Program-made: the position numbers and the translations under genes | Source: a virus | IMG/VR virus record: IMGVR_UViG_3300049489_000384 | Location: 1 to 38,226 of that record | DNA: 38,226 nucleotides | Strand: one strand, 5' to 3' | Shown: piece by piece, positions 1-38,226 of the stretch | Numbering within the stretch: position 1 is the stretch's first letter | Layout: the number at the start of each line of letters is the position of its first letter | Notes under the pieces: generated by a model | What the model was told of the DNA's origin: nothing | The model's input: the letters and a program-made list of their open reading frames with translations, nothing else | Database searches by the model: none

Positions 1-9
1 CCCAAACGG
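1..9. repeat. Terminal 9-bp redundancy (left copy)
   Basis: The first nine bases (cccaaacgg) are identical to the last nine at 38218-38226. Collapsing them joins the methyltransferase reading frame so that it reads YDPNGLS, a typical motif of the phage cytosine methyltransferase target-recognition region. This is best read as an assembly overlap of a circular or circularly permuted genome, not as a biological attachment site. Confidence 0.75.
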
Positions 10-36
10 ATTGAGTTCGACTATTGCTTCCCAAGC

Positions 37-45
37 GGGGGGGGG
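37..45. repeat. Poly-G tract (G9) inside the methyltransferase gene
   Basis: Nine consecutive G sit exactly where the methyltransferase frame is lost. Other tracts of eight G lie at 211-218 in the same gene and at 37608-37615 just upstream of its start codon; I noticed none as long elsewhere. Such tracts are both common sequencing-error sites and known slippage sites in phase-variable methyltransferases; the sequence alone does not separate these. Confidence 0.8.
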
Positions 46-435
46 TAGGTGCAAAAACGGGGCTTTATCTTGTCAGACCTGTTTTAACACCAGATCGAAT
101 GGTGAAAAGGCAAAACGGAAGAAGAATGAAAAATCCAGGTGAAGATAGTTTTACCCTAACATCTCAAGATAAACACGGAATTTTCATTAGTGATAAGTAA
201 AACGGTCAGAGGGGGGGGCAGAGCGAGCTTGACTAAAAAGCATAATTGGGACAGTTATCCGATCAACGGACGTATCCGCCGCCTAACTCCAACAGAATGT
301 GAAAGACTACAGGGCTATCCTGATGGATGGACTGAAGGTGTTAGCGAAACCCAAAGGTATAAATGTCTTGGGAATGCGGTAACGGTGAATGTGATCGAGG
401 TGATTATGAACCGTCTGAAAGAAGTGGAGGGGTAG

Positions 436-978
436 ATGAACTGGAATAAGTTGAAGGATATAGATGACCTAATCCCAGAAGGAACTCATAGAATAGACTA
501 TATGAGTTCTAAGGAATTTCTTATTTGGTTTTGTGGATTCTTTGATGGAGAGGGGCATGTTCCTAGAAAAAGAAATAATGCCTTTTTGGATATTGCTCAA
601 GCATTAAATCCAGATAGACCAGTTAAATATTTATTTAATAGGATTAAAAAAGAATTTGGTGGAAGTTTGTATATTATAAAGAGTAAAAATCCTAAGCATT
701 TAGATACAATCAGATGGAGGATGAAAAGGGTTCACGATATTATTGATTTACTTAAAAAAATGGTTCCATATTTAACTATTAGACAGCCAGATGCTCTAGG
801 TCTTATTGAATATCTGCAATTAAATAGAAGAAGAAAAGTTTATGTATCTTCCGATGATTATAACAAACCATATAGAACTATAGCAAAAAAGTATGGTTGT
901 TCTGCAAATGCGATTACTCATATGAAAAAAGGCAGAAGAAACTATTTCTATACTTGGGAGAGCAAGCATGATGAATAG
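436..978 (+). CDS. LAGLIDADG homing endonuclease-like protein
   Basis: The 180-residue product carries one LAGLIDADG-type motif at residues 32-42 (FCGFFDGEGHV) followed by the basic mixed alpha/beta region usual for the family. One motif per chain implies a homodimer. The C-terminus (about 143-175, RTIAKKYGCSANAITHMKKG) looks like a small helix-turn-helix of the kind attached to homing endonucleases. It begins immediately after the methyltransferase stop and overlaps the next gene by 11 bp. The low-GC, AT-rich codon use differs from the flanking genes, consistent with a recently arrived mobile gene. Its target could be the neighbouring methyltransferase locus, but that is inference. Confidence 0.85.
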   Translation: MNWNKLKDIDDLIPEGTHRIDYMSSKEFLIWFCGFFDGEGHVPRKRNNAFLDIAQALNPDRPVKYLFNRIKKEFGGSLYIIKSKNPKHLDTIRWRMKRVHDIIDLLKKMVPYLTIRQPDALGLIEYLQLNRRRKVYVSSDDYNKPYRTIAKKYGCSANAITHMKKGRRNYFYTWESKHDE

Positions 979-1348
979 GATAAGCAAGCAAGAACTTATT
1001 ATTGGATTCTTGAGTACGTGCATTTTTGGAACTATCTGGCTACCAATCCTTACTTCGATGCTGTGGGGGCTAGGTGGTACGGTAAAAAAATCCATAAGAC
1101 GCTTCGGGGTCCCCATAGCTGTATTACTATTTACACACAACCCACTTTCTCTTTGTGGGATTTTCCCACTTTTCCTTGGGGATGGGTTTCCCGACCATAG
1201 AGAATCTACAAAAGACGAAGGCTCATGGCTTGGTAGACAAGTCGAGAAGATTCTGCCTGATGAATATGTCGGGGGATTAACGACTAAGTTAATTCCGGTT
1301 CTTTTACTTCAGATCGTGTGGCTTTTAATTATAGGAGGTAGGGCATGA
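968..1348 (+). CDS. Phage membrane protein, about three transmembrane segments
   Basis: 126 residues with hydrophobic segments near residues 9-35, 47-68 and 106-123. The charged central loop (PDHRESTKDEGSWLGRQVEKILPDEY) is predicted to be soluble. A GGGAG Shine-Dalgarno lies six bases before the first ATG, and the start overlaps the LAGLIDADG gene. The next gene overlaps by ATGA, so the genes are probably co-translated. Its role is unknown. Small multi-span proteins in the early region of phages can alter host membrane physiology, but no diagnostic motif is visible. Confidence 0.75.
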   Translation: MMNRISKQELIIGFLSTCIFGTIWLPILTSMLWGLGGTVKKSIRRFGVPIAVLLFTHNPLSLCGIFPLFLGDGFPDHRESTKDEGSWLGRQVEKILPDEYVGGLTTKLIPVLLLQIVWLLIIGGRA

Positions 1349-1536
1349 AATTAACCTTGGAGTACGAGCATGGAACTTACAGTGTGGAGGAAAAGGATGT
1401 TGTTTGTTTACCCGATGTGATGAGCTTGGTTGGTCAGTTACTTCGGGGGGCTGGGTTCTACTTTGATGGGGAGCCTGAGATCGTTAATGAGGACCGGGGG
1501 GTTCTTGGCAGGAGCGAAATGATTGATAAAGCATAA
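1345..1536 (+). CDS. Small hypothetical protein
   Basis: 63 residues, acidic, with no membrane segment or recognised motif. A strong AGGAGG precedes the ATG and the start overlaps the upstream stop by four bases (ATGA), a translational-coupling arrangement. Its 3' end overlaps the phosphoesterase start by 14 bp. Function not recognised. Confidence 0.65.
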   Translation: MKLTLEYEHGTYSVEEKDVVCLPDVMSLVGQLLRGAGFYFDGEPEIVNEDRGVLGRSEMIDKA

Positions 1537-2224
1537 AATTAAGAAGCCGTTGTACACCGAGAACGTCCTAGTAATTGCCGATACTCACATCCCGTTTGAA
1601 CACAAAAACTACCTAGACTTTTGCCTTGATGTTCAAAAGAGGTGTAAGTGTGGGACCGTGGTTCATATAGGGGATTTGGTTGATAATCACGCAATCTCTT
1701 ACCACGAACACGACCCTAATGGAAAGTCCCCCCATGACGAGATGAAAGAGGCTGACAAGCACCTAGAGAGGTGGTTTAAATCCTTCCCGAAGCTCAGAAT
1801 GTGTTTGGGTAACCACGATAGGTTGGTAGATCGTAAAGCAAAGACCGCCGGACTACCTGAGAGAGCCTTTCTAGCGTTTAGAGATATCTGGAGGCTCCCC
1901 AAAGAATGGGAAACAGACTTCGAGTACAAGCTATACGGAGTCAAGTATGTCCACGGTACAGGGTACTCAGGTAAACAAGCTCACGTTCAAGCTGCCTACG
2001 ACAATCGGTGTTCTACGGTTATGGGACACTTACACTCTGTCGGGGCAGTTCAGTACATAGATACTTCAGAGAAAGAAAACATATTTGGCATGAACGTAGG
2101 GTGCGGCATTGATAAGAGGTCCTACGCCTTTGCTTATGGGAAATACTTTAAGTTCAAACCAATCTTAGGGTGTGGGGTTGTGACGGATGGGGGAAAATAC
2201 GCACAGTTTTTTCCGATGGATTAA
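1523..2224 (+). CDS. Calcineurin-like metallophosphoesterase
   Basis: 233 residues with the ordered metal-binding motifs of the family: D-x-H at residues 20-22 (ADTH), GD at 50-51 (HIGDLVDNH), GNHD near residue 98 and a C-terminal GHLH near 172. These residues normally bind two metal ions and hydrolyse phosphomono- or diesters; the natural substrate cannot be read from sequence. The start is a TTG, chosen because AGGAG lies eight bases upstream and because the preceding gene is still open in another frame. Phage members may act on nucleotides or cyclic nucleotides, possibly in anti-defence, which is speculation here. It is the last plus-strand gene before the convergent late block. Confidence 0.9.
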   Translation: MIKHKIKKPLYTENVLVIADTHIPFEHKNYLDFCLDVQKRCKCGTVVHIGDLVDNHAISYHEHDPNGKSPHDEMKEADKHLERWFKSFPKLRMCLGNHDRLVDRKAKTAGLPERAFLAFRDIWRLPKEWETDFEYKLYGVKYVHGTGYSGKQAHVQAAYDNRCSTVMGHLHSVGAVQYIDTSEKENIFGMNVGCGIDKRSYAFAYGKYFKFKPILGCGVVTDGGKYAQFFPMD

Positions 2225-2235
2225 ATAGGAGGTAC

Positions 2236-2439
2236 TTATGGAATATAAATGGTATGTTCTGGACGGACCACTTCGGAAGTTTGATATGTGGAGAAGCGAG
2301 GTTCTTGGAAGTGAGTCCTATCTAAGTGTTCTTGCTGCTTCCCTGGATTGTACGCAAAAGTCGGGCGAAAGTACCCCATGACCCGGCTCCACACCTCACA
2401 AGGTTGTCTTTTATCTAACGGAATGTCTTTAGCTGTCAT
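2236..2439 (-). CDS. Small anaerobic ribonucleotide reductase (NrdD) C-terminus-like protein
   Basis: 67 residues. The segment from residue 14, CEVWSRVMGYFRP followed by NPGKQQEHLDR, matches the pattern of the NrdD C-terminus, where the glycine of RVxGY carries the glycyl radical and is followed by an N-x-GK-x-E signature. Here the candidate glycine is residue 22. A full NrdD is about 600-700 residues, so this is a free-standing tail only. It might act as a spare radical domain, as GrcA does for pyruvate formate-lyase, or merely share the fold. AGGGGG precedes the ATG by five bases. It is the most promoter-distal gene of the late block. No full-length reductase or activase is in the window. 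Confidence 0.7.
   Translation of the reverse strand: MTAKDIPLDKRQPCEVWSRVMGYFRPTFAYNPGKQQEHLDRTHFQEPRFSTYQTSEVVRPEHTIYIP
2238..2381 (+). CDS. Possible 47-aa plus-strand ORF antisense to the glycyl-radical-like gene
   Basis: A perfect AGGAGG lies four bases upstream of an ATG that opens a 47-residue frame beginning MEYKWYVLDGPLRKFD. It follows the phosphoesterase by 13 bp, so it could be the last early gene. However, almost its whole length is complementary to the better supported minus-strand gene at 2236-2439. I keep it at low confidence because of the ribosome-binding site. Confidence 0.3.
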   Translation: MEYKWYVLDGPLRKFDMWRSEVLGSESYLSVLAASLDCTQKSGESTP

Positions 2440-2477
2440 TTAAACCCCCTATTAAAAATAGAGCATTTAAGCTATAT

Positions 2478-2615
2478 TTACCAACCTGAACTAATCCCCC
2501 AAGCTGGGCATGTATGATTTTCATACAAGATTTGTTCGATTTTCTTACATCCGCAAGGGTAATTTGTGGGGTTATCTTGAGTTGAACAGGTTGAAGAGGG
2601 AGAAGCTGTTTCCAT
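2478..2615 (-). CDS. Small Cys-containing protein (45 aa)
   Basis: A 45-residue frame starts METASPSST and carries NYPCGCKK and HTCPAW, a possible metal-binding Cys set. GAGG lies six bases upstream of the ATG. It overlaps the end of the upstream membrane protein gene by 44 bp in another frame and fills what would otherwise be an empty gap, continuing the pattern of overlapping small genes here. No family recognised. Confidence 0.5.
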   Translation of the reverse strand: METASPSSTCSTQDNPTNYPCGCKKIEQILYENHTCPAWGISSGW

Positions 2616-2853
2616 GTTTATCCTCAGTGGAGTTGATTACTACTCCTGAGTTGTTTCCCACTGTGGGAATGTGGGGCTTCACGAACTTAGACTTAACAAC
2701 TGTGTACACACTAAAGCAAACAGTGAATATGACCGCCATACAAAAGATATTCACGATGTTCTTGGCGTAGTTACGACCATCCAAAAATCCGGAGAAGAAC
2801 TTTGACCAACTCCAAGGCTCGCTTACTTTAAGTTCTTTTGAATTTTCATCCAT
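2572..2853 (-). CDS. Single-span membrane protein, possibly lysis-associated
   Basis: 93 residues from the ATG preceded by GGGAG (six-base spacing); longer in-frame starts lack a ribosome site and would overrun two other genes. One hydrophobic helix spans about residues 31-57 (IVNIFCMAVIFTVCFSVY). A short cytoplasmic-type N-terminus precedes it and a polar C-terminal tail follows. It overlaps the 30-residue membrane peptide gene. Its size, single helix and position in a cluster of tiny membrane genes at the end of the structural block fit a holin-like or spanin-like role, without a diagnostic motif such as a lipobox. Confidence 0.6.
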   Translation of the reverse strand: MDENSKELKVSEPWSWSKFFSGFLDGRNYAKNIVNIFCMAVIFTVCFSVYTVVKSKFVKPHIPTVGNNSGVVINSTEDKHGNSFSLFNLFNSR

Positions 2854-2915
2854 ACATAGCTCCCAGTGATCGCCCCTGTGATATAAGCCAGAACCATCCA
2901 AAGAATAAACGTCAT
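2823..2915 (-). CDS. 30-aa transmembrane micro-protein
   Basis: The frame encodes MTFILWMVLAYITGAITG and 12 more residues ending in a basic tail: one hydrophobic helix and little else. GGAGG lies six bases upstream and the ATG overlaps the previous stop (ATGA). It lies inside the overlap zone between two other membrane genes. Its coupling and composition suggest a real lysis- or membrane-acting peptide, though 30 residues is short enough for chance. Confidence 0.5.
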   Translation of the reverse strand: MTFILWMVLAYITGAITGSYVWMKIQKNLK

Positions 2916-3166
2916 TCCATACCTCCATGTGTAACATTACATTTTGCTTCTACTCTAGTAACTCTATCTCCAAGATGGTCTATTTTTTTCCATGCGGCTG
3001 AGATAAGGGTGTCTCTTTTTTCTAACTCTTTATCCATTCTAAGAACGCTAGTCCCTAAATTAGAAATCTGTGAAGTTATCTTACTCGCCCACCAAATACT
3101 TGCGGCTCCGTGAATTAAAATTGCGAGTATAACTCCTATGCCAGCCCAACCTATCTGAACACTCAT
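2912..3166 (-). CDS. Membrane-anchored coiled-coil protein (holin/spanin-like position)
   Basis: 84 residues. An N-terminal hydrophobic helix (about residues 5-25) is followed by a predicted coiled coil (SNLGTSVLRMDKELEKR, then a WKKIDHLGDRVTRVEAKC segment). The second ATG of a close pair is chosen because AAGGAG lies seven bases before it; the first ATG is too close. This helix-plus-coil layout is frequent in small phage proteins next to lysis genes and is consistent with an inner-membrane spanin or accessory holin. No experimental family name can be given. Confidence 0.65.
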   Translation of the reverse strand: MSVQIGWAGIGVILAILIHGAASIWWASKITSQISNLGTSVLRMDKELEKRDTLISAAWKKIDHLGDRVTRVEAKCNVTHGGME

Positions 3167-3178
3167 TACCATTCTCCT

Positions 3179-3967
3179 TTACTTAAGCGCAATAAATTGA
3201 CCAACAGTCATACCGCCACCATTCGCTGCATCCTTCATTAGTTTTCCTGCGGTTCCTTCTGTTGTGTAGGGGTCTAAATCTGCAGTCCATGGGTCACCCG
3301 CCGTTCCTGCAGCATTCATCTTCTCACCCATAGTTCCAGTATTGTTATGTGAGGCAGCAACGGCTTCCCAAACCGCATTAGCACAAGAGGCGGCTGTTAC
3401 CAAATCCCCTTCGGATGTAATGGTTGCGGATAAGCTTGCAAACCCCTTCATAACACTCCCATCCAATGTTCCATTTCCAACGAGGGTCGCAATCATTCGA
3501 GTGATAAGGTTTAGGCCACTTGTTACCTGTCCGGAACCAATTAAATCTGCGGCAAGTGACACGCTTCCAGACATCCCTGCGGCTGAGATTGTTCCACTTC
3601 CAGACAAGTTGGCTAGGAGTTGGATTAAGATTGTAAGGGCTGCTGTTGAAACTGTGCCAGATCCAGTCAAGGTTGCCTGACATGGACGAGCAGATAGAAG
3701 CCCTGCGGTTGTGACATCACCTTCACCACGAACGGAGTAGAATGAGGACATCCCGCCATCTTTAATCGCCATCCCACCAAATTGGTAAGGGGGACCGTAA
3801 CCATCGGGATAGCCCGACTTCAGGTTAAAGCTCCCCTCACCAACAAAGTGATTCATAAACTGTTCAGGGCGATTGTAGCTAGAACGATTCACGCATTGAA
3901 TTGCAGCCCCACCCCTATTTCGGATAGGCTCTGCACTCAATACGGATATGTTCTGTAATAATCCCAT
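3179..3967 (-). CDS. Repeat-containing virion appendage protein
   Basis: 262 residues from the ATG at 3967, preceded by GGAG and placed two bases after the upstream stop. The central part repeats a G-[SN]-G-x-[VLI] pattern at least five times (TLTGSGTV, NLSGSGTI, DLIGSGQV, TLVGNGTL, TITSEGDL), about 28-30 residues apart, which suggests a beta-solenoid or trimeric fibre shaft. The C-terminus (AVWEAVAASHNNTGTMGE, then AGKLMKDA) resembles the short domain ending many phage tail and fibre proteins. Position after two large appendage genes supports a receptor-binding or fibre role. Confidence 0.65.
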   Translation of the reverse strand: MGLLQNISVLSAEPIRNRGGAAIQCVNRSSYNRPEQFMNHFVGEGSFNLKSGYPDGYGPPYQFGGMAIKDGGMSSFYSVRGEGDVTTAGLLSARPCQATLTGSGTVSTAALTILIQLLANLSGSGTISAAGMSGSVSLAADLIGSGQVTSGLNLITRMIATLVGNGTLDGSVMKGFASLSATITSEGDLVTAASCANAVWEAVAASHNNTGTMGEKMNAAGTAGDPWTADLDPYTTEGTAGKLMKDAANGGGMTVGQFIALK

Positions 3968-3968
3968 T

Positions 3969-6050
3969 CTAACTCCAAGCGAAATCGCAGTATCCCATGA
4001 AGGCCGTACCACTTGCTGTCACGGCTCCTGCATGGTGTAAGAACATTAGACACGCTCCATCTCGCACTCTAGGAAGGCTCGGAAGCTGATTCATCAAGTC
4101 ACGCTCGGCAGCAACAAACGCTGTCGTGAGAGGAATTGACGCTATCGGCTTACACACAATCACATCCACCGCCGCATCAGCCGTAGCTTGAGCCGCAGAG
4201 AATTGGAGGGAGTCCACTTGACGAATCCCATAATCCCCCGCTTGAAGTGGAATGAATGGCCCATATTTTCCTGCGCCTACACCACTATGAGGGATGTGAG
4301 CTACTACGTCAGAGGCCATATTGTTAATAGTCGCCCCAATCGCTCTGTCCTTAGTCCCCGCCTGATTGGTGTACTTAATCACCGTGGTCGCTGCGTTAGC
4401 TCCATTTGATAGAGCGTTATCTAGGACGTAATACATCCTAACGCCTTGACCATGAGTTCCAGACTCATCAGCCCTAGGAATAAGCGGTGTACATATCACA
4501 TCGTCAATCGTCCCATCGAAGTCTGTCGTTGGGGTAAATGCGAGTGTGTAGTCAGTCGTTCCGCAAACAATGGTTTCTTCAAAGTCTGCGTTTGTGCTAC
4601 GAGCAGTTCCACTTGTACCACCGAGCGAAGCTGTAACACTTCCCGCCGTTCTACCTGCAACCGTGAAAGTAATCCTGTACGGACACTTCTGAGTTACGGG
4701 CATTAATGTCTGCTCGGCTGTTAGTGTATTCCCTGCTGTGTGGAGGATGTTGTTTGAGTTATACGCCCATCCAGTATTCAGAGTCCAACCATTCGCATTA
4801 CCAGTAAATGTTCCGTTGTAAAGCGTACCGTCAGAGTTCGCCCATCGGACATCATCCCAATAAACTGAGAATGCTTGGTTTTTATCCACAACAACCTTCA
4901 TACCGATAGATATAACAGCGTCTTTATCGGTAGATGTTATTTGTGAAACATCCAATCGAACTCTCGTCCAAGTGTTTGCGGTTAAAGCAGGGAGCGTCAC
5001 ATCCTGAGAGGATGCAAGACTCGCTGTTTCATCCGTACAGAATGAAATATCTCCCGCAGCAAGATTGATGGTAGACCTAACCCACGCATAGATGTATTTC
5101 GAATAGACGTAGTTGTAGGCTGTAGTAGCTAGAGCCACGACACGGCTTCCCACAATACCTGTAGTGAATGTGTCGTTACTAACTGTCAGCTTCACGCAAC
5201 TAGCTCCCGCACCACCACCTGTCACACCCTCAGTCGCTTTTACGACTAGAGAGTTTGCGGTGTTAGCAGGGGTTTGTTCATTCCATCCAACCTGACAATC
5301 ATGCACGATATTTCCTGTGTAGGCATCCGATCCATGACAGGCTTGGATAGCAGCAGAGTCAGTCCTTAATCTCGGATAAACTCCAAGAACGTCTACGAGT
5401 GATAGAACACTCGCCACACCAGTTGCGGCATTAGTCCAAGCCCCGAAGTTTACTAAGTGCTTAGTGTCGGTAGACACATCTCCACCATGCCACATAGCTC
5501 CTTCGGTTAAATCGTTGTAGGGGATAAACGCCCCATAAATAGGTTGCACAGAAACCAAGTCCACAGTTCCCGCGAATGTTGCGTCAGGTGTAAACTTAAT
5601 GGTCTTGTCCGTTGCGCCACAAACAATCGTTTCCCTAAAAGTAGCAGACGATGAACGTGCAGTCCCGTTAGTTCCACCCAAAGACACTGTGATAGAACCT
5701 GCCGACCTTACGAGTGTAAATACGACTATATAAGCCTGTCCTCTAGTCATACGGATTGTCTGAGAGAGAGTCGAAACGTCTGCGTTAGCAGTACGAGTCA
5801 TTAAATGAGTAGCAGGGGTATACGCCCAGTTAGAGGAACCAATCACCCAAGGCTGTTCTGACGTAACAAAGTCAGCATTTAGCACCATATTCCCATGAAG
5901 GTACTGAGCAGGATTTCCGTTTCCCTGTGTCAAGTCATACCAATTTCCTGCAACCGCAGTACCACCTGCGTACAACTTAATGAAGTCCTGTCTCCAAAAC
6001 TTCCCCGCTGTGACTTCACTGATAAAATTATCTACACTTGTAAAGCTCAT
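3969..6050 (-). CDS. Large virion appendage protein with duplicated jelly-roll-like modules
   Basis: 693 residues from the ATG at 6050, preceded by AAGGAG. It has two about 95-residue tandem-related modules (roughly residues 95-190 and 415-510). Both carry a SLGGT-x-GTARS core, ETIVCG-T-D and a D-x-T-F-x-G-T-[VI]-D-x-V ending, typical of carbohydrate-binding beta-sandwiches. Between them is a third, different sandwich-like region ending VYWDDVRW. The outer parts (N-terminal about 75 residues, the AMWHGGDVSTDTKH block and the last about 170 residues) align with the neighbouring 286-residue protein at 6064-6924. The simplest reading is a structural protein that gained carbohydrate-binding insertions, suiting receptor or surface-glycan binding. 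Confidence 0.7.
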   Translation of the reverse strand: MSFTSVDNFISEVTAGKFWRQDFIKLYAGGTAVAGNWYDLTQGNGNPAQYLHGNMVLNADFVTSEQPWVIGSSNWAYTPATHLMTRTANADVSTLSQTIRMTRGQAYIVVFTLVRSAGSITVSLGGTNGTARSSSATFRETIVCGATDKTIKFTPDATFAGTVDLVSVQPIYGAFIPYNDLTEGAMWHGGDVSTDTKHLVNFGAWTNAATGVASVLSLVDVLGVYPRLRTDSAAIQACHGSDAYTGNIVHDCQVGWNEQTPANTANSLVVKATEGVTGGGAGASCVKLTVSNDTFTTGIVGSRVVALATTAYNYVYSKYIYAWVRSTINLAAGDISFCTDETASLASSQDVTLPALTANTWTRVRLDVSQITSTDKDAVISIGMKVVVDKNQAFSVYWDDVRWANSDGTLYNGTFTGNANGWTLNTGWAYNSNNILHTAGNTLTAEQTLMPVTQKCPYRITFTVAGRTAGSVTASLGGTSGTARSTNADFEETIVCGTTDYTLAFTPTTDFDGTIDDVICTPLIPRADESGTHGQGVRMYYVLDNALSNGANAATTVIKYTNQAGTKDRAIGATINNMASDVVAHIPHSGVGAGKYGPFIPLQAGDYGIRQVDSLQFSAAQATADAAVDVIVCKPIASIPLTTAFVAAERDLMNQLPSLPRVRDGACLMFLHHAGAVTASGTAFMGYCDFAWS

Positions 6051-6063
6051 GTATTTCTCCTTT

Positions 6064-6924
6064 TTAAGATGTCCATATCGTTGTAATTTCTCCAATGTAA
6101 GGAGCTGATGCTATTGTCCCTGGGGGCATAACTAGGAAATTAAGATACGCTCCGTCATAAATTCTTGGAAAACTTGGCTTGTCTTTAATGAAGTCGAACT
6201 CAGAAAAAGCTCCAACTTCTCGAATCATCATCGTTGCGATGGGCTTCACCAATACGAGGCAAGCAAGACCGCCATTGGCTCCCATAAAAGTTATACTTTC
6301 AACACTTCTAATTCCTTTATCTCCTGCCATTAACTGTATGAAAGCACTGTATTGATTTAGTCCTGCGGTGTGAGAGTTGACTATAGTTCCAATAAATGTC
6401 GAAGTATTTGTGAGAGATATTTTAGATACTCGGCCAGAGACACCATCGGAGTTTGTATAATTGATTTGAAATGCCTGACCACCGATATAAGGATTGGTCG
6501 CTACAAGAAATGCTTGGACTCCAAGACCATCTGTGTATCTAGGAAGAGTTGTCGTGTTGTCAAATGGTTGAATATCCGTAGAGTCCATATCAATCAATGG
6601 GTAGTAAAGAAGATAGTCGCAAAGAATAAGTGGGGCGGGTGTGCTAGTAGCACCAGTTCCAATCATTGTGATTTTGTGGAGAAACTTCTTATCAGGAGAT
6701 ACGTCACCTCCATGCCAAAGCCCCTTCTTATACCAAGACGTTGGGATGGTAGCTTCAAGTTCCCCACCTACATAATAGTTCGGCGTAGGATTCCCTGTCG
6801 TCATAGAAAGGTCAACCCAATAACCTGCGGTGGATGCAATAGCCGAGACTTTGCGAAAGGTGGCATAAGTAAACTTCCCCTGTTCGTAAGCCTGATCTAT
6901 TACAGCTCGTAGGTTATTAGCCAT
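6064..6924 (-). CDS. Virion structural protein, short paralogue of the next gene
   Basis: 286 residues. Shared landmarks with the 693-residue protein downstream include the N-terminal GYWVDLSMTTGNPTPNYYVGG versus GNWYDLTQGNGNPAQYLHG, LWHGGDVSPDKKFLH versus MWHGGDVSTDTKHLV, LMAGDKGIRSVESITF versus LQAGDYGIRQVDSLQF, and the C-terminal PSFPRIYDGAYLNFL versus PSLPRVRDGACLMFL. This marks a gene duplication. It lacks the jelly-roll insertions, so it probably represents the ancestral backbone. Likely a head or tail surface protein; the exact role is unknown. Confidence 0.65.
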   Translation of the reverse strand: MANNLRAVIDQAYEQGKFTYATFRKVSAIASTAGYWVDLSMTTGNPTPNYYVGGELEATIPTSWYKKGLWHGGDVSPDKKFLHKITMIGTGATSTPAPLILCDYLLYYPLIDMDSTDIQPFDNTTTLPRYTDGLGVQAFLVATNPYIGGQAFQINYTNSDGVSGRVSKISLTNTSTFIGTIVNSHTAGLNQYSAFIQLMAGDKGIRSVESITFMGANGGLACLVLVKPIATMMIREVGAFSEFDFIKDKPSFPRIYDGAYLNFLVMPPGTIASAPYIGEITTIWTS

Positions 6925-7075
6925 TCCATGCCTCTATTTGAGCTACGATGGCATTGAGTTGAGCCAAGAGTGTGTTGGCTGCCACGGAGTCCACGGACAT
7001 CACATCAGAGTAGAGACAGTATTCTCCATTTGGGTCTTGGACCATCACACCTTCCACCAAATTAAATCTATCCAT
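6917..7075 (-). CDS. 52-aa hypothetical protein
   Basis: A 52-residue frame beginning MDRFNLVEGVMVQDPNGEY and ending with an amphipathic helix (TLLAQLNAIVAQIEAW). A GGTGGG ribosome site precedes it. It overlaps the previous small gene by 8 bp and the next structural gene by 8 bp, so the three starts are coupled. The conserved-looking overlap architecture supports coding; function unknown. Confidence 0.6.
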   Translation of the reverse strand: MDRFNLVEGVMVQDPNGEYCLYSDVMSVDSVAANTLLAQLNAIVAQIEAWNG

Positions 7076-7208
7076 TCATCCCACCTTGTCCTATGCAAGT
7101 GATGTTTATGTTAAGAAGGATTGTGCCTGTATGTTCACAGTTCCTAACGGGCGCACCATCCACCACGGAACACTCAACTCCACATTCTTTACAGGTATAG
7201 TTTTCCAT
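7068..7208 (-). CDS. 46-aa zinc-ribbon-like protein
   Basis: The frame begins MENYTCKECGVEC and has a further Cys near residue 24 and a late Cys, giving a C-x2-C-x3-C arrangement like a degenerate zinc ribbon. It starts one base after the upstream stop and overlaps the next small gene by 8 bp. Short Cys-rich accessory proteins inside structural operons are common; no function assigned. Confidence 0.55.
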   Translation of the reverse strand: MENYTCKECGVECSVVDGAPVRNCEHTGTILLNINITCIGQGGMNG

Positions 7209-7209
7209 C

Positions 7210-7644
7210 TTATGTTTCCGTCACCACTAGGGCGTTGGCGTTGAACTGTGCTTGAATACCAGAGGAAATGGTACGAGTCGCAGAAAGTTGACCTGCATAT
7301 AGAACGGTCCCCGCACCTGAAGCCGCAGTACCAATCGCTACATAGTCAATAGCGTTTGACCCACCAGTACATTCGATGAATTGGGCGATGGCTGCATTTG
7401 ATGTAGAACCCGCCGCAGGAACTTCCCAACCGCCTGTAGTCCTAGCCACAGCAAGACGAGCGTAGGATGTGAAGGTCGCTTCCCCTGTCGTCTGGTTTCC
7501 GCCAACCCCAGGGTCGGTAGTGTGAAGGCTTAGGTATAAATCTGTGAATGGGCTTGTTGAGTCATTCTCAGCAAATCCATCAAAGGTTGTTGCATTGAAC
7601 AGTAACGCCAAAATACTGTTACAAGTGTTTGTTGATTTCGCCAT
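7210..7644 (-). CDS. Phage structural protein of the SLHTxDPG / YARxxVAR family
   Basis: 144 residues with the signature LYLSLHTTDPG near residues 36-46, a TSYARLAVAR segment near 59-68 and a final beta-rich domain ending IQAQFNANALVV. These pieces define a widespread phage virion-protein family, often labelled tail-fibre or head-decoration-like. An AAAGGAG site precedes the ATG. The role is probably a small decoration or fibre-base protein. Confidence 0.7.
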   Translation of the reverse strand: MAKSTNTCNSILALLFNATTFDGFAENDSTSPFTDLYLSLHTTDPGVGGNQTTGEATFTSYARLAVARTTGGWEVPAAGSTSNAAIAQFIECTGGSNAIDYVAIGTAASGAGTVLYAGQLSATRTISSGIQAQFNANALVVTET

Positions 7645-7662
7645 TTTGTTTCTCCTTTTAAA

Positions 7663-8673
7663 TTAGTTGTAAGTTAGTGAAGCCCTATTCGACCAAACAT
7701 TATCGAAGTTAGAATTTCCATCAGCGAACTTGATTGAAATTAAACGATCAGAGCCGTCATAGGTCATTTTGAATATCTGCCACACAGCGTCGGACTCACT
7801 CGCACCGGGGACAGCGAAACCGATATATTCTTCTTTGCTTGTCCCTGTGTAGGTAATACGCTTTGTGTATCCATCGGCAGATGTTCTTACGACATTGTTG
7901 GCGTCAAGAAGGGCTTTGTTGGGGTTCCCCGAAGCATCCATAAACGAAGGATTGACGAGGGCGACCCCTTGTTTTACCGCTTCATAGATCGCATTGTAGA
8001 AAGACCTACCATCAGAAAGGCGCACAGAAAGTGGGGAAGATGGGTCGTTTGAGAGGTACTTTAGGTTCTCTAAGTGGGATATGACTTCACTTCCGAGTTC
8101 AAATGTGGGGGGTTTTAGGTCTGAAAGATTCGAGACTTTTACGGACTCAGGGGACTCTAGTTTTAACTTCGAGATTTCCTTCTTCAGATCATCGAGTTTC
8201 TTTGTGATCTCGGAGAGATTAGAGACTTCTATCTCGTCTTTCTGTTGGGGGATTTTAATGCCCTTCACAGATTCGTTAATAGAGTCTAAACTTTGGATTG
8301 ATTCTTGGATGGACTTCTCAAGCTCTCCGAGATTTGATACCTCTAAAGACTTTGGGTGTTCTGGGATGTGAATTTGCTGTACGGGGCCGTTCAGGGCTTT
8401 AATATCGTCTTTTGATAGGTTTACCGTGGGTGAGGTCAGTAGCCTTGAAATCGTTGTTTCTAGCGCCTGTAGACGGGTGTTTAGGGCGCTTTCAACACCT
8501 AAAATCCCTAGGTCTAGGGTCTTTAGGTCAGTTTGGACGCCTTTTAAGCCCCCTGGGAGATCATGTAAGGATTGGGCTACTAAATTGGCTATGACCCTCA
8601 AAAGCACCTGATTCTGCATTTCAGGGGAGGGGCCTTGGTTGGGTATTCCGTTAATGACTTGTTCTAGGTTCAT
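7663..8673 (-). CDS. Coiled-coil virion protein with VSNL repeats
   Basis: 336 residues. Residues 40-200 are strongly helical and coiled-coil-like. The short motif [EK]VSNL[GS][ED] occurs three times at about residues 111, 150 and 182 with 30-40 residue spacing, each followed by a helical segment. The C-terminal about 110 residues form a beta-rich domain (SVRLSDGRSFYNAIYEAV, then YIGFAVPGASESDAVWQIFKM), a pattern common near the ends of phage head or tail appendage proteins. Probably a trimeric fibre with a helical shaft. The start lacks a strong Shine-Dalgarno. Confidence 0.65.
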   Translation of the reverse strand: MNLEQVINGIPNQGPSPEMQNQVLLRVIANLVAQSLHDLPGGLKGVQTDLKTLDLGILGVESALNTRLQALETTISRLLTSPTVNLSKDDIKALNGPVQQIHIPEHPKSLEVSNLGELEKSIQESIQSLDSINESVKGIKIPQQKDEIEVSNLSEITKKLDDLKKEISKLKLESPESVKVSNLSDLKPPTFELGSEVISHLENLKYLSNDPSSPLSVRLSDGRSFYNAIYEAVKQGVALVNPSFMDASGNPNKALLDANNVVRTSADGYTKRITYTGTSKEEYIGFAVPGASESDAVWQIFKMTYDGSDRLISIKFADGNSNFDNVWSNRASLTYN

Positions 8674-8674
8674 C

Positions 8675-8703
8675 TTGATTTATTTGGCTTCCTGTGATAC
8701 CCT
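8675..8703 (+). promoter_or_regulatory. Possible promoter for the plus-strand exported gene
   Basis: TTGATT (8675-8680), a 17-bp spacer and TACCCT (8698-8703) form a weak sigma70-like promoter just before the only plus-strand gene in this part of the late block. The -35 matches consensus at four of six positions, the -10 poorly. An inverted repeat CCCTAT/ATAGGG (8700-8717) overlaps the -10 and abuts the ribosome site, so it may act as an operator or as a hairpin limiting translation. Confidence 0.35.
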
Positions 8704-8724
8704 ATTGTCGGATAGGGGGAGGTT

Positions 8725-8946
8725 ATGGTTAAAAAACTTGTATTAGTTCTAGCTCTGATCTGTGTTACTGTTCCGGCGTTTGCTGGTTATTCGTCTCAGT
8801 ACAACAAACGTGGAACTGGTTACTATCGTGATAATTCAAACGATGGTTATTCGTACAACAATGCAAATTCACTCGGCATGAATAATGGTCGCTCAGGAAG
8901 ATCAAGCGCTAGAAGCTCCACTGGAAGTAGGGCTGCATGGTTATGA
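8725..8946 (+). CDS. Small exported Gly/Ser/Asn/Tyr-rich protein (moron candidate)
   Basis: 73 residues with a textbook signal peptide: basic MVKK, hydrophobic LVLVLALICVTV and cleavage after PAFA at about residue 20. The mature about 53 residues are low-complexity (SSQYNKRGTGYYRDNSN, then NGRSGRSSARSSTGS) with no cysteine. GGGGGAGG precedes the ATG. It lies on the plus strand inside a minus-strand structural operon, so it must be transcribed separately. That is typical of morons, genes expressed independently of the lytic programme. A periplasmic or surface role in the host is inferred; no family recognised. Confidence 0.7.
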   Translation: MVKKLVLVLALICVTVPAFAGYSSQYNKRGTGYYRDNSNDGYSYNNANSLGMNNGRSGRSSARSSTGSRAAWL

Positions 8947-9017
8947 TTGAATCAACTTTCTTTGTAATGCTAGTAGCCGGGTATCTCACCTATCGACTAT
9001 TTTTCCGCCAGCATTAA
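8943..9017 (+). CDS. 24-aa membrane micro-protein coupled to the exported gene
   Basis: The ATG overlaps the stop of the upstream exported gene (ATGA). The 24 residues include one hydrophobic stretch (FFVMLVAGYLTYRLFF) and end RQH. The last 32 bp overlap the 3' end of the convergent gene at 8986. Overlap coupling and composition favour a real peptide, but the size makes this tentative. Confidence 0.4.
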   Translation: MIESTFFVMLVAGYLTYRLFFRQH

Positions 9018-10290
9018 ACAAATATCCAGCCCCGGTGCTTCCGGCTAGAACTGCCAACGCCTTCTTAATAGCATCAACCGTTCTAAAACCACTCATCTGC
9101 TTTAATACATCTGGATTTTTTTCAAGAAGCCTTGAAACAGCCGCAAAGACTTCTTTATCACCAAACTTACTCTTAATGTTTTTGGATAGGCTCCCAGGCT
9201 TGATTTTGTTTTTAATTAATCGGTAGTCATTCATCACATCGCCGTACATCGTCTTAGTTTTAGCGAACTCTGGATGTGTAGATAATTGAGCATCGGTGAT
9301 TTCATTTATCACATCTTCATAGAGGGGGATGTCTGTTGGTCTGTTTCCAGACCCTCCGAGTTTCGCATTAGAAAGAACACTCTTAACTTCATTAAGAAGT
9401 TCTTGGGATTCTTTCAGAGTTAGGTTTTCTGCTGTTTGTGGATTATTAAGCATCTTCTGTAGTTTTGGGGATGTCCTGATAGCTCTCCTAACAGACCCAC
9501 CAACTTCTTCATTCTGTATTTGTCCAAGAAGATCATCAACCATTCCACGGACATTAACGCTTGATGGTTTTCCTGCGGAGATGGCCTCATTGTTTAATCT
9601 TAGAAGATCATCAGCAAATTGCGATCTAGCGGCTCTTGGCGTGGATTGAATTGCATCCCTAACCTTTGATAGAAAATTCACTTCCTGGGTTGTGGCGTTC
9701 TTAACTGATTGCGGTACTAACTTTGAAAGACCGCTTCTGACACCAGTAACGGCTCCCACAGCGCCTTCCGTTGCCCCAACGGTTCCTGGGTTTATGTATG
9801 ATCTTGGGTCTGTGGCAACAGCAACACCAGCGTTGTAAATGTCTCTAGGTTTCTGTGTTTGACCGAAATAGGTTCCAGGGGTCGCTACGGATGCGTTAGG
9901 GAGGGATTGTAATAGAGCTTGGAGTTTGTTTACCATAGGCTGATCTGAGACATCAGACTCTTTTGGAATATTTATGTTCGATCTCCCACCAGATAGAGCC
10001 ATGAGAATAGCGTTTGCTGGGGAGGGGATAACCATACCTTCTGACCGTATCTTTCCAGATAGCTTATTTTTTAATTGTTCTGCAAACTGATTAGCGGCAG
10101 AAACCTGGGCTAACCCTTGAGATTGTTTTACAGGGTCAAAGAGTGTTTTAAGAACTCCCCAGGGATTTAAATTTGATTTTGGTTCTGAAGGCTCATCATC
10201 CCACTCGATGTCAGAATCATCTATTTGTGATGTTTGGTGGACTTGTGGGGTGTCATCCCAAACAATGTCGTTATCGTCTATTGGATTCAT
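8986..10290 (-). CDS. Internal virion / ejection-type protein
   Basis: 434 residues. The N-terminus has a duplicated acidic motif, DDNDIVWDD and DDSDIEWDD (residues 5-13 and 24-32), seen in internal virion proteins of several podoviruses and possibly a docking signal. The middle is helical and Gln/Asn/Ser-rich. The C-terminus (ALAVLAGSTGAGYLFNAGG) is a weakly hydrophobic helix that could insert into membrane. It overlaps the upstream gene by one base (TAATG). Position with two other internal-protein-like genes next to connector genes suggests a DNA-ejection protein. Confidence 0.6.
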   Translation of the reverse strand: MNPIDDNDIVWDDTPQVHQTSQIDDSDIEWDDEPSEPKSNLNPWGVLKTLFDPVKQSQGLAQVSAANQFAEQLKNKLSGKIRSEGMVIPSPANAILMALSGGRSNINIPKESDVSDQPMVNKLQALLQSLPNASVATPGTYFGQTQKPRDIYNAGVAVATDPRSYINPGTVGATEGAVGAVTGVRSGLSKLVPQSVKNATTQEVNFLSKVRDAIQSTPRAARSQFADDLLRLNNEAISAGKPSSVNVRGMVDDLLGQIQNEEVGGSVRRAIRTSPKLQKMLNNPQTAENLTLKESQELLNEVKSVLSNAKLGGSGNRPTDIPLYEDVINEITDAQLSTHPEFAKTKTMYGDVMNDYRLIKNKIKPGSLSKNIKSKFGDKEVFAAVSRLLEKNPDVLKQMSGFRTVDAIKKALAVLAGSTGAGYLFNAGGKIVDR

Positions 10291-11390
10291 TAGAGATAAA
10301 CCTTTTCGCCTGTATCAGTTATTCCAATCTTTCTGCCAGTTGATTTCTCTGTGCCAGTTTTTACGATGTTTTGGTTAGACCCGCTAAGAAAGTTCTGGAA
10401 CTTCTCAGATTTAAATGGAGAGCCACTTCTAAGCTCACCAGTTCTATAACCAGCCTGAGAATAGGATTTAAGCATAAGCTCTTCGGCTTGTTTATATCTC
10501 TCTAAAGCTACTTTGCTCTTATTAATAAAGACATCGGGGGCATCGTTTGTTTCTGGGAGTTGGGGGGAAATCCAGCCCAATTCTTTGAGTGCGGCTTGAG
10601 CGCCTGTGACCCACTTCCTGTATGAGTCGAATAGTTTATTTGTCTCAGCCTTAAACACCTGAAACTCCTGGGCCTGTTTATCTCCCGCTAGTGACTGACC
10701 TTTAAGGATAAAGTTTCCAATGGAGTTTTTTGAAGCTCTGATATCCCCAGGAACCATCATGGCTTTTACATTGGGAGTCATTAAATTAATGTTCTCTATG
10801 TAAGAGTTTGAGAGTGTTCTCAGTTGGTTTATATCATCCAAAGCCTGTTGAGTTGGTTTTGGTTTTAAAGTTTTCTTGTTGATCTGGACAGGCGTCCCCA
10901 TCACGTTTCTAAGAACTGGCTCTGTGTAATAGTCTTCTGAATCTAAACCGCCCGCTTCAGGATTAGACTCTTGGTTTATGGCGTCAACCAATTGTTTTCT
11001 AAAATCCATTAACTCATCACGGTTTCCGGCTTTATTCTTTAATTCCTCGATCTGTTGTTCACGAAGGCTCTTTTGTGATCTGTCTTCTAGTATCGAAGAG
11101 TATGTTTTTAAAGCATCAAGCGATGGGGCTTGTGTGCCAAATAGAGTACGAGACAGCCCTCCTTGTTCGGGTAGGTTCTCACCAGTAGCTTTCTCGAATA
11201 AAGACCTTCTGAATTGTGCGTCAGGCTCAGCTTGCATCCTATCCATAGCGGATTTAACGAATAGAGACATGGGGTCAACTCTCATGGAGGCGAGTTTTAA
11301 AGCCAGGTCTGCGTAGTTAGCCGGGGCAGGAGTGTTGGGTTGGGGGGTGTTTAGATTAAAGAGTGATGGGGCGTTTATAGCGAAAGCCAT
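10290..11390 (-). CDS. Putative internal virion protein
   Basis: 366 residues from the ATG at 11390, chosen because GGAGGG ends seven bases upstream; an earlier in-frame ATG overlaps that site. It is mainly helical, with Gln/Lys-rich segments (SLREQQIEELKNKAGN) and a C-terminal short beta unit (GRKIGITDTGEKVYL) reading like a terminal GxxxxITDxGEKVY tag often found at the ends of phage internal proteins. The start lies two bases from the upstream stop. The function is inferred from context. Confidence 0.6.
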   Translation of the reverse strand: MAFAINAPSLFNLNTPQPNTPAPANYADLALKLASMRVDPMSLFVKSAMDRMQAEPDAQFRRSLFEKATGENLPEQGGLSRTLFGTQAPSLDALKTYSSILEDRSQKSLREQQIEELKNKAGNRDELMDFRKQLVDAINQESNPEAGGLDSEDYYTEPVLRNVMGTPVQINKKTLKPKPTQQALDDINQLRTLSNSYIENINLMTPNVKAMMVPGDIRASKNSIGNFILKGQSLAGDKQAQEFQVFKAETNKLFDSYRKWVTGAQAALKELGWISPQLPETNDAPDVFINKSKVALERYKQAEELMLKSYSQAGYRTGELRSGSPFKSEKFQNFLSGSNQNIVKTGTEKSTGRKIGITDTGEKVYL

Positions 11391-11391
11391 T

Positions 11392-12225
11392 TTAGTACCC
11401 TCCAAACATAGAGCTAAAGCCGGGAGTTTTACTGTTTACCCTAGACGATGATGTAAAACTGTTCCCCTGATTTTGGTCAAACCATTCCGCAAGTCCTTTT
11501 GACTGACTAGAACTCGCTGTGGTTGGCTTAGAGTTGAAGAAGCCACCAGTATTTCCGTATGAGCCAGAGGTTTGACCATTTCCAAACAAGTCTGTTCCGA
11601 TATTTCCAGCACCAAAGAAGTTCCCAGCAGCGTTTCCACCAGCTTGTAGAACTGTCTGATACCAAGGCATACTTGATTGCTGCTGTGCAACGGTGGCTTG
11701 ATTCCTGTTCAACAGGGCGTTGTAGTTATTCATGGCGTTTGAATAGTTGACTTGGTTTGGGATGTTTGCCACGTTGAATCTTGCGGGGAAAAGTTGCCCC
11801 AAAGCGTTCAAAGAGTTATCAATGTCGTTTCTTTGAAGTTGTTTAGACTCTCCAAATAACTTAGCGACTTGATTGGCGTAGTCAGATCGAGTCTGGCCTT
11901 CAATGACTCCTGACGTACCAGTGTCTAGGAGTCCACGTTTATTCATAGAAGCGAGCGTTTGGGGGAGAACTCCAGAGTTTTGGGAGTAAACGTCATTGGG
12001 GTCTACATCAATTCCGTATTGTTTAGATAGCTCCGCTTTCTGAGGCTCGAATAAGAACTTTAGATAATCGAACATATCTGTTCCATTAGCACGATTTTGG
12101 AAGGTGCTAAGTAACTGCTCGATACCTGCCAGGTAGTTTTCTGCCGACCCATTGGCTAGTGTATAAGCCGGGGGGTCGGGAATCATCTGGCTCCAATCAA
12201 CTTTCTTATTTCCGAATAAACCCAT
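11392..12225 (-). CDS. Putative internal virion protein, Gly/Asn/Gln-rich
   Basis: 277 residues. The helical first half (about 40-170) includes FEPQKAELSKQYGIDVDPNDV and a MNKRGLLDTGTSG stretch like the phage family in which N-terminal helical domains pack inside the head. The second half is low-complexity with Gly-rich, weakly hydrophobic runs (AGGNAAGNFFGAGNIG). AAGGAG precedes the ATG. It sits upstream of the other internal-protein candidates and probably joins them as an ejection component. Confidence 0.6.
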   Translation of the reverse strand: MGLFGNKKVDWSQMIPDPPAYTLANGSAENYLAGIEQLLSTFQNRANGTDMFDYLKFLFEPQKAELSKQYGIDVDPNDVYSQNSGVLPQTLASMNKRGLLDTGTSGVIEGQTRSDYANQVAKLFGESKQLQRNDIDNSLNALGQLFPARFNVANIPNQVNYSNAMNNYNALLNRNQATVAQQQSSMPWYQTVLQAGGNAAGNFFGAGNIGTDLFGNGQTSGSYGNTGGFFNSKPTTASSSQSKGLAEWFDQNQGNSFTSSSRVNSKTPGFSSMFGGY

Positions 12226-12243
12226 TGTATTCTCCTTTATAAA

Positions 12244-13080
12244 TTACTGGTCGCCGTAAGCGAGGATGTAAACCCTATCCAAATCCACAACATTGTTCGC
12301 TGAATTTGTAACTGTGACCTGGCACACCGTTGTAGATGTTATTGTGGTAATATTTATCTTATTTGAATTGTTGCTTTTGTAATCAGTGGAGCCAAACACA
12401 GCGTAGCTAGTAGATGAAAAAGCTGTCGAGAATGTGATGTTATAAATTCCAGTACCTACTCGCTCTATGGTTGATACGCCATACCCGGCTGTTGGTGCAT
12501 TTGTTCCTGTCGTAGCACCGTTCCATAAAGCCCAAGCCTTTGCCATTCCAGGGTGATATTGAGTTCTTCCTGGGGACACATAAACATCGGTAGCCGAGGC
12601 TGATTCCATCTGGGCTTGGGATGCGGCAGCAACCGACCCTGCGTTAGACCTGCAAAGCTCAAACCAATTAGTCCCGTCAGAAACAAGAGCTATTTGAGCC
12701 TCGGCTGCGCCCTGGAAGTTCCCGTTAATCTTTAAATTTGACCCATCCACAAGTGAGGCTGTGGAGTCGAATTGAAGGATTACAACCGTCCCGGCGGTCT
12801 TAGCGGTGATGCTTGTTATTGCTGCTGTCCCTGTGATGTCAAAGTAGTTTCCATCAGATCCCAAAGTTATTGTTCCGGCAGCACTAGCGACATCCGCGCC
12901 CTTGGCTGTCGTGAATGTGGAATTAATGTTTAGTTTTGAGGGGGTTACTTGGGAATCTCCAATGTTGTCTGTTTCGATTCCATTATTCAAAAGATTAATC
13001 GCAAGGAGAAATCGTGTATTAAACTCGTTTGCAACAGGGATTGTCCCATCAGTTAAATTCGTGTAGGCAAGTTGTGACAT
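12244..13080 (-). CDS. Tail fibre / appendage-like beta-rich protein
   Basis: 278 residues. An N-terminal adaptor-like segment (SQLAYTNLTDGTIPVANEFN) is followed by a repetitive beta region (AAGTITLGSDGNYFDITGT) and a TDVYVSPGRTQYHPGMAKAWALWNG segment seen in many phage fibre proteins. The C-terminal about 80 residues form another beta domain (YNITFSTAFSSTSYAVFGS). AGGAG precedes the start. It probably forms a trimeric fibre attached near the portal-connector complex. Confidence 0.7.
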   Translation of the reverse strand: MSQLAYTNLTDGTIPVANEFNTRFLLAINLLNNGIETDNIGDSQVTPSKLNINSTFTTAKGADVASAAGTITLGSDGNYFDITGTAAITSITAKTAGTVVILQFDSTASLVDGSNLKINGNFQGAAEAQIALVSDGTNWFELCRSNAGSVAAASQAQMESASATDVYVSPGRTQYHPGMAKAWALWNGATTGTNAPTAGYGVSTIERVGTGIYNITFSTAFSSTSYAVFGSTDYKSNNSNKINITTITSTTVCQVTVTNSANNVVDLDRVYILAYGDQ

Positions 13081-13092
13081 TTCTTTCTCCTA

Positions 13093-13335
13093 TTAAGCGG
13101 CTGTGGCTGCGATCTTGTAAGTGGTTCCGTTGTATCTGTATCTAATCTCTTGCAGGTCTGATCTGTGCCAGGCGTAGATTTTTCCTGTGGTGGTTTCAAA
13201 TCCAGACGGGTCTGCGGTGTAAGAATCAAGCTCAAGGTACTGCTGACCAATGTTGTGAGCATCTTGGATTCTTTTTAAATCATCTCTTAAAACTTCATCT
13301 TGATTCGATGCGACAGACCTTAGAGAAATTCTCAT
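13093..13335 (-). CDS. Small structural protein (80 aa)
   Basis: 80 residues: an N-terminal helix (DEVLRDDLKRIQDAH) and a C-terminal beta part (IYAWHRSDLQEIRYRYNGTTYKI). It lies nine bases after the connector protein stop and 12 bases before the fibre gene, so it belongs to the tail-assembly unit. It could be a fibre-attachment adaptor. No specific family recognised. Confidence 0.6.
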   Translation of the reverse strand: MRISLRSVASNQDEVLRDDLKRIQDAHNIGQQYLELDSYTADPSGFETTTGKIYAWHRSDLQEIRYRYNGTTYKIAATAA

Positions 13336-13343
13336 TAAATTAT

Positions 13344-14864
13344 TTAAACCCTTGGTAGAGATTGATACTGAAAAGAGATATCACGACACTCAACCTCATT
13401 TCCAAGCTCATCACATGAATATTTTAATTGGATGTATTTAGATACTTGGGCTATATCCCCATCAACGGGAAGGTAGTCAGACTTTCCGAGGGGGTCTGTT
13501 CCAAGGGTCCAATCAACACCAAGTTGGTTTTCTCCTCCATCGTGATTAACGGTTACAATCTCACCGCCAGAAGCCCCAAAATCCCCATAAGCGGTTATGT
13601 AGGAGAGAGCAGACCCTATGTTGTTTACGGTAGCTTTTACGTTGCGGAATCTCTTTTTAATATTCGGGGAGTCTAAGTTGAATTGTTTTGTGTATCGGTA
13701 ACAAGAGATTGCTTGTTCTGTGCCTTCGTAATAATCAGAGTATCCCGAGTTGTAGAGATAAACCCGCCCTGTACGATCTCCGAAATAGGTTCTAAAAGAC
13801 CCGTTAGAATCAAAGAAGTTCTCACAGCAATTTGCTTCAATCGAGTCATAAAAGAAAATGGCATTTGCCAGGTAATCCACCGAAACCGTAAAGTCATTTT
13901 TAACCGATGAATCTTTGGTTAAAAAGCACAGATATTCACGGTCCACCTTACAGTCCACCGCACAAGACAATGATAGGGAAGCCTTGTTTAGTTGAGAGGT
14001 GGTTTGTGGGACGGCTTCGGTGACTCTCTCCGGCGTGACACCCTTCATACGATAAAAATATCCATCGGGGCCAAGCCAGTAGAGAACCCCCTCAACGTTA
14101 CGAATTGTCCGTTTTGAAACGCATCCGATCTGTGTATCTAGCTGTTCCCATTGGAAAGGGTTTAGGGAGTCACCTGTGTAGTTAGCGACATATATAGAGT
14201 CTCTTGTGAAAGCAAATCTGTTATTGTCGGTCTTTCCTGTCCCTGTACACGCTCCGTTTAATATTTTAAAGGATGTGGCAACCCAGACCCCTGTTGGGTC
14301 GAATAGGGGGCCTACATAGACTCTCTCAGGATTCGCTGCGGTGTTGGCTATGATCGGGTAGTTATCCCATTCGTCACAGTATTTCCCTGCTGGGGCTGTA
14401 GCGGAGAGAGTTGAAACATTACTTGAACCCGTCCATTGAAGCGGCGTGTCTCTAGCCTCAGTGGTCAACATTAAGATGTTGGCACAAATCGCAAACGAGA
14501 ATGGGGAGTCTGCTGTGATCGAAGCTGAACCTGTAATATCTACCGGGGAGGCTGGGGTCGAAATGTTATAAATCTTCTTCGTGGACCCATTAGACCCACA
14601 GACTATTTCAAACTCAGACCCATCAAACTTCTTATATTGAAAAAGTCCTGTGATCTCAGCCAAGGTCGCTGACAAATTACAGTAGACCGTGTAGCCCATC
14701 CTACGAACGATTGAACCTAACGTATTTGTGTGTACGTTTAGGAGGGGGATTGTTCCTGGTTGTGGAGGGGCTGATTCGTAGTCATTAATTAAATGACCTG
14801 AAATCTTCTCGTTAGCCCCACCAGCGCCGGGATTTAAAATCTGTTTTGACTGAATTGCAATCAC
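13344..14864 (-). CDS. Packaged-DNA stabilisation / tail connector protein, P22 gp10-like
   Basis: 506 residues, beta-rich, with repeated W/F-containing blades (DEWDNYPIIANTAANPERVYVGP, split by turns; GVLYWLGPDGYFYRMKG; RTYFGDRTGRVYLYNSG) as in beta-propeller tail connector proteins. Its length matches P22 gp10 (about 470). It overlaps the upstream adaptor gene by four bases (ATGA). Gene order portal, scaffold, coat, adaptor, then this gene is as in P22-like phages. It would close the head below the adaptor ring and hold the DNA in. Confidence 0.6.
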   Translation of the reverse strand: MIAIQSKQILNPGAGGANEKISGHLINDYESAPPQPGTIPLLNVHTNTLGSIVRRMGYTVYCNLSATLAEITGLFQYKKFDGSEFEIVCGSNGSTKKIYNISTPASPVDITGSASITADSPFSFAICANILMLTTEARDTPLQWTGSSNVSTLSATAPAGKYCDEWDNYPIIANTAANPERVYVGPLFDPTGVWVATSFKILNGACTGTGKTDNNRFAFTRDSIYVANYTGDSLNPFQWEQLDTQIGCVSKRTIRNVEGVLYWLGPDGYFYRMKGVTPERVTEAVPQTTSQLNKASLSLSCAVDCKVDREYLCFLTKDSSVKNDFTVSVDYLANAIFFYDSIEANCCENFFDSNGSFRTYFGDRTGRVYLYNSGYSDYYEGTEQAISCYRYTKQFNLDSPNIKKRFRNVKATVNNIGSALSYITAYGDFGASGGEIVTVNHDGGENQLGVDWTLGTDPLGKSDYLPVDGDIAQVSKYIQLKYSCDELGNEVECRDISFQYQSLPRV

Positions 14865-15715
14865 AGACGGATTCTCTCCAAACGGTCTTCTTCTCTAACT
14901 TCTTGGGAAATAAATCTTTTAATCACAGCCTCTAATTCTTGAATTGGAACCACAGCGTCTTCGTTGTTGTGTTTACGAGCTTTAATTTCAGCGCCTTTAG
15001 ATAGCACCCAATGCCATTCATCAGGAAGGGTTGGAACGTCATAGTCGTTTACAAGTTTAGGCACAATCCCATTACCAACAACTTTGATCTCGTAAGCATC
15101 ATCTGGGGTTGGATAGAGAGTGACAACCCATCGGTCGAGTAATGCGATATAGGCTGTGCTAGGAGCAATCGTGGTAATGATGTTCTCAAACGTGGTAATA
15201 GAGGTGGTACTATTTACAGTGTTTACTGTATAAGCGTACAGGCCGACTTGGATAATGTCGTACTGTTCAATTCCTGCGACTACAAAGTCTGTCCCTGAAC
15301 CAGTGATGGTTTTTGTTCCAGAGGTTGCCGAGATCGTCCCTGTGGAGTAAGTCGTTCTTGTTCTGTTTTTTGGGACATAGTGCATTGGCTCCCCTGTTGC
15401 TGTAGTTCCACCGTACCTCTCATCCGCTTCATCCTCGGATAGCTTTATAAGGCGGTTTTTAGTGTCTAGGTTTTTTAACTGTTTTATTGTGCTTGGGTGA
15501 TTAACCCAACGAGGCAAAGAAATAGTCGCTGTGCTTGCTACCGTATCAACATTGGAGGTTTTTTTACAAAATAACCAGTTAAATCTTGGAAGGAAATCAT
15601 TGAATAGAAACTCATTAACCCAACCCTTTGTTCTGACGGAGTTAGTGCCTGTGGACGAAAGCGTTGAATCATCAATCGCATAAGATACTGCGTCTAAAAT
15701 TTCCTTAAAATACAT
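14861..15715 (-). CDS. Head-to-tail adaptor protein, P22 gp4-like
   Basis: 284 residues. The N-terminal helices (YFKEILDAVSYAIDD, GWVNEFLFNDFLPRFNWLFC) and the last 60 residues (LPDEWHWVLSKGAEIKARK, ending REEDRLERIRL) resemble the helical core of podoviral adaptor proteins. A beta insertion occupies the centre (TGTISATSGTKTITGSGTDF). GGAG lies six bases from the ATG, inside the upstream gene's end. It is expected to bind the portal ring after packaging. Confidence 0.6.
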   Translation of the reverse strand: MYFKEILDAVSYAIDDSTLSSTGTNSVRTKGWVNEFLFNDFLPRFNWLFCKKTSNVDTVASTATISLPRWVNHPSTIKQLKNLDTKNRLIKLSEDEADERYGGTTATGEPMHYVPKNRTRTTYSTGTISATSGTKTITGSGTDFVVAGIEQYDIIQVGLYAYTVNTVNSTTSITTFENIITTIAPSTAYIALLDRWVVTLYPTPDDAYEIKVVGNGIVPKLVNDYDVPTLPDEWHWVLSKGAEIKARKHNNEDAVVPIQELEAVIKRFISQEVREEDRLERIRL

Positions 15716-15716
15716 A

Positions 15717-16004
15717 TCAGGCTCCGTATTGGGAAGGGCGGTACTTTTTATTTCCTGTTAATTTTCTTTGTGTTAAATCTTTTAAATATGATCTACTCAT
15801 CGGCTTGTCAAAACGAGAACCATCATTGTCAGAAGTATGCACAAACTCAGCGATACCAAAGGGGGTAGAACTAGATGTCTTTGTTTGGGGCGTTCCGAAT
15901 GTATATATCGTCTGGATTTGCTCTCCTGGTTTTCTACACATCCTGCATTTGCAGGTATCGAGACACATTCCAACTTTATAATTTCCTCTCGTTTTAGCTC
16001 CCAT
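15717..16004 (-). CDS. Small Cys-containing protein in the head operon
   Basis: 95 residues with clustered cysteines near the N-terminus (MCLDTCKCRMCRKPG, residues 13-27) and a basic C-terminus (LKDLTQRKLTGNKKYRPS). The C-x4-C-x-C-x2-C cluster suggests a metal site. It lies between the coat and adaptor genes, where many phages have a small head-maturation or decoration gene. Function not recognised. Confidence 0.6.
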   Translation of the reverse strand: MGAKTRGNYKVGMCLDTCKCRMCRKPGEQIQTIYTFGTPQTKTSSSTPFGIAEFVHTSDNDGSRFDKPMSRSYLKDLTQRKLTGNKKYRPSQYGA

Positions 16005-16022
16005 ATTTCTCCTTAGATATTA

Positions 16023-16052
16023 TGGGGAGAAGGCTTGTAAACCCTCTCCCCA
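16023..16052 (-). terminator. Stable hairpin downstream of the coat gene
   Basis: An eight-base perfect stem (TGGGGAGA with TCTCCCCA) and 14-base loop begin 18 bases after the coat stop on the transcribed strand. It is not followed by a U-run. It more likely acts as a leaky attenuator or an mRNA-stabilising 3' structure that helps make coat transcripts more abundant than downstream ones. Confidence 0.5.
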
Positions 16053-16069
16053 CAACTACTTACGAACGA

Positions 16070-16903
16070 CTAGGACTTGACCCAAACCCCGAAGGTGTCT
16101 CTGGTTTCAATCACACCCCAGATCGCACTTACGGCAACTTCCCACGCCAAAGAGCGAACCATATACTGTGAATCAACCTTGGGTTCCTTCTGGATAGCCA
16201 AACCAATGGCCTCTTCTTGGAACATGAAGTTGTTTTCCACATCCACCGTGGCATCAGTCAAAGTCACGTTGGTTGAGGTAACAACATCCACGCCGTAAAC
16301 CTGACCGAGTTCCCAAGAGTTCTGACGGGGGGTTCCCACGGCATAACCAAGGACGAACTTATCAAGTTTCATAATGTCACCCTTAGACGAGGGACGAATT
16401 GCAAACGTCCTTTTATCGAGTGGCGCATCAGCTTCATCGAGATACACGATTGAAGAAACAATCACTGCATCCGTCAGGGCTGTTCCGGCAGAACCAGTAG
16501 TCTGGGAGAACCCGGTAGCGAGGGTGGCGATAGAAGAATCAATCGCTTTCGCAAGACCGTATCCAGCCTTATTGGTATACTCTTTCATCAGGTCATACTT
16601 CGACTGGACGGCAACGATGTCTTCCAGTTTAAAAGCAACGTACTGATGTTGATTGATCGTTAAATCAATCTTGGTTTCCGTGTTATTCGTGAAAGTAACA
16701 TCGGTTGAAGCGGTCTTTGCAGCCGCAGACAGGTTGGCGAGATTTGGGATATGGATAATATCGCCGTATTTCGCATCCGTGTCATACCGTTTAACTTTCT
16801 TCGACAACTGAAGATTCGCCTCAGTTGCACGAAGAACGTCTGACGCCCAAAGCTCGGGAATCATGTTCGCTGCGGTTGTTACTGTTACTGCTCCTGTAGC
16901 CAT
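16070..16903 (-). CDS. Major capsid (coat) protein
   Basis: 277 residues, near the lower end for HK97-fold coat proteins. The start MATGAVTVTTAANMIPELWASDV (split by the initial Ala/Thr/Val run), the beta-strand segment YGDIIHIPNLANL, a Q-H-x-Y-V-A-F strand, DAPLDKRTFAIRP and the terminal YMVRSLAWEVAVSAIWGV match the coat protein family of many podo- and siphoviruses. It is preceded by a scaffold gene and by GGAG seven bases before the ATG. It forms the icosahedral shell. Confidence 0.85.
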   Translation of the reverse strand: MATGAVTVTTAANMIPELWASDVLRATEANLQLSKKVKRYDTDAKYGDIIHIPNLANLSAAAKTASTDVTFTNNTETKIDLTINQHQYVAFKLEDIVAVQSKYDLMKEYTNKAGYGLAKAIDSSIATLATGFSQTTGSAGTALTDAVIVSSIVYLDEADAPLDKRTFAIRPSSKGDIMKLDKFVLGYAVGTPRQNSWELGQVYGVDVVTSTNVTLTDATVDVENNFMFQEEAIGLAIQKEPKVDSQYMVRSLAWEVAVSAIWGVIETRDTFGVWVKS

Positions 16904-16919
16904 TTAGAACTCCTTAAAT

Positions 16920-17765
16920 TTAATCAACCTCACCACTTAAAAATGCTTGGTGAATTTCGTGGCGTTTAGCCTCGTACTCACCTGGATTGGTTCTTGCGAG
17001 ATTCATAATCTCTGCCCTGTTCCACCTTTTACGGGGGGAGGGTTTACCCATTCCACTTTTCGCACTCTCGGTGACAGCAAGGTTTTTTTGGTTTATCTTG
17101 TCAGCCATCTCCTGCTTACCTTGTTGGCGTAAATCCGTGGCACTATTGCCAGATTGAAGTTTTGCCTTTGCGTAGTAATATTCGGGGCCACGTTGAAAGG
17201 CTCTCTCTCCAGACCTTTGAAACTCCTCTTGGAAGAGTTGTTGCATCGAGTTCTGGTAGGTGTTCCAATCTTCGTGTTCCTCAGCAGCTTCGGTGGATTC
17301 TCTTACGAACTGTTCCGTCAACCTTTGGGCTGTGTTTTCTGTTTTACCCTGTGGCTTTGAAACAGCCTCGCTCAAGAAACTTGCGAGCTTTCTTGCTGAT
17401 ACCTCATCTAAGTCAAGCATCGCCTGGGCTTTCTTCGCTAGATCGCTCCCGGTCTTTTCTTGCTCGAATGAGTTAATTTTCCCTTCAACACGGTCTAACC
17501 GTTCTTGAAGTTCTCTCCTACGCTGGCGTTCTTTCTGAAGTTCAGATAACGGAACGAGTTTTGGTTTCGGGGCTTGAGCCACCGTTTCAGTTCCTTGGGC
17601 CTGAGTTTCAGTCGCCTTGGTTTCCACTGAAGACGATTCAGTAGATTGAGTTGTTTCAGTAATTGTCGTTTCTACCGGCTTTGTTGAACCTGCTTGCTCA
17701 ACGGAAGTAACAGTGTTAGAAATTACTGGCCTTGACTCTGTGACAGTCGTGTTCTGATCGGACAT
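16920..17765 (-). CDS. Scaffolding protein
   Basis: 281 residues with the scaffold hallmarks: a long acidic/Thr/Glu-rich disordered N-terminus (about 1-70), a coiled-coil centre (LSELQKERQRRRELQERLDRV), a helical second half and a Lys/Arg-containing C-terminal end (PSPRKRWNRAEIMNLAR). It lies immediately upstream of the coat gene on the same strand and has an AAGGAG site. It directs procapsid assembly and leaves before or during packaging. Confidence 0.8.
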   Translation of the reverse strand: MSDQNTTVTESRPVISNTVTSVEQAGSTKPVETTITETTQSTESSSVETKATETQAQGTETVAQAPKPKLVPLSELQKERQRRRELQERLDRVEGKINSFEQEKTGSDLAKKAQAMLDLDEVSARKLASFLSEAVSKPQGKTENTAQRLTEQFVRESTEAAEEHEDWNTYQNSMQQLFQEEFQRSGERAFQRGPEYYYAKAKLQSGNSATDLRQQGKQEMADKINQKNLAVTESAKSGMGKPSPRKRWNRAEIMNLARTNPGEYEAKRHEIHQAFLSGEVD

Positions 17766-17799
17766 ACCAATCTCCTTGTTGTAACGCTAACGAGCGAAT

Positions 17800-17816
17800 C
17801 TACGAGACAGTCGTAG
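17800..17816 (-). promoter_or_regulatory. Short inverted repeat between small gene and scaffold gene
   Basis: CTACGA/TCGTAG with a five-base loop lies in the 69-bp gap upstream of the scaffold gene. It may be an RNA processing or regulatory hairpin separating head genes from portal genes. There is no other support. Confidence 0.3.
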
Positions 17817-17834
17817 GCTGTGGAAGGCTAGGTG

Positions 17835-18056
17835 TTAAATGTTTGTCGAGTTAGCCTTAGACTCGACATATTTAAAAACTTTGTCTATCCCACGAAGTTC
17901 ACCGATTGATTTAAAGAGTGAGTCCTCTTTCCGGCTGTTCTTCATGGTATTAATAATTCTTGTTTGCTCGGCTTCGTACCAGAGCAAAAGTCTTTTGTAA
18001 CCTCCGTGATGACGGAGCGATCTGTAATCCTCTACTTCTCTTTCGAGATCATCCAA
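17835..18056 (-). CDS. Small charged helical protein (73 aa)
   Basis: 73 residues, almost fully helical, beginning DDLEREVEDYRSLRHHGGYKRL after the initiator. The start codon is TTG, supported by AGGTGG five bases upstream, and it overlaps the portal stop by eight bases. Proteins of this size and charge are common between portal and scaffold in podoviruses; the role is unknown. Confidence 0.65.
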   Translation of the reverse strand: MDDLEREVEDYRSLRHHGGYKRLLLWYEAEQTRIINTMKNSRKEDSLFKSIGELRGIDKVFKYVESKANSTNI

Positions 18057-20139
18057 CTAAACCACCTGGCGTGTTTTGTGGTACTTCTCCTTGGGGATTC
18101 ACAGTGGGGGGCGCACCAACGCTAGGTAACTGCATGGGTGAACCAACCATCGGATTCATGCCACCAGAGGTCTGTGATAAGTACGTCTGGTGTTCCGCAA
18201 GGTTCTGCTGGAACGCTTGTTCGGACTGTACGGAAATCTTACCGACTTGTTTGAGTATTTGATAAGCCTGTGCGTGAAGTTGGAGATGTAAGAGGTGATT
18301 ATCTCCAGGTTTCGCACTAACTGGCTGACCCATAGCCATCGCCATATTTTCTTCTTTGATTTTCTCAAGTGAGTCCATTTCCGGGGCTAATACTATGGTA
18401 TCCGCCTCAGATTCGGGGAATCCCATATAGACCCATATTTTCTTAATTAACTCAGGTAGATTTGCGATATTGGGAAGGCGAGAAACAATCGACAGGAAGT
18501 TTACGAGCTTGTTCGTCATAATGACGTTGTTCTCGATCTGTCCTGGGCCTTTTGAAACAATATCGAAGTTACCCCAAATTTGTTCGGGGGAAACCCTCTT
18601 AAACGCAGCGCCTTTCTTTCCAACAACCCTAACAATTCTTTCAAACTCGGCGAACTGTTGGTCATATTTGTAGCATCGGTTTAAGAAGGGTTTGAATAGT
18701 TTTTCGTCAATAATCTTAATTCTGTCTTTAAGTCTAATTCCTGCCTGTTGGAACACACCCTGGAACTCAGTAGCGGAGGTGTCTTTCGACATAGCCGTTC
18801 CCTGTAGAGCATCAAGCGCTCCAGAGGCCCGGCGCATATCATCTTTAATGGCGGCAATAATATTCCAACCATTCGCAGAGAAGTCGGTGAGGGGGAGAGG
18901 ACGAATCCCGTTTATATCGTCTGATTTAATACGGGGATTCTTTACAAGTCTAATGTCTCTCTGGACGTTGGCGTTAGTGTCCTCGATCATCGGCATATTA
19001 AGTTGAATTGTCTTACAGTCAACTAACTGTCTAATGGTCGTATTCAGTTCATGCCACTTATCCACAATTGGTTCTATCATCCCAATTCCGTAGAACTCAT
19101 CATCAATCGGAGTCCAGGGAGAGGATAAGAACGGTCTTTCCATATCCCAGAAGGGGTTTTCTTGAAGCCTAATGCAAGACTCGGCCTTACCGTAATCCTC
19201 TTTCTTGTAGGAAGATTCGCCTGTCTTCTCAGAGTGTTGACGCTTCATGGATTGTTTTTCTTGGTCGTCAAATTCCATGACGCAGGTGATAACACCCTCG
19301 AAAGTTAAATACCTATCTCCCTCAATTCCTGTGGTAATAAATTTCGGGATTCTTCCCCAATACTCTACGGTCTTAAATTTCGTAGAGGGGGTGTGGATGG
19401 ATTCTAAGTTGTAATAAATCCCCTTTGTAATTTCCATCCCATCAATAGACTCAGTTTTTCTCTCGTTCTTTTTTAGATCATCGAATGAGTTTGATGTGAG
19501 GTGAATACAACCTTCAAGGTCTTGGATGGAGGACCCAGAACCAACAGGGATGAAATCAAATATAGAAACATATTCCCAATCGGTGTCGTCCATCTTTGGA
19601 ATTGAGATTTCCTTCTCAACTGGAATCCCGATTAGGGGGTCCATGACCTTAACTCTCTTTTTTTCTATCTCCCGTTTGTAGGGGGTTTTAATGAGAGCTG
19701 TTCCGTTGATAAGACACTGATGGATGGTCCGTTCAAACTTTTCTCTTAACTGAATCCTGCGAAGATGGTCAGCACGATAGGCGGTCATAATCTCGGCCTG
19801 TTCATCGTCAGACTCTTCTTGGCCTGTATATTTAAACGGGGGGTCTTGTGCGAAAAACCCTTCCACGACATTCGCCTTTAAAGTGTCAACCTCAACCTGC
19901 GGTTCAGGGTCTACAACCTGGCAACCGTCAGATGGTTTATTCTTATCAATCAATCTATAAACTTGGTCGAACTCAAGCCACTTCTGGCTTCTAGCTCTAT
20001 GGTCTTCAAAGTTCTCATCAATCTTTTCTTTAACAAAATCATAGGCTCTCTGAAGAGCTTTCGGGTCGGTCCAGACTTGGGGGATAAGTGGTTTTGGTTT
20101 TTCTTGAACAGCGTCTAAGACTTCTTGACCAGGCATCAT
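18049..20139 (-). CDS. Portal protein, P22-like
   Basis: 696 residues, close to P22 portal length (about 725). Features are the N-terminal helical region (KALQRAYDFVKEKIDENFEDHR), CLINGTALIKTPYKRE in the wing region, FYGIGMIEPIVDKWHELNTTIRQLVD near the crown/stem, and a C-terminal DALQGTAMSKDTSATEFQG loop followed by long helices. The C-terminal tail is Gln/Pro-rich. It begins three bases after the large terminase stop and forms the dodecameric DNA channel to which the terminase docks. Confidence 0.85.
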   Translation of the reverse strand: MMPGQEVLDAVQEKPKPLIPQVWTDPKALQRAYDFVKEKIDENFEDHRARSQKWLEFDQVYRLIDKNKPSDGCQVVDPEPQVEVDTLKANVVEGFFAQDPPFKYTGQEESDDEQAEIMTAYRADHLRRIQLREKFERTIHQCLINGTALIKTPYKREIEKKRVKVMDPLIGIPVEKEISIPKMDDTDWEYVSIFDFIPVGSGSSIQDLEGCIHLTSNSFDDLKKNERKTESIDGMEITKGIYYNLESIHTPSTKFKTVEYWGRIPKFITTGIEGDRYLTFEGVITCVMEFDDQEKQSMKRQHSEKTGESSYKKEDYGKAESCIRLQENPFWDMERPFLSSPWTPIDDEFYGIGMIEPIVDKWHELNTTIRQLVDCKTIQLNMPMIEDTNANVQRDIRLVKNPRIKSDDINGIRPLPLTDFSANGWNIIAAIKDDMRRASGALDALQGTAMSKDTSATEFQGVFQQAGIRLKDRIKIIDEKLFKPFLNRCYKYDQQFAEFERIVRVVGKKGAAFKRVSPEQIWGNFDIVSKGPGQIENNVIMTNKLVNFLSIVSRLPNIANLPELIKKIWVYMGFPESEADTIVLAPEMDSLEKIKEENMAMAMGQPVSAKPGDNHLLHLQLHAQAYQILKQVGKISVQSEQAFQQNLAEHQTYLSQTSGGMNPMVGSPMQLPSVGAPPTVNPQGEVPQNTPGGLVG

Positions 20140-20142
20140 ATT

Positions 20143-22701
20143 TTAGTATCCAGTGACTTTATTTGAGGGAAGGTACTTATCCATCTGTTGCATTTCGTTG
20201 TAGGTGTGGAATCTCTCCCAACCCATATAGCAAATCATGGCTGCCATAACACGGTCATCATGGCAACCACGCTCGGCGTTCGAGAAGCCGTCCTCGCCGA
20301 TGACATAAGTCATTAATTCCTCCACAAGCTCCTTGGAGGGGAGAACGGCTGTACGTTCTCTAAGTACCTTGCCGAACTTTGAAATCATAAGGGGTTTTGA
20401 TTTCGAGTCCGTCCACCAGCCCAGCTTCTTTGTGCGAATGTCCGAGCGTTGGTCTACCTGGTACTTATAGTAGAGCCGAGAATATAATTTTTTGATCTCA
20501 TTGAGGGTAGCGATACCGAAAGAATTTGCCTCAACTGCAATCCAGGCGTTATTGTAATAACGTCCCAAATCAATGAGTTTTTTACCTAGGGTATCGGGGG
20601 GAATTTGTCCGTGAAGTTCTGCAACCTGGGTAAGATTTTGATCGAAGACTACTGCACACGATGGGTCACCACCACTTCCTAGACCAACGTCTGAACCGAT
20701 AAAGTATCGTGTACCCGGGTGGGGTTCGTCCCAAACGTACAGAGTGCCTCTCTCATCTTTTACTATAACACCCTTGTCAAGATATCCTCGTTTTTTATAC
20801 TCTTTACAGTTATCTAAGTAGTATTGAACAGAATCGGCATCGAACACCATAGACCCTGAAAGCAGTTTAAATTCTCCGTTAATACGAATGTCATACTCAG
20901 CTCCGTGGTACTTCCGCATCTGTTCTTCTTTTTGGACTTTGGACAGATATGGGTTGTGTTTAATCCCTGCGCCCGAACACCAGATTCTTTTACCGTCTTG
21001 TCTGCGATATAGCTCTTTGTAGGCCCAGGTCATACCAACTCTTCGGCCTGTGTTATCCTCGAATATTGGGGTCATGGTGAGCCAGATATCCAGGTCTTTT
21101 CCTGCGGCGATACGAGCCATACACTCAGACCAGATTTCTCTTGGGGGTTCTTCATCAAACCAAATCCACCTCTTTGCGGCTCCAGCAAAACGAGTCACAC
21201 CTGAATCACAGTTTGAAACAATCAATCCGTCAGCTAAAAATCTATGGTATTTTTCGACTGTTATATCAAACACCTCTTCTTCCCCATCATCAACAATAGA
21301 AACTATTTTACAGTACCTATTGGAACATCTTTTATGCTTCTTATTTGTTGGAATATAGTTTGATAAATATGATGATGCTGACTCTGAAGCTATCGCTTTG
21401 CCAGGAACACGCACCTGAGATAGAAATTTTTGTCTAGCTTCTTTCTGCTTCAAACACACCCTATATGATTCCCTATATTTTCCTCCGGGTATAGTCTGCA
21501 TACAGACCCTTATCCCAAGTCGCTGTAATAGAAGTTTAACGTCTTGAGCTAAACGGTATGATGTGGTTGAATAACTAATCTGACTATCACTAATGCAACC
21601 ATCAGTTGCAAATAGGAACCCAAGAAATAAACGAATATCTAAATCTGTTTGTTGGAACACCTCATCTGGTATGAATTTCTCGTAACTATATTTACCCCAT
21701 AAGCCATAACCACGAAGTAGCTGAATGAGGGGGTTGTTATTCGGTCCGACACCACGCTTGCAAGTGATTTCGTAATCTTTTTTATGTTTTGATCTCAGTC
21801 TAGCTTTTAATCCTTTTGGAAGAAGTAATTTTGCCTCTTGAATCAATAAATCATTTTCGCATGACAAAATAGCGCTCTTACTTGTTAGACACCCATCTCC
21901 GATTAATAATGCTACCCATGCCAGCTTCCAATTTTCAAGAGTCTTACTCCCTGTAATTGAAAATTCTGGGGCAATCAACCTATCGCCAATTTTTAAATCC
22001 TTCGCTTGCCTCCAACCAGATGTAGTCATTATTTTATGGTCTTTAGTTACACGAATTGAGTGACCCCGCTTAGTCGTAATTTTTAATATCGGTTTAACTC
22101 CATTCGACCATACATCAAGCACTTTAGATACTTTTGACCTGTGCCAGCAATCAGTAGAAATTACAGAGTGTCCAATTTTTATATCTGCTATTGGTCTTGA
22201 TATGCCATCTGCACACTGAACTCTTTGTGATGCCGCTAAACAGCTTTTGAATCCGATTTTAGACCCATTTGTTAATTCGATAATGTCTATGATTCCTGCT
22301 TTAACGTGCCATATTTTTTTGATCGCAGATTTTGGTAGGAGTTCTAAAACAATCTTTTGTGCGGCTTCACGCTGTACGTTGTAGTCTTTAGAAACTATCC
22401 AACCCTCGTTTGGGGTTTGGACATCTTTGTATGGGTGGATTCCGCAAGCGTAGTAGACGGCCTCTGCTGCTCCTGCGTGAGTTTTGCCGACACGATTTCC
22501 CCAATGTAGCAATCGGTAAGCACATTGGTTTCGATGGAACTCTTCCTGTTTTGAATGGGGGTCGTAAAAGAATATTCCGTTATCCTTGGCCCATACAGTG
22601 TCGAACCACTCAACGCTTTGATGTTCTTTTTTAGTGAGTCCATGCTTCGCCTCGAACTGCTCTTCGGTTAATATTTGTATATCACGCTCGAAATCATCCA
22701 T
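20143..22701 (-). CDS. Terminase large subunit, interrupted by an intein
   Basis: 852 residues encoded; removing the 344-residue intein leaves about 508, normal for this ATPase-nuclease. Walker A is at 67-74 (WGNRVGKT). The Walker B/catalytic Glu region is IWFDEEPP at 513-520. A C-terminal RNase H-like nuclease carries FIGSDVGLGSGGDPS, a VEANSFG strand and the CHDDRV acidic pair near the end. The intein splits FKS from CDSGVTRFAG just before Walker B, so the protein is inactive until spliced. The start overlaps the upstream gene by eight bases. It cuts concatemers and pumps DNA into the procapsid through the portal. Confidence 0.92.
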   Translation of the reverse strand: MDDFERDIQILTEEQFEAKHGLTKKEHQSVEWFDTVWAKDNGIFFYDPHSKQEEFHRNQCAYRLLHWGNRVGKTHAGAAEAVYYACGIHPYKDVQTPNEGWIVSKDYNVQREAAQKIVLELLPKSAIKKIWHVKAGIIDIIELTNGSKIGFKSCLAASQRVQCADGISRPIADIKIGHSVISTDCWHRSKVSKVLDVWSNGVKPILKITTKRGHSIRVTKDHKIMTTSGWRQAKDLKIGDRLIAPEFSITGSKTLENWKLAWVALLIGDGCLTSKSAILSCENDLLIQEAKLLLPKGLKARLRSKHKKDYEITCKRGVGPNNNPLIQLLRGYGLWGKYSYEKFIPDEVFQQTDLDIRLFLGFLFATDGCISDSQISYSTTSYRLAQDVKLLLQRLGIRVCMQTIPGGKYRESYRVCLKQKEARQKFLSQVRVPGKAIASESASSYLSNYIPTNKKHKRCSNRYCKIVSIVDDGEEEVFDITVEKYHRFLADGLIVSNCDSGVTRFAGAAKRWIWFDEEPPREIWSECMARIAAGKDLDIWLTMTPIFEDNTGRRVGMTWAYKELYRRQDGKRIWCSGAGIKHNPYLSKVQKEEQMRKYHGAEYDIRINGEFKLLSGSMVFDADSVQYYLDNCKEYKKRGYLDKGVIVKDERGTLYVWDEPHPGTRYFIGSDVGLGSGGDPSCAVVFDQNLTQVAELHGQIPPDTLGKKLIDLGRYYNNAWIAVEANSFGIATLNEIKKLYSRLYYKYQVDQRSDIRTKKLGWWTDSKSKPLMISKFGKVLRERTAVLPSKELVEELMTYVIGEDGFSNAERGCHDDRVMAAMICYMGWERFHTYNEMQQMDKYLPSNKVTGY
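21211..22242 (-). mobile_element. Intein with LAGLIDADG homing endonuclease in terminase
   Basis: Residues 154-497 of the terminase ORF. Block A starts with Cys154 (CLAASQRVQCADG). Block B has the T/H region RVTKDHKIM near 217-225. Two LAGLIDADG helices are LLIGDGCL (about 265-272) and LGFLFATDGCI (about 360-370). Block F is VFDITVEKYHRFLADG, and the C-terminal junction is Ser-Asn before Cys498. The splicing residues Cys1, terminal Asn and +1 Cys are present. The penultimate residue is Ser where His is usual, known in some active inteins. The AT-rich DNA contrasts with the surrounding terminase, as expected for a mobile element. Confidence 0.92.
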
Positions 22702-23296
22702 GATTTGCTATTGAAAATAACCTATCAATTGTGAATCCGTATTCTTTTTTAAGTTCATTAATCCTTCTGAATTGGTAGTTGTATCCAGCGAAGTTACTAA
22801 TAGATTTATTCCTCTCTATGTTTTCTATTTGATCGTGAAAGCCCATCACGGAGTTGGCGTACTTTGTTTCACCTCCGTCAATTCCGATCGTGTAAAAAGA
22901 TTTAGCCCCCAAGATGGCGAGTAGTTCTATCACTGGATGGATGGAGAATCCATCAATGGTGACAGTGGGGGCCGGAGAGTGGGGTGGGTGTGTGGAGAGA
23001 TTATAGAAATAGTGGTTTGGAAAAAGTGATTTCTGGTCCTTCCAATTTCCTTTTCCAACTTGAGTCTCATAGGGGGTGAGTAGGGAAGAGTCCCGAAATA
23101 CCATCTCGTCAGACTCCACGATTTCCGAGTGGATGGTGTGGCTCATATCTACATCAACGATTCTTGCGACTTGATTTAAACCGATAGAGAAATAATCCTT
23201 TAGATTAACTTCGGGGATTCGGTCTAGGCTTGGCCCCTTACCAACAATCAAGATCGGTTTTTTCGGGAGTGCAAAGTCCCTTAAAAAGTCTCTCAT
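22694..23296 (-). CDS. DUF115/MAF-like putative glycosyltransferase-associated protein
   Basis: 200 residues beginning with a strand-loop-helix ILIVGKGPSLDRIPE, the G-x-GPSL motif of the MptE/DUF115 group that includes motility accessory factors and pseudaminic/legionaminic acid transferases. A second conserved-looking block is SIHPVIELLAILGAKSFYTIGIDGG. AAGGAG precedes the ATG, and the gene overlaps its upstream neighbour by 59 bp and the terminase by eight. In this cassette it may attach or prepare a sugar on a protein or glycan; the substrate is unknown. Confidence 0.65.
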   Translation of the reverse strand: MRDFLRDFALPKKPILIVGKGPSLDRIPEVNLKDYFSIGLNQVARIVDVDMSHTIHSEIVESDEMVFRDSSLLTPYETQVGKGNWKDQKSLFPNHYFYNLSTHPPHSPAPTVTIDGFSIHPVIELLAILGAKSFYTIGIDGGETKYANSVMGFHDQIENIERNKSISNFAGYNYQFRRINELKKEYGFTIDRLFSIANHG

Positions 23297-24134
23297 CTAT
23301 CTCCTTCTTACAGTTGTGATTTGCTTTAAGACAATGACAAAATGGGTCGGGGGCTATCACACAAAGTCTGTCCCTGTCGATTCTGGGGTCTAGTAAAAGT
23401 TCCGGGTGACAATATCCCCCAAAGATACATACACAGTTCGTGTGAAGTGCTAAGGATAGTGGGAGCATAAAAGACGGGGGACAGAGAACCATATCAACAG
23501 AATCCACAGCCCCGATCATAGCGTGGAGATTAAGCTCCATTGTGCAATCAATTCCTTCTGGGACGTAATCCTCTAACCACTCAGATTCGTTTTCTTGTGT
23601 GATGTTGATGTAGGTGTATTGGGGGTTGTTCTCAATGAATAATTGAAAGTATCTTGTGTGGGGGTTTCTGGCTGGGAGGTTAAAGTCTTTTCTCTGTGTG
23701 GGTAGTTTCACAAGACAAACTGGTTTTACGAATGATTGTAGAATCGGCTCTATCTTGTGCGCCCATCCTGGGTTTGGGTCGTAGTGAAGAAGATTTGCTG
23801 GAGGTAGGAATCTTACGGCGTCATGTTGTTGGATGATCTCCTGAAGACCCTCGGTGATAGACCAGTTATCCGTTTTCATCCGATTTGAAATTAGAGTAAT
23901 AGTCTTTTCAAACTTCTTTTCCGTAGTCCAGAAGTCAATTGGTTTTTCATCTACGTTCTTTTGTTGGGTGGGGAGGAGTTTTGTTTGTGGCTTTGAAAAT
24001 AAGTATTCGTCTGAATAGAGTTCAGGAAAGGGGGTCTCAACACAAATCTTTCTGTACCTTCTGGCTAGTGCTTCCACGAAAGGTCTTGCGTAGATATTAT
24101 CTCCAAGACCCTGATGTGTAATAACTTTAATCAT
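23238..24134 (-). CDS. Heptosyltransferase-like (GT9-type) glycosyltransferase
   Basis: 298 residues. The N-terminus KVITHQGLGDNIYARPFVEALARRY has the G-[LI]-GD-x-[IL] pattern and helix of ADP-heptose:LPS heptosyltransferases. The C-terminal half has MIGAVDSVDMVLCPPSFMLPLSLAL and CVCIFGG, equivalent to the sugar-nucleotide-binding part. Late cysteines (CHCLKANHNCKK) are unusual. It overlaps the upstream methyltransferase stop by ATGA. It probably transfers a sugar to host LPS or to a virion or DNA component. Confidence 0.65.
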   Translation of the reverse strand: MIKVITHQGLGDNIYARPFVEALARRYRKICVETPFPELYSDEYLFSKPQTKLLPTQQKNVDEKPIDFWTTEKKFEKTITLISNRMKTDNWSITEGLQEIIQQHDAVRFLPPANLLHYDPNPGWAHKIEPILQSFVKPVCLVKLPTQRKDFNLPARNPHTRYFQLFIENNPQYTYINITQENESEWLEDYVPEGIDCTMELNLHAMIGAVDSVDMVLCPPSFMLPLSLALHTNCVCIFGGYCHPELLLDPRIDRDRLCVIAPDPFCHCLKANHNCKKEIDERLFKGLCTPEKTDLDCW

Positions 24135-24601
24135 GGTTTCTTCGCCTCAAAGTGAAGCTCTCCTGAACCGTGTTTGGATTTATTTTCAATGTCTACGAAT
24201 CCTGTGATAAATAAGAACCTCTCTAACTTGGTAGACCAAAAGACATTCTTGTGGCGCATGAACTCGTTAGCTTTAGGGTCTGCGCCAAAGATGGTTTTCA
24301 TAAGGCAACAGTCTCTAATCTCACGATTAGCCCAAGCGGAGAAGGCCCACCCACAATCGGGGACTTTAATGACAAGAGTCCCGCCGGGCTTTAAAACCCT
24401 CCACCATTCACGAAGAACTGTAAAGGTTTCCTCCGGGTCGAAATGTTCTAAAAGATGTGCGGCGTAAATCTCATCAGCCTGGTTATCTTCTAGGGGGAGG
24501 TTTGCAACATCTGCTTCAATATCAGGAAAACACCTTGGGTCTGCGTCTACTCTGATGTAACCTGGTTTTCTTGAGTGTCCGGCTCCCAGATCGTATTTCA
24601 T
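24131..24601 (-). CDS. Class I SAM-dependent methyltransferase
   Basis: 156 residues from the ATG at 24601, which overlaps the upstream stop by ATGA and has GGAG six bases upstream. Motif I is KYDLGAGHSRKPGYIRVDAD, with the SAM-binding E/D region DIEADVANLPLEDN. EIYAAHLLEHF is motif IV and VLKPGGTLVIKVPD is the post-VI strand, as in small-molecule or sugar O-methyltransferases. Two methyltransferases back to back with glycosyltransferases suggest methyl decoration of a glycan or lipid. Confidence 0.8.
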   Translation of the reverse strand: MKYDLGAGHSRKPGYIRVDADPRCFPDIEADVANLPLEDNQADEIYAAHLLEHFDPEETFTVLREWWRVLKPGGTLVIKVPDCGWAFSAWANREIRDCCLMKTIFGADPKANEFMRHKNVFWSTKLERFLFITGFVDIENKSKHGSGELHFEAKKP

Positions 24602-25167
24602 GCTTTCTCCACGAAAATATCCCACTCACAAAAAGATGAGTCGATGAAGATAATTCTGTATCCAAGTTCTTTGAGTGTGTTTTGTAGAAACTCGTCAGTG
24701 ACCCAAACATGGGGGAAGTCTATCCCGTCATCTTTTACTTCAGCTCCAACAGGGATAGAAAAAAGACCGTAGGGGGCCAAAGAGAGGACTCTCTTTAAAA
24801 TATCTTTCCACTCATGGAGTCCAAAGTGTTTCATCACAGCAAAGCAAATAACTAGGTCTGCTGTTGGGATTCTGGAGTCTCGAATATCCCCATAAACATA
24901 ATCCCCGCTAGGGCGTCTTTCTTTACATTTAGAAAGCCCTGTAGTTGATTTATCAAACCCGGTGTACTTAATATCGTCTGGAATCTTGGCGGCTAGATGC
25001 CCTGCCCCACAGCCGATCTCAACCACTGATTTAATTTGTCGTAAAGATATAGCTCTCTGAAAAGACCTGATCTGTAAATTATGGACTATGGGGGTATCGA
25101 CCCAATCCTTGTCTGTTTTCTTAAAGTGTGATTCTAGGTAATCGGTGTAATCTGGCTTATGCTGCAT
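24598..25167 (-). CDS. Class I SAM-dependent methyltransferase
   Basis: 189 residues. Motif I is SVVEIGCGAGHLAAKIPD (about 47-64), then YTGFDKSTTGLSKCKER, DLVICFAVMKHFGLHEW (motif IV) and SLAPYGLFSIPVGAEVKDDG. The UbiE/Methyltransf_11-like layout is complete. GGAGCTACCAA precedes the ATG, which overlaps the upstream glycosyltransferase stop by 11 bp. The second methyltransferase of the cassette; the acceptor is unknown. Confidence 0.8.
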   Translation of the reverse strand: MQHKPDYTDYLESHFKKTDKDWVDTPIVHNLQIRSFQRAISLRQIKSVVEIGCGAGHLAAKIPDDIKYTGFDKSTTGLSKCKERRPSGDYVYGDIRDSRIPTADLVICFAVMKHFGLHEWKDILKRVLSLAPYGLFSIPVGAEVKDDGIDFPHVWVTDEFLQNTLKELGYRIIFIDSSFCEWDIFVEKA

Positions 25168-26014
25168 TTGGTAGCTCCGGGGTTTGGTTTAGGTACATTT
25201 CCTTGAAAGTCTCAAACGCAACTTCGGGGGTAGTGAATAAAAGATTAACATGACGTTTTGAAATAATGTCTTTAGGGTCGGCGTAGGAACCGCGCATCTT
25301 CTCAATCCAAGGTTGAGGGGGAATGAAGTGAAGGGTAGGCACACTTAGTACCCCACCTAAGACTCCAACCCCAGAAGGGTAGGCGACAAGGAAATCTAGC
25401 TGTTTAATTAAATTAACCAGTTGTCCACAGAAGGTTTTTCCTACAAAAGACTTGATAATAAGTCCTTCCTCTTTCGCCAAGTCATCACCAAGACCTTTAT
25501 CAAATCCAGCCCCAATAACTACAAAAGAACACCCCCCAAGAAAGTCTCTGACCAAGGTCATAAACTCAACCCACTCCTTAACCTCCCAAAAATGCCATCC
25601 GTAGGTCTGATACTTTGAGGGGTAGATGCCGATTAACTTTCCTTGGAGTCCAAGATCAATAGGCTCGTCTTTAATGTCGTAGTGAAATGAGGTTGGAAGG
25701 GTTGGGAGATAAGTCTCAATGCGGTTTCCTTGTTCTAGGTGGGGGTTGGCAGAGAGGAAGTACTCTCCTGGGTCAAGAGAGGGGAGATCGGTGTTTGAAG
25801 GTAGAATCCGCTTGGCCTTCACAAAATCCCCCACATAGGAATAATTAGAGTAGGCTGAGTTAATAACCCTAGGGAGTAGGCGGGTGAAGGGTAGTGACCT
25901 CTGAGGTTCGTCTTTTACGATCTTTAACTGAAAAGGGTAGGGGAAATTAACGAGTTTAGAGTAAATCCAAGATATGTCCCCAATACCTGATGGGACGTTA
26001 AATATATAGCTCAT
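25157..26014 (-). CDS. GT9-like glycosyltransferase
   Basis: 285 residues. The start SYIFNVPSGIGDISWIYSKLVN parallels the GDxxWxxP/L start of heptosyltransferases. The second half contains CSFVVIGAGFDKGLGDDLAKEEG, then FVGKTFCGQLVNLIKQLDFLVAYPSGVGVLGGVLSVPTLHF in pieces, i.e. the L-x-GKT-x-x-xQ-L and SG-x-x-x-LG-x-x-L-x-VPT signatures of GT9. It heads the five-gene glyco/methyl cassette and starts five bases after a small Cys-rich gene. Confidence 0.7.
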   Translation of the reverse strand: MSYIFNVPSGIGDISWIYSKLVNFPYPFQLKIVKDEPQRSLPFTRLLPRVINSAYSNYSYVGDFVKAKRILPSNTDLPSLDPGEYFLSANPHLEQGNRIETYLPTLPTSFHYDIKDEPIDLGLQGKLIGIYPSKYQTYGWHFWEVKEWVEFMTLVRDFLGGCSFVVIGAGFDKGLGDDLAKEEGLIIKSFVGKTFCGQLVNLIKQLDFLVAYPSGVGVLGGVLSVPTLHFIPPQPWIEKMRGSYADPKDIISKRHVNLLFTTPEVAFETFKEMYLNQTPELPNAA

Positions 26015-26019
26015 AGGCT

Positions 26020-26169
26020 CTACTGGTGGTCCCTATAATCAGCTTCGATAAAACAAGGAATACAAAGAAGGATGTATTCCCGGCAGTGTTTAGTACAATA
26101 CTCCCACTTTAAAGAGTCCTTAGGTTTAGTGGGTTTGGAGGATGTGTTGTCTACATTCTTCTCGATCAT
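26020..26169 (-). CDS. 49-aa Cys-rich protein
   Basis: A frame of 49 residues with a Lys/Thr/Ser-rich first half and YCTKHCREYILLCIPCF near the end, a C-x3-C-x6-C-x2-C set that could bind zinc. GGAG lies four to five bases before the ATG. It overlaps the upstream small gene by 44 bp in another frame and ends five bases before the glycosyltransferase start. No family recognised. Confidence 0.5.
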   Translation of the reverse strand: MIEKNVDNTSSKPTKPKDSLKWEYCTKHCREYILLCIPCFIEADYRDHQ

Positions 26170-26254
26170 ATTGCTCCATCATTCTAAATAACCCCGAATT
26201 AGCGTTAAAGCCCCTCAAAACCCACATTTCCCCACAGTGGTTACAGATAGTCAT
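26126..26254 (-). CDS. 42-aa zinc-finger-like protein
   Basis: MTICNHCGEMWVLRGFNAN and a terminal EECRQHILQTH give a C-x2-C ... C-x2-H-x4-H arrangement. The start at 26254 is preferred because GAGG lies five bases upstream and the gene then begins 17 bases after the previous stop. An alternative ATG at 26281 would overlap that stop and lacks a good site. Role unknown. Confidence 0.5.
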   Translation of the reverse strand: MTICNHCGEMWVLRGFNANSGLFRMMEQYDREECRQHILQTH

Positions 26255-26270
26255 AAGTTCCTCGTAGCCG

Positions 26271-26456
26271 TCATTCCTCATTACTTGAGAACCCAATACC
26301 CTTTCTTTCTGAGATAAGCTCAATAATCTCCTCAAGGTCGTCATAAAGTCTAGCGAAGTCAACGTAGGTGATCTGAACAGCCGGAGAACCCCCATAAATC
26401 CTCCTAGCTTCAGAGAACCGGGTCAGAATGTTGTCTATTTTCTTGTTATTAGTCAT
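26271..26456 (-). CDS. 61-aa hypothetical protein
   Basis: 61 residues, helical and charged (IDNILTRFSEARRIYGG, then FARLYDDLEEIIELISERKG). An AAGGGA-like site lies before the ATG. It belongs to a run of small genes between the HNH gene and the glyco cassette. No motif recognised. Confidence 0.6.
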   Translation of the reverse strand: MTNNKKIDNILTRFSEARRIYGGSPAVQITYVDFARLYDDLEEIIELISERKGIGFSSNEE

Positions 26457-26520
26457 AAAGTCCCTTTAGCGACCTCCTAATAGCCCGTTTTATGTGCCAG
26501 GACATGCGTAGGAAGCAATC

Positions 26521-26748
26521 CTAGCGTTTTAAACGGTATGGGCTATACGGGTATAAGGCACAACCCACGGAATCACACTCATCAGATTCACCCATCCCAT
26601 TGCAATCATAGCACTTAGCTCTAATTGCCTGACTTCTAATGAGTTTTTTACCATTTAAATGCTTCAAAAGGTCTGTTTTGCCGACTCTAGATGTGCCAGA
26701 TTTAGCGGATTCTAGTAACTCATTTAATGGCTCAGTTATGGCGCTCAT
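26521..26748 (-). CDS. Small zinc-binding phage protein (IRAKCYDC family)
   Basis: 75 residues; the second half reads AIRAKCYDCNGMGES, DSVGC and ALYPYSPYRLKR. The pattern AIRAKC-x2-C ... C-x-LYPY-x-PY is a recurrent small family in phage and prophage genomes, usually of unknown function and often near terminase or integrase genes. GGAGG precedes the ATG, which overlaps the HNH gene stop by one base. The four cysteines probably bind zinc. Confidence 0.75.
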   Translation of the reverse strand: MSAITEPLNELLESAKSGTSRVGKTDLLKHLNGKKLIRSQAIRAKCYDCNGMGESDECDSVGCALYPYSPYRLKR

Positions 26749-27527
26749 TAGAATAACCTCCTATTAATTGATTTAAGGATTGCTAGTACGCACTCTTTAG
26801 TTTGGGACTCAGACTTCTTACTGAAACCGATTGTCCCGTGGTAGGCGGTGTGACAGTTCGCACACAAAACCATCAAATTATCTATGGAGTCGCTTCTGGT
26901 TGCGTTATTAATGTGATGCGTTTGGAGAGATAGAATATTGGAATGGCCACAAGCCTCGCACGACCCAATCCTAGTCTTTATAGACCTTGCACGATCTGAT
27001 GGTTTAGCCTTATTCTTCTTCCTAGAACATACCCGGCTACAATAAACCTGAAAATTTCGCCGAGTATTGAAGTTATTACTACAAAATTGGCATATCTTTA
27101 AATATTCGGGTTTAGTGATCTTTTCCTTTGGTTCTTTTCGTGTACTTTCAACCAGAAACTTACACGGATGACATCTTAATTGTCTGCCGGAGGTTGGCTC
27201 GAAACTAGAGTTACATATAGAACAGACCTTTGAAATAAACAATCTTTCATCAGGTTTGAATTTGCCAGAAACCTTTATTACGCTTCGGCGGCTAATCTTT
27301 GATCTGAACTTGCACCTATACGAACAATATACCTTTGATATGTTAATAGACTCAAACTCTATATTACAAGATGGGCACGTTTTAATAGTAATTCTGGAGG
27401 GGGTGGGGTAGATATTAATAATAGGTTCGCTTGCAGACTCCCCCCAGGCTTCGGCTAGGCTAGGCTCACTAGCTATGCGCCCTAGCTTGCTGATCTCTGG
27501 CTTGTTCGCTGAGTTTTGAGCTATCAT
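26748..27527 (-). CDS. HNH endonuclease with repeated zinc-finger modules
   Basis: 259 residues. Three C-x2-C-x(n)-[YR]C-x2/3-C modules precede the nuclease: CPSCNIEF with YCSYRC, CSICNSSF with RCHPC, CQFCSNNF with YCSRVC. The C-terminal HNH domain is CEACGHSNILSLQTHHINN with LMVLCANCHTAYHG. It lies immediately downstream of the small terminase, a frequent position for packaging-associated or homing HNH proteins. The DNA is AT-richer than its neighbours, and the finger architecture resembles the frameshifted gene at 34601, which suggests a mobile homing gene. Confidence 0.82.
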   Translation of the reverse strand: MIAQNSANKPEISKLGRIASEPSLAEAWGESASEPIINIYPTPSRITIKTCPSCNIEFESINISKVYCSYRCKFRSKISRRSVIKVSGKFKPDERLFISKVCSICNSSFEPTSGRQLRCHPCKFLVESTRKEPKEKITKPEYLKICQFCSNNFNTRRNFQVYCSRVCSRKKNKAKPSDRARSIKTRIGSCEACGHSNILSLQTHHINNATRSDSIDNLMVLCANCHTAYHGTIGFSKKSESQTKECVLAILKSINRRLF

Positions 27528-27552
27528 AAAGGTTAATGTCCTATAATCATGG

Positions 27553-28020
27553 TTATGTGTTAGGAATTATATCTAGCTTTTGATGCTCTATCTCTTTTAC
27601 TTTTTTATACTTAGAGCGAATCTTGGAGATTGTCTCAATCAGTGTTAAAGGGTCCATTCCTTCAATGGCTAGAAAATTGTTAGTTGTTCTATTAACATTT
27701 GTTTCAAAGAAACCAGAGGCTTTGCCTAGAGCTTCCCAATATTGTTTCTTAACTTGGGGATTTTGCTCGGATTCAAATAGCTTATACGTTTTTGCAATAT
27801 AAGAGTCTTTATCCAATAACAAGCGCTCTCTCTCAGAGGATTCTAACTGAGCTATGTACTCCTTAATCTGTGGCTGCCTGAGCATCCTATAACCCGTAGT
27901 GGAGGCTGATACTGGGGAGTAACCAGCTTGTTTGGCTGCCTCTGTGGCATTGTTGAGCGTAGCGTATAGATCGGCGAATAGCTTTTGTTTCTTACTTAGG
28001 GGCATTGTGGGGGCTTTCAT
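27553..28020 (-). CDS. Terminase small subunit
   Basis: 155 residues. The start LSKKQKLFADLYATLNNATEAAKQAGYSP with YRMLRQPQIKEYI is the DNA-binding helix-turn-helix domain of the Terminase_2 family. The rest is helical and probably oligomerises. First gene of the late block; an alternative ATG five codons downstream is equally plausible, as neither has a clear Shine-Dalgarno. It recognises packaging DNA and regulates the large subunit. The HNH gene and glyco cassette separate it from its partner, an unusual distance of almost 5 kb. Confidence 0.88.
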   Translation of the reverse strand: MKAPTMPLSKKQKLFADLYATLNNATEAAKQAGYSPVSASTTGYRMLRQPQIKEYIAQLESSERERLLLDKDSYIAKTYKLFESEQNPQVKKQYWEALGKASGFFETNVNRTTNNFLAIEGMDPLTLIETISKIRSKYKKVKEIEHQKLDIIPNT

Positions 28021-28141
28021 GGTGCTTTTGGGGGGCTTGAGTGGATAGCTGGCTGCTGGATGATCTACTGCCTAATGGCTTAAAAGCGGTGTTTTTCTTG
28101 CCTTTATCCTTATATACTCTTGTGGGGGGATTTTTTATCAT
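27992..28141 (-). CDS. Possible 49-aa leader ORF overlapping the small terminase start
   Basis: A basic, Ser/Pro/Gln-rich frame starting MIKNPPTRVYKDKGKKN lies in the leader of the late transcript and runs 29 bp into the small terminase gene in another frame. It has no convincing ribosome site. It could couple translation into the terminase, whose own start lacks one, or be chance. Confidence 0.25.
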   Translation of the reverse strand: MIKNPPTRVYKDKGKKNTAFKPLGSRSSSSQLSTQAPQKHHESPHNAPK

Positions 28142-28192
28142 TTTCTATGATTTCTAAGATTAACTCAAAGTAACTAGATTTAACATGGCTAC

Positions 28193-28222
28193 ACAATAGC
28201 ATGAGTAAATATACCTTGTCAA
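28193..28222 (-). promoter_or_regulatory. Late-block promoter
   Basis: Reading the minus strand, TTGACA (28222-28217), an 18-bp spacer and TATTGT (28198-28193) form a near-consensus sigma70 promoter. Transcription would start near 28186 and reach the small terminase after a leader of about 166 bases. It is the only strong minus-strand promoter I see before the late genes. Confidence 0.65.
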
Positions 28223-28277
28223 GTGTCCCACATACTATATATTGTGTTTTTGGGATTTTTCGCTGAAAAAATCTTTT

Positions 28278-28308
28278 GCTAACATGAAAATAGTTATTGA
28301 CGCTAACA
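28278..28308 (+). promoter_or_regulatory. Direct repeats, candidate operators
   Basis: GCTAACA occurs at 28278-28284 and 28302-28308, 24 bp apart, the second overlapping the end of the -35 box. A third copy is at 28496-28502, just after the ribbon-helix-helix gene. Spaced short repeats around its own promoter fit operator sites for that regulator; this is inference. Confidence 0.35.
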
Positions 28309-28325
28309 AACTAAAATGGTATAAA
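28297..28325 (+). promoter_or_regulatory. Early promoter immediately upstream of the RHH gene
   Basis: TTGACG (28297-28302), a 17-bp spacer and TATAAA (28320-28325) give a strong sigma70-like promoter. The expected start point is about seven bases beyond the -10, which falls on the ATG at 28332, so the mRNA would have essentially no leader. Confidence 0.7.
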
Positions 28326-28331
28326 TTAAGC

Positions 28332-28478
28332 ATGGACACAAAGACCGGCAAGGCGATAATGATTCGAGTGAGTGACGAAATGCACAGAGAAATTAAGATT
28401 AAGAGCGCCGAAAGCGGGAAGTCTATTCAAGAGATTGTACTTGATCTCATTAAGGATTTTTTGAGGGGGTCAAAGTGA
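28332..28478 (+). CDS. Ribbon-helix-helix (Arc/CopG-type) regulator
   Basis: 48 residues from the ATG at 28332. KAIMIRVSDEMHREIKIKSAESGKSIQEIVLDLIKDFL, in pieces, shows the strand IMIRV, helix DEMHREIKIKSAE and helix SIQEIVLDLIKDFL of a minimal ribbon-helix-helix DNA-binding protein. The G-K-S turn and length match Arc-type repressors. No Shine-Dalgarno is present, and the promoter places the transcript start at the ATG, suggesting leaderless translation. First gene of the early block, it probably represses its own and/or the divergent late promoter. Confidence 0.8.
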   Translation: MDTKTGKAIMIRVSDEMHREIKIKSAESGKSIQEIVLDLIKDFLRGSK

Positions 28479-28540
28479 TTTTTTTTAATTGTAATGCTAA
28501 CAAGATAGAAAACAAGCAAGACAAAACAAGGGGGGAGAAA

Positions 28541-28693
28541 ATGATTACAAAACATGAACAGCTAGTGATTGACATAGTTAAGATGCGTAAAAAACTATAT
28601 GCAGATTCCCCATTTAATCTAGCAACAAAAGAAGATGATGCATATCGTGACGGAGTGGACGCAACACTTGTGCTAATTGAACAATCAAACTAA
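28541..28693 (+). CDS. 50-aa hypothetical protein
   Basis: Start at 28541 is set by GGGGGGAG four bases upstream; longer in-frame starts have none. The sequence ITKHEQLVIDIVKMRKKLY followed by an acidic helix with DAYRDGVDATLVLIEQ is soluble and helical. It lies between the regulator and the LPD29 gene. Not recognised. Confidence 0.6.
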   Translation: MITKHEQLVIDIVKMRKKLYADSPFNLATKEDDAYRDGVDATLVLIEQSN

Positions 28694-28717
28694 CACCACA
28701 ACAGGGGAGATAAGACA

Positions 28718-29572
28718 ATGAGCATCTATTCAATCGGGCAGGGAATGAAACGGATTGACGTACCTATGAATCACTCAAAGAATAATCTACCACTTGGCAC
28801 GGTTTGCCTGTTTAGTGGGTACGGCGATCATAAATACGTCATAGTCAAGAATGATGGTATCAATGAAGCGTGGGCGTCTTATGGGGCAAAATATACCCTT
28901 GTCAATGTGGATGATTATAGACAGCATAAAAGCGATGCTGTGTCGATTCGCCATATATCGGAGAAATTCGGCATTGGTATCTACATTCTTGACGAGCCTA
29001 TCAAATCGCCGGATGAAGTGCTTGAACTATGGGAAAAGAGCGTCCAAGCGATTGAATACGCCAAGCGAGCAAAGGCCGAGAAGGACGAGCATATAGCAAA
29101 TGTTAAGGAAAACCTACCCGCTAAATATCCCTATTTGATACCTGTTAAAGGTACGAACAAAGCCGATAGGGTTATCGGCGCTAAGAACATCCGCATCGAG
29201 TTAAAAAGGGCTTTTCCTGATGTTAAATTCAGCGTCAAGAGTGATTCATACAGTGGGGGAAATTCGATAGATATATTCTGGACGGATGGCCCGACAACGG
29301 AACAAGTCGAGAAAATAACAGGGAAGTATCAACAGGGAAGCTTTGACGGTATGACTGATTGTTACAATTACGAAGATAATTTATTTTCTGATGTGTTCGG
29401 GGGTTCGAAATACGTTATGGAGCAAAGAACTTGCTCTAAGGATGCTTATAACAGGACAGCTAAAGAGCTTGGCTATCCCGAAGCATTTATGGGAGAACAA
29501 GGCCAGATGCAAGGGGTTGATTATGATGTTAATGAGATGATAAAGCGGGAAACTTGGAAGAGGGCATTTTAG
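28718..29572 (+). CDS. LPD29-domain protein
   Basis: 284 residues. Residues about 150-220 match the LPD29 (large polyvalent protein-associated) domain: IGAKNIRIELKRAFPDVKFSV, SGGNSIDIFWTDGPTTEQVE and GKYQQGSFDGMTD. LPD29 normally occurs in very large polyvalent proteins of phages and conjugative elements and in small phage proteins; its activity is unknown, with counter-defence or DNA-handling roles proposed. The N-terminal 100 residues (GTVCLFSGYGDHKYVIVKND) are a separate SH3- or PUA-like beta domain. GGGGAG precedes the ATG. Its end overlaps the convergent HTH gene by four bases. Confidence 0.75.
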   Translation: MSIYSIGQGMKRIDVPMNHSKNNLPLGTVCLFSGYGDHKYVIVKNDGINEAWASYGAKYTLVNVDDYRQHKSDAVSIRHISEKFGIGIYILDEPIKSPDEVLELWEKSVQAIEYAKRAKAEKDEHIANVKENLPAKYPYLIPVKGTNKADRVIGAKNIRIELKRAFPDVKFSVKSDSYSGGNSIDIFWTDGPTTEQVEKITGKYQQGSFDGMTDCYNYEDNLFSDVFGGSKYVMEQRTCSKDAYNRTAKELGYPEAFMGEQGQMQGVDYDVNEMIKRETWKRAF

Positions 29573-30291
29573 GTGGTGATCTGTGACACAAAATCGGAGA
29601 GGGGGCGCTCTTGGTGATCTGGGTTATCTCTTTTTCGGAGTTCGTAGCTGCCGGAAGCATAGTTATAGGGCGCTCTGGCGTGGTACTTTTCCATGTTCAT
29701 TTGGGGGCTTGAAATGGATAGATCAGCATTACAGCAAGGGATAAAAAGACTTCCCCAAGATTTAGGGTTTCGGGGGTCTGCGCCGGATATCCTGATTAAT
29801 TTTAACATCATTATATCCGAGAGCTTTTCCTGGTGCTTAATGATCTTAAGACAGTACGCCCTAGAGTACCCAGTAGCCCTTGCAAGATCGCTTGCCGGAT
29901 ACTTCCATTCACGCATTTCACAGAGTAGCTTAAATTTTTCTATATTAAGTAAAAATCTAATTGATTTATCCTCAAGTATTATTTTCGGATTATACATGGT
30001 TATCTCGCTTTTTTCTATGGGGCTTTCTAAAATAGTTTCGTTATTTTTTAACTTACTTTCTGGAATACTTTTTAAAGAAAGGCTATGCTTATGGTTGACA
30101 AGTGGCGTTATATTGGATATATTAGTGCTTAAATTAACATGAGGGTTCGAGGCTTGGAGCGAGTAGCGGTTAGATCGGCGGTAACGGATGAAGTCGGAAT
30201 GTCTCAATGTCTTATAATGTATGGATTGCAAAGGCGTAGCGGTATTTGTTTCGCCACGGTTCCATGCATAATTGTAGACTTTCCCTCTCAT
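29569..30291 (-). CDS. Helix-turn-helix regulator on the opposite strand
   Basis: 240 residues. Residues about 131-170 form a helix-turn-helix (YPASDLARATGYSRAYCLKI, KHQEKLSDIMMLKLI) of the XRE-like type. A predicted disordered Ser/Asn/Arg-rich first 100 residues and a tail of about 60 follow no known effector domain. GGGGG precedes the ATG by five bases. It is the only minus-strand gene in the early block, divergent from the exported lysozyme-like gene with a palindrome between them. Likely a phage repressor or antirepressor-type control gene; AT-rich. Confidence 0.65.
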   Translation of the reverse strand: MRGKVYNYAWNRGETNTATPLQSIHYKTLRHSDFIRYRRSNRYSLQASNPHVNLSTNISNITPLVNHKHSLSLKSIPESKLKNNETILESPIEKSEITMYNPKIILEDKSIRFLLNIEKFKLLCEMREWKYPASDLARATGYSRAYCLKIIKHQEKLSDIMMLKLIRISGADPRNPKSWGSLFIPCCNADLSISSPQMNMEKYHARAPYNYASGSYELRKRDNPDHQERPLSDFVSQITT

Positions 30292-30316
30292 AATTACCCC
30301 CTGATTCCTTCCTACT

Positions 30317-30333
30317 CTTATCGACTGAATAAG
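30317..30333. promoter_or_regulatory. Palindrome in the divergent HTH/lysozyme-like promoter region
   Basis: CTTAT and ATAAG arms flank a seven-base centre. On the minus strand a TTGACT at 30338-30333 abuts it, as a -35 box of the HTH gene would. A symmetrical operator for the adjacent HTH protein is the simplest reading. Confidence 0.35.
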
Positions 30334-30378
30334 TCAAGTTAATTCGCTCTAGCTTCTAACTCTCAATAGGGGGTTGGA

Positions 30379-30768
30379 ATGGTAAAGAAAATAATAGTAG
30401 TTTTATTCCTCGTTAATTTTTTATTCCCTCAAGTCTCTCACGCAAAATCTAAATGGCAAGTTTACAATTACTCGAAAGCAGAATTACAATTATTTGACAA
30501 TCTCGCCGATGCAATCTACAAAGCCGAAAATTCAAAGCGTTACCCTTACGGAATTATTGTACCTGGTAAGAGACTCTCGAAAGAAAAAGCCAGGGTTTAT
30601 TGCATCAATACGATCAAGCATAAATATTTTGATTGGTCGCATGAAAAGAAAACTCCGTTCTTAAATTATCTAGCTTCAAAGTACGCCCCCATCGGAGCCG
30701 GTAACGACCCGACTAACTTAAATCGTAACTGGCTTAAAAACGTAAGTCATTTTATGGGGTCTAACTAA
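30379..30768 (+). CDS. Exported lysozyme/transglycosylase-like protein, candidate endolysin
   Basis: 129 residues. A Sec signal peptide (MVKKIIVVLFLVNFLFPQVSHA, cleaved near residue 22) precedes a domain with NLADAIYKAENSKRYPYGI, a Glu in the position of the catalytic Glu of lysozyme-like transglycosylases. CINTIKHKYFDW, FLNYLASKYAPIGAGNDPTNLN and NWLKNVSHFM follow. This pattern belongs to a small secreted protein family found in phages and proteobacteria. AGGGGG precedes the ATG. It probably cleaves peptidoglycan in the periplasm, for lysis or entry. It is far from the putative holin cluster at 2.5-3.2 kb. The catalytic role is inferred. Confidence 0.6.
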   Translation: MVKKIIVVLFLVNFLFPQVSHAKSKWQVYNYSKAELQLFDNLADAIYKAENSKRYPYGIIVPGKRLSKEKARVYCINTIKHKYFDWSHEKKTPFLNYLASKYAPIGAGNDPTNLNRNWLKNVSHFMGSN

Positions 30769-30851
30769 TGGCAATCTACCAAAAAAATTTTTGTCTTGGT
30801 ATAGGGGATTTGCTGAAAGTTTTATCAGGTAAAAAGTGGGAGGGTGAATAA
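30768..30851 (+). CDS. 27-aa ORF coupled to the lysozyme-like gene
   Basis: The start overlaps the previous stop by one base (TAATG). The peptide MAIYQKNFCLGIGDLLKVLSG plus a short tail ends just before the next gene and covers its ribosome site. Reinitiation could couple all three. Too short to be sure. Confidence 0.35.
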   Translation: MAIYQKNFCLGIGDLLKVLSGKKWEGE

Positions 30852-30852
30852 C

Positions 30853-31077
30853 ATGGGGCTATATTGCGTTAAGTACACGATGGTTGACCCTGATTTGCAG
30901 GAACAAGCCTTCGGTGATTGGTATGCGTTCGCTGATAGTTACTTGGAAGCGGAAGAAAAGGTTAGGGGTTATATCACTGGGGGGTTTCCTGATTATGAAG
31001 TCACAGTTAGAGCAAAAAACACAGTCGGGGAAGAAGTGTCGGAAATGCAGATCAGAAATGTCGGAGGGGATTTTTGA
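30853..31077 (+). CDS. Hypothetical protein (74 aa)
   Basis: Start at 30853 is chosen because GGGAGGG lies eight bases upstream. The product is a small alpha/beta protein (LYCVKYTMVDPDLQEQAF, DSYLEAEEKVRGYI, DYEVTVRAKNTVGEEV), acidic, without cysteines beyond one. Not recognised. Confidence 0.6.
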   Translation: MGLYCVKYTMVDPDLQEQAFGDWYAFADSYLEAEEKVRGYITGGFPDYEVTVRAKNTVGEEVSEMQIRNVGGDF

Positions 31078-31180
31078 TAATGAGCGAAGGGGTGATTGTT
31101 ATTACTGCCCGGCTTGTGATTCTTTCTATTTTCAGCTTTGCGGTAATTGTGGGGCTGAAAGATATGTTTGCTGTTGTTAA
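31058..31180 (+). CDS. 40-aa zinc-ribbon protein overlapping a membrane ORF
   Basis: The frame ends CYYCPACDSFYFQLCGNCGAE and RYVCCC. Its paired C-x2-C knuckles are eight residues apart, a convincing zinc ribbon. The ATG lacks a strong ribosome site and starts within the upstream gene. It overlaps the alternative frame 31080-31193 almost entirely; the Cys codons of this frame produce Val/Ala codons in the other, which can mimic a membrane helix. I prefer this frame on motif grounds. Confidence 0.5.
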   Translation: MSEGIFDNERRGDCYYCPACDSFYFQLCGNCGAERYVCCC

Positions 31181-31193
31181 AAGGGGGTACTAG
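31080..31193 (+). CDS. 37-aa membrane ORF in the alternative frame
   Basis: MSEGVIVITARLVILSIFSF and the rest form one hydrophobic helix and a basic tail. It has the better ribosome site (GGAGGGG, nine bases) and its stop touches the next start. The overlapping zinc-ribbon frame argues that the hydrophobicity may be a by-product. Both may be translated. Confidence 0.35.
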   Translation: MSEGVIVITARLVILSIFSFAVIVGLKDMFAVVKRGY

Positions 31194-32053
31194 TGAAAAA
31201 AAGTGAATTGGTAAAGGTTGTCGTTTCATCTTCTTTTGGTGGGAAGATTTCAACGGGGAGCTTTGAGAATAGCTCTCCGTTTTTTTCTGCTCAGGTAGAG
31301 CTAACTTTAGATCGGGCTGATGGGGAGTATGTTTTAGGGCGTATTGACACCTACCAGAAGGATTTGCAGGGACTATGCCAGAGACAGTTTAAGGACGTAG
31401 CGGACAGGCTAACAATCGAGCGTATTGAAAAGGACCGCAAGGAGATACGTTTCTACTTGTCCCCCACAGGTAAAAAGTTACCTTCCGTTACGTCTATTTT
31501 GAATCTTGGGTTTACTGGTTATGGGATATCCGGGGAGGATATGTCAGAGTACGCTTCCCAGGGGAATATTAACCACGCCAGAGTACATCACTTTATTAAG
31601 ACCGAAAAATGGGTCGCACCTAAAGAGTTACAGGAATGTTGGGAGGATATTCTTACCCTCAAAAATGGCTCGCTCGCCTTATCCCCTGACGCCTGTAACT
31701 TCCCGGCCTTCCTAGAGAAGTACCCGATGGAGAAGTTAAAGAACTCTGAATCGGTGTTTAACGAAGAGCATGGTTATGCAGGTACTCCAGACTTTACAGC
31801 AGTTCCGATCTTTAAGGGGGCTGACCCAGTTGAGTCTGTGTGTGACGTTAAAAGGTCCATAGATAAGGTTAAAAACTTCATGCAAATGGCAGCCTACGCC
31901 AAATGTTTAGGTTTAAAGCAAATGGTCATTGTTCCTTTAAATGACGACACAGCACAGGGTTTTTCAAAGCCGATTGTTTCAAGTGATGTCGATGGGTATT
32001 TTGAAATGTTTTTAAGGAAGTTGGTTAAATTCAAAAAACAGTACGGACTATAA
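31193..32053 (+). CDS. PD-(D/E)XK nuclease (RecB/Cas4-like exonuclease)
   Basis: 286 residues, GTG start with AGGGGG upstream. The nuclease core begins about residue 95 (LPSVTSIL). The helix motif is ASQGNINHARVHHF (123-136). The acidic motifs are EEHGYAGTPDFTAV (191-204) and CDVKRS (217-222, D-x-K), followed by QMAAYAKCLG (231-240), the Q-x3-Y motif of RecB-family nucleases. The first about 85 residues form a separate alpha/beta domain. In the early block next to replication genes it probably processes DNA ends for recombination, as lambda exonuclease does; no recombinase partner is recognised nearby. Confidence 0.8.
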   Translation: MKKSELVKVVVSSSFGGKISTGSFENSSPFFSAQVELTLDRADGEYVLGRIDTYQKDLQGLCQRQFKDVADRLTIERIEKDRKEIRFYLSPTGKKLPSVTSILNLGFTGYGISGEDMSEYASQGNINHARVHHFIKTEKWVAPKELQECWEDILTLKNGSLALSPDACNFPAFLEKYPMEKLKNSESVFNEEHGYAGTPDFTAVPIFKGADPVESVCDVKRSIDKVKNFMQMAAYAKCLGLKQMVIVPLNDDTAQGFSKPIVSSDVDGYFEMFLRKLVKFKKQYGL

Positions 32054-32063
32054 GGAGGAATGA

Positions 32064-32408
32064 ATGTCTACATATCCGTTTGGTAGGGATAAGGGGAAGG
32101 ATTTAAAAGAAGTTGGTACAGAGTCTTTGATGTACTTGATCGGACGCTGCGACCAGAACGATCCAAAGTACGGTGCTAAAAACAGGCTATTAGTCCAAGA
32201 GTGTAACGACATTATCAATTCAAGGTCTGATAGTGGTTATAAAAAGCCCCAAAAAGCCACTAAATCCGGCCCTGTAAGCGCTCAAATAACAGTAGATATG
32301 GCAGCCCTATCAAGAATCGAGAAGAAACTTGATTCTGTCATTACGCATTTGGGGCTTGATAAGGTTGATGAGGACGATTCTCTTGAGACAGGAAATCCTC
32401 TGGAATGA
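32064..32408 (+). CDS. DUF3820-like small protein
   Basis: 114 residues. The start YPFGRDKGKDLKEVGTESLMYLIGR resembles the PFGKYKGKxLxEV signature of DUF3820 and related phage proteins, often linked to exonucleases or polymerases. The remaining part is a linker and an amphipathic helix (LSRIEKKLDSVITHLG). AAGGAGG precedes it, ten bases after the nuclease stop, so it may assist the nuclease. Confidence 0.6.
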   Translation: MSTYPFGRDKGKDLKEVGTESLMYLIGRCDQNDPKYGAKNRLLVQECNDIINSRSDSGYKKPQKATKSGPVSAQITVDMAALSRIEKKLDSVITHLGLDKVDEDDSLETGNPLE

Positions 32409-32632
32409 GTCTTTACAAAAAAGTGCAGTTTTTAATGGAAGACCCCCAATTTTACAAGATGAACCGTGACGATCAGGGAAAGGTTAGGGAAATGATCTAC
32501 GGTTTCGGGGGGCATACCGAAGAACATCTTAAAGACGACAACTACCTGATAGACAACTGTCTTTCTCCACATTGGTCTGTGGAGAAGCAGTTACATTTTA
32601 TTAATACCAAGTACGAGAGGTTTAGTAAGTAG
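32405..32632 (+). CDS. Hypothetical protein (75 aa)
   Basis: 75 residues overlapping the previous stop by ATGA. A soluble helical protein (LYKKVQFLMEDPQFYKMNRDD, EEHLKDDNYLIDNCLSPHWS, VEKQLHFINTKYERF). No family recognised. Last gene before the hairpin-rich intergenic region. Confidence 0.6.
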   Translation: MSLYKKVQFLMEDPQFYKMNRDDQGKVREMIYGFGGHTEEHLKDDNYLIDNCLSPHWSVEKQLHFINTKYERFSK

Positions 32633-32650
32633 CTTTTTTAGCTTCTTTTC

Positions 32651-32841
32651 GGTTGGTGAGCGTCACGAACCAGACAGCAGTAAGCTGAAAAAATTCTAAT
32701 TGAATAGCACCCAGAGCTTCACGGGCATAAATTTGAAGCCACAGCGATATGAGCCTACCACCGCCGTAGGCAGTTGGGGTCACTATGAGATTAGATACAT
32801 ATAAATCTAAATGAGAGCATTGGATATATGCCCGAATGGGC
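32651..32841 (+). ncRNA. Hairpin-rich structured RNA candidate upstream of an HNH gene
   Basis: Between two genes I find a chain of short perfect stems: GGTT/AACC around GTGA/TCAC (32651-32671), CAGC/GCTG (32675-32687), ATTC/GAAT (32693-32705), GCTTCA/TGAAGC (32716-32739), GCCTAC/GTAGGC (32753-32771), TTAGAT/ATCTAA (32791-32810) and GCCC/GGGC (32830-32841). Coding potential is absent for about 190 bp in an otherwise packed genome. Position and structure recall HEARO, the HNH endonuclease-associated RNA of IscB systems (omegaRNA), but the downstream HNH protein lacks RuvC. The family assignment is unverified. Confidence 0.6.
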
Positions 32842-32857
32842 GGGGTGTGGAGAAGAA

Positions 32858-33229
32858 ATGAAGATAAAGTGGCGAATAGAACCTGAATTGTTTGGTTTGA
32901 GAAAGAAAATTCTAAAAGAAGCTGGTCATAAGTGCCATTACTGCGGTGGAAAGGCGTGGCAGTTAGATCATATCACCCCGGTTTATCTAGGTGGAACCCA
33001 TGATGAGGAAAACCTAGTCTCTTGCTGCGGGAGGTGCAATCACTTAAAGGGGATAATGGCCTACTCAGACTTTAAGCATTTAAGGTTATGGGAAGGGGAT
33101 TTTAAAGCAATAAAAAAACAAAGGCGTGTTCTGCTTAAAAAAGCGGGTGAGCAAACACCTGCTACAAATACGATGTGCGGGCATGGGGCAGTAAGGCGGT
33201 GGTGTTGCAAGTGCAGGTATTCTAAATGA
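32858..33229 (+). CDS. HNH endonuclease
   Basis: 123 residues from the ATG preceded by GGAGAAGAA. The HNH core is GHKCHYCGGKAWQLDHITPVYLGG, in pieces, with DEENLVSCCGRCNHLKG. The second histidine of the catalytic set lies in LDHI and the Asn in EEN. The C-terminus adds a further Cys/His group (MCGHGAVRRWCCKCRYSK), a second metal site. There is no RuvC or bridge helix. It is separated from its upstream gene by the structured RNA candidate and overlaps the next gene by ATGA. Either a homing endonuclease or a packaging-type nicking enzyme. Confidence 0.85.
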   Translation: MKIKWRIEPELFGLRKKILKEAGHKCHYCGGKAWQLDHITPVYLGGTHDEENLVSCCGRCNHLKGIMAYSDFKHLRLWEGDFKAIKKQRRVLLKKAGEQTPATNTMCGHGAVRRWCCKCRYSK

Positions 33230-33636
33230 ACAAAGAAAAAATAGCCGATCTAGCAAGGCAGATGATTGAGGTTGCCGAGAAAATGCTAGTCGAGCTATCA
33301 GATGATAAAGTGACCGTTTCAAAAGCCATCCCAAAGTCAGTCGAGGAAGTCCTGGAGGTGATTAGAACAAGGTCTGTAGCGGAACACTTTTTTGACTTCT
33401 ATTCTTCTAAGGGGTGGAGGGTTGGGAATGTCTCTATGAAGGATTGGAGATCGGCAGCCCGGAACTGGTTAAGACGCAATGGGGGGCTTAGTCAAAACAG
33501 CCCCCAAAAGACAAACGAAACAGTCAGTAAAGTCAAACAATGGGAGGAGGAACAGAAAAATAACCCTATTACCGAATCACAGAAAGAAGAACTTAAAAAA
33601 CTCATGGTGGGCCTAACTCAAAAGGTGAGCGTATGA
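33226..33636 (+). CDS. Replication-initiator C-terminal-like protein
   Basis: 136 residues. The central block EHFFDFYSSKGWRVGN and SMKDWRSAARNWLRRN matches the DnaD/phage replisome-organiser C-terminal signature F-[YF]-[DE]-x-Y-x-x-x-GW-x-[VI]-G ... MKDW[KR]xAxRNW. Such domains bind DNA and load helicase. A helical N-terminus and disordered linker precede and follow. It overlaps neighbours by four bases on both sides. No helicase or polymerase is present, so replication would depend on host enzymes. Confidence 0.7.
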   Translation: MNKEKIADLARQMIEVAEKMLVELSDDKVTVSKAIPKSVEEVLEVIRTRSVAEHFFDFYSSKGWRVGNVSMKDWRSAARNWLRRNGGLSQNSPQKTNETVSKVKQWEEEQKNNPITESQKEELKKLMVGLTQKVSV

Positions 33637-34046
33637 AAATGGAAAGATGGTCTTTAAAGAATTACACGGATTTAGACCTGGCTATTAATAGGAAGGTATA
33701 CGACTACATCTTTGAGAAGCTCTACAAGTCGTGGAAGAGAAAAGATTACGAGACACACGCAAGACTTTGCCGGGCTGAGGACGCCTTGGAACGTGAGTGC
33801 TACATGATTATGAGGGCTTTGGGGCTTTATTTGGAGGTGGGGGACTCCCACGGTGAGAGAAAGTCTGTTTATAAAAATAATATGTTAAGACCTGATACAA
33901 GAAACTGGTCTGACATAGAAAGAATAATAGAGGGGGTTGAAAAAAAAGAAGATTTAGAAGCGGAAAAAATAAAGGTGATCGAGACTGATTTCCCCAATAT
34001 AGAAAAAATAGAAAGACTAGAAAGACTTGAGAGGTCGGCAGCATGA
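33633..34046 (+). CDS. Hypothetical helical protein (137 aa)
   Basis: 137 residues starting at the ATGA overlap. Charged and helical, with YDYIFEKLYKSWKRKDYE, ALERECYMIMRALG and a Glu/Lys-rich end (IEKIERLERLERSAA). Encoded between replication and recombination genes and possibly nucleic-acid related; no motif recognised. Confidence 0.6.
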   Translation: MKMERWSLKNYTDLDLAINRKVYDYIFEKLYKSWKRKDYETHARLCRAEDALERECYMIMRALGLYLEVGDSHGERKSVYKNNMLRPDTRNWSDIERIIEGVEKKEDLEAEKIKVIETDFPNIEKIERLERLERSAA

Positions 34047-34126
34047 GCGCCTTTTTCTACGCTTTAGCCTACTTACTGGTCGTTTTGATTTTGTTTTCAT
34101 TTTATAAGAACAAGCCAAGAGTGTGA
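34043..34126 (+). CDS. 27-aa transmembrane micro-protein
   Basis: MSAFFYALAYLLVVLILFSF and a YKNKPRV tail: one membrane helix with a positive end. The ATG overlaps the previous stop (ATGA). A classic phage micro-membrane protein layout; role unknown. Confidence 0.5.
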   Translation: MSAFFYALAYLLVVLILFSFYKNKPRV

Positions 34127-34221
34127 GAGCCGCCGGGTATAAGTGTTCGTGTAAGAAAAAGTTTCTTAATCTAAAGGACGTTATTAAATGCCTAAAAAAG
34201 CACCAAATAAAAAGAAAATAA
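34123..34221 (+). CDS. Possible 32-aa Cys/Lys-rich peptide
   Basis: A GTG-started frame overlaps the micro-membrane gene by four bases and the next gene by 34. GYKCSCKKKFLNLKDVIKCLKK has three cysteines and many lysines, suggesting a small zinc-knuckle. Low confidence: no clear ribosome site. Confidence 0.3.
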   Translation: MRAAGYKCSCKKKFLNLKDVIKCLKKHQIKRK

Positions 34222-34604
34222 GAAAACAATCAAATCAGCCGGTTTCAAAGATAAAAAGGGAGTGTATGGAATTGGCAAAAAGGATTGTTAGCGCCAGAGA
34301 TGGGGATATATGTCAGAAATGCGGTGAGAGAGTTTACGGGTCTAATCGCCAGCGATCTCACGTTATCCCTGTCTCCGCAGGAAACAAACTGGCCTTTGAC
34401 ACAATAAACATGAAGGTTCTTTGTATGCACTGTCATTTGTACTGGTGGCACAAGAATCCATTGGAGGCTAGTGAGTGGTTTGAGGCTAAGTTTCCAGAAA
34501 GACATAAGTACCTTCAGGGGAATAAGGGTTTATGCCAGATGAAGTACCAAGATTTTGTTGATCTCCGTGAGAAATTGCGACAAGAGATGGAGATTCTACT
34601 TTGA
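34188..34604 (+). CDS. NinG-like HNH protein
   Basis: 138 residues. After a basic N-terminus (PKKAPNKKKIRKQ) comes ICQKCGERVYGSNRQRSHVIPVSAG, in pieces, with FDTINMKVLCMHCHLYWWHKNP and EWFEAKFPERHKYL. The C-x2-C ... SHVIP ... N ... C-x2-CH arrangement is the phage recombination/NinG type of HNH fold. NinG proteins accompany Rap-type Holliday-junction processing in lambdoid phages. It may cut recombination intermediates before packaging. The stop overlaps the next TTG start. Confidence 0.7.
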   Translation: MPKKAPNKKKIRKQSNQPVSKIKRECMELAKRIVSARDGDICQKCGERVYGSNRQRSHVIPVSAGNKLAFDTINMKVLCMHCHLYWWHKNPLEASEWFEAKFPERHKYLQGNKGLCQMKYQDFVDLREKLRQEMEILL

Positions 34605-35270
34605 ATTATATTCGTGAAATTGCTAAACATAATAAAAAATGTCGTTTGTGTGGAAAAGATTTTTTATCCATTAGGGTTAATAAAATGTTTTGTTCAAAAT
34701 TGTGTATTAGTAGGAACTTTAACCCCCCCAAAGGGAAAGCATACAACTGGTTATTATTTACCATGCCAAAATTGTCAAAAACAGGTTTGGACTACCCCAT
34801 TCAGAAAACAATACAAAAAACGATTTTGTTCTAATCATTGTAGGATGGATTTTCAGAAGAAAAATTCATTTAAATTTGAGTGTGCTGTTTGTGGAAAATT
34901 TGTATTCACTCAACCAGCACAAATAAAACTTAGATCACGAAAAACATGCTCAATCGAGTGTAGAAGTAAGTTTTCTAGGTTAATGGCAAATAAAAGAAGG
35001 GTTGAGCTTGGTTATACGAAGCATCAAATAGATAGGCTTCAAAGGTATTCAGTTGAGGCTGGCAAATGGAGAGATTCCGTTTTTAAGCGTGATAATTACA
35101 CTTGTCAAATTTGCTGTGTTCGGGGTTCCTACCTAGAAGCAGATCATATTAAACCGTGGGCATATTTTCCAGAACTAAGATTTGAAATATCAAATGGAAG
35201 AACCTTGTGTAGGAAGTGCCACGATAAAACAAAAATATCTTACAAAAAAATGAGAGAGATTTATACATAA
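34601..35270 (+). pseudogene. Zinc-finger HNH endonuclease with a frameshift
   Basis: The N-terminal frame (TTG start with GGAG upstream) encodes CRLCGKDFLSIRVNKMFCSKLC, then reaches a run of six C (34724-34729 region) where homology continues one frame over: TGYYLPCQNCQKQ, KRFCSNHCR, CAVCGKFVF, CSIECRSKF, and the HNH core YTCQICCVRGSYLEADHIKPW with TLCRKCHDK. Four C-x2-C fingers precede HNH, as in the gene at 26748. A one-base change in the C-run restores one frame of about 220 residues. AT-rich like other homing genes. Either recent decay or a sequencing error. Confidence 0.8.
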
Positions 35271-35312
35271 AATTGATCCTAGTACATAAAACGCATATGG
35301 AGGAAATGTAAT

Positions 35313-35747
35313 TTGCACCCGATAACTGAGAAGATTTGGAATTGCTTTAATTCTAAAGAAAGTCTTGACTCCATCATCACCGAGGAATTAAAGAAGATGG
35401 CTCACAAGATTCACCGGATTGAGAACAAGACTTCTACGGGTACTGAGGTTGAAGAGATTATGGGGCTTAGGAAATCCACAGCAAAGGAGGGTTTTGTGGG
35501 AGAGTGGTGTGAGCATGAATATTATAAATACATTCGCCAATGGCCTTTAGCGGATATTATTGAATACTGTCCTAAGTGTCAGACTGTTAAGAAAAAACTT
35601 ACTCAACCAAAGCCTTTGCGTGAGAGGTTGGCGGAGAAGTTACATGAGGAATACGTTAAACCTGTTTATGTTTCTGGAACTAGTATTTATTTGAACATGG
35701 CAGACGCAGCGATAAAGTTTCTTGAGGAAAACAAAGGAGATAAATAA
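35313..35747 (+). CDS. Hypothetical protein with a small Cys motif (144 aa)
   Basis: Start is TTG at 35313, nine bases after GGAGG. Middle: EWCEHEYYKYIRQWPLADI with EYCPKCQTVKK, a C-x-H ... C-x2-C that may bind zinc. The C-terminal ERLAEKLHEEYVKPVYVSG and a terminal helix look like many phage early proteins that end with a short MADAAIKFLEEN helix. Function unknown. Confidence 0.6.
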   Translation: MHPITEKIWNCFNSKESLDSIITEELKKMAHKIHRIENKTSTGTEVEEIMGLRKSTAKEGFVGEWCEHEYYKYIRQWPLADIIEYCPKCQTVKKKLTQPKPLRERLAEKLHEEYVKPVYVSGTSIYLNMADAAIKFLEENKGDK

Positions 35748-36101
35748 ATGCCAGCACTCGTGGAAATAAACAGAGAAATAATGGTAACGCTTGTTGAACT
35801 ACTTAAACAGGGTGGACCGCTTGCCCTATGGGGGTTAGGAATATGGTTAATAGTTGGGGTGCTCAAAATCTTGGTGGTGTCGGGGGTAGTTTATTTGGTG
35901 GTTCGCTTAATCAGCCATACTTTAATAACCTGCTACAAAATCAACAAAGGAGCCTCTGTACAGCGTATCCACCTCCTCTCGCAGGAAGTCTCGAAGCAAC
36001 TTACAGACAGCTTGGACAATTTCAGCCGAGAGAGTTTAGCTGTAGTGAGCGAATTGAAAAAGCAGTTAGCGGAGTTAAAAGGACTTTTGATAAAGAAATA
36101 G
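35748..36101 (+). CDS. Membrane protein with C-terminal coiled coil
   Basis: 117 residues. A long hydrophobic region (about 22-62, with LALWGLGIWLIVGVLKILVV and VVYLVVRLISHTLI) makes one or two membrane helices, followed by a coiled coil (LSQEVSKQLTDSLDNF, ELKKQLAELKGLL). It directly follows the previous stop. Holin-like in size, but the early-block location argues for a membrane anchor or superinfection-type protein. Confidence 0.6.
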   Translation: MPALVEINREIMVTLVELLKQGGPLALWGLGIWLIVGVLKILVVSGVVYLVVRLISHTLITCYKINKGASVQRIHLLSQEVSKQLTDSLDNFSRESLAVVSELKKQLAELKGLLIKK

Positions 36102-36117
36102 TTATTGAGGAAAACAA

Positions 36118-36336
36118 ATGAAGCCAATGATTAAGAAGGTGAGAGCGTGGGCTGTTTACGACCAGGGGAAAATTGCTTGGTGGCAGTTTACAAAAGCAAA
36201 CCATCATTGTGATGTTTACCTTACAAAAGAAAATGCCTTAATTGCGAAAAAAGAATGGGAAGAATCGTCTGGGGATGGATTTTCTATTGTTAGAATTGAG
36301 ATTCGTCCACTCCCACCAAAGCGAAGGAAGAAATAA
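36118..36336 (+). CDS. Hypothetical protein (72 aa)
   Basis: 72 residues starting with GAGGAAA upstream. It has KVRAWAVYDQGKIAWWQFT and a basic end (PLPPKRRKK). A small beta-rich soluble protein of a kind frequent in phage early regions; no function. Confidence 0.55.
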   Translation: MKPMIKKVRAWAVYDQGKIAWWQFTKANHHCDVYLTKENALIAKKEWEESSGDGFSIVRIEIRPLPPKRRKK

Positions 36337-36401
36337 TGCCCTGTTGGCCTGAGCTTTGTAATGGTGATTATGTTTGTGAGATTCATAGGAGAAAAGTTTG
36401 A
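36336..36401 (+). CDS. 21-aa Cys-containing ORF
   Basis: The ATG overlaps the previous stop (TAATG). The peptide MPCWPELCNGDYVCEIHRRKV has three cysteines and a histidine, hinting at a tiny zinc knuckle. Translational coupling is plausible; size keeps confidence low. Confidence 0.35.
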   Translation: MPCWPELCNGDYVCEIHRRKV

Positions 36402-36478
36402 AGAGTTTGCCCGACAAGGAGTTGGACATAGATGATTCAGGCCATGGCTTTATCCGTTCTGAGCTTAGGGCGAACTAG
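36398..36478 (+). CDS. 26-aa ORF
   Basis: A TTG-started frame (AGGAG six bases upstream) overlaps the previous small ORF by four bases and encodes KSLPDKELDIDDSGHGF and a short tail. Tentative. The following 92 bp to 36570 contain two small inverted repeats (CGTAT/ATACG, CCCGA/TCGGG) and no gene. Confidence 0.3.
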   Translation: MKSLPDKELDIDDSGHGFIRSELRAN

Positions 36479-36570
36479 CCCGTATGGTATACGTCTGTGT
36501 GGCTCTTTCCTAGACTTAACCCCGAACGGAAGTCGGGATAGGGCATTTAAGTTTAACAAAGGAGAAGCAG

Positions 36571-36942
36571 ATGGAAATAAACGATAACACAGTCACAATA
36601 AACGGAGTCGAGTATGTAGAGAAGTCCTCTATGAAGGATTTGGCTCCGCAGGTCAATGGAATGAAATACGTTATTGTTCGTACTTATTCAGCAGGGGTAT
36701 TTGCTGGATATTTGGAGAGCAGGACGGGTCAAGAGGTTGTGCTTAGAAACGCCAGGCGTATTTGGTACTGGTCTGGCGCGGCATCTTTGTCACAGCTTGC
36801 AGTAGACGGAACAAGCAATCCAAAAGATTGTAAGTTTCCCTGTGAGGTATCTAGGGTTGAATTACTCAATGCCATTGAAATATTGGATGTAACATCTAAA
36901 GCTGAAAAATCCATTAAATCGGTGAAAGTATGGGAACAGTAA
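36571..36942 (+). CDS. DUF6948-like phage protein
   Basis: 123 residues. KYVIVRTYSAGVFAGYLESR, VLRNARRIWYWSGAASLSQLA and NPKDCKFPCEVSRVELLNAIEI, in pieces, match a widespread phage family I know as DUF6948 (number from memory). Function unknown. AAGGAG precedes the ATG. In other phages it is often next to a Gly-Tyr-Ser-Asp repeat ORF, as here. Confidence 0.75.
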   Translation: MEINDNTVTINGVEYVEKSSMKDLAPQVNGMKYVIVRTYSAGVFAGYLESRTGQEVVLRNARRIWYWSGAASLSQLAVDGTSNPKDCKFPCEVSRVELLNAIEILDVTSKAEKSIKSVKVWEQ

Positions 36943-37196
36943 TAGACTCCGGCTACGGCTCCGGCTACGGCTACGGCTCCGGCTCCGGCTCCGGCTACGG
37001 CTACGGCTCCGGCTACGGCTCCGGCTACGGCGACGGCTCCGGCTACGGCGACGGCTCCGGCTACGGCTCCGGCTCCGGCTCCGGCTCCGGCTACGGCTAC
37101 GGCTCCGGCTCCGGCTCCGGCTACGGCGACGGCTTGGGAATGTCCGAAGTGTGGCGGTGTGATGAGTCCATTCCATCCGACTTGTTGGTTTTGTAA
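36930..37196 (+). CDS. Gly-Tyr-Ser-Asp low-complexity repeat protein
   Basis: 88 residues. After MGTVID, 31 X-Gly dipeptides with X = Ser, Tyr or Asp (SGYGSGYGYGSG and so on) fill residues 7-68, then a short tail that reads like out-of-frame sequence (LGMSEVWRCDESI). The start overlaps the upstream gene by 13 bp. Such GYGSGDG proteins recur in phage genomes after the same upstream family. The alternative forward frame continues into a zinc ribbon, and the reverse frame gives an Arg-Ser repeat that I reject. Confidence 0.5.
   Translation: MGTVIDSGYGSGYGYGSGSGSGYGYGSGYGSGYGDGSGYGDGSGYGSGSGSGSGYGYGSGSGSGYGDGLGMSEVWRCDESIPSDLLVL
36948..37133. repeat. Hexanucleotide tandem repeat, 31 units
   Basis: 186 bp of units TCCGGC, TACGGC and GACGGC. 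Period six keeps the frame whatever the copy number, so length variants would change only repeat length. GC content jumps well above the surroundings. Slippage-prone; copy number in this assembly may be wrong. Confidence 0.95.
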
Positions 37197-37311
37197 GCCA
37201 GTAGTTAATGGACAACCTTTAATTTGCGTATGTCACATAAACAACGCATGTCCTATTCATGGAGCAAGTAGTAGTCCTGAAAACCCACACAAATACGGAC
37301 AGGGGTCTTGA
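37135..37311 (+). pseudogene. Orphan zinc-ribbon reading frame after the repeat
   Basis: The frame reads WECPKCGGVMSPFHPTCWFC, then CVCHINNACPIHG, to a stop at 37309-37311: two C-x2-C pairs and a C-x-C-H ... C-x2-H group, clearly zinc-ribbon-like. It has no usable start codon upstream, because its frame within the repeat is Thr-Ala-Pro-Ala and a stop precedes it. It could be the 3' part of the repeat gene after a one-base shift, or a gene whose start was displaced by repeat growth. Confidence 0.6.
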
Positions 37312-37325
37312 ATTGGAGTAAGGCT

Positions 37326-37493
37326 ATGAACTCTACGAAAGAGAAGTTGATTGAAGAATTTGATGCCTTGCTTCAGGAGTTTATTGACATCCGTCTTTAC
37401 GCTAGTCAATGGGAACATAAATACGGTGAGGATTGGGACGCTGTTGAACTTAGAGCAAAGACGTTTCTTGACCGTCTGAAGGAGATGGAGTGA
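37326..37493 (+). CDS. Small helical protein (55 aa)
   Basis: Start at 37326 has GGAG seven bases upstream. The sequence NSTKEKLIEEFDALLQEFIDIR, in pieces, and WDAVELRAKTFLDRLKEME is entirely helical and acidic. The stop is followed immediately by the ATG of the long frame overlapping the methyltransferase. No family recognised. Confidence 0.65.
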   Translation: MNSTKEKLIEEFDALLQEFIDIRLYASQWEHKYGEDWDAVELRAKTFLDRLKEME

Positions 37494-38226
37494 ATGTGGG
37501 TGCTAAACAGCCAGACAAGATCTCCGAATCGTCCAAGTCTCAAGTATTCGTCAGGGGGTTCCGGACCTCTTTGGAAGTGGAACGAAGCATTTTGTTTACC
37601 GACTAATGGGGGGGGCGGACAGTATATATGCGTTACTTCAGTATGTTCTCAGGAATTGGCGGATTTGAAGAAGGTATCAGGAGGGTTGATGAAAAAGCAG
37701 AGTGTATCGGATTCAGCGAGATCGACAAATACGCCATCCAAGTCTACCAAAGGCACTTCCCAAACCACAAAAACTACGGAGACGCAACCAGAATTGTTCC
37801 AGAAGAACTCCAAGACTTCGACCTCCTCGTTGGAGGATTCCCCTGTCAGGCGTTTAGTATCGCAGGTAAAAGACGTGGATTTGAGGATACGAGAGGGACA
37901 CTATTTTTTGATATTGCTAGGATTCTCAAAGTCAAAAGACCCAGAATGTTCCTTTTGGAAAATGTCAAAGGACTGTTATCTCATGACAATGGACGAACTT
38001 TCAAAACCATCATCACCACGCTTGCAGAGTTGGGGTATGGTGTCGAATGGCAAGTGCTTAACTCAAAGAATTTCGGCGTCCCGCAAAACAGAGAACGGGT
38101 GTTCATTGTTGGACATCTTGGAAACGAATGTAGAGGACAAATATTTCCTATCGGAGAAGTCAGTCCAAAAAATATTGAGCAACTGCAAGGCGGAAGTCAA
38201 AGCTACAGAGTCTATGACCCAAACGG
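37494..38226 (+). CDS. Long ORF overlapping the methyltransferase in another frame
   Basis: An ATG directly after the previous stop, with AAGGAG and GGAG upstream, opens a frame that stays open to the right end and, across the circular join, to a TGA at 12-14: 245 codons. Its first 44 codons precede the methyltransferase start (SGGSGPLWKWNEAFCLP, GGGGQYICVTS). The remaining 200 are encoded one frame over the methyltransferase. The product is Ser/Thr/Lys-rich and ends with SLLDILETNVEDKYFLSEK. Frames like this recur over phage cytosine methyltransferases in my recollection, so it may be a true overprinted gene or a codon-usage artefact. Confidence 0.4.
   Translation, partial: MWVLNSQTRSPNRPSLKYSSGGSGPLWKWNEAFCLPTNGGGGQYICVTSVCSQELADLKKVSGGLMKKQSVSDSARSTNTPSKSTKGTSQTTKTTETQPELFQKNSKTSTSSLEDSPVRRLVSQVKDVDLRIREGHYFLILLGFSKSKDPECSFWKMSKDCYLMTMDELSKPSSPRLQSWGMVSNGKCLTQRISASRKTENGCSLLDILETNVEDKYFLSEKSVQKILSNCKAEVKATESMTQT
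37608..37615. repeat. Poly-G tract upstream of the methyltransferase start
   Basis: Eight G lie 12 bases before the methyltransferase ATG, where a length change would alter the distance to any ribosome-binding purine stretch and also shift the overlapping upstream frame. Confidence 0.7.
37628..38226 (+). CDS. C5 cytosine DNA methyltransferase, N-terminal part
   Basis: MRYFSMFSGIGGFEEGI is motif I (SAM binding), GGFPCQAFSIAGKRRGFED carries the catalytic PCQ of motif IV, LENVKGLL is the ENV of motif VI and NFGVPQNRERVFIVG is the QNRER of motif VIII. The frame runs through the right end into position 1-36 (target-recognition DPNGLSSTI) and the C-terminal motifs IX and X at 1-435. The intact enzyme would methylate C5 of cytosine and could protect phage DNA from restriction. 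The predicted ATG follows a G8 tract. It overlaps a long alternative frame throughout. Confidence 0.92.
   Translation, partial: MRYFSMFSGIGGFEEGIRRVDEKAECIGFSEIDKYAIQVYQRHFPNHKNYGDATRIVPEELQDFDLLVGGFPCQAFSIAGKRRGFEDTRGTLFFDIARILKVKRPRMFLLENVKGLLSHDNGRTFKTIITTLAELGYGVEWQVLNSKNFGVPQNRERVFIVGHLGNECRGQIFPIGEVSPKNIEQLQGGSQSYRVYDPN
38218..38226. repeat. Terminal 9-bp redundancy (right copy)
   Basis: Right-hand copy of cccaaacgg. Together with the continuous methyltransferase it indicates that the sequence was linearised inside that gene. Confidence 0.75.

Follow-up and report, generated by a model that had tools for sequence, protein, structure and literature searches.

A five-gene glycosyltransferase and methyltransferase cassette between the terminase genes of a virus record, with a possible role in virion glycan modification

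The 38,226-nt stretch of IMGVR_UViG_3300049489_000384 was analysed as a whole and is called the window below. Five overlapping genes on the minus strand, read from 26014 to 22694, lie between the genes of the two terminase subunits. The ORF coordinates were checked, and the features of the region are as follows.

27553-28020, minus strand: terS, small terminase subunit (PF03592, E 3.7e-18)
26748-27527: HNH endonuclease in the terS-terL interval
25157-26014, minus strand: orphan glycosyltransferase-like gene, 285 aa, weak GT9 profile match
24598-25167, minus strand: MT2, SAM methyltransferase, 189 aa (Pfam)
24131-24601, minus strand: MT1, SAM methyltransferase, 156 aa from the ATG at 24601 (Pfam)
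23238-24134, minus strand: predicted GT9-fold glycosyltransferase, 298 aa (phrog_6804)
22694-23296, minus strand: MptE/DUF115-like protein, predicted Maf/GT42-type fold, 200 aa (fold and weak PF01973 match)
20143-22701, minus strand: terL, large terminase subunit with an in-frame intein (phrog_2, E 4.6e-23; intein domains PF14890 and PF14528)

The overlaps were read from the sequence. The orphan gene overlaps MT2 by 11 nt, MT2 overlaps MT1 by 4 nt (ATGA, taking the ATG at 24601), MT1 overlaps the GT9 gene by 4 nt (ATGA), and the GT9 gene overlaps the DUF115-like gene by 59 nt. The DUF115-like gene ends the cassette and shares 8 nt with terL. The initial annotation had described a tightly overlapping five-gene unit inside the packaging operon, and its coordinates and overlaps (4-59 nt) were correct. 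It had also placed terS and terL nearly 5 kb apart; the distance is 4851 nt, of which the cassette fills about two thirds because the HNH endonuclease and three small ORFs share the interval. The portal and capsid genes of the window are on the same strand as the cassette, and the G+C content is uniform across the cassette genes. The position in the operon would suggest late expression. No membrane-like segment was found in any of the five cassette products. Promoter-like and terminator-like sites occurred in no more than chance numbers; the best minus-strand promoter-like site (28222-28193), ahead of terS, belongs to this chance-level set and proves nothing.

Both genes that had been named SAM methyltransferases gave matches above the Pfam cut-offs. 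MT1 matched PF08241 (E 2.1e-11; Methyltransf_11 class), and MT2 matched PF13649 (E 1.7e-9) and PF08242 (E 6.4e-8; Methyltransf_25/11/12 class). The matches of the two proteins are mostly to small-molecule methyltransferase families. The MT1 ORF was called at 24131-24625 (164 aa, GTG at 24625), and the ATG at 24601, with GTGGAG ahead of it and a product of 156 aa, appears to be the better start. CCGGAG precedes the MT2 start. The nearest viral relative of MT1 (L213) lies inside a run of glycan-enzyme-like ORFs, and another relative (L007) lies after a P22-like coat gene. For MT2, the phage tblastn search gave nothing.

Judged by sequence, the product of 23238-24134 clearly belongs to phrog_6804, which is a phage family annotated "unknown function" (E 1.7e-25; residues 7-281 of 298 on 6-259 of 275). 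Comparison with bacterial GT9 proteins by hhalign gave E 7.2e-7, and the structural model (AF2, pLDDT 85.7) matches heptosyltransferases. TibC filled the first 18 Foldseek rows. In VIA, the model aligned with TibC at Z 18.0 (rmsd 2.8, 245 residues) and had the GT-B catalytic core of the GT9 type; an ordinary GT9 protein, 3tov, ties TibC by Z, and the lipopolysaccharide heptosyltransferases HepII and WaaC gave Z 16.5 and 15.8. As a single query against viral contigs, the GT9 protein found no relatives. Further phage heptosyltransferase-like proteins, one of them annotated Aah/TibC, were present in the viral structure library and added no functional information.

TibC is described as a protein O-heptosyltransferase with a Cys finger after the C-lobe (PMC4358343). 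The TibC/AAH proteins (BAHT) and the window GT9 protein share the GT-B core of GT9 type and a metal-finger-like motif after the C-lobe. However, the window protein has 298 aa and no N-terminal beta-barrel, whereas TibC has 406 aa; in the structural alignment TibC is covered from residue 98 onwards, and its barrel (residues 1-97) is left outside. TibC has an iron finger of four widely spaced Cys, whereas the window finger has three Cys and one His at other spacing, and the autotransporter partner of BAHT is missing for the window protein. With the TibC/AAH model TIGR04414 (cut-off 200), one of six GT9-family members gave E 0.02 (13.8 bits), and the window protein gave no match. The finger of the window protein, C-x-C-x4-H-x-C-x-K at residues 266-277, was invariant in all 64 distinct phrog_6804-family sequences. 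It was dropped as a signature of protein heptosyltransferases and is not exclusive to TibC, since a WaaF-type alignment also puts Cys residues there and since, among the 11 bacterial GT9 proteins, 4 show a C-x2-C-x4-C cluster and one more Cys past the DSG/DTG motif. We used it only as a conserved family feature at a similar place.

A second GT9-like transferase had been claimed at 25157-26014. The claim stood for 23238-24134 by phrog_6804, fold and hhalign; for the orphan gene, a weak profile match was the single sign. Its product had no sequence match in Pfam, PHROGs, NCBIfam, PDB or phage tblastn. By hhalign against the 11 bacterial GT9 proteins it gave a weak match (E 1.7e-3, probability 15%, 101 C-lobe columns), and an unrelated control gave E 0.35. 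The GT-B C-lobe pattern weakly suggests that the gene is probably GT9-like. Comparison with phrog_6804 gave no support for direct homology.

The product of 22694-23296, whose ATG is preceded by AAGAAGGAGATAG, had been called DUF115-like. This was weak by sequence, with a PF01973 match below the cut-off (E 5e-4), and gained support from the fold. In the model (pLDDT 62.9, moderate confidence), the top VIA rows (Z 8.9-9.2) were Maf (5mu5) and Cst-I (2p2v), both Z 9.2, the MptE-type HPPK 8sd5 (Z 8.9), and Cst-II, so that lipooligosaccharide-acting GT42 rows tie with Maf. This moderate-confidence model points to a Maf/GT42/MptE-type fold. The protein shares with this superfamily the fold and the G-x-GPSL start motif, and differs in being the small core domain only (200 aa). 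Maf is reported as a putative flagellin glycosyltransferase (PMC9298399). The DUF115-like protein had no match to phrog_4603 in the PHROG profile search; by hhalign it gave a probability of 72% (E 3.3e-5) with the GT42-like family of the relatives. Neither the viral-contig scan nor phage tblastn gave anything for it.

Newly made DNA had been suggested as a possible target of the cassette. A location between the terminase genes would suit glycosylation and methylation of phage DNA, and phages do glycosylate DNA bases according to a review (PMC12619734). However, the listed fold rows of the GT9 and DUF115-like models contain no DNA glycosyltransferase, the methyltransferase matches are mostly to small-molecule families, and among 10 other ORFs scanned in the window, which may be a fragment, there was no hydroxymethyl-base or nucleotide-modifying enzyme. 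The suggestion found no support; DNA modification was rejected as the main reading because of the missing fold rows and the 10 ORFs, and we consider it highly improbable.

Loci of GT9 relatives were collected through the GT9 gene, and counts are given as distinct loci because many are near-duplicates. Of 74 distinct loci, 67 had both a GT42/MptE-like gene and a methyltransferase gene in company with the GT9 relative. In 56 of 63 distinct loci, genes for head, neck or tail proteins were present on the same strand at a distance of at most 4 kb. The families were tallied with profiles A2-A4, which were themselves derived from some of these loci, and the loci so used match by construction. A2 holds 20 of 24 representatives (one excluded as a wrong-frame ORF, others for likeness or truncation), A3 the window protein and 30 of 31, and A4 24 of 25. 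Some gene-family clusters contain wrong-frame ORFs, and a cluster was named only if PHROGs or the D3 annotation identified it. In Pseudomonas phage D3, Psp6 and Mulvp2 the trio sits in the head-neck block; D3 orf7, orf12 and orf13 are phrog_4603 (sialyltransferase-like), phrog_6804 (GT9-like) and phrog_6564 (methyltransferase), respectively. The linkage of GT9 relatives to GT42/MptE-like and methyltransferase genes is new here; judged by titles and abstract openings, no description of the trio was found in the open-licence literature.

Compared with the trio, the window shows a divergent and rearranged form of the theme, placed between terS and terL. Their GT9 genes belong to one family and share the finger, and in both the GT9 gene is linked to a GT42/MptE-like gene and methyltransferases in a packaging/head operon. 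The window order is GT-MT-MT-GT9-GT42-like, whereas the trio order is GT42-like-GT9-MT, and the window differs in its terS-terL site, in the families of its methyltransferases and in one extra orphan glycosyltransferase. The initial annotation would have been refuted by a cassette absent or unlinked in relatives, and for the GT9 family this is not the case; neither the exact five-gene order nor the terS-terL placement was found in any relative. The terL scan gave 80 loci; among 81, with L213 added, the GT9 family was in none and the other trio genes were in few. The portal and capsid proteins of the window, as single queries against viral contigs, found no relatives.

We believe, with a probability of about one half, that the cassette makes a short methylated glycan and adds it to virion proteins as the particles assemble. 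The initial annotation had proposed a methylated-glycan modification of virions. This interpretation was partly supported: it is strengthened because TibC tops Foldseek, Maf is in the top VIA rows and the trio lies beside head and neck genes, and the acceptor remains putative. The terL overlap, the products free of membrane-like segments and the glycan-enzyme-like surroundings of the nearest viral relative of MT1 also count in its favour. We infer the donors, the acceptor, the order of steps, the timing and the benefit to the phage as follows. The GT9/TibC-like enzyme would take a sugar of the heptose type from a nucleotide sugar of the host, which is probably ADP-activated, and attach it to Ser/Thr of a protein in the capsid, neck or tail. 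Starting or lengthening the chain would fall to the Maf/GT42-like enzyme, with a CMP-activated acid sugar as its donor, and perhaps to the orphan glycosyltransferase, and MT1 and MT2 would O-methylate the glycan. The terL overlap may couple expression to packaging, and the glycan may mask or alter the particle surface. Against this stand the tie of TibC with 3tov, the non-exclusive finger, the missed TIGR04414 cut-off, the tie of lipooligosaccharide GT42 rows with Maf, and the order, site and methyltransferases of the window, which are unlike those of the trio. The trio is common to unrelated phages with unrelated heads, and therefore there would be no single common virion acceptor.

An acceptor shared by the hosts would account for the trio in unrelated phages. 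The main rival is a late change of a surface glycan of the host, be it lipopolysaccharide or another. The inner core would be extended and methylated from ADP-heptose and CMP-sugar pools, blocking superinfection or the loss of progeny on receptor-bearing debris. HepII, WaaC and lipooligosaccharide sialyltransferases are among the fold neighbours, and all 13 bacterial genome loci of the GT9 family are Proteobacteria by title. However, the head/neck placement and the terL overlap of the window fit assembly better, TibC is nearer than WaaC and HepII by Foldseek, and a Synechococcus phage carries one member of the family; cyanobacterial lipopolysaccharide is not known to contain heptose. We regard this rival as rather doubtful.

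Modification of virion proteins, our preferred reading, has a precedent in mycobacteriophages, in which phage glycosyltransferases modify capsid and tail-tube subunits (Freeman et al. 2023, as reported in citing papers). The proposed system of the window is likewise phage-encoded; those of the mycobacteriophages belong to actinobacterial phages, and the likeness is one of the reported modification. Tentatively, virion protein O-glycosylation may be widespread and so far undescribed in phages of Gram-negative bacteria, in which finger-bearing TibC-like and Maf/GT42-like transferases would use host lipopolysaccharide-type precursors (ADP-heptose and CMP-acid sugars) to furnish capsid or neck proteins with a methylated glycan; the window would be a rearranged five-gene version tied to packaging. 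If so, virion glycosylation, which the literature examined reports for mycobacteriophages, would be common in phages of Gram-negatives, D3 and Psp6 among them, and would bear on antibody recognition, capsid-sensing defences and adsorption. phrog_6804, which has no assigned function, would thereby be given a testable role and joined to two named, uncharacterised families.

The cassette could also have come together by chance from accessory genes that act on separate targets and share no pathway; a modifier of nucleotide sugars or small molecules beside unrelated methyltransferases would be one example. MT1 and MT2 belong to general families, and their homology to the trio methyltransferase was unsupported (hhalign probability 29% in one comparison and 0.5% in the other); the PHROG profile search likewise gave no phrog_6564 match among the window methyltransferases. 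The orphan glycosyltransferase had no relatives in the viral-contig scan, as in phage tblastn, and the exact gene order was not seen elsewhere. We consider such a gathering unlikely, since the genes overlap, their G+C content is uniform, and in other phages a GT42-like gene and a methyltransferase gene repeatedly accompany the GT9 gene.

The terminase genes of the 38,226-base virus record are spaced 4851 nt apart on the minus strand. The interval contains, in order, an HNH endonuclease gene, three small ORFs and five overlapping genes:

27553-28020, minus strand, terS
26748-27527, HNH endonuclease gene, between terS and the cassette
25157-26014, minus strand, putative glycosyltransferase, here the orphan transferase
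24598-25167, minus strand, methyltransferase MT2
24131-24601, minus strand, methyltransferase MT1
23238-24134, minus strand, GT9-family gene
22694-23296, minus strand, gene of the DUF115-like, or GT42-like, protein
20143-22701, minus strand, terL

The tightly overlapping five-gene unit described between the terminase genes in the initial annotation was confirmed: the genes overlap by 11, 4, 4 and 59 nt from 26014 down to 22694, and the final one shares 8 nt with terL. The start codon inside the 59-nt overlap is preceded by a strong ribosome-binding site. The G+C content of the cassette genes is 0.42-0.46, compared with 0.43 for the record. No membrane-like segment was found in the five products (the 19-residue hydropathy mean peaks at 1.54). 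MT1 and MT2 both scored above Pfam cut-offs, as expected of the two SAM methyltransferases proposed. The three small ORFs upstream (26126-26748) overlap, have good ribosome-binding sites and encode Cys-rich products. An in-frame intein containing a LAGLIDADG endonuclease domain lies within terL (PF14890, E 1.8e-19; PF14528, E 1.3e-14), and two more HNH genes lie on the opposite strand (32828-33229 and 34188-34604).

The initial annotation counted two GT9-like genes. One of them, 23238-24134, is a true member of phrog_6804 (E 1.7e-25; "unknown function"), the GT9 family discussed below. In a tblastn search its product hit 25 phage records, with identities of 21-29%. Pseudomonas phages account for 19 of these, and D3 (orf12) is among the hits. 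A six-sequence alignment drew 237 relatives from viral contigs (80 loci retained), and a larger alignment added 13 bacterial-genome loci, all Proteobacteria going by title. The motif C-x-C-x4-H-x-C-x-K near the C-terminus is invariant across 64 distinct sequences, the window's included. TibC chains filled the top 18 Foldseek rows for a model built from 31 sequences (pLDDT 85.7), at E 3.1e-8 to 6.0e-7. In VIA-align, TibC (Z 18.0, rmsd 2.8, 245 residues) and the GT9 protein 3tov (Z 18.0, rmsd 3.4, 262 residues) scored equally, followed by HepII (16.5), three plant NDH-complex entries (15.7-16.2) and WaaC (15.8); other folds began at Z 10.6. TibC is a protein O-heptosyltransferase whose assembly and activity need a four-Cys iron finger, C339, C342, C358 and C370 (PMC4358343). 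This likeness should not be over-read, because a Cys cluster at the finger position also occurs in 4/11 ordinary bacterial GT9 proteins, the spacing differs from that of TibC, and the family scores under the cut-off of the TibC/AAH model. The second gene, the orphan transferase, had no match in family or sequence searches. Compared with the 11 bacterial GT9 proteins it gave E 1.7e-3 over the C-lobe (unrelated control, E 0.35), a weak similarity by which it is probably GT9-like.

For the DUF115-like protein, the sequence match to MptE/DUF115 stayed below threshold, and fold comparison returned Maf, GT42 and MptE proteins. Relatives at GT9 loci encode a G-x-GPS-motif protein. Its profile hit Cst-II sialyltransferase at E 1.1e-3 and, less strongly, an MptE-type pyrophosphokinase at E 0.027; the window's protein aligned to this profile with a probability of 72%. 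Its model was moderate (pLDDT 62.9). Maf, Cst-I, Cst-II and MptE-type HPPK all scored Z 8.9-9.2 in VIA and thiamin pyrophosphokinase 7.8, and Foldseek was weak (best row Cst-II, E 0.018). The window's protein is of the fold class of the GT42-like partner described next, and may belong to its family.

GT9-family loci have a GT42/MptE-like gene (phrog_4603, in D3) and a methyltransferase (phrog_6564, in D3 and Mulvp2) as companions. Both partners were present in 67/74 distinct loci, window left out, some of which match by construction as sources of the profiles. On the same strand, the GT42-like gene lay within 1.5 kb in 71/74 and the methyltransferase within 1 kb in 68/74. With duplicates counted, the figure was 90/99 loci, one being the window's own short stretch. 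One partner was missing in seven distinct loci (L005, L034, L046, L054, L055, L088, L098); in L034, L046 and L055 the sequence stops no more than 25 nt from the GT9 frame. Applied to 81 loci gathered by way of terL or MT1, the same profiles hit the GT42-like gene in one, the methyltransferase in two and the GT9 gene in none. In 56/63 distinct loci (window left out), the same strand bore at least one head, neck or tail family, named via PHROGs or D3 annotation, at a distance of up to 4 kb. In D3 the trio is orf7, orf12 and orf13, interspersed with head-tail genes, and Psp6 and Mulvp2 resemble D3. In Eowyn it is contiguous, the GT42-like gene being annotated "structural protein". These arrangements indicate that the trio spans unrelated phage types. 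In about 20 relatives (e.g. L057, 5875-6804) the trio is followed downstream by another methyltransferase gene and another MptE-like gene (clusters 11 and 12). On L208, a phage contig lacking the GT9 family, an MptE/GT42-like gene (4044-5150) lies about 3 kb upstream of terL.

The window is a divergent example of this theme. Its gene order is reversed, its site is the terS-terL interval, and its methyltransferases belong to other families. Separate, unrelated roles for the cassette genes are unlikely, and DNA modification is highly improbable. In L007 (MW202573.1, 7926-9112), an MT1 relative and a gene bearing the annotation "A197-like transferase" directly follow a P22-like coat gene, a further coat-linked sugar/methyl pair of different families. 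In the viral contig L213 (1-5840), a related methyltransferase lies amid ORFs which, read by eye, resemble glycosyltransferases, sugar enzymes and a DegT-type aminotransferase. Both settings are compatible with glycan methylation.

We believe, with a probability of about one half, that the cassette glycosylates and methylates a virion protein during assembly. This reading is favoured because the two placeable glycosyltransferases are TibC-like and Maf-like, predicted soluble, and tied to packaging and head genes. TibC acts on proteins, and the superfamily of Maf includes protein-acting enzymes; Magnetospirillum Maf is a putative pseudaminic acid transferase, and Campylobacter Maf4 a putative flagellin legionaminyl transferase (PMC9298399). 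By analogy with fold relatives, the GT9 enzyme would use ADP-heptose and the Maf/GT42-like enzyme a CMP-activated acid sugar. The strongest argument against a virion target is that one and the same trio occurs in phages whose virions are unrelated, as would be expected if it acted on a shared host acceptor such as LPS; we regard that main alternative as less likely. As to virion acceptors, a collagen-like protein gene lies near the trio in 32/63 distinct relatives (e.g. L037, 6086-6721) and is a possible candidate there, with no obvious counterpart in the window. Virion glycosylation is already known for mycobacteriophages (cited in PMC12619734 and PMC10877033), and searches of an open-access library turned up no description of the trio. 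The trio would join three barely characterised phage families into one system that is testable in laboratory phages, with a virion protein as its putative acceptor.

The best relative of the window's capsid protein is Anabaena phage A-4L (31% identity). Among 11 features around the A-4L terminase, no glycosyltransferase or methyltransferase is annotated, so the window's cassette looks accessory. For both the capsid and the portal protein (16070-20139; 31% and about 20% identity), the nearest relatives, though distant, are in freshwater cyanophage podoviruses.

Follow-up and report, generated by a model that had tools for sequence, protein, structure and literature searches.

A C5-cytosine DNA methyltransferase gene at the 3′ edge of a viral DNA record carries the signature of a second protein in its +1 reading frame, and we are nearly certain that, at the level of sequence, the gene is dual-coding. 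The stretch analyzed (here called the window) is the whole 38,226-base record, which includes a terminase and an SU10-like portal; its 3′ edge falls inside the methyltransferase gene, so that the gene is cut off and both the end of the methyltransferase and the stop of the +1 frame lie beyond position 38226. The frame-0 methyltransferase starts at ATG 37628 on the + strand and runs to the edge (37628..38226; PF00145 E=1.8e-70; TIGR00675 E=2.8e-77), with motifs I, IV (PCQ), VI (ENV), and VIII (QNRER) meeting the criteria for a DNA_methylase domain. An initial annotation of this DNA had described an overprinting candidate that begins directly after the preceding stop, is shifted +1 to the methyltransferase, and stays open to the edge. 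This description was confirmed. The maximal +1 open frame in the ORF list (37494..>38226, + strand, 244 codons) begins immediately 3′ of TGA 37491-37493, the stop of a 61-aa upstream ORF without a family match (37308..37493, + strand), spans 44 codons 5′ of the methyltransferase start, and continues over the methyltransferase for the claimed length of about 200 codons without a stop.

Several other features of the window were observed. The gene for the terminase large subunit (20143-22701, - strand) contains an intein that bears a LAGLIDADG-type domain (PF14890 E=1.8e-19; PF14528 E=1.3e-14), and three HNH endonuclease-like genes are present (26748-27527, - strand; 32828-33229 and 34614-35270, + strand). 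A low-complexity GGCTCCGGCTACG-type repeat (36945-37140, + strand) encodes an (SGYG/SGDG)n peptide within an 88-aa ORF (36930-37196), with an RS-rich frame on the - strand, and adjoins a DUF6948 gene (36571-36942).

Taken alone, the open +1 frame of the window is unusual but not extreme. Under synonymous shuffling the probability of finding no +1 stop in methyltransferase codons 1-198 is 0.004, and that of an open +1 frame over the 44 upstream codons is 0.076. The decisive evidence for a putative +1 gene is not this single-gene chance but a comparative stop test. Relatives were collected from IMG/VR (80 by methyltransferase protein and four by +1 protein) and supplemented with named phage loci, and synonymous codons were shuffled within each gene, a null model that preserves both methyltransferase sequence and codon usage. 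Across 87 relatives, only 4 +1 stops were observed between methyltransferase codon 51 and RER+18, where 483 were expected. Counts elsewhere were 181 versus 174 expected in the +1 frame of codons 2-45, before this core, 737 versus 567 in the +1 frame after RER+70, and 892 versus 889 in the +2 frame of the core itself. The stop-free zone extends from approximately methyltransferase codon 51 to just beyond motif VIII, and all four core stops are confined to two loci (L065 and L037). Stops in homologues had been named in advance as grounds for refutation, and with none in the core of 85/87 relatives the claim stands. Because the relatives are not independent, the shuffle counts cannot be read as probabilities; the guards against a shared artefact are the control regions and frames and a second methyltransferase family. 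In that independent set of proteobacterial-type methyltransferases (n=26 non-redundant), which was gathered with a quite different +1 sequence, +1 stops numbered 0 versus 57 near motif VIII (codons -60..+39) and were normal elsewhere.

The predicted +1 product also appears to be conserved as a protein. A profile (HMM) of this product, built from loci L010-L089, scored distant relatives 50-90 bits above their own synonymous shuffles (Z 5.4-8.9). The window product scored 193.8 versus 119.9 when shuffled (Z 7.3). Conservation of amino acids is strongest in the last ~60 residues, while the N-terminal half shows little and is mostly just open. Two conserved stretches can be delimited in the window, both on the + strand: a segment ending ...SWGMVSNGKCLTQRISASRKTENGC (38001..38102), which scores 61 versus 35 in shuffles (Z 3.8 here, approximately 4.5 in the most distant relatives), and the tail that follows it, SLLDILETNVEDKYFLSEKSVQKILSN (38103..38183), which alone scores 52.0 versus 2.8 and is homologous to a segment that other C5 methyltransferases read in frame after motif VIII. 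Two methyltransferases with such an in-frame tail reached only Z 0.2-0.3 with the +1 profile. Codon variability agrees with these scores: entropy at methyltransferase codon positions 1/2/3 is 0.87/0.71/1.51 in the N-terminal region and 1.09/0.69/0.67 in the tail, an inversion of the pattern that places methyltransferase third positions in the tail among the least variable. Conserved residues there use one fixed codon (H163 as CAT in 59/59, L164 as CTT in 65/65, F173 as TTT in 69/69, and P174 as CCT in 77/77), and the proteobacterial set leans the same way (0.92/0.47/0.54). Variability falls mainly on the third position of +1 codons, as for a protein-coding frame. A substitution pattern explicable by the methyltransferase frame alone would have been a second ground for refutation; that frame cannot account for the pattern seen, and the claim again stands.

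These data bear on the simplest alternative, that there is no second protein and the open frame is either the relic of an old frameshift or the product of a constraint on DNA, RNA, or codon usage. The homology of the tail to an in-frame segment does imply that the frame changed at some time. A relic would decay, however, which is not reconcilable with the near absence of core stops while the +2 frame and the flanks remain normal, and variability at the +1 third position is what a protein would leave under either version. We regard this explanation as largely refuted and very improbable.

Where translation of the +1 gene would begin is less clear. Of the proteobacterial sequences, 63/68 have a +1 ATG at -79 from motif VIII, and stops pile up just 5′ of it. 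In the window's group, when any +1 start is allowed, the best start has a mean best ribosome-site energy of -7.34 versus -3.82 in shuffles (p=4e-15). The common ATG at codon 50 taken alone is not tied to ribosome sites in this group (p=0.92), so the exact start is variable or uncertain there. The best candidate in the window is ATG 37689, preceded by a Shine-Dalgarno-like site at 37679..37684 (+ strand; AGGAGG-gttg-ATG), of the kind found to be stronger at +1 starts of relatives than in shuffles. From the sequence, the conserved gene probably starts inside the methyltransferase gene, here at this ATG, and its likeliest coding part in the window is 37689..38226 (+ strand; MKKQSVSDSARST...), in keeping with relatives whose +1 frame is stop-free from about methyltransferase codon 51. 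The initial annotation had given the frame a ribosome site of its own and 44 codons not shared with the methyltransferase. A gaAGGAG does precede 37494, and a start at ATG 37494 with that site cannot be excluded, but the stronger AGGAGG precedes the internal ATG. The 44 codons are indeed within the open frame; because the best start candidate is internal, their membership in the gene is not established. The +1 codons at 37545-37627 read SSGGSGPL...LPTNGGGGQYI, similar pieces occur in the +1 frame upstream of the methyltransferases of L035, L055, and L066, and this upstream stretch is perhaps a displaced methyltransferase fragment. The criteria for an overlapping gene (stop depletion beyond chance, amino-acid conservation beyond that owed to the methyltransferase, and an own start) are met, and the overprinting idea is supported, but solely by inference from nucleotide data: translation has not been shown, and ribosome profiling, peptide, and activity data are lacking.

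The tail offers an indication of function. That the end of the +1 frame resembles an in-frame segment of another group of C5 methyltransferases, hinting at a frame relation between the two, had been noted from the letters alone; a profile search and the match in Javan172 bore out the likeness, and the relation is real. The tail SLLDILETNVEDKYFLSEK resembles a segment that these enzymes read in frame just after motif VIII (...RERVFCVSILGEHSPYVFPGKQELTIRLKDILEDDVDEKYYLSEEK... in Javan172), and a tail profile searched against 10,249 ORFs picked up in-frame segments of this kind at E-values as low as 1.6e-10. In 40 non-redundant control methyltransferases that read the tail in frame, +1 stops are not depleted (294 versus 315 expected). 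Among scored loci the tail lies in +1 in at least 269 and in frame in about 61, where L002 and L115, which score as in-frame, are read as indel-broken methyltransferase genes; no scored locus has both. The ratio carries no meaning because each set was collected by querying with one of the two kinds, but the absence of double-tail loci is independent of query choice. The only members of the window's group without a +1 tail are L037 and L065, and these hold a tail in frame (TALSSILEDSVDDKYFLSDE and NITDIIKPTADEKFYYRADK), which indicates a role in the enzyme itself. The likeness could also reflect descent via a frameshift without conserved function.

Structure prediction gives the window's +1 product a disordered N-terminal part, with the tail as the only ordered region (pLDDT about 78-91; ~93 for a proteobacterial product). 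A PDB sequence search with the product gave no credible match, and a fold search with the structure model gave just weak sigma-factor-helix matches (Z 4 or less). Read alongside the cis/trans pattern, the predicted structure points to a small subunit that would provide in trans the segment following motif VIII. We hypothesize that one mRNA would yield both polypeptides, with frame 0 encoding the C5 methyltransferase and the +1 frame encoding a small protein translated from a ribosome site within the gene (in the window, probably AGGAGG with ATG 37689). The N-terminal part of the small protein would be of low complexity and probably disordered, whereas its C-terminal tail, about 45 residues long (...SLLDILETNVEDKYFLSEKSVQKIL...), would be ordered; in other C5 methyltransferases this tail belongs to the enzyme itself, directly after motif VIII and bordering the DNA-recognition domain. 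By docking on the large protein, the small one may provide in trans a segment held in cis elsewhere, as in M.AquI and M.EcoHK31I. The supported parts of this scheme are the dual coding, in the restricted sense given above, selection on start sites, homology of the tail, and the lack of any locus with both versions; translation, binding, and a need for the small protein in activity are inferred. We lean toward this two-polypeptide methyltransferase with a +1 accessory subunit, with modest confidence in the mechanism as a whole.

One difficulty for an accessory subunit is that the frame-0 protein of relatives retains motif IX in 63/84 and motif X in 78/84; it looks complete in most of them and may therefore work alone. 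The +1 product could then be a separate protein with its own job, for instance modulating host or phage methylation or tethering the methyltransferase elsewhere, and its tail a docking mimic only. Such independence would fit two loci in which the +1 frame is intact over a damaged methyltransferase, L289, where the catalytic PCQ has become PRQ and the cysteine is lost, and L150, where a stop interrupts frame 0 within the overlap. It would also fit a QLxLF pentapeptide near the N-terminus of the proteobacterial +1 products (QLDLF-like, of the QL[SD]LF type; 20/67 versus 0.7 in shuffles), which we take to be the sliding-clamp-binding consensus. The clamp-like motif is not general, however; in the window's group it occurs in 6/87 versus 0.6 in shuffles, including the tentative QPELF of the window (37785..37799, + strand). 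Moreover, loci that lose the +1 tail have the tail in their methyltransferase, which argues for a part played within the enzyme. We consider a separate function unlikely, although it remains a real possibility. That the clamp-like motif belongs to a flexible arm linking the methyltransferase to replication forks is a hypothesis. A broader reading, to which we give little credence, is that phage and prophage C5 methyltransferases of many phyla are two-component enzymes with the +1 piece in trans, and that in part of the family the small subunit also bears, on a flexible arm, a motif for binding the sliding clamp. Methylation would then be coupled to the replication fork, in a bacterial parallel to DNMT1 and PCNA.

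A different use of the second frame would be programmed frameshifting near motif VIII to make an alternative methyltransferase isoform ending in the +1 tail. The tail is suitably placed right after motif VIII, the +1 frame of L072 continues into motifs IX-X, and the methyltransferases of mycobacteriophages are split at the same place (PMC4351075). A frameshift at the tail would have no need, however, of a +1 frame that is stop-free for about 100 codons 5′ of it, nor of the selection seen on +1 starts with ribosome sites. We judge frameshifting improbable and retain the accessory subunit as the preferred reading.

The +1 overlap appears to exist in hundreds of related phage and prophage methyltransferases across phyla and to be hardly ever annotated. 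It occurs over methyltransferases in phages of Streptococcus, Lactococcus, Clostridioides, Mycobacterium, Vibrio, Caulobacter, and a methanogen, and in Enterococcus plasmids. In bacterial genomes, 80/80 loci with the +1 match lie over a methyltransferase, from Alpha-, Beta-, and Gammaproteobacteria, Nitrospirota, Myxococcales, Stygiobacter, and Verrucomicrobia-type bins. No stand-alone +1 gene was found among these loci or the 80 viral matches, all of which overlie a methyltransferase, and a class-level search of 274 genomes added one match (L311), likewise over a methyltransferase. Among the best matches in E. coli RefSeq genomes, only methyltransferase genes are annotated beneath the match. 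Neither Pfam nor NCBIfam has a model for the +1 product; in PHROGs it corresponds to phrog_16143, labelled only 'DNA methyltransferase', and the N-terminus of phrog_1008 matches the +1 product while its C-terminus matches motifs IX-X. The suggestion that the protein would be novel holds insofar as it is mostly unannotated, but it is very widespread and not unique to this phage. As a separate observation on these genes, an intein-like insert in L233 splits the methyltransferase exactly at the catalytic PC|Q motif.

The C5 methyltransferases are a textbook family of enzymes, and long same-strand overlapping genes are, to our knowledge, considered uncommon among bacteria and the phages that infect them. 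If the interpretation offered here is correct, the cloning and testing of C5 methyltransferases would be affected, since recoding would destroy the second product, puzzling annotations of 'split' methylases would be explained, and the family would provide a clear-cut natural example of a protein segment that a shift in reading frame carries from cis to trans or back.

A close parallel in principle is M.EcoHK31I, whose small polypeptide is coded in another frame within the gene of the large one. Two-polypeptide C5 methyltransferases are known from M.AquI and M.EcoHK31I, and in the latter motif IX resides in the small polypeptide only (PMC3404938). M.EcoHK31I, like the enzyme proposed here, pairs a large polypeptide with a small one; in vitro it requires both. 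In the window's group, by contrast, the large protein mostly keeps motif IX and the small one has the segment after motif VIII instead. The window ends before motif IX, and because relatives keep this motif in frame 0, the M.EcoHK31I criterion is not met and the similarity is one of principle, not of definition. A plasmid search for an EcoHK31I-like locus gave no enterobacterial candidate. In one locus, L208 of Microcystis phage Mwe-JY08, frame 0 encodes motifs I-VIII and X, while the +1 frame contains a motif-IX-like LNPCWVEELMGFPTGWT, as described for M.EcoHK31I.

A second reading frame within a phage methylase gene is also known from ShiLan, where the out-of-frame element is an HNH element (PMC11855218). 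Such homing elements do exist in phage methylases, but the ShiLan element is a mobile insertion coding for an HNH nuclease outside the catalytic core. The +1 product has no HNH or other Pfam domain, and its frame overlaps the conserved catalytic core and is not an insertion; a homing endonuclease was rejected and is virtually ruled out. The same +1 ORF is annotated in a few streptococcal phages (phrog_16143, MM1 ORF14, and P0094_43), and in the sources searched neither overlap nor selection is recorded. Javan172 and SPBc2 mtbP share the tail (...LKDILEDDVDEKYYLSEEK... after motif VIII) but differ in holding it in cis, and methyltransferases with an in-frame tail lack +1 stop depletion.

In M.AquI and the split methylases of mycobacteriophages (Corndog gp7/gp6 and Peaches gp77/gp76), the break comes after motif VIII. 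For cluster O mycobacteriophages, the authors noticed that both frames have coding potential at the methylase split and left the matter open (PMC4351075). In these systems the second frame encodes the C-terminal part with motifs IX-X, whereas in the window's group the first frame mostly encodes a full enzyme, reaching motif X in most relatives as noted above, and the second terminates soon past the tail. The M.AquI criterion (motifs I-VIII in the large and IX-X in the small polypeptide) is accordingly not met by the group, and L072 alone was seen to fit it. The +1 frame extends as far as motif IX or IX-X in L072, L311, and Peaches gp77/gp76, and L072 and L311 look intermediate between the divided enzymes and the overprinted ones described here.
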